A stretch of DNA of 39,163 nucleotides from NCBI GenBank assembly GCA_017435465.1, contig JAFSEX010000060.1, positions 1 through 39,163 on the forward strand. The letters are read 5' to 3'. Shown here one piece after another: positions 1 to 39,163 of the stretch. Each line of letters starts with the position of its first letter. Positions within the stretch are counted from its first letter, which is position 1. The DNA is from Bacilli bacterium. GTDB taxonomy: Bacteria; Bacillota_I; Bacilli_A; RF39; UBA660. Below the pieces are notes generated by a model, which searched no databases, was not told the DNA's origin, and was given only the letters and a program-made list of their open reading frames with translations. The position numbers and the translations under genes were made by a program.

Positions 1-141
1 ATCTTAAAGCTAGAATTATGTTGATAAAGGGATTATTAAATCCTATAAAAGCATAATAAAAAGAGAGTTTAATTTTGACCCTCTTCCAAAGTTCATTTAT
101 CATTAGTTTTGGACCTCACCAACACTACTTGACAAAGAACC
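1..141 (+). mobile_element. Right end of an ISL3-family-like insertion sequence with the transposase C-terminus
   Basis: Positions 3-56 read as an open frame ending LKARIMLIKGLLNPIKA-stop, which resembles the C-terminal tail of ISL3-family transposases (the 'FRARIL..KGL.NP' ending, from memory). About 85 nt further on, a candidate terminal inverted repeat ends at 141: read on the minus strand it starts GGTTCTTTGTCAAGTAGTG, in the style of ISL3-family ends. The rest of the element lies left of the window. Its end is only 26 bp from the stop codon of the last T4SS-block gene. Family assignment rests on recalled motifs. Confidence 0.55.
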
Positions 142-142
142 A

Positions 143-169
143 AAATTGATGACACAAGATCATCAATTT
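143..169 (-). terminator. Hairpin at the end of the T4SS block
   Basis: A perfect 10-bp inverted repeat (aaattgatga / tcatcaattt) with a 7-nt loop overlaps the stop codon of the gene at 168-941. It lies between that gene and the insertion sequence end. The downstream T run on the minus strand is poor, so termination may be weak. Confidence 0.4.
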
Positions 170-941
170 AACAAGATTTTTCTTCGATAAATTTATTATT
201 GTTTAATTTATAAACTAGTGCACACGAATAATTTGGCCTAAACATTTCTTTAGAAATAATTAATTCATATTCTTTATCATTATTATAATCAATAATTCCA
301 GATATTGAATAACTGTATGAATCTAAACGTTTTTTTTCATTTATAACAAGATCTATAAGTTTTTGAATTTTATTATTATTCACATACCACACTAAAGAAA
401 ATCCTTTTTTTATTTTTCCGTTATTCATATTAAACATATTAGACAATAAATATAATTCTTCATTTTCGCCATCATTGTCAAAATCTAAAACTACTTTTTG
501 ATTAAGAGATAACTGTTCAAGACTATCTATTTTAATTTTTAATTCTTCTTCAATTTTTTTGATAATTGAATTATTTATATCTGTAATACTATCTATTTTG
601 AATTCTTTGATTTTAATGTTTTTAGAAGAAACAGCTGTAAAATTACCATTCAATTTTATAGAGTTTCTTTTTTCATCAAATAAATACACTCTATCATTAT
701 GATATTTTACTTCAAATTTTCCTTTATATTCATTATCATCATAAACGTAAAATTTCTTGATATTGAACACTTCATTATCAATAGTATCCCACTTATTATC
801 ATATGTACTCAATTTTATATCATTTCCAATAAGTATATATTCTTCTGGAATTATTTTTTTCTCATTTTTACCAAATAATATTAATACCAATAATATATAT
901 ATACTTAACGAACCAAAAATAATTATATATGACTTTTTCAT
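168..941 (-). CDS. Membrane-anchored protein of unknown function, last gene of the T4SS block
   Basis: A 257-aa protein with an N-terminal hydrophobic segment (about residues 5-24, after MKKS) and a predicted extracellular remainder. There is no lipobox. Residues around 150-165 read LDFDNDGENEELYLL, and a later stretch reads IIDYNNDKEYELIIS. Both are Asp/Asn-rich and resemble the calcium-binding FG-GAP/VCBS-type 'DxDxDGxxE' element seen in secreted proteins that measure or bind ligands. The start is ATG with AGAGGTG upstream. It sits 9 bp after the cell-wall hydrolase gene, so the two are translated from the same message. No specific family recognised; an accessory envelope role is inferred from position only. 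Confidence 0.75.
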   Translation of the reverse strand: MKKSYIIIFGSLSIYILLVLILFGKNEKKIIPEEYILIGNDIKLSTYDNKWDTIDNEVFNIKKFYVYDDNEYKGKFEVKYHNDRVYLFDEKRNSIKLNGNFTAVSSKNIKIKEFKIDSITDINNSIIKKIEEELKIKIDSLEQLSLNQKVVLDFDNDGENEELYLLSNMFNMNNGKIKKGFSLVWYVNNNKIQKLIDLVINEKKRLDSYSYSISGIIDYNNDKEYELIISKEMFRPNYSCALVYKLNNNKFIEEKSC

Positions 942-950
942 AGAACACCT

Positions 951-2762
951 CTAATCAGTTTTTTCATATATTTTAACATCATTATTAAATGATAGAGCGG
1001 CTGTATATTTTTCCCAAAGTAAAGTAGCTGGACTACCAGGATCAAACATATATACATTTTCACCATCAATATAATTAACAGCAACCCAATGTCCATCTCC
1101 AGGTTTAACAGACATTATCAAATAACGATTACCTTTATTTATCTCTTCTCTTAAACGATTAGCTCTTTCAGATTTTGTTCCAGATAAACGGAAAGACTCA
1201 ACAAATTTAAAATTTGGAGCTATTGTTTGCGCTACACCCCAAACAATACTATTACCACTAAACCCACCATTTGCGCTCATTGCTTGTACAAATGTTCCGG
1301 GATTAAAATTATCAATTAACACTTCTGTACCAGAACTAGCAATTTGGATTGCAACTGATGTTGCCGCACATCCTATAGCACCAATCGTTTTATTACCAAG
1401 TGCTACATTTTTCCAATTTGGATCATATTGTTTCCAATTAGCAAACTCACCTGAAGAATTACCATTTACTAAGGTACAATTGGAAGCTACATCTGTTGCA
1501 GAAGAATATTGTCTCATTAATATTTCATAATAATCACTTCCAGCATTTGCCTGTGAATTCCATGAATTTTGTTGACCACTTGCATAACCAGTATTAATAA
1601 TATCACCATCAGAATTAATTAAAACTTCACCAGAAGTTTCTTCTACCGCTGTTCTTATTGGTGAATCTTCTGGAATAGATTCTCTATTATATGGTCTGCT
1701 ACTATCTTGACCAGGATAAACTGTTCCATCAATACCTGGAGCTTCAGTATATTGTCCACCATATGGATTATTTGATGAACAGCCGTCATCTGGATCACAA
1801 TATACTTGATCAGCAACACAATTACGAATTGATACTACCCACTGACCATCAATTCTTTCGATCGTACCAATTGGATCAGGCATCCCTAACCCCCTAGTTA
1901 ATGTATACGAACGAGCCGCAACTGCTTGTACTTTTAACGCTTCAAGTGGTCCAGCACCATTTTCTGCATAAACAACTCCGGCAATATATTTTTCAAAATC
2001 AACAAGTTCTATTCCTTCTATAGGGGAATAATCACCATCTAAATTACCACACTTTAATAATCTAACTTTTAAATCTGTAGCAGTTCCACTATCAACATTA
2101 AATGCACATGATGCACTACCATAATTTGATTTTGTACGACATTCAACTGTTGATGCAATGTTTTCTATTTGTTCATATATTTCGTCAACTTTTTTATCTT
2201 CGTCTTCTGCGCCTTCTAACATTTCGTTATATGGACTACTACGCAAAAATGTATCTTTTACATATGTTTCATAATTGTTTAATCCCTTTTTAACATTCTT
2301 AACTAGCCTTTTTACGTCAGGAATCATCTCTCCATATGGAATATCCTCACCAATATTTTCAGTTATATCTTCTACATCATCCGCACTTTCAATTTCTTGT
2401 TCTTCTATATCTTCACCATATTCCATCATTTTATTTGGATTATTTTGATAGTAAAACATGATAGTGGCAGTAACTAATGTTGATTTTTGACAATCTAAAT
2501 CATCATCTATTATATTCCAAAAAGCTTTTTCATCATCTGTCCACCCATTACCACTTAAAAAGTTACCAAATTTCTCAAAAAAACCTCCACCTGATTCCTC
2601 AGTCTCTTCTGAACTTTCTGATGAATCTTTTGCCATTGAAACAGGTCCAAAAACGACTGCAGCCGCTCCAATAATCAAAACTAATATTAAAGAGCCAACA
2701 AGAACAAAAGGTAAAAGAGGTGCAAGCCATGCTAAAATCATCTTTTTTATTTTTTCCTTCAT
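951..2762 (-). CDS. Cell-wall hydrolase with SpoIID-like and C39-like domains (VirB1-position)
   Basis: A 603-aa membrane-anchored protein. One transmembrane helix (about 13-40) is followed by an acidic, partly helical linker, a SpoIID/LytB-type domain (about 230-425) and a C-terminal C39-like cysteine peptidase domain (about 440-600). The SpoIID part shows GVVYAENG with the presumed catalytic Glu267 and the family signature EALKVQAVAARSYTL. The peptidase part shows GCAATS with Cys465, GHWVAVNY with His558 and FDPGS with Asp574. SpoIID enzymes are lytic transglycosylases, so this protein probably opens glycan strands and peptide crosslinks to let the secretion channel through the wall. Gram-positive T4SS operons normally use SLT plus NlpC/P60 here. 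The start is set by GGGAGGTG before ATG at 2762; an upstream GTG frame extension is less likely. Confidence 0.88.
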   Translation of the reverse strand: MKEKIKKMILAWLAPLLPFVLVGSLILVLIIGAAAVVFGPVSMAKDSSESSEETEESGGGFFEKFGNFLSGNGWTDDEKAFWNIIDDDLDCQKSTLVTATIMFYYQNNPNKMMEYGEDIEEQEIESADDVEDITENIGEDIPYGEMIPDVKRLVKNVKKGLNNYETYVKDTFLRSSPYNEMLEGAEDEDKKVDEIYEQIENIASTVECRTKSNYGSASCAFNVDSGTATDLKVRLLKCGNLDGDYSPIEGIELVDFEKYIAGVVYAENGAGPLEALKVQAVAARSYTLTRGLGMPDPIGTIERIDGQWVVSIRNCVADQVYCDPDDGCSSNNPYGGQYTEAPGIDGTVYPGQDSSRPYNRESIPEDSPIRTAVEETSGEVLINSDGDIINTGYASGQQNSWNSQANAGSDYYEILMRQYSSATDVASNCTLVNGNSSGEFANWKQYDPNWKNVALGNKTIGAIGCAATSVAIQIASSGTEVLIDNFNPGTFVQAMSANGGFSGNSIVWGVAQTIAPNFKFVESFRLSGTKSERANRLREEINKGNRYLIMSVKPGDGHWVAVNYIDGENVYMFDPGSPATLLWEKYTAALSFNNDVKIYEKTD

Positions 2763-2793
2763 TGAACTTACACCTCCCACATCATATTACTTA

Positions 2794-4581
2794 CTATAGT
2801 CCGCCACGTTCTCCAAATGATTCTAATTCTTGTGGAGTAACTACAATATTAATTCTCATACGTCTACTACCACAAACGAATAAAGCTTCACCTTGATTGT
2901 AACGTTTAATACTATCTTTTTCATTATCATTTAAATCTATTAACATAGCTAAATCATCAACTGCTTGTTTTTTAAGACCCATAATTAAATAGTAAGAAGC
3001 ATTATCAAATATTGCTTTACCTTGAGTTATAACTGCAGGATCTGAGAAGTCAGTTGGTTGTTGTGTACTTATTATAGTACCTGTATTATATTTTCTAGCA
3101 CGTCTTTGTACTTGTGCTAAGAAATCTGCTCCTAGTGTATTATTACCAGCAAGTAAGATATGTGCTTCATCAACATAGAAAGCAGTATTTTTACTTTTAT
3201 CTAGACATAATCCCCATGCATATTTTAAAACATTGAAGAATAATGCATTTTTAATATTTGCATCAGCATTCATAAGTTCTTTAATATTGAATACTATAAA
3301 TTCACTATGTAGGGTTATAGTTGTATGTCCATCAAAATAATATTTTAATTCATTAGTTAATGGTCTAATCTTTATTTCAAGTCTTTCCATTATTTCTCTT
3401 TCATGAGTTTTTTCTTGCATTGCAAGTAATCTACCAGAAATAGTAGCATACACATCTCTAAAAGTTGGGAAATCTGCACTAGTAAAATTAGAGAAATTAG
3501 TATTGAAATCTATTCCAAATCTTCTATATGTATCTTGTACTACTTCAGAGAATAAGTTTAATACATCTTCTGTTATATCTGGAGAATAATATTTCATGAA
3601 TGCTTTAATATTTTGTAATGCATTTGTTAACACTGTATATCCTAGACCTTGTCCACCATCTTCATCATCAGTATCCATAGTAATTTCTAGTGGATTGATC
3701 ATACCATAATCTCCACCTTTACCAAGATCTATGAAATCTCCATCATATAAAGCTGTCATATCAGCAAGTTCACCTTCAGGGTCAATTGCGACAATTTGAT
3801 GTGAATTTCTTATATGACTTCTAAGTAATACTTTTGCAGCAGTTGATTTACCACTACCAGATGTACCTAGGATTATAAGGTTTGCATTATTTCTATTATG
3901 TTCTTTTTTGATTTGATATAAGAATTGATTGAATAATATTACCCCACCAGAGAAGTCGACACCAAGTAGAGTTGATAAACCTGGATCTTTAATACTATCA
4001 AATATGAATGGATACATAGCAGACATTGTTGCAGATGGCATTGGGGTACCTACTCTATCTTCAATATCACGTTTAGGGAATATTGGAACAATTGATTCTA
4101 ATACTTTTTGTTGTTCAAAATGTAATACAACTGCACGCATTTCCATAGATTCTAGAAAGTTTTTAACTTGAACTTTCTTTTGATCAAGTTCTTCCTTAGA
4201 ATCAGCAGTAATCATTACATGCATTTGGAAATCAAAGATTCTAGCTTGAGAAGCTGCCAAATTTTGAATAAAATATTCTAATGATTCATAATCTTGTCTA
4301 ATTCTTTCTTGAATTGTTATATCCTTTTCATTTGAATATCTATTTTTTAAATCTGCTATTTCTTTATTTAACATTTTTCTTAAGACATCAAAAGCAATTG
4401 GTATATGTTTAATAACTACCTTAAGTCCAGCCATATTGGTTAAATTAGATAAAAATCCCGGACTAATATATTTTGGATAAGAAATAATTGTCATAATTGT
4501 TGCATATTTATCACTAATAACAAAATCACCAGGGTTAAAAGAAAGACCTTTAGGGGCTAATTGTGATTTAAGTTTCATCAT
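2794..4581 (-). CDS. virB4: VirB4-type T4SS ATPase, C-terminal motor part
   Basis: A 595-aa protein of the VirB4/TraC/TraE family, the hexameric ATPase that powers type IV secretion and pilus work at the inner face of the membrane. Walker A is GTSGSGKS at about 239-246, Walker B is TAFYVDEAH at about 466-474, and the conserved STQQP follows at about 505-509. Residues 1-230 form the remainder of the usual N-terminal membrane-proximal domain. The first ~190 residues normally found in VirB4 are supplied by the separate upstream gene, whose stop overlaps this start by 4 nt (ATGA), giving translational coupling. A weak GGGAC precedes the start. The sequence is intact through all ATPase motifs, so it looks functional. 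Confidence 0.93.
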   Translation of the reverse strand: MMKLKSQLAPKGLSFNPGDFVISDKYATIMTIISYPKYISPGFLSNLTNMAGLKVVIKHIPIAFDVLRKMLNKEIADLKNRYSNEKDITIQERIRQDYESLEYFIQNLAASQARIFDFQMHVMITADSKEELDQKKVQVKNFLESMEMRAVVLHFEQQKVLESIVPIFPKRDIEDRVGTPMPSATMSAMYPFIFDSIKDPGLSTLLGVDFSGGVILFNQFLYQIKKEHNRNNANLIILGTSGSGKSTAAKVLLRSHIRNSHQIVAIDPEGELADMTALYDGDFIDLGKGGDYGMINPLEITMDTDDEDGGQGLGYTVLTNALQNIKAFMKYYSPDITEDVLNLFSEVVQDTYRRFGIDFNTNFSNFTSADFPTFRDVYATISGRLLAMQEKTHEREIMERLEIKIRPLTNELKYYFDGHTTITLHSEFIVFNIKELMNADANIKNALFFNVLKYAWGLCLDKSKNTAFYVDEAHILLAGNNTLGADFLAQVQRRARKYNTGTIISTQQPTDFSDPAVITQGKAIFDNASYYLIMGLKKQAVDDLAMLIDLNDNEKDSIKRYNQGEALFVCGSRRMRINIVVTPQELESFGERGGL

Positions 4582-5153
4582 GATGGCAACACTGTCCCAA
4601 ATGTAGTACTTTGCGAATTATTAAAGAAATTATCTAATAGCACCCTTAAATCTTCATTAGTTGTTTGCATTGCAACTAGTCCACAACCTGTGAATCCACC
4701 AATTAATTCTCTTACCCTTTTTTGCATAATTTCATCTCTCTTTTCTTGGAATATCAAATAATATTCTGTATCAACTACATTATTAGAAATAAACATATTT
4801 GCTTTATCTATATCCTCAGTTATTAATTTTCTAACCTTTGGATTAGGTGTATTATTATAAAGCAATTGTAATTGTGATAAATATAAAGTTATATCTACAG
4901 GTCTATCTGCAGCAATTATCCAAAATTCATAATCTAACATATTATATAAGTTTTTTAATGCGATAAGTGTGTTTGCCTGTGATTCTTGATCAAGTATAAA
5001 AATATTTCTTGGAGTAATTTTTACTCCAGTAACTTTCCATTTGTTTGAAAGAATTATACATCCATTTTGAATGTTTTCCACTGGTAACCAATCTTCAGCA
5101 TATTTTTTTGATTGATCAACAGCTTTCTGATTTTTAGTATTAGCTTCTGCCAT
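4578..5153 (-). CDS. VirB4 N-terminal domain as a separate protein
   Basis: A 191-aa soluble protein whose sequence corresponds to the extreme N-terminus of VirB4/TraE-type ATPases. It starts with a hydrophilic tail and DWLPVENIQNGCIILSNKWKV, then an alpha/beta region with RELIGGF and LLDNFFNN near the end, the point where the domain normally continues into the rest of VirB4. Together with the downstream gene it gives 786 aa, a usual VirB4 length. GGAGG lies well placed before the ATG. The ATGA overlap with the next gene suggests equimolar production. It could be a natural split or an old frameshift that became fixed; the clean overlap favours the split. Confidence 0.82.
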   Translation of the reverse strand: MAEANTKNQKAVDQSKKYAEDWLPVENIQNGCIILSNKWKVTGVKITPRNIFILDQESQANTLIALKNLYNMLDYEFWIIAADRPVDITLYLSQLQLLYNNTPNPKVRKLITEDIDKANMFISNNVVDTEYYLIFQEKRDEIMQKRVRELIGGFTGCGLVAMQTTNEDLRVLLDNFFNNSQSTTFGTVLPS

Positions 5154-5184
5154 TTAAAACACCTCCATATTATTTAATTTATTT

Positions 5185-5502
5185 TTATTTAAAATCGTCA
5201 TCATCATATATTCTCCAACCCTTCCAATAAAATCTTTTTGGATTCATAAAATATGTAATAACATTTGTTATAGCAACCAATACATTATGATAATTAGGAA
5301 CTGGCATTACTAATAACGCACAAATACCAGCAGGAATCATTGTGATGACTACTTGAGTTATATCTTTTGTAAAACCTAACATTATAAATATAAATGTTAT
5401 TGCAACACCTGTTGCAAAAATTATTAAATCAATTGGTCTAAACATTCCCAAAATCAACTTACTTTTTTTTGAATTTGCGGGAATTAAATACATTTCATTC
5501 AT
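5185..5502 (-). CDS. PrgI/VirB3-like small membrane protein
   Basis: A 105-aa protein with two close transmembrane helices (about 26-46 and 49-68) and a basic C-terminal part ending FYWKGWRIYDDDDFK. Small two-helix proteins directly upstream of virB4 are the PrgI/VirB3 family in Gram-positive and Gram-negative T4SS operons, where they anchor VirB4 to the membrane. Size, topology and position all fit; sequence identity to the family is not obvious by eye. It lies 16 bp after the VirB6-like gene, with GAAAGG as its ribosome site, and 31 bp before the split virB4. Confidence 0.75.
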   Translation of the reverse strand: MNEMYLIPANSKKSKLILGMFRPIDLIIFATGVAITFIFIMLGFTKDITQVVITMIPAGICALLVMPVPNYHNVLVAITNVITYFMNPKRFYWKGWRIYDDDDFK

Positions 5503-5518
5503 CTATATCAAATCCTTT

Positions 5519-7477
5519 CTAATTATTACCTGGAGGGGCATCCATCTTGTCTGCTTTTTTAACAATACCAGCTTTAGCTCTTTGTTCAGCATCATATTCT
5601 TTAGCTTTACCCATATCAGTAACAGCTTTTTCATGTTCTGCTCTTGCCTTACTTGCAGCTTCTTGTTGTTCAGTATATGTTTTTTCCATATCATAAACTG
5701 ATTTCCATAATTTTTGTTCATCTGTTGCAGTACCATTATCAATAGCTTCATTAATAACATCAAGATCATATTCATTACTCATATATTGTTTCCCATTTGC
5801 AGTTGTATATTGATTAAGTAGTGCTTGATATTGAGACTGAGTTCTCGCAGCAATATTAGCAGTTTCTGCAGCCCTTTCCTGAGTTCCACCAGCCCCATAT
5901 ACATAGTTTTTCCAAGCATCTGCCACTTTTGTTGATTTTAATGCTTTATCATCCACAGCATTCCTTGCGATATTAATTGCATTAATAGATTTTTTACCAC
6001 CTGATGATTGTGCAGCTACAGTAGTTGCTTTTGCTCCACTGATTAAATTTTTCCCAAAGCCAGTCATTCCTGTTGCACTAGCCATTAATCCACTTTTACC
6101 AGCGTTCCAAAAATTTGTCATAACTTGTGAAGCTTTTTCTCTCCCTGATAACATAGGATTTACCATAACATTCGCATTTTTATCAGCAAAAGCAGTAATA
6201 GCTTGACCAGCTTTTCCAGCAGTAGAAGCACTTGCTGCAGCACGTAATTTAGCACCCATTCCACCATCTGGGCCAGCACTTTTCCAACCAGCTTTAATAT
6301 TTGATGCTTCTTTCCCAACTTTAGCTGCTACTACAGAGCCTCCGGCAGCCATAGCACCAACTGCACCTGCAGCTAATGGAGCAGCAGCAAGTTTTTTTCC
6401 TACACTTAATCCATAGTCTCCACCTTCACCTTTAATACCAAATAAATCTTTAATAAGTTTAGGTGCTTGAGCAGCAAACATTAATAACCCTAAAATAACT
6501 ATAATTTTAGCAAAATTTTCAGTAGCAAATCCATAATCTAATTCACTAAAGAATGTATCTAATTCAGGTAGCCCATATTGAATGAAAAAGATAACGAAAT
6601 TTATTATAATCAGCCTTAAAAACACATCGGCATATGTGGATAAAACAGATTTCAACCAATTATTAAATGGACCGTCTTTTTTACCATCTAAAAACGAAAC
6701 AATTGGAATTGGCGCAGTCAGTTCATAAAAGGCCATTTTTGCAACTCTAAGCCCTATATCTAAACAATAGACTGCAAACATATATGCAGCAAATCCACCT
6801 GCAATCAAAGAAAGAAATATTTTATAATCAATACAAAAAGTATCCCCGTTCTCACCTTCATATACATCATCAATTTCTGCATAAAGACTTGAAACACCAT
6901 CATTACCTATATTATTAATAGCATGCAAACTATCTTCACACGCATCATCACTAAGATTTGATACATCAAGGGGATCATCAGCATCAGGATCAGTTAATGC
7001 ACCCTCATCAATTGTAGCAAAACCCGAAAATATGGTATTTGCAATTGTAGCACCAGTCTCTTTATCGTTTTCTGTAGTTGTTCCTAAAATAACTGCACTA
7101 ATAATATTGTCTTTTAAAATAGCATCTTGTATTTTATATGCATATGTAAAGCACCATGGTATCGCAATAATTAGGGCAAGCATACCAACTAACCTAACAA
7201 CTATTTTTCCTGCACCTTTTTGTTTATCGTTTATACTATCAGGATTAACAATCATATTAATTAAAATAAATGTAACCTTAAATAAAGCATAAACACCAAT
7301 CAAAGCATATATTCTACCAGCAATTTCTTCTATTAGTGCACCACCGCTCAACAATCTTATTCTTGAAACTACAAAAAACAAATTATAAAAGAAATCGACC
7401 AATGAATATACTATACTATCTATAAATAATAAAAGATATCTTATACCAGTCATTAAAAGTTCGGTAAACCAACTCAT
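5519..7477 (-). CDS. VirB6/TrbL-like polytopic channel protein with a long soluble tail
   Basis: A 652-aa protein. The first ~365 residues contain several hydrophobic helices, including a conserved-looking pair around LIAGGFAAYMFAVYCLDIGLRVAKMAFYEL and FIQYGLPEL through VILGLLMFAAQAPKLIKDLFG. This matches VirB6/TrbL/TraG-N type proteins that form the inner-membrane pore. Residues from about 375 are Ala/Gly-rich and then charged and predicted coiled coil (EKTYTEQQEAASKARAEHEK), ending in a polar DKMDAPPGNN tail. GGAGTG precedes ATG at 7477. It follows the second VirB2-like gene by 18 bp and precedes the VirB3-like gene by 16 bp, a standard T4SS core order. Confidence 0.82.
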   Translation of the reverse strand: MSWFTELLMTGIRYLLLFIDSIVYSLVDFFYNLFFVVSRIRLLSGGALIEEIAGRIYALIGVYALFKVTFILINMIVNPDSINDKQKGAGKIVVRLVGMLALIIAIPWCFTYAYKIQDAILKDNIISAVILGTTTENDKETGATIANTIFSGFATIDEGALTDPDADDPLDVSNLSDDACEDSLHAINNIGNDGVSSLYAEIDDVYEGENGDTFCIDYKIFLSLIAGGFAAYMFAVYCLDIGLRVAKMAFYELTAPIPIVSFLDGKKDGPFNNWLKSVLSTYADVFLRLIIINFVIFFIQYGLPELDTFFSELDYGFATENFAKIIVILGLLMFAAQAPKLIKDLFGIKGEGGDYGLSVGKKLAAAPLAAGAVGAMAAGGSVVAAKVGKEASNIKAGWKSAGPDGGMGAKLRAAASASTAGKAGQAITAFADKNANVMVNPMLSGREKASQVMTNFWNAGKSGLMASATGMTGFGKNLISGAKATTVAAQSSGGKKSINAINIARNAVDDKALKSTKVADAWKNYVYGAGGTQERAAETANIAARTQSQYQALLNQYTTANGKQYMSNEYDLDVINEAIDNGTATDEQKLWKSVYDMEKTYTEQQEAASKARAEHEKAVTDMGKAKEYDAEQRAKAGIVKKADKMDAPPGNN

Positions 7478-7495
7478 TTAAAATCACACTCCTTA

Positions 7496-7849
7496 TTATG
7501 ATACACTGCATGACTCTATGCCAATTAACGAAAGTAAATACTCTAAAATAGATGGAACAAAAAATATAACCACACCAATTATTAAACGCATAACAAAATC
7601 TTTTTGAGCTTTTTTCATTTTCTGATCATCATTTGCAATTAAAGCTTTTACAAAATCAATCATCCCCATAAGTATTAAAAGTATAGGAACAACTATTTTT
7701 ATGATTCCAAATATTTCTCTAATTAGTTCCATAGTCTCTCCCGCACAATTAATAACTGTGTCAGCGAAAACTTTATTATAAAATGATAAATATGTAGCTA
7801 ATCCTACATAAAATAACATTGATATTTTTCTAAATTTATTTATTTGCAT
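7496..7849 (-). CDS. VirB2/TrbC-like two-helix protein B
   Basis: A 117-aa protein with a signal-peptide-like N-terminus (hydrophobic about 10-29, followed by ADTVINCAG) and two further hydrophobic helices, IIKIVVPILLILMGMIDFVKALI and LIIGVVIFFVPSILEYLLSLIG. A short charged hairpin, NDDQKMKKAQKDF, lies between them. This is the TrbC/VirB2 pilin layout: signal, helix, basic loop, helix. Cys residues sit in both extracytoplasmic ends (NCAGE and ESCSVS), so a disulfide could lock the subunit. It is a clear paralogue of the protein at 7954-8325. GGAGG lies upstream, and it begins the main T4SS operon. Confidence 0.85.
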   Translation of the reverse strand: MQINKFRKISMLFYVGLATYLSFYNKVFADTVINCAGETMELIREIFGIIKIVVPILLILMGMIDFVKALIANDDQKMKKAQKDFVMRLIIGVVIFFVPSILEYLLSLIGIESCSVS

Positions 7850-7884
7850 ACTAAAACCTCCATATTGGTATATATGATACCACC

Positions 7885-7890
7885 ATTATA
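7885..7890 (-). promoter_or_regulatory. Extended -10 promoter for the T4SS core operon
   Basis: TATAAT preceded by TGG (extended -10, TGnTATAAT) lies about 36 nt upstream of the start at 7849. The -35 region is the T run of the preceding terminator and matches consensus poorly. A short inverted repeat, GGTAT...ATACC, follows in the leader at about 7866-7880. Confidence 0.55.
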
Positions 7891-7903
7891 CCACAAAAAG
7901 TAA

Positions 7904-7934
7904 TAAAAAAAACAGAATTTTTAAAAATTCCGCT
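7904..7934 (-). terminator. Intrinsic terminator after VirB2-like gene A
   Basis: On the minus strand a 10-bp stem (AGCGGAATTT / AAATTCTGTT, with G-U pairs) is followed by eight T residues. It lies 20 nt after the stop of the gene at 7954-8325, so that gene is largely a monocistronic unit. Confidence 0.75.
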
Positions 7935-7953
7935 TTTTATTACTTTAAGTAAA

Positions 7954-8325
7954 TTATTTATTACGTTTAGGACAATTATCAGGATTAAGGACACACTCAA
8001 CACAATTATAGTCATCAACTTTGCCTTCACCATAACCATCAAATACCAATCCCATTAAAAGATTAACAATTGCAGGAATAAAGAAAACTATAACAGCAAC
8101 GATTGCTCTCTTAACCAGTGTACTTTGTGCCTTTTTAATCTCATCATCTTTAGAAGCCATAACTGCTTTCATCAAATCTAAACTTCCCATAACAATTAAT
8201 AAAATTGGAACAACAATTCTTACGATGTTAATTAAAGTTCCTACAAGCCAAAAAACACGAGTTAAACTTGTATCCCAATTCTCAGTACATAATGCTGCCT
8301 CTGCCATAATATTTAATAAATCCAT
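7954..8325 (-). CDS. VirB2/TrbC-like two-helix protein A
   Basis: A 123-aa paralogue of the next gene. It has two strongly hydrophobic helices (about 25-50, ILLIVMGSLDLMKAV; and about 68-90, AVIVFFIPAIVNLLMGLVF) joined by SKDDEIKKAQSTLVKRA, the same charged loop as in the neighbour. No cleavable signal is obvious at the N-terminus (MDLLNIMAEAALCTENWDT). The tail is Cys-rich (NCVECVLNPDNCPKRNK). It most resembles VirB2/TrbC pilins of type IV secretion systems. AAGGAGG precedes the ATG. Its own strong promoter and terminator suggest it is made in excess over the channel proteins, as expected for a structural subunit. Confidence 0.85.
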   Translation of the reverse strand: MDLLNIMAEAALCTENWDTSLTRVFWLVGTLINIVRIVVPILLIVMGSLDLMKAVMASKDDEIKKAQSTLVKRAIVAVIVFFIPAIVNLLMGLVFDGYGEGKVDDYNCVECVLNPDNCPKRNK

Positions 8326-8342
8326 TTTTAATTCCTCCTTAA

Positions 8343-8399
8343 GGTGTTTTTAACACCAATTCATATGCTAATTATAACAATATCCTAAACATTTGTAAA
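8343..8399 (-). promoter_or_regulatory. Strong promoter and leader stem for VirB2-like gene A
   Basis: TTTACA (8394-8399), a 17-bp spacer and TATAAT (8371-8376), which is also an extended -10 (TGTTATAAT). A 6-bp leader hairpin, GGTGTT/AACACC (8343-8357), stands directly before the ribosome site AAGGAGG and could stabilise the message or adjust translation. Confidence 0.78.
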
Positions 8400-8427
8400 T
8401 ATTATTTTAATAAATATTTGTTAAATT

Positions 8428-8856
8428 TTACATGTCATCACTTAAATCTAAATCACGTTCTAATTCTTCACCAGTCTCAATAACAACTTTTTCTACAATA
8501 ATATAATAAACTTTATCATCCTTTGAATCTTCAGTTACTGTAATTACAATTTGATTATTACCTTCCTTAAAATTTTCATTACCTTTTACTTTTATTTTTG
8601 CATCTTTTTCATAAGCAACATATCCTAAATCTAGGCTATCCACAGTTTCATCGATTGTAACATGGTAAGCATATACATCAGATTTAAAATCTATATCAGC
8701 ATCTGAAATAGATAATTGTTGTAAACCTAAGTTTTCTTCTTTAGAAGATGTTCCTTTAGTAAAATATAATATTGTCATTAGTAATAAAAGAATTGCTAAA
8801 CCTATATTAATAAAGAACGAAACATAAAAACCTTTTTTCATATCAATAACAAACAT
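8428..8856 (-). CDS. Membrane-anchored cadherin-like beta-sandwich protein
   Basis: A 142-aa protein with a short cytoplasmic tail, one transmembrane helix (about 13-32), and an extracellular domain of about 95 residues. The extracellular pattern (LQQLSISDADIDF, YAYHVTID, IKVKGNENFKEGNNQIVITVTEDSKDDKVYYIIVEK) matches the bacterial cadherin-like beta-sandwich family (Pfam 'Cadherin-like', PF12733 by memory). It ends in an acidic tail. The single-pass topology with a small outer domain, at the head of a T4SS gene set, could make it an analogue of VirB8, but there is no sequence evidence for that. The start at 8856 is set by AAGGAG; the frame also extends three codons upstream through TTG. Confidence 0.78.
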   Translation of the reverse strand: MFVIDMKKGFYVSFFINIGLAILLLLMTILYFTKGTSSKEENLGLQQLSISDADIDFKSDVYAYHVTIDETVDSLDLGYVAYEKDAKIKVKGNENFKEGNNQIVITVTEDSKDDKVYYIIVEKVVIETGEELERDLDLSDDM

Positions 8857-8931
8857 TTTTATCAACTCCTTGTATCATATAGAATTATAACAAAAAAGAA
8901 ATTTGTAAACAATAATAATTAAACAAATAAA

Positions 8932-8996
8932 TAAAAAAGTGATTCAAGTAGTACATTGAGTTAATTATGAGTATTATACTAAAACTTGAATCACTG
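8932..8996 (-). ncRNA. Probable ~65-nt small RNA or attenuator with its own promoter
   Basis: A consensus promoter directly upstream would start transcription near 8995. The transcript would at once form a perfect 12-bp stem (AGTGATTCAAGT, 8984-8995, with ACTTGAATCACT, 8938-8949), plus an inner AGTA/TACT pairing around an A/U-rich loop, and then run into a T-rich tract at 8932-8937. It would therefore end after about 65 nt unless read through. It could be an independent sRNA or a premature-termination leader controlling the cadherin-like gene 75 nt downstream and possibly the T4SS block. No known RNA family recognised. Confidence 0.6.
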
Positions 8997-9001
8997 TAAC
9001 C

Positions 9002-9030
9002 ATTATAAACAAAAATAAAAGAAAATGCAA
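9002..9030 (-). promoter_or_regulatory. Promoter of the small hairpin RNA
   Basis: TTGCAT (9025-9030), a 17-bp spacer and TATAAT (9002-9007). Same hexamers and spacing as the prepilin promoter at 10742-10770. The start point falls at the base of the hairpin. Confidence 0.78.
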
Positions 9031-9104
9031 AAGTTTTTTTTAAATTATTAAAACTTTTTAGAAATGTTACATTATTTATGTATAATACATCTCATTGGCA
9101 GGAG

Positions 9105-9787
9105 ATGTATTTTTTGAAAAGCAACAAAAGAAAAATCCCTACCTAATTATAATAAGAATTCTAAAATATGTTCAAGTATGTAAATTAGATTCTAAATCTT
9201 TTTCTAAAAATCTTGTATTTTTAATATCTAAAAATTCTAATACATATGGATCTTTTATAAAATTTTTAATATCTAATTTATTTCCCAAATCATTTATTTC
9301 ATTTCTAACTTTATCTTTATTATTTTCACTTGTCATTAATCGTTCATAACAAAAACTATTAATCTGTCTTTCTAGTTGTCTAACACTCCAATTTGATTTA
9401 ATAGTTTCTTCTAAATAAAAGTTTCTTTTTGTTTCATTTTCTATATTCATAATTAGACGATTATGACTCCATCTTAACTGGTTACATAGTGTGTAACCAC
9501 CTTTATAAGTTAAATAAAATTTTTCATTAACTTTAAATTTGGGACACTAAATCCTTGTCCAAATTCTTTAGTTAATTTTTTAGAAAAAGATTTTATTATA
9601 TCATTTTGTGAAGCTTCTAAATTATACTTTTCGATTAATTCATTTATAGTTGCACCTATTTCATAATATAATTCCACCATTTCAGAATTAACTTTTCTAA
9701 CTACATTTTGTTTTGATTTTAAAATCAATTTATTTTGCCATAATAATTTCCAAATATTTTTTCTTTATTAATTAATTTGTCACTCAT
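9105..9787 (-). pseudogene. Decayed DUF1016/YhcG-family nuclease gene
   Basis: Reading frames with clear similarity to DUF1016 proteins (YhcG type: N-terminal helical domain plus PDDEXK nuclease) are broken. The start is MSDKLINKEKIFGNYYGKIN, then a one-base frameshift near 9729 leads into LKSKQNVVRKVNSEMVELYYEIG. A second one-base shift near 9512 (an A/T run) leads into FYLTYKGGYTLCNQLRWSHNRLIM and EETIKSNWSVRQLERQINSFCYERL. After ESNL the frame shifts again, an in-frame TAA interrupts LEHILEFLL-LGRDFSFVA, and homology ends before the nuclease core. The gene has lost at least three reading-frame positions and the catalytic domain, so it cannot be active. It lies exactly between the Tad-like and T4SS blocks. 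Confidence 0.85.
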
Positions 9788-9876
9788 TTAATTCTACCCC
9801 AAAATACCATATATATTTTCACTATGCAAATCACCAATTTTGATTATTTGAATAACCATGTTTTCAAATATATAAA

Positions 9877-9912
9877 AACAATTATAGAATTTTTAAATTT
9901 TCTATAATTGTT
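9877..9912 (-). terminator. Second terminator-like hairpin after the Tad block
   Basis: A 13-bp perfect inverted repeat (aacaattatagaa / ttctataattgtt) with a T run after it on the minus strand. It backs up the terminator at 9944-9977, so read-through from the Tad block into the T4SS block should be low. Confidence 0.65.
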
Positions 9913-9943
9913 TGTTTTCGTATTTATATAATTTATAAAATTT

Positions 9944-9977
9944 TAAAAAAATAACAATCATTTAAAAGATTGTTATT
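9944..9977 (-). terminator. Main terminator of the Tad-like block
   Basis: On the minus strand AATAACAATC pairs with GATTGTTATT around an 8-nt loop, followed by a run of T. It overlaps the stop codon of the gene at 9976-10431. Confidence 0.85.
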
Positions 9978-10431
9978 AAACTGTAGGATCATCACCAGCA
10001 TCTGGTGGATTTGTAATTACTTTAGTTTCTCCTCTTACTGGAATTGTAAATACATTTCCTAAAACAGGAAACTCAAAACTAACATATGTAGAAACTTTAT
10101 ATATTCTATATTTTCCTTCAGGACCGGATGATGTCCCTTTAATACATACACCATTAACTGTTGCCAAAGTTCCATTTTCAGATCCAGGCGCAATTCCTTC
10201 ATCTGAAGTACATGTATGTCCTCTATAATATCCAGAATTACCTATTGTTTCAAAAATTTTATCATACGCTTCTTTTGTATAACCCTCATATTGTTCTAAT
10301 ATACTTATAATTTGATTTTTAATTCTAAATGCTTGTGAATAATTAATTGCGATTGCTAAAAAAGACGCAAAAAAGAAGATGAAGAAAATCATCAATTTAA
10401 ATAAAAATGTACTTCCTACCGCTTCTCTCAT
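9976..10431 (-). CDS. TadE-like minor pilin
   Basis: A 151-aa protein beginning MREAVGS, then one transmembrane helix (about 8-28, FLFKLMIFFIFFFASFLAIA), a helical stalk (QAFRIKNQIISILEQYEGYTKEAYDKIFETIG) and an extracellular domain with two Cys (CTSDEG, VCIKG) that ends in beta-rich VSTYVSFEFPVLGNVFTIPVRGETKVI. Short leader, single N-terminal helix and beta-rich tail describe TadE/TadF-type pseudopilins. The leader MREAVG closely matches MKEATG of the preceding prepilin, suggesting processing by the same peptidase. The gene is 27 bp after the prepilin gene and ends at a strong terminator. Confidence 0.72.
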   Translation of the reverse strand: MREAVGSTFLFKLMIFFIFFFASFLAIAINYSQAFRIKNQIISILEQYEGYTKEAYDKIFETIGNSGYYRGHTCTSDEGIAPGSENGTLATVNGVCIKGTSSGPEGKYRIYKVSTYVSFEFPVLGNVFTIPVRGETKVITNPPDAGDDPTV

Positions 10432-10458
10432 TTTACATCATCTTCCTTATTAAATTTA

Positions 10459-10701
10459 TTAATTTTCTAATTTTATGCATGTAGAAGTATTTAAAGCAGC
10501 AGTTCCAGCTGGACAACAATAATAAACACTACCACTCTTAAATGCTTTCGCACCTTTTTGGTTTAACATTGACTCACAAGTACTATTTCTTATACCAGTA
10601 CTAACTGCAGGTATAACAACAGTTGTAGCAATTAATCCTAATGCTGCTATAACAACCACAGTAATAACTGTCATATTTAATTCTCCAGTAGCCTCTTTCA
10701 T
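10459..10701 (-). CDS. Small prepilin, probable major Flp-like subunit
   Basis: An 80-aa protein, MKEATGELN followed by a hydrophobic helix (about 10-33, MTVITVVVIAALGLIATTVVIPAV) and a short polar tail with four Cys (STCESML, YYCCPAGT, TCIKLEN). Size and layout fit Flp-type prepilins of Tad systems: short leader ending in Gly, then a helix. The usual Glu at +5 is not present; Glu is at +1 after Gly6. The paired cysteines should form two disulfides outside the cell. A near-consensus promoter stands immediately upstream, so this is probably the most highly expressed gene of the block. No prepilin peptidase gene lies in the window. Confidence 0.75.
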   Translation of the reverse strand: MKEATGELNMTVITVVVIAALGLIATTVVIPAVSTGIRNSTCESMLNQKGAKAFKSGSVYYCCPAGTAALNTSTCIKLEN

Positions 10702-10741
10702 TTATATATCATTCCTCTCTTTATTTACTATTAACAACTAC

Positions 10742-10770
10742 ATTATATATTATTTGGAAATATAATGCAA
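10742..10770 (-). promoter_or_regulatory. Strong promoter for the prepilin gene
   Basis: TTGCAT (10765-10770), a 17-bp spacer and TATAAT (10742-10747). It lies in the 92-bp gap between tadC and the prepilin gene, about 40 nt before the start codon, and allows the pilin to be made independently of the assembly genes. Confidence 0.85.
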
Positions 10771-10793
10771 TAATTTGTTGTTTTTATTTACAA

Positions 10794-11579
10794 TTAAATA
10801 TTTAACATCATCATCATTGATACAAGTAATAACACAATTACACCTGCGCCAGTAACACCAAGCATTATCATTGTTTTGCCTTGCATTTTCTCTAAACGTT
10901 CTTTATATTTTTGTTCGCGTGCTTTATTTTGTAATGATGATACAGTTTTTGATAATAATAACAATTGTTCTTGTTTATTATCTTGTAAACCTAAACCTAG
11001 TCTATATAAAAGTCTCATCATACGCATAGAATCTCTAACAGGATATTTTTTAGCAAAATCCATATATGGATCTATTGATGAATCCCCTGCTTCTATTTTT
11101 CCTATCATTTCTTTTAGTCCTGGTCTAAATATTTCAGGGGCATCTTTAATCGATCTACTTATTGCCACTGGGACAGTATAGTGTTGAACTAATACTTCTA
11201 GTGACTTTAAGTAATAAGGTAAAAGTAAATCTATTTCGTGTAGATGTCTTTTATAATAACTTTTAAGTGATAAGTATTGTGATTTAAATATATAACCTGC
11301 AACTAAACCACAAATTAATATATTTAAGAAACTTAACTTATTAATAAATACTATTACCATAACTGCAAAAATTAATGCAGCATTTTTAATTCTTGTACTA
11401 AATAATTTATTCACATCAACATCATTACCATATTTAGCGATTACTAAGAATTCATAATCTTCTTCTTTAAGTAATTGTAAATATGCTTCATTATCTTTAA
11501 AGAATGCCGTTGCACTAGCATTACCATTTACAAATACAATTATTAATATTATCGCACCAACTACAAATATTTCCCACAT
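10794..11579 (-). CDS. tadC: TadC-like T2SS-F family membrane protein
   Basis: A 261-aa polytopic protein of the type II secretion F (T2SSF) family. It has an N-terminal helix (1-20), a helix pair at about 70-105, a conserved cytoplasmic helical region (EIDLLLPYYLKSLEVLVQHYTVPVAISRSIKDAP...GLKEMIGKIEAGDS) and a C-terminal helix (MIMLGVTGAGVIVLLLVSMMMML). In Tad pili, TadB and TadC together form the inner-membrane platform driven by TadA. Its start overlaps the stop of tadB by one base (TAATG), so they are translationally coupled. Confidence 0.85.
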   Translation of the reverse strand: MWEIFVVGAIILIIVFVNGNASATAFFKDNEAYLQLLKEEDYEFLVIAKYGNDVDVNKLFSTRIKNAALIFAVMVIVFINKLSFLNILICGLVAGYIFKSQYLSLKSYYKRHLHEIDLLLPYYLKSLEVLVQHYTVPVAISRSIKDAPEIFRPGLKEMIGKIEAGDSSIDPYMDFAKKYPVRDSMRMMRLLYRLGLGLQDNKQEQLLLLSKTVSSLQNKAREQKYKERLEKMQGKTMIMLGVTGAGVIVLLLVSMMMMLNI

Positions 11580-12481
11580 TATTCTGCACCTACATTCTCA
11601 TTATAGTATTTTTCACCATTTAGTAAGAAATAACTATTAAATAATAATATTGCGTGTAGAACAAGTTGTATATACCACAGTTCTATCATTTTTAAATATG
11701 AATCGGTACCTAATAATAATTGTATTACTGCAACAAGTAAGAACAACATAAGTCCATATGAAATAAATTGTTTATGGAATTGTTGTCTTTCCATTCTATC
11801 TATATATACTCCTTCAACAAGCGTATCTATATCTAGTGACATATTATCTAGTGAACCAGATATATCATGTGCACCTTCTTTAGTTACTTGTAAAAATAAT
11901 TGATGTAAATTTTTAACTATATGATAATTATATTTTGTACTCATATAATGAAGTGAATCATCTATTTGACCATTTTCATATGCCATTGTAAGCATTTTTT
12001 TAACATCACCAAGTACTGGTTCTTCTAATACACCAGATTCTACAATTCCTTCAAGTGCTTTAACAAATGATTTTGTTGTTTGATATTCCATTATTGTATT
12101 AGTTGCATAAGTTTGTATTTGTTCAAATATAAATTCACTATAAATTCTTTTATAACGCATTTGTGCTAAGTAAGGTATAAATGATATTGCTACTAATGCA
12201 TATACTATTGACCATATAATACTATAGAAGTAAAGATATGCTATACCACCAGCTACTCCACCAAAGATTACGACTTGTAATAAATAATCTTTAGTAGTGT
12301 ATTCAGCATTCATTTCTTTAACCTTTTCTTTTATAGTTTTATATGAATATGGAGCTATTTTTTCATATACTTGTCCCAATTGATTTTTGACATATATATA
12401 TACATTTTCTCCCTTTTTGGCTCTATAAGTTATTATAAACAACGCTATAAAAATTATTATGCCAAATATAAGGAAATCCAT
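11579..12481 (-). CDS. tadB: TadB-like T2SS-F family membrane protein
   Basis: A 300-aa protein with an N-terminal helix, a middle helix pair (about 70-108), a T2SSF-type cytoplasmic domain (SEFIFEQIQTYATNTIMEYQTTKSFVKALEGIVESG...LTMAYENGQIDDSL) and two C-terminal helices. It partners TadC as the pilus assembly platform. GGTGG precedes ATG, and the gap to the ATPase gene is 19 bp. Confidence 0.85.
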   Translation of the reverse strand: MDFLIFGIIIFIALFIITYRAKKGENVYIYVKNQLGQVYEKIAPYSYKTIKEKVKEMNAEYTTKDYLLQVVIFGGVAGGIAYLYFYSIIWSIVYALVAISFIPYLAQMRYKRIYSEFIFEQIQTYATNTIMEYQTTKSFVKALEGIVESGVLEEPVLGDVKKMLTMAYENGQIDDSLHYMSTKYNYHIVKNLHQLFLQVTKEGAHDISGSLDNMSLDIDTLVEGVYIDRMERQQFHKQFISYGLMLFLLVAVIQLLLGTDSYLKMIELWYIQLVLHAILLFNSYFLLNGEKYYNENVGAE

Positions 12482-12500
12482 ATTACCACCTACCTTACAA

Positions 12501-13589
12501 TTACATTATTATTTCTTCTGCATCATTAGAAATGGCATTAACCATTACTGATTCAGGTAAATTTATACCTTGGGTATCTAGATACCCAATTAAATATTTA
12601 GTAGGATTGCTTCTAAATATTCTTCCATCAGCTGTTTTTCTATAGATTGTATGATGTCCAGGTTTGTTATCTTCAGTAACAAAGAATTCTGTAACTTCTA
12701 CAATTTCTCTTTGGAATCTATTATATTGTTTAGAAAAATATCCTCTTACATGAACACCTAATTGTACATACCTATGAATAGATGTTAAGAATTGTTCAAT
12801 ATCTATATTAGATTCTAATAAACTATATAAACGACTTGGAATTGATTCCGCTTTATCAGAATGTATTGTAGAAAGTATATTATGACCTGAAGAAATTGAG
12901 TTTCTAACAGCCATAACTGCTTCAGCACTTCTGACTTCCGATAATAATATCCATTTTGGATTTTGTCTCATACATGTTACTAGTACATCTGAATAAGAGG
13001 CAATATTATTTGTTTTCATTGCAACTATATCACGATGTGGAAAAATTCTATCTAGATGTAATTCTAATGTATCTTCTATTGTAATTAATTTTTCATTTTC
13101 AAAAGTATGTGATGCTAAATATTTTACAAATTCGGTTTTACCAGAACCAGTTTCCCCACTTACAATTATGTTACAGTGTCCATGTACACATTCTATTAAG
13201 AAATCATGAACATCCAATGTAACATAATTTTCTTCTAATAATTTATCTTTCTTAAGTCTTATTTTAGCAGGAGTTTTTCTTAAAACAGCTGCAATTCCAT
13301 TTTTTGCAATTGATTCATGTACAAAGTTAAGACGCAATTCAGCACCTTCAGCATCCAAAAATGGTTGTGCCATATTAAATGTCTTACCCATTGCATTAGA
13401 ACATTGGAAAGCTATTTTTTCCATTAAAGCATTATTTACTTCATTATTTTCAACTCTATATACCCCATTTGTTAATGATTTAACCCATAACTGACCACCA
13501 TTACTATATGAAATATCAGTTACATCATCATTTTCTAAATATTGTTTTAAAGGACCAAAGTCTATATGTTCAAACACATTATCTTCCAT
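12501..13589 (-). CDS. tadA: TadA/VirB11-type secretion ATPase
   Basis: A 362-aa ATPase of the GspE/TadA/VirB11 superfamily. Walker A is GETGSGKT (145-152), the Asp box is ITIEDTLELHL (about 169-179), Walker B is WILLSEVR (213-220), and the His box is STIHSDKAESIPSR (about 240-253). It lacks the long N-terminal region of many TadA proteins and at 362 aa is near VirB11 size. In the Tad reading it powers pilus extension through TadB/TadC. Because a T4SS core with no other VirB11 lies downstream, it might serve both machines; that is inference. It overlaps no neighbour, but follows the SAF protein gene by only 2 bp. Confidence 0.92.
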   Translation of the reverse strand: MEDNVFEHIDFGPLKQYLENDDVTDISYSNGGQLWVKSLTNGVYRVENNEVNNALMEKIAFQCSNAMGKTFNMAQPFLDAEGAELRLNFVHESIAKNGIAAVLRKTPAKIRLKKDKLLEENYVTLDVHDFLIECVHGHCNIIVSGETGSGKTEFVKYLASHTFENEKLITIEDTLELHLDRIFPHRDIVAMKTNNIASYSDVLVTCMRQNPKWILLSEVRSAEAVMAVRNSISSGHNILSTIHSDKAESIPSRLYSLLESNIDIEQFLTSIHRYVQLGVHVRGYFSKQYNRFQREIVEVTEFFVTEDNKPGHHTIYRKTADGRIFRSNPTKYLIGYLDTQGINLPESVMVNAISNDAEEIIM

Positions 13590-13591
13590 TA

Positions 13592-14464
13592 TTATTCACC
13601 TTCTGTACTAACATTTGGGGTATTATTTTCTGGTAATTGATCTAAAGGTACATTTACAGTTCTTTCTTCTATAAAGTTTTTTAAATATGAACTTGTAACT
13701 TCAATTGAACCTTTATAATCTTCATCACTAACTGAAGCAACAACTGGTACGGGTATTAAATCAACAGAATATTGTGATAAATAATTTGCTTTTCTAAGCA
13801 GTAAATGTAAATCTTCACTAACACCAAAAATTAAAGTAGATGGTGTTCTGTTTTCAGCAGTATTTTCAAATACATCTCTACCACTAGAATCTAATACGGC
13901 TAAAACTTTAACATCTTTCAATAATTTCCCAATCATTGTTTTTCCATCGCCACCAATGGCCTTCATATAAATGTTTACATACATTCCATCCATAATAGCA
14001 TTTCCATAAGTATCACTATAATTAATTGAAAATGCATAAGGAACTTGTCCTTCTGGAATTTTTAATAGCACAGATGATGGAATACTGCTTCTATCCACCA
14101 CATTTACATTTTTAATTAGTGTTGAACCTTTTGGAATAAGTGCATTAACATTTGAATATGCACCATTTTCAAAAGTATCAAGTTCACTAGAATATCTCAT
14201 AACAGATTGCCCACTACCATATTCTCCTTGCATTTTATTATACATTACTTTTGCGATACTAATAGTTTCTACCATACTAGATGTAATTCTTGTCCTTGGT
14301 TGAATAGTTTCTTTGGCTACTAACACTGAAATTTGTTCTACTTGTTGATTAATTCTCCAAGAATAACCAAAATATAGAACAGCAATTCCAACCAAAGTAC
14401 CAAGAATTGTCACAGTGTTCTTATTAGTAAGAATCTTTTTTAGTGAAGCGACAAAATTATTCAT
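13592..14464 (-). CDS. cpaB: CpaB/RcpC-like SAF-domain protein
   Basis: A 290-aa protein with one N-terminal transmembrane helix (about 17-34) and an extracellular SAF domain that starts SVLVAKETIQPRTRITSSMVETISI (about 46-70) and includes ALIPKGSTLIKNVNV (about 112-126). A second conserved part follows (YAFSINYSDTYGNAIMDGMYVNIYM), and a long C-terminal region. SAF proteins of Tad systems (CpaB/RcpC) bind the cell wall or stabilise the pilus outside the membrane. It sits directly upstream of the ATPase gene, the usual cpaB-cpaF arrangement in Firmicutes. GGAGG precedes ATG. Confidence 0.88.
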   Translation of the reverse strand: MNNFVASLKKILTNKNTVTILGTLVGIAVLYFGYSWRINQQVEQISVLVAKETIQPRTRITSSMVETISIAKVMYNKMQGEYGSGQSVMRYSSELDTFENGAYSNVNALIPKGSTLIKNVNVVDRSSIPSSVLLKIPEGQVPYAFSINYSDTYGNAIMDGMYVNIYMKAIGGDGKTMIGKLLKDVKVLAVLDSSGRDVFENTAENRTPSTLIFGVSEDLHLLLRKANYLSQYSVDLIPVPVVASVSDEDYKGSIEVTSSYLKNFIEERTVNVPLDQLPENNTPNVSTEGE

Positions 14465-14504
14465 AAATACTTCCTCCTATCATAATATTAACATTATATC
14501 ACAT

Positions 14505-14906
14505 TTAATATCTAGTTTCTAGTATTGCGTCAATTTTATTTACAATATTAAATTCTTCGCCAGTAAAAGTGAGCGGTGTTGACTTGGCACCAACAGTTAA
14601 ACTAACTTTAGGTGGGTATTCAACTATATCATATATTTTTATAGTTATTTCTTTTCCAAGTCCCATACTTTCAGCATATCGTCTAATAAAACTTTCTGTA
14701 AACTTTTCTTTATCAATTGCTACTTTTCCGTCACTTACCGCATAATATACTTCATCAAATGCATCAAGCATTGCAGCTTCTGTTATTTCTTTTGTCAAAT
14801 AATAATTTTGTTCATTTGTATTAGTAACATCTTGGAATAATAGTAATATTGATATTCCTACAACACCAACTACTATTATAAAATATCCCCAAATTGAGTG
14901 TTGCAT
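14505..14906 (-). CDS. TadE-like single-helix protein
   Basis: A 133-aa protein starting MQHSIWG and then a transmembrane helix (about 8-26). The extracellular part has a helix (NEQNYYLTKEITEAAMLDAFDEVYYAV) and a beta-rich end (ITIKIYDIVEYPPKVSLTVGAK). This resembles TadE/TadG-type pseudopilins; small families of this kind in uncultured Firmicutes are annotated only as DUFs. The upstream gene ends TAATG, overlapping this start by one base. GGAGGTGG lies before the ATG at 14906, which rules out the earlier TTG. Confidence 0.7.
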   Translation of the reverse strand: MQHSIWGYFIIVVGVVGISILLLFQDVTNTNEQNYYLTKEITEAAMLDAFDEVYYAVSDGKVAIDKEKFTESFIRRYAESMGLGKEITIKIYDIVEYPPKVSLTVGAKSTPLTFTGEEFNIVNKIDAILETRY

Positions 14907-17900
14907 TAACAACCACCTCCTAATACACCAAAATCACCAATACGACATTGTCTATTTGTTATATTAACTTTTAATTTGTTATCATATGTTTCATTAAAAT
15001 CTGATAATTTATCACTTTCCGCAACAGTACCTGTTAGTGAATTTAAAAATTTACTATATCTACACAATCCATCACCACATGACCCATCATTTGATATAGC
15101 CATAGTATCATAACTAGAATAATCTGGATGTTTATCATTAAATTCTCTAATATCATCTGCCATTTGATTAGTAATTGTAATTTCATACATAGGTTCTTGG
15201 GTATAAATACTTTCTCCTTTTCTACTATTATCTGTATTTTGTGTTATATATGTATAACTGTTTCCATTTTTATATTTAAACCAATTAGGTGCTGTTTCTC
15301 TATAATTTGAATCAGTAGAAACATCATCATTAGGGAACGGATCAGTTAAAGAAATTGGTCTAAAATAATAATTAGGTGTTCCAGGTGTTGGTGGTGGTAG
15401 TGGACAAGAAGGGTCAGATACTGGATCACAGTTTTCCGGACAAGAAGGATCAGTTTCCGGATTACAAGGACATGTCCCCTCTATTGCACAATTTAAAACA
15501 GTATAATGACACGAATATATATTTTCACCACTACTACTTCCTATTTCTTTACTTATTCCACCATTTTTTATTGAAATATCAAAATTATAAGTTCCTGTTG
15601 TATCTGTTATATTAGTATAAATCTTATTTCCAGCAGAAATATAATTTTTACCAGGCGAAGTATTAGTATTCTTATATTTAATATCATTCCCATTATTTTT
15701 ATTAATAAATGCATATGGCAATTTAGTTTTATATGTATATGTTTGCTTTGCGGTAGTATCATAAATTGTAGCTTTCAATATAGCAACATCGCCTACATTT
15801 GTTGAATTACACACATTTTCTGGAGTAACACCAGTATTACTCCATTCATATAAGTATTCTTCACATACCCAATAAAAGTGTGGATATGATCCTTTTTTAA
15901 CCCTATTATTGCATATTTCTGTACATGTTATACTTGAATCTTTATAATAATATTCCGTACTTCCTGAATATTCAAGATTACTAATATTAAGACTATCATA
16001 ATCAAGAATTATTGGATGAGTTTCATCAGTTCTATCATCAACAAATGTTATTTCTTGTGATGAAATATATGATGAAAAATTATTTTTAATATTAGTTAAT
16101 TCATTTTTAAAACCATCATACATTGTATTTATAACATCTTTACTTTCTAATGGATGATCTTTATCATAACCATTTGCCATATTTAATGAATATTCTACAT
16201 TATCTGTAATATCTAGTGGATACTCAAACCCAGTTCCTGACGTAACGCTTGTAGATGAAGCTTTTATTGAAATATTTTCTTTATCAATATTAACATATGT
16301 TGTTCCATCCATTTTTTTTGTTGTACTATATTCTTTATTTGATGTTTTTGTTGCTGTATTACAAGTTAATGATGTATCTGCTTTATAACCTTTGTTTTTT
16401 GGATCACCAGGACCAGTATCACAAATAGACTTATTACTATTATAAAATGTAGTACTCCCATTACAGCATTTTAAATAATTATTTTTTCCAAAATCACTAC
16501 CTGATTCGTTGCAACATTTATCAAGATGTTTATCAGCATAACTCATGTTTGTACAAGTATTATTACCAGATGGTTTCTTAGAGCCTCCACTATCATTCCA
16601 ACATAAAGCAATTTTTATTGGAACAAAAAATATTTTAGCATCATTATAATCATATGCACTTGGAGCGGAAGTCGAATCTTTAGATAAATTATATACTGTT
16701 ACAGTAATATCTATTAAATATTTTGAATTATCACTAGGATCAATTCTTGGATTAGAAACTTTATAACTAAAATTTTTTTTTGTTAAGGAGTTGGATTTAT
16801 ATGTTGATGGAACTTCAATTACATCGTCTCCACCTACCATTACATTACCTTTAGCTTTTTGCTTTAAATATGCATCATAATCATTTGTAGTAGTATTATC
16901 AAAATATGAATGACCAACTTGATTAAGTTCATAATCCTTTTTTTTATCTATGCGTATTGTATATGTAAAAGTATAAGATGACGAACAAGCACCATTTCCA
17001 TTTATATCACAAGTAACATTCTCTTTTGCTAAATGGTGTCCTTCACTATCGTAGGATGTGTAGAATGTTGTATAAAAATAATCTGTTTTAGCAGTAGAAC
17101 ATGTTTCAGGAGAAGTTGGATTTGATAGAATTAAACCTGAACATTTGCCAGGATTTTTACTAACAAAAGTCGGATCAGAACAACAAATATTACCTTGCCA
17201 TTTATCTTTATAGTATGTTACCCAAATACCGTCATTATTTGAGGAACCTATCCATGGTTCACCGTTGCTTTGTGTTGTAACATTACAACATGATTCAGGT
17301 ATATCTTTGCAACAAACCCCTGGTCTTGCCATAGCAAATTCATATGGAGTTTGAACACCCGGAATACCTGTACCACAACATGTTTCAGGATATTCATAAC
17401 AACATGTACCAGGATTATTTTCTGCATATTTTTTTGAAACATCATTTCCAAGTGCACACATATTACTAAGATATTCAATTTCAATTTTTAAAGGCAAGAA
17501 ATAATGAAATGATATTTGTTTTGAAAGACTATTATTCTTTTTCCATCTACCAGGCGCACCAAATATATTACTACTACCATCATAAGAATTCCATCCAACT
17601 GCAAGTTTTTTTATATCATATATCCATGATATATACCATGTTCCATTAACATTTTCCAACTTTATATTTTCTACAGAAAAGTTATTTGGTGAAACTGAAA
17701 CTGATTGAAATAAATCACCAGTATTTGGTAATTGGTAAATTGCCTCTCCACTTAATTTAAGTAAACCGTTTTCGTGAGAGTATACAATTGTTTCAACCAT
17801 TTCTTCACCAACAAAAGATGCCAAAGTTTCATATCTTCGATAACGCAACGACATACCAGGATATACCACTGTATTATTTAACTGTTCAATTTGATTAAAT

Positions 17901-18298
17901 GAAACAGCATTACCAGGTGCAGGATTATTTTCACTCCACGCATCTACTCTACCTGAAAAATATGCAGTAAATATTGTTTTACCACCGGCAACATTTTTAG
18001 AACTATAACTAAAATTATCATGTACCGGATATTCTTCTTTAAGACATATTGGAATACCATTATCAATGTTTCCAGCACTACTAGGATTTATACATTTTGG
18101 AACAACATTTTTTTTAATTGTATCAGGAACTGTAACATTTCTAGATGTTGATGTAGAAATAACACAATTGGCATATTCACCTGTAATTGTAGTAAGACTA
18201 CAGTCTTCGGCGCCATATACTACATTCTTATTATTAATTATATTAAATAGAAAAAATATAAATAGAACATTTAATATTTTCTTTGTATTCCTTTCCAT
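14906..18298 (-). CDS. Large secreted Cys-Cys-rich surface protein
   Basis: A 1,130-aa secreted protein with a signal peptide (helix about 9-22, probable cleavage after VYGA at 30). Residues 290-400 and 580-640 carry repeated Cys-Cys motifs: PGTCCYEYPETCC (about 297-308), RPGVCCKDIPESCC (about 326-338), NICCSDP, LDKCCNES and YLKCCNGS. After a Pro-rich CPCNPETDPSCPENC segment near residue 940 comes a C-terminal domain ending CRIGDFGVLGGGC. There is no sortase motif and no C-terminal membrane helix, so it may be held by the pilus, the wall or disulfides. It starts a run of coupled genes leading to the CpaB protein and ATPase, so it is probably an exported component or tip adhesin. No family recognised. 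Confidence 0.85.
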   Translation of the reverse strand: MERNTKKILNVLFIFFLFNIINNKNVVYGAEDCSLTTITGEYANCVISTSTSRNVTVPDTIKKNVVPKCINPSSAGNIDNGIPICLKEEYPVHDNFSYSSKNVAGGKTIFTAYFSGRVDAWSENNPAPGNAVSFNQIEQLNNTVVYPGMSLRYRRYETLASFVGEEMVETIVYSHENGLLKLSGEAIYQLPNTGDLFQSVSVSPNNFSVENIKLENVNGTWYISWIYDIKKLAVGWNSYDGSSNIFGAPGRWKKNNSLSKQISFHYFLPLKIEIEYLSNMCALGNDVSKKYAENNPGTCCYEYPETCCGTGIPGVQTPYEFAMARPGVCCKDIPESCCNVTTQSNGEPWIGSSNNDGIWVTYYKDKWQGNICCSDPTFVSKNPGKCSGLILSNPTSPETCSTAKTDYFYTTFYTSYDSEGHHLAKENVTCDINGNGACSSSYTFTYTIRIDKKKDYELNQVGHSYFDNTTTNDYDAYLKQKAKGNVMVGGDDVIEVPSTYKSNSLTKKNFSYKVSNPRIDPSDNSKYLIDITVTVYNLSKDSTSAPSAYDYNDAKIFFVPIKIALCWNDSGGSKKPSGNNTCTNMSYADKHLDKCCNESGSDFGKNNYLKCCNGSTTFYNSNKSICDTGPGDPKNKGYKADTSLTCNTATKTSNKEYSTTKKMDGTTYVNIDKENISIKASSTSVTSGTGFEYPLDITDNVEYSLNMANGYDKDHPLESKDVINTMYDGFKNELTNIKNNFSSYISSQEITFVDDRTDETHPIILDYDSLNISNLEYSGSTEYYYKDSSITCTEICNNRVKKGSYPHFYWVCEEYLYEWSNTGVTPENVCNSTNVGDVAILKATIYDTTAKQTYTYKTKLPYAFINKNNGNDIKYKNTNTSPGKNYISAGNKIYTNITDTTGTYNFDISIKNGGISKEIGSSSGENIYSCHYTVLNCAIEGTCPCNPETDPSCPENCDPVSDPSCPLPPPTPGTPNYYFRPISLTDPFPNDDVSTDSNYRETAPNWFKYKNGNSYTYITQNTDNSRKGESIYTQEPMYEITITNQMADDIREFNDKHPDYSSYDTMAISNDGSCGDGLCRYSKFLNSLTGTVAESDKLSDFNETYDNKLKVNITNRQCRIGDFGVLGGGC

Positions 18299-18312
18299 CA
18301 AATCACCACCTA

Positions 18313-18939
18313 TCAAAATTTCTTATTTTTCTTTTTAAGATATATAATTAACATTATTATTAAACTTACTAATAACAATCCAGATAATATGTATATATAA
18401 TTATTCTTTAAAAACAACATAAACTTATTATCTTTCTTCGAGTTTTTGTTAATATTGTCATTTTCATACTCTTTTAATTTCTGTTCAAATAATTCATCAG
18501 TTATTTCCTCATCAACAAATTCATTACAATATTCAAATTCACTATATTTTTTATCTTTGCACATTTCTTTTTCAGAATATTTATTAAATGTTGGTATTAT
18601 TATGTTTTTTTCTTTTAATACAACAACACCGCAACTGTTTTTTTCATTCGCATAAAATCCTATTTTATAATTATATCCACCAATGAATCCATCAATAGAA
18701 TTGCTAGAAATTTCTGGTATATTAAATCCTCCCATTGTACTAGACCCTGTTATATATTCAGGAATATTATATAAAGTAACTTTAAACAAATTGTTCCCAG
18801 TATGTTCGTACTTAAATTGTATATTATCAACCAATTTATTTAACTCATGTATTTGTTGTTCACTGCATTCTGCATTAACCAAGTTTGGAAACAATATAAA
18901 ACTTAATAATATAATAAACAAATTTATATTTTTTCTCAT
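18313..18939 (-). CDS. Secreted protein with C-terminal membrane anchor, first gene of the Tad-like block
   Basis: A 208-aa protein with a signal peptide (FIILLSFILFPNLVNA, cleavage likely before ECSEQQ), an extracellular domain of about 145 residues with paired Cys (NSCGV, EMCKDK, YCNEF), an Asn/Lys-rich stalk, and a C-terminal transmembrane helix (about 181-201) with a basic cytoplasmic tail KKKNKKF. There is no LPxTG. It is translated 14 bp before the large Cys-rich gene, so the two probably act together, perhaps as membrane docking partner and surface component. The ATG at 18939 with GGAGGGTGG upstream is preferred over an in-frame GTG six codons earlier. No family recognised. Confidence 0.75.
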   Translation of the reverse strand: MRKNINLFIILLSFILFPNLVNAECSEQQIHELNKLVDNIQFKYEHTGNNLFKVTLYNIPEYITGSSTMGGFNIPEISSNSIDGFIGGYNYKIGFYANEKNSCGVVVLKEKNIIIPTFNKYSEKEMCKDKKYSEFEYCNEFVDEEITDELFEQKLKEYENDNINKNSKKDNKFMLFLKNNYIYILSGLLLVSLIIMLIIYLKKKNKKF

Positions 18940-18966
18940 TATTATCCACCCTCCCACTATAAATTA

Positions 18967-18975
18967 ATTATAACA
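18967..18975 (-). promoter_or_regulatory. Extended -10 promoter for the Tad-like block
   Basis: TATAAT preceded by TGT (extended -10) is located 28 nt before the start at 18939. The -35 region is A/T-rich without a clear match. No other promoter is visible until 10742, so this may drive the whole 18939 to 10794 run. Confidence 0.6.
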
Positions 18976-19051
18976 CATTAAGATTAAAAATAAATATTTT
19001 TTTATTGTTTTTTATAAAAAAAAATGCTATTATTTGAATGAGGTGAACTGA

Positions 19052-19462
19052 ATGAAAAAAACATTTGGAATTTTAATTATTTTATGTCTTGGCTTTGTAA
19101 CAGGATGTTCTAATAGTGTTATAAAAAAAATAGATTATAAAGAATTTAATGATCTTATTGAAAATCAAAAAACATTTATTTTATATGTGGGGAGTGCATC
19201 ATGTAGTAATTGTATAGAATTCGAACCAAAATTTAAAGAAATAATAAAAGATCATAATATTAGAAATGCTAGATACATTGATCTTGATAAATTTAATGAT
19301 GAAGAAAAAAATAAATTAAATAAAATAATAAACATTTCTGGAACTCCTACTGTTATATTTATTGAAAACGGCGAAGAAGAATCTATGACAAACAGAATAA
19401 ACGGTAATATTTCAAAAGAAAAAATTATATCAAGATTAAAATCAAATAATTATATAAAATAA
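19052..19462 (+). CDS. Thioredoxin-like lipoprotein
   Basis: A 136-aa lipoprotein. The lipobox is FVTGCSN (Cys at about 19), followed by a thioredoxin-fold domain with the redox motif ASCSNC (CxxC at about 51-54) and the cis-Pro segment SGTPTVIFIENGE. It would act outside the membrane on disulfides or thiols, for example in extracytoplasmic disulfide formation or isomerisation. It is divergently transcribed from the Cys-rich surface-protein block across a 112-bp gap, which makes those proteins reasonable clients; this is inference. GAGGTG precedes the ATG, and a bidirectional terminator follows. Confidence 0.88.
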   Translation: MKKTFGILIILCLGFVTGCSNSVIKKIDYKEFNDLIENQKTFILYVGSASCSNCIEFEPKFKEIIKDHNIRNARYIDLDKFNDEEKNKLNKIINISGTPTVIFIENGEEESMTNRINGNISKEKIISRLKSNNYIK

Positions 19463-19494
19463 CAGAGATTAAAATTCAATCTCTGTTATTTTGT
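19461..19494. terminator. Convergent terminator between the thioredoxin-like gene and trmL
   Basis: AACAGAGATT and AATCTCTGTT pair around a 7-nt loop with a T-rich tract on the plus strand and an A/T tract on the other side. It overlaps the stop codons of both converging genes. Confidence 0.78.
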
Positions 19495-19992
19495 TATATA
19501 GTCTTTGCCTTTGAATGTATCAAACAAATCTAAATTATTAAAATTTTGTTGTCTAAGTGCTTCAAATATCATAATCGCAACTGTATTGGATAAATTTAAA
19601 GCACGAATTTTATTGTTAGTTGGCATTCTAAGACAAGTATCAAAATTATCTTTTAATATTTCTTTTGGAATACCTGAACTTTCACGTCCAAATACAAAAT
19701 AAATATTTTCATCACTATTAGAATAATCAAAGTCTGTATATTTTTTATTTCCATATCTAGTTAGGAAATAAAATTTACCTTTATTAGTTTTCAAAAACTC
19801 ATCATAATTTTTATATACTACGTAGTCACAGTTTTCTATATAATTTGCACCACTTCTTTTTACACTTTTCTCATCAAGTGAAAATCCCAAGGGTTCTATT
19901 AAATGTAATTTAACATCTGTTCCTGCACAGGTTCTCATAATATTTCCAGTATTCATTGGAATTTCTGGTTCATATAATACAATATTTATCAT
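19486..19992 (-). CDS. trmL: tRNA (cytidine/uridine(34)-2'-O)-methyltransferase TrmL
   Basis: A 168-aa SPOUT-fold methyltransferase. N-terminal MINIVLYEPEIPMNTGNIMRTC is the TrmL signature; FVFGRESSGIP (about 104-114) and MPTNNKIRALNLSNTVAIMIFEALRQ (about 129-154) are the knotted AdoMet-binding motifs 2 and 3. It 2'-O-methylates the wobble base of certain tRNA-Leu species. Length is standard. It overlaps the upstream thioredoxin-like gene by 4 nt (ATGA). Confidence 0.95.
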   Translation of the reverse strand: MINIVLYEPEIPMNTGNIMRTCAGTDVKLHLIEPLGFSLDEKSVKRSGANYIENCDYVVYKNYDEFLKTNKGKFYFLTRYGNKKYTDFDYSNSDENIYFVFGRESSGIPKEILKDNFDTCLRMPTNNKIRALNLSNTVAIMIFEALRQQNFNNLDLFDTFKGKDYITK

Positions 19993-20492
19993 TTTATATA
20001 TTCATACTCCACTAAAAGTTGAGCAATTTCATCTGTGCGTATTTCATTCTTATCGTCACTATTCAAAATATCACTAAATTTAGAATTATTTAATATCGCA
20101 ATACTAGGAATATTAAGATTGGAATTTAAAGTAGTTAATTTGTAATCTCTAAGAATTTGATTTAAATCTGTAACATTTGATACATTTAAGAAAATAATTT
20201 CATCTTCAAGATTATTTTCTTTAATAACTTTATATAATTTTTTTTCAAAATTTACACATTTTTCTGAATTTTTTTCACCAATATAAACAATTAAATTAGG
20301 ATTTTCTAAAACATAATTTTGAAATTCAAGATAATTAACTTCCTTTATATAATTAGCTATATAAGAATTTTCAAGTTCATTTTGTTTATACACTTTATAC
20401 CATTCATTAGAATAAAAAACTAAAACAAGTGTTACTGCGACAATAATCCCATAAATAATATAATTTTTTCTAGGAATTTTTCTTTCTTTCAT
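19989..20492 (-). CDS. Membrane-anchored thioredoxin-fold protein lacking the CxxC motif
   Basis: A 167-aa protein with an N-terminal transmembrane helix (about 11-26) and an outer thioredoxin-like domain: NPNLIVYIGEKNSEKCVNFEKKLYKVI, DEIIFLNVSNVTDLN and NIPSIAILNN (cis-Pro). The redox site reads NSEKC, so only the second Cys of CxxC remains. It may bind rather than oxidise, or use a mixed disulfide. It is the second thioredoxin-fold envelope protein within 1.5 kb and is coupled to trmL, with which it has no evident functional link. Confidence 0.78.
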   Translation of the reverse strand: MKERKIPRKNYIIYGIIVAVTLVLVFYSNEWYKVYKQNELENSYIANYIKEVNYLEFQNYVLENPNLIVYIGEKNSEKCVNFEKKLYKVIKENNLEDEIIFLNVSNVTDLNQILRDYKLTTLNSNLNIPSIAILNNSKFSDILNSDDKNEIRTDEIAQLLVEYEYIK

Positions 20493-20534
20493 ATAACCAC
20501 CATCCTATTATTATTTTAACATATGAATAAATTA

Positions 20535-20563
20535 TTGTAAATTAGATTAAATTAATTTATAAT
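20535..20563 (+). promoter_or_regulatory. Promoter for the VanY-type carboxypeptidase
   Basis: TTGTAA (20535-20540), a 17-bp spacer and TATAAT (20558-20563), close to the start codon. The leader is only about 10 nt, and includes the ribosome site GGTGAGG. Confidence 0.75.
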
Positions 20564-20579
20564 GTAAATGGTGAGGATA

Positions 20580-21710
20580 ATGAAGAATAAAAAAGGAATT
20601 ATTACAATAATAATTTTAGTATTAATATTAATTGCTTTATGTTTTGTCTTGTTTATATTTAGAAAGGATACAAAAACAAATGATTATAAAAAATTAGAAA
20701 AAATGAATTACAGTACTGAAGCTATAAATAAGATATTTGAAGAAAAAATCGTTGATAAAGTTTTAGATAATGAATATTCTAAAACTTTAGATGAAGCAAT
20801 AACAACTGATGAATTTGAAATTACTAATTTAGATTTGTATTTAAATATAGATTATATTAATAAAGATGATTATATTAATGAATTAAACAAACTTGTCTCT
20901 ATTGGATATAATATTGAAGAAATAGAACTTATTATTGGTAAAATAGATTATGCAGATATTAAAATAATAAATAATTATACATATATAAATGATTTAAAAG
21001 AATATTTGGAATATGAAAACTTTAAGATTGAATATTTGGAAAGATATGTAAATTACAGAAATAACAATATTGCCCTAAGTTTCAATGATATAATTAAAAA
21101 TGTTAATATGGACTTGGATAAAGAATCATATAGTGATCCTAAAACAGTTGAAAATACTAATGATATATTAATGCTTATTAATAAACATAATAAATTACCT
21201 GATAATTTTGAGCCGGAAAATTTAGAAAAAATTAGTTCAAAATGCACAACTAAGGAATTATTATTAAATAGTGAAGCTAGAAAAAGCTTTGAGTTAATGT
21301 GTAATGATATAAAAAGTTTAGGAATGAATTTAAGAGCAATATCAACATATCGTACTAGGGACTATCAAAACAAATTATATACTGATTATTCTAATAGAAA
21401 TGGTAAAGCTGAAGCTGACACATTTTCAGCGAGACCTAGATTTTCTGAACATGAAACTGGACTTGCATTAGATGTTATGGGTGGAAATACAACTTATACA
21501 GATTTTCATAAAACTGATGAATTTAAATGGGTTGAAAAAAACGCTTATAATTATGGATTTATAATTAGATATCCAAAAGAAAAAGAACATATTACTGGTT
21601 ATAAATATGAATCTTGGCATTTAAGATATGTTGGAAAAGATGTTGCTAAATACATTTATGAAAATAATATAACATTTGAAGAATATTATGAAAAATTCTT
21701 ATTAAAATAG
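20580..21710 (+). CDS. D-alanyl-D-alanine carboxypeptidase of the VanY/M15B family
   Basis: A 376-aa protein with an N-terminal transmembrane helix (about 8-26), an N-terminal helical region of about 190 residues unlike known domains, and a C-terminal M15B peptidase domain. Zinc-site motifs are visible: SAYRT-like STYRTRDYQNKLY, SEHETGLALDVMG (His and Asp ligands) and ESWHLRYVG (His ligand). The enzyme trims D-Ala from peptidoglycan stem peptides at the cell surface. The start at 20580 is set by GGTGAGGATA; an ATG four codons earlier overlaps that site. It ends at a strong terminator. Confidence 0.9.
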   Translation: MKNKKGIITIIILVLILIALCFVLFIFRKDTKTNDYKKLEKMNYSTEAINKIFEEKIVDKVLDNEYSKTLDEAITTDEFEITNLDLYLNIDYINKDDYINELNKLVSIGYNIEEIELIIGKIDYADIKIINNYTYINDLKEYLEYENFKIEYLERYVNYRNNNIALSFNDIIKNVNMDLDKESYSDPKTVENTNDILMLINKHNKLPDNFEPENLEKISSKCTTKELLLNSEARKSFELMCNDIKSLGMNLRAISTYRTRDYQNKLYTDYSNRNGKAEADTFSARPRFSEHETGLALDVMGGNTTYTDFHKTDEFKWVEKNAYNYGFIIRYPKEKEHITGYKYESWHLRYVGKDVAKYIYENNITFEEYYEKFLLK

Positions 21711-21746
21711 AAAAAATCACTATTTATTTAAAAATAGTGATTTTTT
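21711..21746. terminator. Bidirectional terminator after the VanY-type gene
   Basis: A perfect stem, AAAAAATCACTATTT with AAATAGTGATTTTTT, giving A and T tracts on both sides. It also serves the converging cdsA-rseP operon. Confidence 0.85.
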
Positions 21747-21804
21747 CAGAATTATTGTTTTTTATGTTTGGAGTTAATCTTTTTAAAAATTTAAAGAAAA
21801 AGCA

Positions 21805-22158
21805 CTAAATCCATCTAGCACTTTCTACTTGTGTTCCATCAAAAGATGATGATTGTTCAATTAATTTCATAGTTATTTTATAAGTATAATATTTTTCTTT
21901 TTCATCTATTTCAACTAATTTTGTTTTTAAATGTTTTCTAAATCTATAATCATCTACATATTTAGACAATGCTACATCCAAACTTTTTAAAAATTCTACT
22001 TCTTCTTCACTATTCATGTCCGCATCATCTATGAGTTTCATATAAAAATTAATCATTGTTTCAGAAAAAGTATCTCCTTCAAAAAATTCATATGAATTAA
22101 TCTTTTCATAATTTGGACATATTTCTAAAAGTCTATTTATTTTATCTCTTGTATTCAT
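21805..22158 (-). CDS. Hypothetical soluble protein
   Basis: A 117-aa, charged, predicted mostly helical cytoplasmic protein with no signal, transmembrane helix or recognisable motif. It follows rseP by 25 bp and lies in the same direction, making it the last gene of the cdsA-rseP operon, before the shared terminator at 21711-21746. A GGGG ribosome site precedes the ATG. Function unknown. Confidence 0.75.
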   Translation of the reverse strand: MNTRDKINRLLEICPNYEKINSYEFFEGDTFSETMINFYMKLIDDADMNSEEEVEFLKSLDVALSKYVDDYRFRKHLKTKLVEIDEKEKYYTYKITMKLIEQSSSFDGTQVESARWI

Positions 22159-22183
22159 ACACTTATTTCCCCTTTTCTATTAT

Positions 22184-23221
22184 TTAAAATAACCTTAATA
22201 TATCACTGAATGTTACTAATATCATTAAACCAATTAATAAGAAGAACCCAATATTATGCATCATATTTTCAACTTTTGGACTTACCGGACTTCCTTTTAT
22301 TTTTTCAATAATTAAGAACAAGATTCTTCCTCCATCAAATGCTGGAAATGGAATTAAATTTATAAATCCGACATTTATACTTAAATAAGCAATTAAATAT
22401 AGAACACTATCGAATCCTGCTTTTGCACTATCACCCACAATTGAGTATATTCCAACTGGACCCGAAATATTATTTAAGGATATTTTACCAGTGAATAGTC
22501 CACCAATAACAGTAAACATTGATTCAGTTAATGAACCGAGTTTTGATGCTGCATATTTCAACGATTCAACAAATCCATAATATTTTGTTTGTTCCATTCC
22601 TACACCAAATTGATAGGTAGTTTGATCATCAGAAATTATTTTTTTTGGCTTAACAGTTAGTCTTTGTACTACACCATTTTCTTTTTGAACCTCAAAATTT
22701 ACTTTACTACCATCATTATTCAATTGAAGCTTCATTATAATTTGATCCCAATTACTAACTTTTTTATCATTAATTCTTAAGATTCTATCTCCAGTTTCTA
22801 ATCCCGCTTCATAAGCAGCTGAATCTTCTTGTATTGCACCTATTATTGGTTTTGTCGATGGTGCACCAAAAATAATACCAATTAGAAATAAAAGAATGAA
22901 CGCTAAAACAAAATTAAAGAATGGACCTGCAAAAATTGTTAAAAATCTTTGTAACCACGTTTTGCTTTGCATCTGTTTGTTTTTAGGAATATTTTTATCC
23001 TCTTCAACAGTTTCACCAGCCATAGAAACAAATCCACCTAGTGGAATTGCTCTTATACAATATTCTGTTTCGCTTTTAAATTTTTTACCAAATATTTTAG
23101 GACCCATACCAATTGAAAATTCATAACAATAAATTCCTGCTTTTTTAGCAAATATGAAATGTCCTAATTCATGTATAAATACAATTAATCCTAAAATTAA
23201 AATAAAATAAATTAATGTCAT
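22184..23221 (-). CDS. rseP: RIP metalloprotease RseP (site-2 protease)
   Basis: A 345-aa intramembrane zinc protease. The active site HELGH (18-22) is in the first helix, a PDZ domain follows at about 120-200 (GAIQEDSAAYEAGLETGDRILRINDKKV), and the third motif NLIPFPAFDGGRI is near the C-terminus. It cuts membrane-spanning regulators and signal peptide remnants, so it can act in stress signalling and pheromone or sporulation control. It follows cdsA by 11 bp, the standard cdsA-rseP pairing of Firmicutes; dxr, which usually lies between them, is absent here. Confidence 0.95.
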   Translation of the reverse strand: MTLIYFILILGLIVFIHELGHFIFAKKAGIYCYEFSIGMGPKIFGKKFKSETEYCIRAIPLGGFVSMAGETVEEDKNIPKNKQMQSKTWLQRFLTIFAGPFFNFVLAFILLFLIGIIFGAPSTKPIIGAIQEDSAAYEAGLETGDRILRINDKKVSNWDQIIMKLQLNNDGSKVNFEVQKENGVVQRLTVKPKKIISDDQTTYQFGVGMEQTKYYGFVESLKYAASKLGSLTESMFTVIGGLFTGKISLNNISGPVGIYSIVGDSAKAGFDSVLYLIAYLSINVGFINLIPFPAFDGGRILFLIIEKIKGSPVSPKVENMMHNIGFFLLIGLMILVTFSDILRLF

Positions 23222-23232
23222 TTATATACCTC

Positions 23233-24033
23233 CTATAATAATGAAATAACTAATACAAATCCTAATAATACAAAGATTAAACTATCTAATCTATCTAATA
23301 TTCCTCCATGTCCTGGAATTAAATTAGAAAAATCTTTTTTATTATAATATCTTTTAATTGAACTAAATACTAAATCACCTATTTGACCTAATAGAGAAAG
23401 GAATGTAACAATAACAGCCAGTGAAAAAGCACTAATGTTTGTTCCAATTACTTGATAATAGAACATACTGCTAATTAATACCCCAAAAAATGTTCCACCA
23501 AGAACTCCTTCCCAAGTTTTTTTAGGAGATATATCTACTAGTAACTTAGTTTTACCGATATAATAACCAGTAATATATGCAAATGTATCTGTAAGTGTTG
23601 TAATAAGAACTAAGAATAATAAGAAAAGTAAACTATACTCTCTAACTAATATCATTAAATTGAAAGCAGTTCCTAAAAAGAATATTGTACCAATTAAGAA
23701 CATGGCATCATTAATATTATATTTTTTATTATCATGAAATATAACAATAGGAATTAATAATGAAAATACTATCATTGAAATAAGTCTATAATCTAGTAAA
23801 TATTCAAATATCGTTGGTCCATTAAGATTTAATATAAGTATTGTTATTAAAATATAAGACAAAAATTTAACAAAGAAAGGAAATTGTTTTTTTGATTCTC
23901 TTATACCTATTATTTCTTTTAAACCCATTAAACCTAAAATAAGTGAACCAATTGTAAAAGGTGTTTCACCAATAATACTTATTGGTATTATGATTGCTAA
24001 CATAACGATTGCACTTATAACTCTTTTTTTCAT
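23233..24033 (-). CDS. cdsA: Phosphatidate cytidylyltransferase
   Basis: A 266-aa polytopic membrane enzyme that makes CDP-diacylglycerol from phosphatidate and CTP. The CDS signature is visible as SPKKTWEGVLGGTFFGV and near the end as IKRYYNKKDFSNLIPGHGGILDRLDSLIF (Asp-rich catalytic region). About eight helices. The start at 24033 is chosen from AAGGAG upstream; a longer frame begins at an ATG nine codons earlier that has no ribosome site. Confidence 0.95.
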   Translation of the reverse strand: MKKRVISAIVMLAIIIPISIIGETPFTIGSLILGLMGLKEIIGIRESKKQFPFFVKFLSYILITILILNLNGPTIFEYLLDYRLISMIVFSLLIPIVIFHDNKKYNINDAMFLIGTIFFLGTAFNLMILVREYSLLFLLFLVLITTLTDTFAYITGYYIGKTKLLVDISPKKTWEGVLGGTFFGVLISSMFYYQVIGTNISAFSLAVIVTFLSLLGQIGDLVFSSIKRYYNKKDFSNLIPGHGGILDRLDSLIFVLLGFVLVISLL

Positions 24034-24105
24034 TGTATCGCTCCTTACTATCATTAACATAATTATAGTATAAATATAAAAAAAATGAAATATAATAGTT
24101 CAAAG

Positions 24106-24136
24106 TTTTAAAAAAATCTAGTATAAACTAGATTTT
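24106..24136 (-). terminator. Terminator downstream of the glycine-rich pseudopilin gene
   Basis: AAAATCTAGT and ACTAGATTTT pair around a 4-nt loop, followed by seven T on the minus strand. It lies about 90 nt after the stop codon at 24227; the intervening stretch is very AT-rich without a gene. Confidence 0.8.
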
Positions 24137-24226
24137 ATCAATTATTAAATTATATAAATTTGATGTATTTATACAAATATTTATATATATTAAACATTAT
24201 ATTATAATTTTTTATAAGAATAAATA

Positions 24227-25321
24227 TTAACCTTCAGTTATTTTTACATATCCATTACCACTTCTTGAACCAGTAGTACCTGCTGTATTAACTCCACTTG
24301 AAAAACTAGTTGCAGCATATGATGTACCAGTACTCCATCCACCCCCATAACTCGGATTATCATCAGCACATCCGCCACCACCAAAGCCACCTCTACATAC
24401 ACCACTATTTCTAGTATAATAAGAACCAACTGAATTATATGTAATAAATTGTGAAATACCTAATACATTTGATGCACTTGATGAAACAGTATCAGATTTT
24501 GTAATTGTACTATAGGCAGCCCCACCTGGTGAAATCCATGTTGCACCAATTCCATCAGCACCACTTGATAAAGTACCATTATATTTGGACCTATATGAAT
24601 TATCAGTACTTCCACCACCACCAGCAGCTACTAATAATACTTCTAAATATTCAGAATTCTTAGTAATTTGATATTTAGAATTAGTAATTGAAGGAATTTT
24701 TTTAAATACAAAACTTCCACCACCACCAGCGCCACTTGTTCCGTCTATTGCTGTTGCATCAGTTACACTTCCTTGTCCACCAACAACAATATATAAAACA
24801 TCTCCCTTATTTAGTGAGAATGTTGAAGAAATAGTTGCACCTTTTCCTCCATTTAATGAATCACCTGTATACGAATAATTATTGCCTGTTGTCCCTTCTG
24901 CTCCTGCAGCTTCTATTATATAATTTCCTGTCTTAGGTATTGAATACGTTACTATATTACTACTATAAGCAAAATTTGTTATTCTAGAAAAATTATAAGT
25001 GAATTTATTGTTAATTTTAGAGATAGAAACTTCGCCTTGCAAATTATTATCCCCATTATATGAATCTTTTATATCATCAATATATCCTTCTGAAACTAAA
25101 GTGTCTATTGTAACAGTACATCCATCTTTACATGTTGACAAATTATCAGCAACATATGCTTTTGCTGCACTTAAAATTGCTTTTTCTTGAATTGTGTTAA
25201 TATCATTTTTTGAATCACCCATTATTTTACTTACAGAAATACCCGCTATTGTTATAATTATTCCTAATATTGCAATTACCGCCAAAAGTTCTATTAAAGT
25301 AAACCCTTTTTTATTTTTCAT
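24227..25321 (-). CDS. Type II pseudopilin fused to a glycine-rich ALK/LTK-type domain
   Basis: A 364-aa protein. The first 30 residues are a canonical prepilin leader and helix (MKNKKG, then FTLIELLAVIAILGII, with Glu at +5 after the cleavage site). A pseudopilin stalk follows to about 120. From about 125 the protein matches the glycine-rich domain found beside ALK/LTK receptor kinases and in bacterial surface proteins (Pfam Gly_rich, by memory): YSIPKTGNYIIEAAGAEG, FSLNKGDVLYIVVGGQG, SGAGGGGSFVF, LLVAAGGGGS, and a Gly/Tyr/Ser C-terminus with GGGCADDNPSYGGGW. It would be displayed by a type II/IV pilus. No assembly genes lie next to it; the nearest candidates are the Tad-like genes 14 kb away. 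Confidence 0.85.
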   Translation of the reverse strand: MKNKKGFTLIELLAVIAILGIIITIAGISVSKIMGDSKNDINTIQEKAILSAAKAYVADNLSTCKDGCTVTIDTLVSEGYIDDIKDSYNGDNNLQGEVSISKINNKFTYNFSRITNFAYSSNIVTYSIPKTGNYIIEAAGAEGTTGNNYSYTGDSLNGGKGATISSTFSLNKGDVLYIVVGGQGSVTDATAIDGTSGAGGGGSFVFKKIPSITNSKYQITKNSEYLEVLLVAAGGGGSTDNSYRSKYNGTLSSGADGIGATWISPGGAAYSTITKSDTVSSSASNVLGISQFITYNSVGSYYTRNSGVCRGGFGGGGCADDNPSYGGGWSTGTSYAATSFSSGVNTAGTTGSRSGNGYVKITEG

Positions 25322-25391
25322 ATGTTAACCACCTATTATGAATTATAATGTATTTCAAGAAAAATTACTATATAAAAAACAGAAAAAAAGA

Positions 25392-25640
25392 TTAAAATGA
25401 ATCAATGTCAATTTTAACCTTTTTATTACCATTAATATAAGCACTTGCTTGAACAATAGTTCTAATTGCCTTAGCAGTCTTTCCTTCTTTACCTATTAAA
25501 ACACCCATATCATCATTATCAACTAAAACTTGAATATGATGAAAATTGTTTTCAGAAGTTTCAAATTCTTTAATTGTTACCATATCTGGATTTTTAACCA
25601 AAGCTTTAACTAACTGTTCAGTTAACTTAACAAATTCCAT
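25392..25640 (-). CDS. khpA: KhpA, KH-domain RNA-binding protein
   Basis: An 82-aa single KH domain protein. The GXXG loop appears as IGKEGKTAKAIRTIV (about 46-60). KhpA with KhpB binds many RNAs and affects cell elongation and division in Firmicutes. It is immediately downstream of rpsP (2 bp), the conserved arrangement. Confidence 0.93.
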   Translation of the reverse strand: MEFVKLTEQLVKALVKNPDMVTIKEFETSENNFHHIQVLVDNDDMGVLIGKEGKTAKAIRTIVQASAYINGNKKVKIDIDSF

Positions 25641-25642
25641 AA

Positions 25643-25915
25643 TTAGTTACCTCTTTTTTCATCATGAAATTTTTTCATGACACCAGCTTTACTTAATAAG
25701 TTTCTAACTGTATCAGTTGGCATAGCACCATCATTTAACCATTTAATAGCTTTTTCTTCATCAACTTTGATTTCAGCTGGTTCTGTAATTGGATTATAAG
25801 TACCCACTGTTTCAATGAATCTACCATCTCTTGGACTTCTTGAATCAGCTGCAACTATTCTATAATATGGTCTTTTTTTAGCACCCATTCTTTTTAATCT
25901 TAATTTAACTGCCAT
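25643..25915 (-). CDS. rpsP: 30S ribosomal protein S16
   Basis: A 90-aa protein with the S16 opening [21 protein letters not shown] and the typical [19 protein letters not shown]. It binds 16S rRNA during 30S assembly. It is cotranscribed with khpA from a consensus promoter; rimM and trmD, often next in line, are not present here. GGAGG precedes ATG. Confidence 0.97.
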
Positions 25916-25941
25916 GTCTCTTGCCTCCTTTTTTCTATAGT

Positions 25942-25970
25942 ATTATATCAAACAAAAAAGAAAGTGTCAA
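25942..25970 (-). promoter_or_regulatory. Consensus promoter for rpsP-khpA
   Basis: TTGACA (25965-25970), 17 bp, TATAAT (25942-25947): a perfect sigma-A promoter. The TTGACA hexamer is inside the 3' arm of the cotE terminator stem. Confidence 0.92.
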
Positions 25971-25990
25971 CATATTTTGGTTGACACTTT
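25954..25990 (-). terminator. Terminator of cotE
   Basis: AAAGTGTCAAC and GTTGACACTTT (11 bp) around an 8-nt loop, then CTTTTTT on the minus strand. It directly follows the cotE stop codon and overlaps the rpsP -35 element. Confidence 0.85.
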
Positions 25991-25991
25991 A

Positions 25992-26522
25992 TTATATGAA
26001 TTTTTCCTCTACATTATCATCAATTTCTTGCTCAATTTTTTCATCTACTTCATCTTCTATAATATCCCATGGTTCTTCATCATCTTCGGTAGATATTTTC
26101 ATTTTTGTTTCTCCAATAATTTCAATTCCAAGTTCTTTTTCAATCGTATATTCAATATTACCATTTACAATATTTACATTAGTACACGTAGGTTGTTTTA
26201 AACTTCTAATAATTATACTATTATCACTTGATAGATTAGCGTTTTCTTTTTTTCTAACACTAACCAACTCACTATAATCTTGTTTTTTAGTAACTACAGA
26301 TGTTTTACTATTATTATCATATGAATACCAAATATTTACATCGTAACTACCATCGATAGCTATTTTTCCATTTGTTTCATATCCTTTAAATTGATGATTA
26401 ATTACCCAACATCCCAGTACAGTTGTAGGTTCTACTTCTGTAGTTAACACATAATCGTTTTTAAAAAACTTTTTACCTTTACCCAATATAGCTTTAGTTA
26501 CAATTTCTTTATAAGCTGCCAC
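25992..26522 (-). CDS. cotE: Outer spore coat morphogenetic protein CotE
   Basis: A 176-aa protein matching Bacillus CotE over its length. MAAYKEIVTKAILGKGKKF aligns with the CotE start (YREIITKAVVAKGRKF), CWVINHQFKGYETNGKIAIDGSYDVNIWYSYDNNSKTSVVT with the centre (GWIINHKY...[25 protein letters not shown]), QPTCTNVNI with QPNCLEVTI, and the C-terminus is the same acidic tail (EDDEEPWDIIEDEVDE). CotE directs outer coat assembly on the forespore. It lies just downstream of miaB as in Bacillus. The start is GTG, set by GAGGGGGG upstream. Presence of CotE suggests a spore-forming lineage. Confidence 0.92.
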   Translation of the reverse strand: MAAYKEIVTKAILGKGKKFFKNDYVLTTEVEPTTVLGCWVINHQFKGYETNGKIAIDGSYDVNIWYSYDNNSKTSVVTKKQDYSELVSVRKKENANLSSDNSIIIRSLKQPTCTNVNIVNGNIEYTIEKELGIEIIGETKMKISTEDDEEPWDIIEDEVDEKIEQEIDDNVEEKFI

Positions 26523-26541
26523 TGGTAATCCCCCCTCACTT

Positions 26542-26571
26542 TAATGTATGCTTTTAAACTAAAAAAAGTGT
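26542..26571 (-). promoter_or_regulatory. Candidate sigma-K/sigma-E promoter for cotE
   Basis: CATACATTA (26542-26550) matches the sigma-K -10 consensus CATAnnnTA and the sigma-E -10 CATACAnT. ACAC (26568-26571) stands 17 bp upstream, fitting the sigma-K -35 'AC'. No sigma-A promoter is visible in the 67-bp gap. B. subtilis cotE is known to use both sigma-E and sigma-K promoters. The -35 is inside the miaB terminator stem. Confidence 0.55.
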
Positions 26572-26593
26572 CTAAAATTTATAGACACTTTAT
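26561..26593 (-). terminator. Terminator of miaB
   Basis: AAAGTGTCTA and TAGACACTTT pair around a short AT loop, then seven T on the minus strand. It isolates cotE from miaB transcription. Confidence 0.85.
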
Positions 26594-28005
26594 TCAATTA
26601 TTCCATCTAAACTCCATGTTTTAGCATCACATACCTTAACGTTAACAATTTTACCAATGTTTTCTTTATTTCCAACAACATTTATAAGTTTATTAGTATC
26701 TGTATAACCTGTTAATATATTTTCATCTTTTTCACTAATACCTTCAATTAATACACTAACAGTTTTATTAAGTAATTTTTTATTACTTTCTAATGCATAT
26801 TTATTAACTTTCTCATTTAACCTAGCAAGTCTTTCTTTCTTCTCATCTTCACTTACATCATCTTTCATTTTAGCTGCTGGAGTACCTACTCTTGGTGAAT
26901 AGATAAATGTGTACGCTAAATCAAATTTGCATTGTTCATATAATTTTAATGTTTCGTTAAAATCTTCTTCTGTTTCACCAGGAAATCCTACTATTATATC
27001 AGTAGTTATACTAACATTTCTTATTTGTTCTCTCATTTTACTAAATAAAGTTAAATATGATTCTTTAGTATATCTTCTACCCATTAATTTTAAGATTCTA
27101 TCACTTCCAGATTGTACTGGTAAATGTATGAATGGTAAAACATTATCATATTTATTTATTATTTCAATCATTTTATCTGTAAAATCCCATGGATGTGATG
27201 TAACAAATTTAATTCTTTGAATACCAGTTTTTGCTACATCTTCTAGTAAGTTTTCCATTCCATAATTTTCATATAAATCCTTGCCATAAGCATTTACATT
27301 TTGACCCAATAATGTTATTTCTACTACACCATCTTTAATTAAATTTTCTACTTCTCTAACTATATCTTCATGTTTTCTACTTCTTTGTTTTCCACGAGTA
27401 TAAGGAACTATGCAATATGTACAAAATTTATCACAGCCATACATAATATTTACCCATGATTTAAATTTATTATCTCTAATATAAGGAAGATTTTCAATAA
27501 TATCTCCTTCTTTACTATATACTTCAATTTCTTGTTCTTTTTTTCTAGATACCTCGTTTAATAACACTGGAAGTCTATGTATATTATGAGTACCAAATAC
27601 TAAATCTAACCATTTTAATTTGTTTTTAATTTCATCAATAACAACTTCTTCTTGTGCCATGCAGCCACATAATCCAACAATAATATTTGGTCTTTTTTCT
27701 CTTAAATGTTTAATTCTACCTAGCATTCCAAATACTTTATTATGAGCATTTTCTCTAATTGCACAAGTATTTAATAAGATTACATCAGCTTCTTCCATTT
27801 CATCACATTTTGTATATCCCATTTCTTCTAGCATTGCGCACATCATTTCAGTATCATGCTCATTCATTTGACAACCATATGTTTTAATATGATATGTTTT
27901 ATTTTTACCTATTTTCATATCATTTGTTATTTTATATTCATCATATAATATGTTAACTTTATTATTAGTTCTTTTTTTAGCTTCTAACATGTTTGGAGTT
28001 TTCAT
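26590..28005 (-). CDS. miaB: tRNA-2-methylthio-N6-dimethylallyladenosine synthase MiaB
   Basis: A 471-aa radical-SAM methylthiotransferase. The N-terminal MTTase domain has Cys ligands in TYGCQMNEHDTE, LLNTCAIRENAHNK and GLCGCMAQEE. The radical SAM motif is YGCDKFCTYCIVPYTRG (CxxxCxxC), followed by QNVNAYGKDL and IHLPVQSGSD, and a C-terminal TRAM domain (VSVLIEGISEKD). It modifies A37 of tRNAs reading UNN codons. The start at 28005 is set by GAGGTG; the longer frame uses TTG. Confidence 0.95.
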   Translation of the reverse strand: MKTPNMLEAKKRTNNKVNILYDEYKITNDMKIGKNKTYHIKTYGCQMNEHDTEMMCAMLEEMGYTKCDEMEEADVILLNTCAIRENAHNKVFGMLGRIKHLREKRPNIIVGLCGCMAQEEVVIDEIKNKLKWLDLVFGTHNIHRLPVLLNEVSRKKEQEIEVYSKEGDIIENLPYIRDNKFKSWVNIMYGCDKFCTYCIVPYTRGKQRSRKHEDIVREVENLIKDGVVEITLLGQNVNAYGKDLYENYGMENLLEDVAKTGIQRIKFVTSHPWDFTDKMIEIINKYDNVLPFIHLPVQSGSDRILKLMGRRYTKESYLTLFSKMREQIRNVSITTDIIVGFPGETEEDFNETLKLYEQCKFDLAYTFIYSPRVGTPAAKMKDDVSEDEKKERLARLNEKVNKYALESNKKLLNKTVSVLIEGISEKDENILTGYTDTNKLINVVGNKENIGKIVNVKVCDAKTWSLDGIIE

Positions 28006-28031
28006 AAATTTCACCTCAATCAATATAGGTT

Positions 28032-28037
28032 ATTATA
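28032..28037 (-). promoter_or_regulatory. Extended -10 promoter for miaB
   Basis: TATAAT preceded by TGG, 26 nt upstream of the miaB start. No good -35 is visible. Confidence 0.5.
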
Positions 28038-28247
28038 CCATAAAATATAAAAATTAGGTTAAAATTTGTTATGTTAAAAAATATTATTTTATTAAATTTT
28101 GAATATTTGAATTAACTATTTAACAGAAATGTAAAATTGTACAATTTGATTATAAATTTTTGTTTATTATTATAGGAAGAAAAGCGAAATTAGCGATTTT
28201 TATAATTAATTTATTTATGTTAGTATGTAAAAGAAAGGGTGATACAA

Positions 28248-29177
28248 ATGAAAAATGAAATAATTATTTTTGAAAATCAAAATGTAAAATTAGAAGTAAA
28301 TATGAAAGATGAAACAGTTTGGCTTACACAAAATCAAATCGCATTATTATTTGATAGAGATGTAAAAACAATAAGTAAACATATTATAAATGTTTTTTCT
28401 GAAGAATTAGAAGAAGAAAGGAATTCTCAAAAAATGAGAATTCCTAATTCAGATAAACCAGTTAATTTTTATAATTTAGACGTAATTATAAGTATTGGTT
28501 ATCGCGTAAAATCTCAAAACGGAATTATATTTAGGAGATGGGCTAACAATATACTTAAAGAATATATGATAAAAGGATATTCGATAAATCAAAAAAGACT
28601 AGAATATTTAGAAAAAACTGTAAAACTAATTGATATAGCAAGTAGAATTGATGAAAATCTTCAAAATGATGATGCTAAACAAATATTAAAAGCAATTAAT
28701 AAATATTCAAAAGCACTTAATTTATTAGATGATTATGATCATAAAACATTAGAAAAGAAAAAAGGAAATAATAGTGATATAAAAATTGATTACAATGAAT
28801 GTATAAATGTAATAAATAAATTAAAATTCAATGAAGAAAGCAACTTATTCGCACTTGAAAGAAATAATGGATTAAAATCAATTATAGAAGATATTTATCA
28901 AACTTTTGATAGTAAAGATGTATATGAGAGTATAGAAGAAAAAGCTTCTAATTTCCTATATATGATTGTTAAAAATCATGTGTTTATTGATGGTAATAAA
29001 AGAATTGCAGCAACATTATTTATCTATTTTCTACAATTTTACAATATTCTTTATAAGGATAATATACAAATAATAGATAATAATACTTTAACTGCATTAA
29101 CATTATTAATTGCTGAATCTAACCCAAGAGAAAAAGATATAATAATTAATTTAGTTATGAACTTTTTAATAAATTAA
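28248..29177 (+). CDS. RhuM-Fic/Doc fusion protein
   Basis: A 309-aa protein. The N-terminal ~110 residues are the RhuM domain (VWLTQNQIALLFDRDVKTISKHI..., VNFYNLDVIISIGYRVKSQNGIIFRRWANNILKEYMIKGYSIN), and the C-terminal part is a Fic/Doc domain with the motif HVFIDGNKR (HxFxDGNKR, the Doc-type form). Doc-type proteins modify a target with a nucleotide or phosphate. The RhuM-Fic fusion is a known architecture, often on accessory DNA. No antitoxin such as Phd or a HigA-type regulator flanks it, and no inhibitory [S/T]xxxE[G/N] helix is obvious. GGGTGAT precedes ATG; a shared terminator follows. Confidence 0.88.
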   Translation: MKNEIIIFENQNVKLEVNMKDETVWLTQNQIALLFDRDVKTISKHIINVFSEELEEERNSQKMRIPNSDKPVNFYNLDVIISIGYRVKSQNGIIFRRWANNILKEYMIKGYSINQKRLEYLEKTVKLIDIASRIDENLQNDDAKQILKAINKYSKALNLLDDYDHKTLEKKKGNNSDIKIDYNECINVINKLKFNEESNLFALERNNGLKSIIEDIYQTFDSKDVYESIEEKASNFLYMIVKNHVFIDGNKRIAATLFIYFLQFYNILYKDNIQIIDNNTLTALTLLIAESNPREKDIIINLVMNFLIN

Positions 29178-29202
29178 AAACGTTGAAAGTTAATCAACGT
29201 TT
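29178..29202. terminator. Convergent terminator
   Basis: AAACGTTGA and TCAACGTTT around a 7-nt loop, with a T5 run on the minus strand, between the RhuM-Fic gene and the divergent TasA-like gene. It overlaps the stop codon of the latter. Confidence 0.75.
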
Positions 29203-29740
29203 AAATAGTATCAACAAATGTTTCAGTACGTAACACTTTATTTTGTGCTTCATTACCAATATTATAATCAAGCCAAATTAGAAATTCTATTTCTTTTATT
29301 TCGTTAGAATTTAAATTACCTTCATATAATATAATATCTGTATAATCATCAGTATTATTTATTTTTTGGTTTGATAAATTATCAATTGTTTCATTTTCAT
29401 CAATTTTAAAATAAAAATTAAACCAATCAATTTCTACTGTAGATGATTTATATACCCTATATATAAATCTATATCTGATATTATTATTGTTTTTATTTGA
29501 TATTTGGAATATTGATTTTTCATATTTATTTAATGCATCATCATTAGATATCGGAAATATATTAGTAGCATTCATTTGATTTAATTGTTTAAATTCAATA
29601 GCGTTTAATCTATTATTAAACGCAAAAACTTTATTTTGTATATCAATTGAGTTATTTCTAGCACTTATATTTATTACAATAATTAATGATGTAAAGAGTA
29701 TTTCAAATATTAATTTGAATATTTGCTTATTTATATTCAT
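29201..29740 (-). CDS. Divergent TasA/CalY-like membrane protein
   Basis: A 179-aa protein with an N-terminal helix (about 6-24) and a beta-rich outer domain. It lacks the AYF-type motif that follows the helix in its neighbours, but the layout (NIRYRFIYRVYKSSTVEIDWFNFYFKI, then a C-terminal LYEGNLNSNEIKEIEFLIWLDYNIGNEAQNKVL) is like the TasA/camelysin fold, and it stands in the same cluster. The ATG at 29740, 8 nt after GGGGG, is preferred to an upstream frame extension. Function unknown; possibly a partner or assembly factor for the fibre proteins upstream. Confidence 0.65.
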   Translation of the reverse strand: MNINKQIFKLIFEILFTSLIIVINISARNNSIDIQNKVFAFNNRLNAIEFKQLNQMNATNIFPISNDDALNKYEKSIFQISNKNNNNIRYRFIYRVYKSSTVEIDWFNFYFKIDENETIDNLSNQKINNTDDYTDIILYEGNLNSNEIKEIEFLIWLDYNIGNEAQNKVLRTETFVDTI

Positions 29741-29764
29741 AATAACCCCCATAAATTGGTTGTT

Positions 29765-29793
29765 ATTATACCATAAAATCAATAAATAATCAA
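29765..29793 (-). promoter_or_regulatory. Promoter for the divergent TasA-like gene
   Basis: TTGATT (29788-29793), 17 bp, TATAAT (29765-29770), with an extended TGG before the -10. Confidence 0.7.
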
Positions 29794-29798
29794 ATAAT

Positions 29799-29825
29799 GA
29801 AAAAAATCCGAATATTCGGATTTTT
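29799..29825. terminator. Bidirectional terminator after the TasA-like pair
   Basis: A perfect palindrome AAAAATCCGAATATTCGGATTTTT follows the gene at 29837-30415 on the minus strand. Confidence 0.85.
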
Positions 29826-29836
29826 ACTTTCTACTA

Positions 29837-30415
29837 TTAAGCACCTGCTGGAGCTGGAGTTTTAGCTACAGCATGCATTGTTGCATTAATAGTAACATTT
29901 TGTAAGTTATCTTGATTTCCATGACTTTCTTCAATATATACATATAGTGTATATACATCGTTAGTAGAACCAGATAAAGGTTTATTTGTTGCAATAATTG
30001 TTTCAGCTGTTACATCAGCAAAACTTCCTGTAGCAACTGGTGTATTAGTACTATCATATAAAGCATATTTAATATCATCAGCAGAACCTTTATCAGCTGT
30101 TTCAGCAACACCAGTTAAAAGACCTAATAATCTAATATCATATGTTGCACCATCAACATTAGTAGCTCCACCAGTTACAGTGAAAGTAAATTCAGCAACA
30201 TCAACATTATCTTCACCAACAGTAAAATCAGTTGGTTTAATTCTATTTTCAGAAGTTCCAGTTAAAGCAGAAGTAATTTCTAACTTACCTGTTTCAACTT
30301 GATCAGCTGTAGTTGAAGCAGTTGCAGTGAAATATGCAAATGATGCACCAACTAAAACAACTAATAATGTTGCAACACCAATTACTGTTAATAGAACATT
30401 ATTTCTATTTTCCAT
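29837..30415 (-). CDS. TasA/CalY-like SipW-type secreted protein 2
   Basis: A 192-aa protein. The N-terminus is the SipW-dependent signal type: MENRNNVLLTVIGVATLLVVLVGASFAYFTATAST, with likely cleavage near the AYF-TA region. The mature part has no Cys, is Thr/Val/Asp-rich and beta-rich (AEFTFTVTGGATNVDGATYDIRLLG, VYTLYVYIEE), ending AKTPAPAGA. TasA/CalY proteins form extracellular amyloid-like fibres in biofilms after release by SipW. It follows its paralogue at 30440 by 24 bp with GGAGG, so the two are cotranscribed. No sipW gene is visible in the window. Confidence 0.82.
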   Translation of the reverse strand: MENRNNVLLTVIGVATLLVVLVGASFAYFTATASTTADQVETGKLEITSALTGTSENRIKPTDFTVGEDNVDVAEFTFTVTGGATNVDGATYDIRLLGLLTGVAETADKGSADDIKYALYDSTNTPVATGSFADVTAETIIATNKPLSGSTNDVYTLYVYIEESHGNQDNLQNVTINATMHAVAKTPAPAGA

Positions 30416-30439
30416 TGTATTTCCTCCTATCTTTTATTA

Positions 30440-31030
30440 TTATTCGTTAGTTGAAGTAGCATTTGCAGCAAATGTTAATTTAAAACTAACGTTTTGTAAG
30501 TTGTTTTGATCAGCATTTTCATTTTCGATCCATACATATACTGTAAATTCACCAGTAACTGCAGGTGCAGAATATGATTCATTAACAACTAAATCAACTT
30601 TACCATTAGTAAATGTAGCATCAGCAAAACTTCCTTCTTTAACAGCAGTAGTTTCTTCACCTCTGAAAATTGCATATCTGATATCTGATAAATCACCATT
30701 ATCACCAGTAATGTTACCAATAGTGATTTCAGGTTGATTCATACTAATAGTATAAGTACCAGAACCAGAAACAGCACCACTCATTGTTAAAGTAAATTTT
30801 TCAACATTAGCATCAGTATCAGCAGCAGCTCTTGTAGTCCATGATGTTGGTCTAATGTTTTCAACTGCATCTTCACTAGCTTGAATATTGATTTGTGAAG
30901 ATCCTGTTTGAACAGTTGCAGTAGTTTCAGATCCTGTTGCACTGAAATATGCAAAAGTAGCTCCTACAACAGCAACTAATAATGTTGCAGCTCCAATTAC
31001 TGTTAACAATACTTTGTTTTGATTTTCCAT
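30440..31030 (-). CDS. TasA/CalY-like SipW-type secreted protein 1
   Basis: A 196-aa paralogue of the preceding entry, with the same leader (MENQNKVLLTVIGAATLLVAVVGATFAYFSATGSE) and mature layout (EKFTLTMSGAVSGSGTYTISMN, FTVYVWIENENADQNNLQNVSFKLTF). The shared 'QDNLQNV/QNNLQNV' block near the C-terminus is a good family marker. It has its own promoter and heads the pair. Probably a cell-surface fibre or matrix subunit. Confidence 0.82.
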   Translation of the reverse strand: MENQNKVLLTVIGAATLLVAVVGATFAYFSATGSETTATVQTGSSQINIQASEDAVENIRPTSWTTRAAADTDANVEKFTLTMSGAVSGSGTYTISMNQPEITIGNITGDNGDLSDIRYAIFRGEETTAVKEGSFADATFTNGKVDLVVNESYSAPAVTGEFTVYVWIENENADQNNLQNVSFKLTFAANATSTNE

Positions 31031-31052
31031 CTCTCTTCCCTCCTACTATTAC

Positions 31053-31081
31053 ATAATAGCATATTATTTTTTATTCCGCAA
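31053..31081 (-). promoter_or_regulatory. Promoter for the TasA-like pair
   Basis: TTGCGG (31076-31081), a 17-bp spacer and TATTAT (31053-31058), with TGC before the -10 (extended). Good spacing though a moderate -35. Confidence 0.7.
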
Positions 31082-31151
31082 GGTATTTTTACAAATTTTT
31101 TAATTAAAAATTTTTGTGTTGTAAACATTACCATATAATACTTAAGAATAA

Positions 31152-31177
31152 CAAAAAAGACAGAAATTATTCTGTCT
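31152..31177 (-). terminator. Terminator after the third TasA-like gene
   Basis: AGACAGAA and TTCTGTCT pair around a 4-nt loop, followed by T6 on the minus strand; it overlaps the stop codon of the gene at 31167. Confidence 0.85.
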
Positions 31178-31751
31178 GATCTGCTCTACCCACAAGAGTT
31201 AACCCAAATGAAATACCTTGTAATTTATCTTGAACAACATTTGTTTCATCAATATACACGTATAATTTATATTCATCATTTAAGTCTCTATCACGGCTAA
31301 TTATCCCACTAACAACTTTTTTGTTAAATTCACCTTCATTAAAATTACCAGATATAACTTCTTTACCATCTTTGTATATTTTATACATTATATCTTCTGC
31401 TTTTCCACCATCATATAAATTATTTTCTGTAATATTTGTGTTTAAATCAACTGAATAAGTACCAGTAAGTCTAGATTTACTTGTTACTCTAAAAGGAATT
31501 ACAGCAATATTTTTATTATTTTCATTTTTACTCATATCACTAGAATCCCAATCAGTTGGTTCAATATTTTTTAAATTTGTTGAATTTTCAATTATTACTG
31601 ATATAGATAAATTTCTAGTAGTAATTATTTGTTTATCACTTTTTTTAATCGCACTAAAATACGTGAATGTACCACCTATAAGTGATATTAAAAGAATTAA
31701 AATCCATATAATTATTAAAGTTACTTTATTTCTATTATCAATTTTTTCCAT
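31167..31751 (-). CDS. TasA/CalY-like SipW-type protein 3
   Basis: A 194-aa third paralogue. Leader MEKIDNRNKVTLIIIWILILLISLIGGTFTYFSAIKKS with the same FTYFSA cleavage-type motif; the mature part has AVIPFRVTSKSRLTGTYSVDLN and a C-terminus with YKLYVYIDETNVVQDKLQGISFGLTLVG, parallel to the QNNLQNV block of its neighbours. It is more charged and less Thr-rich than the other two. The start at 31751 with GGAG is preferred over a frame extension of 19 codons. Separated from the pair by its own terminator. Confidence 0.8.
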   Translation of the reverse strand: MEKIDNRNKVTLIIIWILILLISLIGGTFTYFSAIKKSDKQIITTRNLSISVIIENSTNLKNIEPTDWDSSDMSKNENNKNIAVIPFRVTSKSRLTGTYSVDLNTNITENNLYDGGKAEDIMYKIYKDGKEVISGNFNEGEFNKKVVSGIISRDRDLNDEYKLYVYIDETNVVQDKLQGISFGLTLVGRADQTE

Positions 31752-31800
31752 TTTAAAATCCTCCAATCTTACTATAAACATACTATCATATTTTTCAATA

Positions 31801-32871
31801 TTATTCAATTTCTTTTTTTATATTTTCTACTTCAACTTGATTTATTGAGTTAAATCGTTTTGTTATCTTCTCAGTAGTTTTATGAATATTTTCAACATCA
31901 TTATTAACAGTTTGAATACTTCTAGATAGTTTGTCCCATCTTTCTTTATATCTTCCAAATTCTATTCCTAATTTATTTAATTCTTCATGAATAACTGAAG
32001 TATATTTATCTCTTTCAATGTTTTTCATAATTACTTGAATAACTGTTAAAGTACTAATTAAAGTTGTTGGTGAAGTTATCCATACCCTTTTTTTATAACT
32101 ATATTCTACTAAGTCTTGATGATATGCATTTATTTCAGCAAATATGGCTTCAGCTGGTAAAAACATAATAGCTTGATTAGATGTTACTCCATCAATAATA
32201 TATTTACTACTAATCGCATCAATATGTTTTTTAACATCCGCTTTAAACATTTTTTCAGCAGCTTGTCTTTCAGATGCACTAAGTTTTTTATCTACCATCA
32301 TTTGATAATGTTCTAAAGGAAATTTAGAATCTATACCAATTATTCCTAAAGGTTCAGGCGCATATAAAACACAATCAACTATATATGAATTTGGAAATGT
32401 ATACTGCATTTTATAAATCCCATCATTTCTATCTCCAAATACACTGGCCATAATATGTTTTAAATTTACTTCACCAAATATACCTCTACTCTTTTTATCA
32501 GTTAAAACACTTTGTAGTGACACTATATCACTAGATAAAGTATCTATTTTCTTTTGTGCTTCATCAATTTTTGATAGCCTTTCTAATACAGATGTAAAAG
32601 TTTTATTTGACTTTTCAAAATTTTCATCTAATCTTTCATTAACTTTATCATTTATTTTATTAAGTCTTAAATCAATTTTATCACTAAGATTAGTAAAATC
32701 ATTATTTAATGTTCTAGAGAAATCATTTTTAAAATCTCCTATTTCTTTAGTAAGATTAACTTCCATTTTACCTAGTCTCTCAGTAATATTTGATTCATTA
32801 ATATTTTTAAATAAAGATATTGTAACCAATATTACTAATAAAACTAACAATCCTATAATTATATATTCCAT
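31801..32871 (-). CDS. rmuC: RmuC-family DNA recombination protein
   Basis: A 356-aa protein with an N-terminal membrane helix (3-20), a long coiled coil (about 30-115) and the RmuC core at about 120-330: KSRGIFGEVNLKHIM, VDCVLYAPEPLGIIGIDSKFPLEHYQMM, IMFLPAEAIFAEINAYHQDLVEYSYKKRVWITSPTTLISTL. The core belongs to the PD-(D/E)XK-like nuclease superfamily; RmuC limits recombination at inverted repeats in E. coli. Standard for Firmicutes. A weak GGATGTG site precedes the ATG. Confidence 0.92.
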   Translation of the reverse strand: MEYIIIGLLVLLVILVTISLFKNINESNITERLGKMEVNLTKEIGDFKNDFSRTLNNDFTNLSDKIDLRLNKINDKVNERLDENFEKSNKTFTSVLERLSKIDEAQKKIDTLSSDIVSLQSVLTDKKSRGIFGEVNLKHIMASVFGDRNDGIYKMQYTFPNSYIVDCVLYAPEPLGIIGIDSKFPLEHYQMMVDKKLSASERQAAEKMFKADVKKHIDAISSKYIIDGVTSNQAIMFLPAEAIFAEINAYHQDLVEYSYKKRVWITSPTTLISTLTVIQVIMKNIERDKYTSVIHEELNKLGIEFGRYKERWDKLSRSIQTVNNDVENIHKTTEKITKRFNSINQVEVENIKKEIE

Positions 32872-32911
32872 GTATCACACATCCTATCTTACTTAAACAT
32901 TATAATATATA

Positions 32912-32944
32912 ATAAAAAAAAAGTTAATGAGTTTCATCAACTTT
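32912..32944 (-). terminator. Terminator of the rhodanese gene
   Basis: AAAGTTGATGA pairs with TCATTAACTTT (one G-U) around a 3-nt loop, with nine T after it on the minus strand. It overlaps the stop at 32943. Confidence 0.82.
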
Positions 32945-33227
32945 ATTTATAATTTTTATATCCGCCTATTAAATTTACAGTTTTATAACCAATGCTATTT
33001 AAATATGAAACAAGAGTTTTGCTTTGAATTCCTTTTTCACAATATATATAATATATTCTATCTTTAAAAAGATATTTTTCAGGATTAAACATCAATTCAT
33101 TTTTACTAATATTTTTAGAATATGGTATATTCCCCAATTTATAAGATGTAGAATTTCTAATATCAATTAAATTAATTCCAGGTCTTAATATTCTTTTTAA
33201 TTCTAATACACTTATATTATTATTCAT
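32943..33227 (-). CDS. Rhodanese-like domain protein
   Basis: A 94-aa single-domain rhodanese: INLIDIRNSTSYKLGNIPYSKNIS (the CH2A-type start) and the active loop IYCEKGIQSKTLVSYLNSIGYKTVNLIGGYKNY, where Cys is expected to carry persulfide (CxxGxxS). Sulfur-transfer or regulatory role, cytoplasmic. GAGGTG precedes the ATG. Confidence 0.88.
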   Translation of the reverse strand: MNNNISVLELKRILRPGINLIDIRNSTSYKLGNIPYSKNISKNELMFNPEKYLFKDRIYYIYCEKGIQSKTLVSYLNSIGYKTVNLIGGYKNYK

Positions 33228-33282
33228 TACAACACCTCTAGTGTATTATATGAAAAGAAAATAATTTATATATTATTTTCAC

Positions 33283-34008
33283 CTAAATTATAGATATTAA
33301 TAACATACAAATTATTCCTAATAGTATTGAGTATATAAATTTTTTATTATATTTTTTAGCAGTAGGTAAAAGTTCATCTACTACTACATATGATAACATT
33401 CCAGATGTAATTCCTAATATATAAGTAGTTAGATTATATTTAATAAATAAATCTGAACATAATAAACCAATTATTCCACCAAGCATTGTTGATATGACTG
33501 CAAATAAAGTATAAATAAGTGTTTTCTTTTTATCATTTGTACTATAATAAATTGGAGAAGCTAAAGCTATACCAAGAGGTATATTATGAATTACTATACC
33601 TATAATAAATGGTATTACTATTTCTTCATTATGTTCTATAATTGTAAAAAGTGCTATTCCCTCAGTTAGATTATGTAATACTATACCAATTAAAGTTATT
33701 AACCCAACATGAAGCAAGTTTTTACTTTTTGAATCTTTGTCTTTATGTGCGTGATGATGTGGTATTAATTTATCAAGATTTTTAGATAAATAATACCCTA
33801 TTAGTGCTAGAATAATAAGCACTAAAAAACTAGATTCTTCTATTACTTCAGAAAATATATCAAACACTAATAATGAAATTATAATACCTGCTGAAAAACC
33901 AATTAGATGACCTAATATCTTTTCTTTTTTACTATTTATTATAAATACTAATATTGTACCAACAAACATACTTAAACTAATAAGTAACATTAATAATAAC
34001 GTGTTCAT
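33283..34008 (-). CDS. ZIP-family metal transporter with an altered metal motif
   Basis: A 241-aa polytopic protein of the ZIP family, with a His-rich loop IPHHHAHKDKDSKS (about 103-116) between helices III and IV. Helix IV shows VLHNLTEGIAL (close to the usual HNxPEG) but helix V reads VIHNIPLGIAL, with Leu where the second metal-binding Glu is expected. The rest (SGMLSYVVVDELLPTA, like the helix VI ISDEMIPE motif) is conserved. It should transport zinc or another divalent metal, perhaps with changed affinity. The ATG at 34008 with GGTGAT is chosen over an upstream extension of 25 codons. Confidence 0.85.
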   Translation of the reverse strand: MNTLLLMLLISLSMFVGTILVFIINSKKEKILGHLIGFSAGIIISLLVFDIFSEVIEESSFLVLIILALIGYYLSKNLDKLIPHHHAHKDKDSKSKNLLHVGLITLIGIVLHNLTEGIALFTIIEHNEEIVIPFIIGIVIHNIPLGIALASPIYYSTNDKKKTLIYTLFAVISTMLGGIIGLLCSDLFIKYNLTTYILGITSGMLSYVVVDELLPTAKKYNKKFIYSILLGIICMLLISII

Positions 34009-34026
34009 AAAAATATCACCGCGAAT

Positions 34027-34055
34027 ATTATAACAGTAATTAAAAAAAATGTCTA
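34027..34055 (-). promoter_or_regulatory. Promoter of the ZIP transporter
   Basis: TAGACA (34050-34055), 17 bp, TATAAT (34027-34032, extended -10). The -35 is part of the 3' arm of the popT terminator. Confidence 0.72.
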
Positions 34056-34068
34056 TATAAAGACATTT
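34042..34068 (-). terminator. Terminator of popT
   Basis: AAATGTCT and AGACATTT pair around a short loop, followed by a T8 run on the minus strand, directly after the popT stop codon. Confidence 0.85.
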
Positions 34069-34072
34069 CAAT

Positions 34073-34918
34073 TTATTTATCACCTAGTTTATATGCAATT
34101 ACTCCCCCCAATAAAAGTAAGATTACTCCAACAATTATTGTAATTATTGTATAACTAGTTTGAACAAGTGGTAAGAATATTGTAATAATTGATGCAATAA
34201 CAAATCCAATAATTCCATAATAAGTTTTTATTGGGAATTTTTCTAATAAAAGTTCAATTAGTTTAGCAATTAATACTATTCCAACTAATATACCTATTCC
34301 AAATGGTAATAAGATTAATATATTATCTAAAATATTATTTAAACTAGCTAAATCACTAATAGTATTTATTATTGGTATATAATATCCTAAAAGCATTAAC
34401 ATAAATGATCCACTAATACCTGGAATAACCATAGTAGCAGCTGCAACCATTCCAACTAGAAATAATAATACATATTCCATAAAGTCTAAATTAGATAAAT
34501 TCACCATTGCATTTCCAGTATTTATAAATCCAAAAACAGTAACTATTGAAAATGTTATTAAGAAAATAACAATATTAGATAATCTACCTTTCTTAGTTCC
34601 TTTTTTTATTTTACTAAACAACATTGGTAATCCACCTAAAATTAATCCAATAAAGAATAATGTTGTTGGTAATGGATAATTATCAAGTGAAAATGCGATA
34701 ATTTTACTAAGTATTAATATTGATAATACTGCACCAATACCAATTGGTAACAAAAATTTAATATTTTCTTTAACATTTTTAAAGAAATGAGAAATAATTC
34801 CAATTAATTTTTCATATATACCTAAAGTAATTGCAAGTGTACCACCACTTACCCCTGGTATTATATTTGCAACCCCTATTATAAATCCTTTAAGTACTAG
34901 TTTAATTTGTTCTTTCAT
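34073..34918 (-). CDS. popT: Undecaprenyl phosphate translocase PopT (DUF368)
   Basis: A 281-aa polytopic protein of the DUF368 family: FIIGVANIIPGVSGGTLAITLGIYEKLI at the N-terminus and MVAAATMVIPGISGSFMLMLLGYY in the middle, the duplicated 'PGxSGG/S' re-entrant motifs of the family. DUF368/PopT proteins recycle undecaprenyl phosphate to the inner face of the membrane for peptidoglycan and wall polymers. Helices throughout; length is normal. It follows a lipoprotein gene by 9 bp. Confidence 0.9.
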   Translation of the reverse strand: MKEQIKLVLKGFIIGVANIIPGVSGGTLAITLGIYEKLIGIISHFFKNVKENIKFLLPIGIGAVLSILILSKIIAFSLDNYPLPTTLFFIGLILGGLPMLFSKIKKGTKKGRLSNIVIFLITFSIVTVFGFINTGNAMVNLSNLDFMEYVLLFLVGMVAAATMVIPGISGSFMLMLLGYYIPIINTISDLASLNNILDNILILLPFGIGILVGIVLIAKLIELLLEKFPIKTYYGIIGFVIASIITIFLPLVQTSYTIITIIVGVILLLLGGVIAYKLGDK

Positions 34919-34927
34919 TGTATCCTC

Positions 34928-35341
34928 CTAAAAATTATTTGGGACTAATTTTAAACTATAATCTTCATCTAATTCATCAGTCCAATCAATAATAAAACAT
35001 AGATAATCGTCCCCAGTATTTGAATTACAAACTTTTAATTCTATTTCATCATCATATTTTATATTTTGAATTGAGTCATAATCAGAATATAAAGAATTAA
35101 TTTTATATCCCAATGTGTCTAACTTTTTAATATAATCAACAAACTCATTATATGACATTTTATGTGTTTTATAAAATTTTCCATATGGTTCTGAATCTGA
35201 ACTTCTATCAAAGCCACCATCTGGCATTAAATTTTCATCGTATTTCCACTTAATAGTCATATGATTAGATATTTTATCTTCACACCCTATCAACAAAGTA
35301 CAAATAAGTATAATTCCAATAATATTTAAATATTTTTTCAT
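34928..35341 (-). CDS. Hypothetical lipoprotein
   Basis: A 137-aa protein with a lipobox LLIGCEDK (Cys about 20) after a hydrophobic signal, and a small acidic outer domain (SYNEFVDYIKKLDTLGYKINSLYSDYD, then CNSNTGDDYLCFIIDWTDE). It is cotranscribed with popT. The ATG at 35341 with GGAGG is chosen over an extension of five codons. No family recognised. Confidence 0.8.
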   Translation of the reverse strand: MKKYLNIIGIILICTLLIGCEDKISNHMTIKWKYDENLMPDGGFDRSSDSEPYGKFYKTHKMSYNEFVDYIKKLDTLGYKINSLYSDYDSIQNIKYDDEIELKVCNSNTGDDYLCFIIDWTDELDEDYSLKLVPNNF

Positions 35342-35356
35342 ATATAATACCTCCAT

Positions 35357-35756
35357 AAATTATATATAAATTATACACTTTTTATTAAATGAAAAAAAGT
35401 CTTTTCTCCAAATTTAGTAATAATCTGTTATTTAAATTATTGTTATTAAGTATGAAAATAACAATAATTCAACGAATATGTTATAAAATCTATATTGTTG
35501 GTTTATAATGATTAAATATTCGCTTTTAAATTTAATGTAAAAAGATATTATTTAAACAAAAGAAGTCTAATTATTAAAGAAATTTATCCTTTAATTTCAA
35601 TTTATTTCATCTTAAATAAATACAAGTCTGAATTAACCAATGAATAAGATCAAGTAATTAGATATAAAGAACTAAAAGATTCTATAGGATTTTTAAATAT
35701 AATTCTAAATTTAAACAAACGAATAAAAAAGATTAGTTAAATAAATTATAAAACAA
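35357..35756. other. 400-bp non-coding stretch
   Basis: No intact gene. It contains a 12-bp inverted repeat (attattgttatt / aataacaataat, 35436-35468, no T run) and a possible decayed reading frame listed separately. Otherwise uniformly AT-rich. Confidence 0.6.
35516..35740 (+). pseudogene. Possible decayed small gene
   Basis: A plus-strand frame of 74 codons with one internal TAA (near 35643) reads like protein: KRYYLNKRSLIIKEIYPLIS, then after the stop DQVIRYKELKDSIGFLNIIL. It has no obvious start, ribosome site or family. Open frames of this length occur by chance in such AT-rich DNA, so this is weak. Confidence 0.25.
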
Positions 35757-35786
35757 AAAAAGAGTTTTTATTTAAAAACTCTTTTT
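35757..35786. terminator. Bidirectional terminator after tRNA-Cys
   Basis: AAAAAGAGTTTTT with AAAAACTCTTTTT around a 4-nt loop, 10 nt after the tRNA 3' end. Confidence 0.88.
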
Positions 35787-35795
35787 AGTCATTAT

Positions 35796-35869
35796 TGGAG
35801 GGGCCAGACGGATTTGAACCGACGATCAGGGTGTTGCAGACCCACGCCTTACCACTTGGCTATAGCCCC
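35796..35869 (-). tRNA. tRNA-Cys (anticodon GCA)
   Basis: 74 nt including an encoded CCA. The acceptor stem is GGGGCTA with TGGCCCC (one G-U), the D arm is GCCAAGTGGTAAGGC, the anticodon loop CTGCAAC has GCA (35835-35837), and the T loop TTCAAAT follows. The D arm is the one seen in Bacillus tRNA-Cys. Confidence 0.97.
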
Positions 35870-35882
35870 ATCAGTAATTAGT

Positions 35883-35911
35883 ATTATATCAAATTTATTT
35901 TAATTTGACAA
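35883..35911 (-). promoter_or_regulatory. Promoter of tRNA-Cys
   Basis: TTGTCA (35906-35911), 17 bp, TATAAT (35883-35888), with the tRNA 5' end about 14 nt after the -10. Confidence 0.88.
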
Positions 35912-35936
35912 TTACTATTTACAATATATTATATAA

Positions 35937-35966
35937 AAAATAAAAAATGATGTTACTCATTTTTTA
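35937..35966 (-). terminator. Terminator of the large membrane-protein gene
   Basis: AAAAAATGA and TCATTTTTT around a 6-nt loop, overlapping the stop at 35953 and followed by more T on the minus strand. Confidence 0.8.
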
Positions 35967-37542
35967 AATTAAAAGTATATTTAGTGTTTTGAATTATTAA
36001 TTCCAAACTAATTTTATCAGCTTTTGATATTTTTTTATCAACTTCTAAAAATATATTATCATTATTTATATTTGATGGTGTTAAATTGTTAAAATTATTT
36101 AATACATAATTTTTAGAATTTAGAGTATACTTTATAATACCAAATTTGCCAAAAATATCTCCTTTATTTTTAATAGAATATTTATCTAGATTTGAACCCA
36201 TTGTGATTATTGAATCCAATTTTAAAATAGATTTATTAAAATTACTACTATAGATAAAACCTATTGAATCTATGCAATTATTATTTGATGAACAAAATTT
36301 GTAATTATATTCAAAATTATTATTTATTTCATATGATTTAATGTTTATTTTAGTATCTTTAATTGTCATTTCATGATTTAAATTTTTAATATTTGAAGAA
36401 ATAGATTCAAGATTAGTATAATAATTTAATTTAATTTTTCTATAATTAGAAACTGGCGAATCATTTTTGTATGTTGTTTTATACATATATTTTAAATAAA
36501 CATTTTTAACGTTTTCACTAACAGGTATTTTAAATATAAAAATATATTCATCAATAGTTTGTGTTGATAACTCTGTATTCTCAGGGTACCCAATACCCAA
36601 CCCTAAAAATTTTGAATATATATTTGTAACAGGAGAATAATCTTTTCCATTCACTTCTAAGGACAATTTATTAAGATTAAATGTGTTATCTACAATTTTG
36701 TTTATAATTTTTGTATCAACAACAAAATATTGATATTTATCTGATATTTCGTTACCTTTAAAATCAGTATTATAAAGATACGAATTATTAACAATAATAC
36801 TATATTTATCTAATTGAACAATTTGATTTTGTTTAAATGTTTTATTAAATGCAAATATATTTAAACAAGTAACTAGAATTGTTATGAATATGATTGATAT
36901 AAATAAAGTATTAAATAAAAATTTATGTTCTAAAAACACATATTTCAAATTTCTAAATTTTCTTCTATATTTACGCTTTATTTTATATTTTTGTACTTCT
37001 AAATTAACTTCAACTTCTTCGTTATCTAGTTCCGCAATTTGTAATTCTGCAATATCTTGTCTAAAATTAAACTTTTTAACATCAAACCCAATACCACGTA
37101 AAACTGAAAACATTATAAAAATAATTTGAAATCCCATAAATATTAAAATAACATCACGAATTGCTCTAGTAGTTACAGGATTAATTACTTTATATTGAGC
37201 ATCCTTTAATATAGAATTACAAACAGCGAATAATATTAATATAGTCAGATACATAATTGGAGTTAAAATGTAATATAAACGTGGCTTATTTTTAAAACGC
37301 ATTAAAAAATATACAATAATTGATAAAATAATAATTAAAGATATGAATATAAAAATCAACGGATTAATATAATTGGCAATTTCTGTTTCATTAATAGACT
37401 TCCAACCAGAAGCAATATAATCATTAAAAAATTTCAATATGTTATTTGATTTGTATATTAAATATATCATAAATAGACTTAAAGCAATATGAATAATTTT
37501 GAAATATTTAATTAACAATGCATAAGGTTTTTTAAGTATCAT
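35953..37542 (-). CDS. Large membrane protein with an extracellular beta-rich domain
   Basis: A 529-aa protein. Helices at about 13-30, 47-80, 88-110, 128-150 and 210-232 are interrupted by a cytoplasmic acidic then basic segment (ELQIAELDNEEVEVNLEVQKYKIKRKYRRK). From about 240 to the end the protein is extracellular and beta-rich (IVQLDKYSIIVNNSYLYNTDFKGNEISDKYQYFVVDTKII), similar in style to DUF4352-type domains that occur in Firmicutes surface proteins. No enzyme motif is visible. GGGGTGAT precedes the ATG. It is a single-gene unit next to an rRNA operon. Function unknown. Confidence 0.82.
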   Translation of the reverse strand: MILKKPYALLIKYFKIIHIALSLFMIYLIYKSNNILKFFNDYIASGWKSINETEIANYINPLIFIFISLIIILSIIVYFLMRFKNKPRLYYILTPIMYLTILILFAVCNSILKDAQYKVINPVTTRAIRDVILIFMGFQIIFIMFSVLRGIGFDVKKFNFRQDIAELQIAELDNEEVEVNLEVQKYKIKRKYRRKFRNLKYVFLEHKFLFNTLFISIIFITILVTCLNIFAFNKTFKQNQIVQLDKYSIIVNNSYLYNTDFKGNEISDKYQYFVVDTKIINKIVDNTFNLNKLSLEVNGKDYSPVTNIYSKFLGLGIGYPENTELSTQTIDEYIFIFKIPVSENVKNVYLKYMYKTTYKNDSPVSNYRKIKLNYYTNLESISSNIKNLNHEMTIKDTKINIKSYEINNNFEYNYKFCSSNNNCIDSIGFIYSSNFNKSILKLDSIITMGSNLDKYSIKNKGDIFGKFGIIKYTLNSKNYVLNNFNNLTPSNINNDNIFLEVDKKISKADKISLELIIQNTKYTFNLKNE

Positions 37543-37600
37543 AATATCACCCCAATTGTACTATAAAAACATTATAACAAAAAGGATAAAAAAAAACTAT

Positions 37601-37631
37601 AAAAAAAGAACCAAATTTAATAATTAGTTCT
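37601..37631 (-). terminator. rRNA operon terminator
   Basis: AGAACTAA pairs with TTGGTTCT (one G-U) around a 9-nt loop, followed by seven T on the minus strand, 16 nt after the 5S 3' end. Confidence 0.82.
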
Positions 37632-37647
37632 AAATAAACAAAAAAAA

Positions 37648-37753
37648 TATTGGCAACTACCTATCTTCGCATACACTATTGTCGGCGTGAAAGTGCTTAA
37701 CTTCTGTGTTCGAGATGGGAACAGGTGTATCCACTTTGCTATCGTTACCAATA
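37648..37753 (-). rRNA. rrf: 5S rRNA
   Basis: About 106 nt. The minus strand starts TATTGGTAACGATAGC and contains the conserved CCCATCTCGAACACAGAAGTTAAG and a GCCGACAATAGT segment; the ends TATTGG and CCAATA pair. Exact ends are approximate. Confidence 0.93.
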
Positions 37754-37810
37754 AAGAGAATTTAATAATTCTCTGAAAACAAGATAATGTGATAACATCA
37801 AATTAAATAG

Positions 37811-38017
<207 letters not shown>

Positions 38018-38031
<14 letters not shown>

Positions 38032-38446
38032 ATACAAAACGGACGATCCGAAACTCATGATGCACTGCCAGCCGAAAGTGGCGATGGCGGACGCGATCAT
38101 GGCGTTGACGGCGAACATTTCCGCTCGCGTTGGCCAGACGATCAACTTCAAAGATGAGTGGTTTGACGTCTTCAACGATGCGACTCCGGAAAATGACTAC
38201 CGTCCGGAAGGTGCTCCGGAGATCAAGCCGACCGAACCGATTCCGGCTGGTTTTGGTAACGTACCAGCAGAACCCGCTCCAGCACCTGCAGAACCCGTTC
38301 CGGCACCTGCAGAACCCGCTCCGGCACCTGCAGAACCTGCTCCGGCACCTGCAGAACCTGCTCCGGCACCTGCAGAACCCGTTCCGGCACCTGCAGAACC
38401 TGCTCCGGCACCTGCAGAACCCGTTCCAGCACCTGCAGCCAACTAG
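38018..38446 (+). CDS. C-terminal part of a probable Gfo/Idh/MocA-type oxidoreductase with a PAEPAPA tail
   Basis: An open frame cut at its N-terminus by the junction. TPEVRYKTDDPKLMMHCQPK, then VAMADAIMALTANISARVGQTINFKDEWFDVFND resembles the C-terminal region of Gfo/Idh/MocA-family oxidoreductases from Lentisphaerae/Verrucomicrobiota-type bacteria, recalled rather than searched. After EIKPTEPIPAGFGNVP, eight copies of a PAE-P-A/V-PA heptad form a low-complexity tail ending PAAN. Codon use is unlike the rest of the window. The ATG at 38006 lies in rRNA sequence and is not a real start. Confidence 0.65.
38264..38431 (+). repeat. Eight 21-bp tandem repeats coding PAEPAPA/PAEPVPA
   Basis: Each unit is ccTGCAGAACC(C/T)(G)(C/T)TCC(G/A)GCA or similar, 21 bp, in frame, with A/V alternation at one residue. 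The units are not separated by spacers. Copy number is prone to slippage and assembly collapse. Confidence 0.92.
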
Positions 38447-38464
38447 TTTGATTTCCTGAACCAA

Positions 38465-38495
38465 GACGCTGTGTTTCGGCACAGCGTCTTTTTTT
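38465..38495 (+). terminator. Terminator of the oxidoreductase-like gene
   Basis: GACGCTGTG and CACAGCGTC (9 bp, GC-rich) around TTTCGG, then seven T. Confidence 0.9.
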
Positions 38496-38705
38496 GTCTC
38501 GATATGCCGTTGAAAGTCTCGATGATGCGGCGAGAGTCTCTGAAAGCAAGAATACGAAAAAGACGCAAAAGCATTTTTAAAATTAAAAAAAGTTCACGCG
38601 ATCTGTTTTTTATTGCCTTTTGTGTTAAGATCCGTGTTTCTCTGTAAGTTTTCTGCGGCTTCTGTGGTAAAACTGGTACGCAGTTCCCGGATGAACCAAA
38701 AAGAT
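38496..38705. other. Intergenic stretch in the GC-rich segment
   Basis: No gene or convincing promoter seen. It holds an AT-rich patch (about 38573-38625) between two converging gene ends. Confidence 0.5.
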
Positions 38706-38742
38706 ACGCTCCGTGGACCAAAACATTCTACGGAGCGTTTTT
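38706..38742. terminator. Bidirectional terminator of the truncated ZIP gene
   Basis: ACGCTCCGT and ACGGAGCGT (9 bp) around a 15-nt loop, with a T run on both strands, just after the ZIP stop codon. Confidence 0.8.
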
Positions 38743-38747
38743 CAGGG

Positions 38748-39163
38748 TCAGGCTCCGGCAAGGAGGACATCGAAGATCACGACGAACATAAATCCAGCCA
38801 CGAGGGCGAACGTCGCCATCTTTTCGTAGCCATGTGCGTGCGTCTCTGGAATCATTTCGTCACTGATGACGTAGAGCATCATTCCGCCTGCGAAAGCAAG
38901 AGCAAACGGCAGGACCGCATTGGTAATAGAGATGAGCGAGTAACCGATGAATGTGCCTGCGACTTCGATCAGTCCAATGAAAAGCGCGATGAGGAACGTT
39001 CGGGGGAGGGAGACACCGATAGCGAGCAGCGGCGCGATGATGACCATCCCTTCCGGAATATTCTGCACGCCGATGCTTCCCGCAACGGTCAGGACGTCTG
39101 TAAAATGCCCGGTCCCGAAACTCACTCCGACGGCAAGCCCTTCCGGGAATTTGTGGATGGCGA
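38748..39163 (-). CDS. ZIP-family metal transporter, C-terminal part (runs off the right edge)
   Basis: The C-terminal ~138 residues of a ZIP transporter, truncated by the window end. Helix IV motif HKFPEGLAVGV is at the extreme edge, helix V IGVQNIPEGMVIIAPLLAIG keeps the Glu that is missing in the other ZIP gene, and GGMMLYVISDEMIPETHAHGYEK is the helix VI motif. Codon use is GC-rich, so it belongs to the foreign segment and is not a paralogue of the ZIP gene at 33283-34008. Function: import or export of zinc or iron. Confidence 0.9.
   Translation of the reverse strand, partial: AIHKFPEGLAVGVSFGTGHFTDVLTVAGSIGVQNIPEGMVIIAPLLAIGVSLPRTFLIALFIGLIEVAGTFIGYSLISITNAVLPFALAFAGGMMLYVISDEMIPETHAHGYEKMATFALVAGFMFVVIFDVLLAGA

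Follow-up and report, generated by a model that had tools for sequence, protein, structure and literature searches.

A predicted SpoIID-C39 wall hydrolase at the VirB1 position of a chromosomal T4SS/Tad hybrid locus in Bacilli

Organisation of the locus

The window, i.e. the whole stretch of 39,163 nucleotides analysed here, is contig C55 of a 1.46-Mb genome that is 86% complete. It carries a run of genes on the minus strand, given below together with the two catalytic domains of the protein under study; the contig ends just past the first gene listed.

168..941 (-), conserved 257-aa protein between hydrolase and VirD4, without a known family
951..2762 (-), SpoIID-C39 wall hydrolase, 603 aa; membrane anchor, helical linker, SpoIID and C39/papain-like domains
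954..1469 (-), coding part of the C39/papain-like peptidase domain, residues 432-603; predicted Cys465/His558/Asp574
1476..2114 (-), coding part of the SpoIID domain, residues 217-429; predicted catalytic Glu267; conserved Cys219, Cys322, Cys328 and Cys429
2794..4581 (-), VirB4 ATPase, C-terminal part (NF045975, E 3.6e-105)
4578..5153 (-), VirB4, N-terminal part (NF045975, E 1.6e-14)
5185..5502 (-), PrgI/VirB3-like small membrane protein, named in part from its conserved position (weak match to the NF045975 N-terminus, E 0.0035)
5519..7477 (-), VirB6/TrbL-like polytopic membrane protein (NF045890, E 3.2e-9; NF045889, E 2e-8; ortholog to TrbL_4, E 6.8e-5, below cut-off)
7496..7849 (-), T4SS pilin (PF18895, E 3.6e-8)
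7954..8325 (-), second T4SS-pilin-like protein (E 0.0014, below cut-off)
9976..10431 (-), TadE-like minor pilin, named from its N-terminal helix and position
10459..10701 (-), Flp-like small pilin, named from position and topology
10794..11579 (-), putative TadC-like membrane protein (T2SSF/PilC cytoplasmic domains among its structural matches, Z only 4.7-5.3)
11579..12481 (-), TadB-like membrane protein, named from position and topology
12501..13589 (-), CpaF/VirB11-family secretion ATPase (T2SSE, E 2.4e-26; CpaF, E 2.8e-18; VirB11, E 3e-16)
13592..14464 (-), CpaB/RcpC-like protein (ortholog matches SAF above cut-off)
14505..14912 (-), DUF5411 protein (E 3.2e-46)
14906..18316 (-), large cysteine-rich secreted protein of 1136 aa, no known family, head of the gene run

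Read from its head, the run comprises the genes for the 1136-aa protein, the DUF5411 protein, the CpaB-like protein, the CpaF/VirB11-family ATPase, the TadB-like and TadC-like proteins, the small pilin, the TadE-like protein and two T4SS pilins. These are followed by the VirB6-like and PrgI-like genes, VirB4 split into two genes, the hydrolase and the 257-aa gene. VirD4 comes next in relatives, where it is contiguous with the run and lies two genes after the hydrolase; in the genome of the window it is located near the end of another contig (C62). The hydrolase had been assigned to the VirB1 position in an earlier note on this DNA, and the arrangement with VirB4 directly upstream and, in relatives, VirD4 two genes downstream supports this placement. 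At the head of the run, one further genome (G015) has a similarly placed ORF of 998 aa, likewise without a known family, compared with the 1136-aa cysteine-rich protein of the window.

The T4SS core at the locus consists of the VirB4 and VirD4 ATPases, a VirB6-type protein and the weakly labelled VirB3-like part, and the CpaF-family ATPase and CpaB/SAF represent components of a Tad/Flp pilus. VirB11 models score about equally well on this ATPase. The two Tad-type membrane proteins are less readily assigned. The TadB-like protein has no family match in Pfam. No Pfam match was obtained for the TadC-like protein either, and a profile search of the PDB with its homologs came back empty; the model that AlphaFold gave for it is of low confidence (pLDDT 62) and weakly resembles the PilC, EpsF and OutF domains at a Z of about 5, with no structural match at Z 8. 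A prepilin peptidase (PF01478) occurs in most sampled members of the family and was not found in the incomplete genome of the window.

A relaxase (PF03432) was absent from the locus in all 37 genomes examined, and none was present among the ORFs tested around the locus of G015. The relaxases of these genomes are encoded away from the locus and several of them adjoin a different, ICE-type VirB4, for instance on contig C24 of the genome of the window. The VirB4 and VirB6-type proteins match the NCBIfam models of the Mycoplasma ICE (Mbov_0396/0397) and of pLS20, though below the equivalog cut-offs; unlike in those systems, VirB4 is split, a relaxase is missing and Tad/Flp-type genes belong to the same run. 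The T4SS operon proposed in the earlier note does contain T4SS genes, but it is not an ordinary conjugation operon: this chromosomal locus combines T4SS with Tad/Flp-type genes, lacks a relaxase and has been retained by most of the family. We infer that it encodes a machine for protein secretion or pilus building rather than for DNA transfer. A description of this locus was not found in the openly licensed literature searched and may exist elsewhere.

Several other regions of the window were recorded in passing. An ORF at 24227-25321 joins a prepilin-type N-terminus to a glycine-rich ALK/LTK-like domain; a homolog directly follows VirD4 in G006 (L107) and others lie near the locus in L024, L052, L054 and L061, which makes it a possible pilin-like adhesin belonging to this machinery. 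At 28239-29177, a RhuM-family part is fused to a Fic/DOC domain. Three related ORFs stand in tandem at 29837-31808 and share a FAYFTATAS pattern at the N-terminus, which we take to resemble that of TasA/camelysin; the one ORF tested gave no Pfam match. From 37600 to 39163, the GC content jumps from about 20% to 47-57%, and this segment carries a ZIP-transporter-like fragment and a 21-base tandem repeat coding for Pro-Ala-Glu repeats. This right end is the only part of the contig that looks foreign, and it is probably chimeric or a contaminant.

The two catalytic domains of the hydrolase

The hydrolase ORF extends from an ATG at 2762 to a stop codon at 951-953, with a ribosome-binding site of the GGAGGTG type just 5′ of the ATG. 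It is separated by 31 bases from the upstream gene for the C-terminal half of VirB4 and by 9 bases from the downstream 257-aa gene. The N-terminus forms one hydrophobic helix (about residues 9-42), followed by a helical linker domain (about residues 60-205) and the SpoIID and C39 domains, both of which were predicted confidently by AlphaFold on the basis of 41 homologs (pLDDT mostly >85-90). Membrane anchoring, as claimed previously, is supported by this helix and by a membrane segment in each of the 127 scanned proteins that occupy the same genomic slot and carry a recognised enzymatic domain; the topology is likewise a predicted one.

The SpoIID identity of residues 217-429 is certain. Pfam places a PF08486 match at residues 249-381 (E 2.7e-11, 44.4 bits against a cut-off of 23), and SpoIID was matched in all 41 aligned homologs. 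TIGR02669 gave an E-value of 1.1e-12, under its full-length cut-off. The AlphaFold model of residues 217-429 superimposes on C. difficile SpoIID (5i1t) with Z 16.4 and an rmsd of 2.6 over 154 residues at 25% identity, and the model of residues 222-478 resembles the lytic transglycosylase SleC (Z 14.2). Glu267 aligns with the conserved glutamate of the GVVxxE segment in B. anthracis SpoIID (4rwr); the catalytic glutamate is E88 in the B. subtilis and E101 in the C. difficile protein (PMC6635528, PMC6221140). A glutamate occupies this position in 80 of 83 homologous SpoIID domains, and Cys219, Cys322, Cys328 and Cys429 are also well conserved. C322 and C328 are spaced like C140 and C146 of C. 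difficile SpoIID, which are among its proposed zinc ligands (PMC6221140); the likeness is one of spacing. Hence, both the SpoIID-type domain postulated earlier for residues 230-425 and its glutamate hold up, with lytic transglycosylase activity as a prediction. The domain looks shorter than canonical SpoIID, whose usual HGxGMSQWGA motif near the C-terminus could not be recognised here. The full-length match to the equivalog for stage II sporulation protein D (TIGR02870) failed, with 36 bits against a cut-off of 234.75. As judged from these profile scores, the hydrolase shares a domain with the sporulation protein but is not that protein.

Assignment of the C-terminal half is based mainly on structure and on homologs. 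Pfam found no match in the window copy, neither with the whole protein nor with the C-terminal half alone. Peptidase_C39_2 was matched in 5 of the 41 homologs with E-values up to 0.01, and PF13529 scored above cut-off in some other proteins of the slot. The closest structure to the model of residues 430-603 is the pseudomurein endoisopeptidase PeiR (Z 12.1), an enzyme cutting wall peptide, followed by the C39 peptidase of PCAT1 (Z 11.2) and a C39-like protein of B. anthracis (Z 9.9). Among homologous C39 domains, Cys465 is retained in 69/69, His558 in 68/69 and Asp574 in 64/69, which together with the matches in homologs and the structural Z-scores of 10-12 agrees with the C39-like peptidase and the triad named previously. 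In comparison with PeiR, PCAT1 and ComA, the papain-like fold (Z 10-12) and the Cys-His-Asp triad are kept at a low sequence identity of 10-17%. C39 peptidases proper cut leader peptides in ABC transporters. The homologous proteins behind the conservation counts (69-83 domains) are mostly about 30-45% identical. Both active sites are thus strongly constrained, as the near-invariance of their residues indicates. Enzymatic activity of the SpoIID and C39 domains is predicted from folds and conserved active sites, and the bond that the C39 domain cuts is a presumed one.

Distribution of the fusion and variability of the slot

The locus VirB4 was found in 163 of 193 sampled genomes of the family, a group of uncultured Bacilli, and in 129 of its 148 sampled genera, with identities of roughly 68-92%. 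Housekeeping genes are located further along the same contig. The presence of this VirB4 in most of the family, a criterion of distribution and not of a phylogenetic tree, suggests that the machine is chromosomal and passed on vertically and is not a mobile element. Among 395 genomes at the class level and 392 at the phylum level, matches covering both SpoIID and C39 were all within the family and all had an adjacent VirB4, and no full fusion was encountered outside VirB4 loci. VirB4 lies directly upstream of the full-length fusion in every case with sequence there, and the homolog of the 168-941 gene and then VirD4 lie downstream in most. A wide spread of the fusion outside T4SS loci was therefore not found in these genomes, nor did the protein match any of 72,556 plasmids or 50,697 phages. 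The lack of such matches and the position of the relaxases away from the locus led us to reject a mobile-element origin. We also rejected an origin of the gene by contamination because gene order and closely similar VirB4 sequences are common to relatives of the same family.

C39-type proteins without SpoIID were noted away from the locus in G005 (L010), G010 (L011) and G009 (L009); those of G005 and G010 are near a divergent ICE-type VirB4. These proteins suggest that the C39 module has been exchanged between mobile and chromosomal systems.

The content of the slot was surveyed at 102 loci selected by VirB4 and not by the hydrolase, with the window and five genomes also carrying VirB4 kept in; 48 loci retrieved with the fusion itself as query are biased and were left out of the architecture counts. 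A wall hydrolase is encoded in the slot or at most 5 kb downstream of VirB4 at 95 of the 102 loci; among the seven others, L174, L199 and L230 are truncated or run into a contig end. SpoIID occurs in the slot at 50/102 loci (45/97 without the five extra genomes), accompanied by a recognised peptidase or amidase in 45 of the 50 proteins and by none recognised in five. SpoIID and C39 are found together at 29 loci, 23 of them with exactly the SpoIID-C39 arrangement. This is the commonest of about twenty architectures, a figure in which rare types may be miscounted since domain labels came mostly from our own profiles, built on Pfam-confirmed segments. Others include SpoIID-CHAP, SpoIID-M23, M23-SpoIID, SpoIID-NlpC-Amidase_3 and M23-lysozyme. 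Some glycan cutters were missed by the local profiles, and the proteins concerned were first labelled by one domain only; as seen with Pfam, slots without SpoIID can pair another glycan cutter with a peptidase (glucosaminidase and C39, glucosaminidase and CHAP, phage lysozyme and M23). The proposal that SpoIID-C39 replaces the usual hydrolase as a new combination thus stands in so far as the fusion is real at T4SS loci, whereas it is one of many solutions in this slot. A second, separate wall-hydrolase gene (M23, NlpC/P60, CHAP or SpoIID-C39) was observed at most 5 kb downstream of VirB4 at nine loci (L111, L170, L178, L181, L186, L194, L198, L202 and L216).

Exchange of modules can be seen within a genus. 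The VirB4 of G002 is 92% identical to that of the window, and its slot protein carries CHAP instead of SpoIID-C39 and aligns to the hydrolase of the window only over residues 20-155 (32% identity), i.e. over the anchor and N-terminal domain. Across genera, VirB4 is around 70% identical compared with about 30-45% for the slot proteins. The N-terminal helical domain occurs with different catalytic parts, although its profile recognises only a minority of the slot types other than SpoIID-C39. Its recurrence suggests that the helical linker is probably a docking part.

Proposed function and alternative explanations

Multidomain hydrolases encoded with VirB4 and VirD4 are known from Gram-positive conjugation systems. 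PrgK of pCF10, TraG of pIP501 and Orf14 of Tn916 likewise combine glycan and peptide cutters in varying modules, but they use SLT or muramidase domains with CHAP, LytM or NlpC/P60, whereas the hydrolase described here uses SpoIID and C39 (PMC12857230, PMC11323569). The view that Gram-positive T4SSs rely on SLT plus NlpC/P60, from which the earlier note had started, is too narrow, as PrgK is LytM-muramidase-CHAP and TraG SLT-CHAP (PMC12857230, PMC11323569). In a T4SS review from 2025, the domains given for VirB1 homologs are SLT, muramidase, CHAP and LytM, and SpoIID and C39 do not occur in its text (PMC12857230). One survey reported that a few polyvalent proteins encoded by phages and conjugative elements carry a SpoIID-like domain (PMC5512222). 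Pfam scans detected no SLT domain in the hydrolase, which has SpoIID in its place. By position and make-up it resembles a VirB1 homolog, but it falls outside the known ALPHA, BETA and DELTA classes, which carry SLT or muramidase domains.

We consider it likely, with a probability of roughly 0.78, that the hydrolase is a VirB1-like, bifunctional enzyme that locally opens the cell wall for the chromosomal T4SS/Tad hybrid machine. One N-terminal helix would hold it in the membrane. Outside the membrane, the SpoIID domain would act as a lytic transglycosylase on the glycan strands and the C39/papain-type domain would cleave crosslinks or stem peptides, and the combined cuts would open a local gap for the channel or pilus. 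One polypeptide would then unite two activities that are split between SpoIIP and SpoIID in spore engulfment. The catalytic modules have been exchangeable over evolution, with anchor and position constant. The DMP engulfment machinery offers the same SpoIID domain, the same position of the catalytic glutamate and the expected stem-removing partner (PMC6221140); here, by contrast, the partner is fused, is C39, CHAP, M23 or NlpC and not SpoIIP, the context is a secretion locus and the SpoIID domain is apparently shortened. C. difficile SpoIID alone is inactive on intact peptidoglycan and needs the prior action of SpoIIP (PMC6221140), which would explain why SpoIID is fused to a stem cutter. A SpoIID homolog from Waddlia, however, acted on whole peptidoglycan (PMC6635528). 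A C39-type endopeptidase would cut crosslinks and not denude glycans, whereas SpoIIP is a stem-removing amidase. This speaks against the bifunctional reading, as do the seemingly short SpoIID domain with no recognisable HGxGMSQWGA motif and the five SpoIID slot proteins that have no recognised partner.

The main rival to a bifunctional enzyme assumes that one domain alone is active and that the other, most likely C39, binds the wall and restrains or positions its partner. Two of the three domains of PrgK from pCF10, LytM and CHAP, were inactive and dampen the remaining one (PMC11323569), so the C39 domain could be regulatory, and five of the 50 SpoIID slot proteins lack a recognised peptidase. 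As the LytM domain of PrgK has visibly lost catalytic residues, while C465 (69/69), H558 (68/69) and E267 (80/83) are kept here, we regard this explanation as unlikely. Even less probable is an action on the wall of a neighbouring target cell, as a delivery tip or antibacterial effector whose module swaps track the wall chemistry of the partner. A VirB4 that changes slowly while the catalytic modules beside it are swapped would fit such a role, as would the presence of VirD4 and the absence of a relaxase at the locus. Every scanned member, however, has a membrane segment, VirB1-position enzymes of known systems cut the wall of the producer itself, and with the next gene (168-941) belonging to no known family nothing marks an immunity protein.

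That the gene encodes an ordinary autolysin of growth or division merely lying beside secretion genes appears highly improbable. SpoIID-like proteins do function in division of non-sporulating bacteria (PMC6635528), and the genome of the window has separate SpoIID-domain genes on contigs C47 and C34. Against this, a hydrolase occupies the slot at 95 of 102 VirB4 loci, where contig ends account for three of the seven exceptions, and the full fusion was not found elsewhere in the 395 and 392 sampled genomes. A further-reaching version of the bifunctional wall opener, in which a constant anchor in the relaxase-less hybrid carries glycan and peptide cutters that are swapped within a genus to match a changing wall chemistry, possibly that of partner or prey cells, seems rather doubtful to us.

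In summary, two enzyme folds, SpoIID and C39, are added to the VirB1 repertoire. Within one bacterial family, the wall-hydrolase slot has been rebuilt repeatedly around a fixed machine, which provides a testable rule: one anchor carries one glycan cutter and one stem or crosslink cutter. With this analysis, a widespread relaxase-less secretion or pilus locus is flagged in bacteria sampled here almost entirely as metagenome-assembled genomes.
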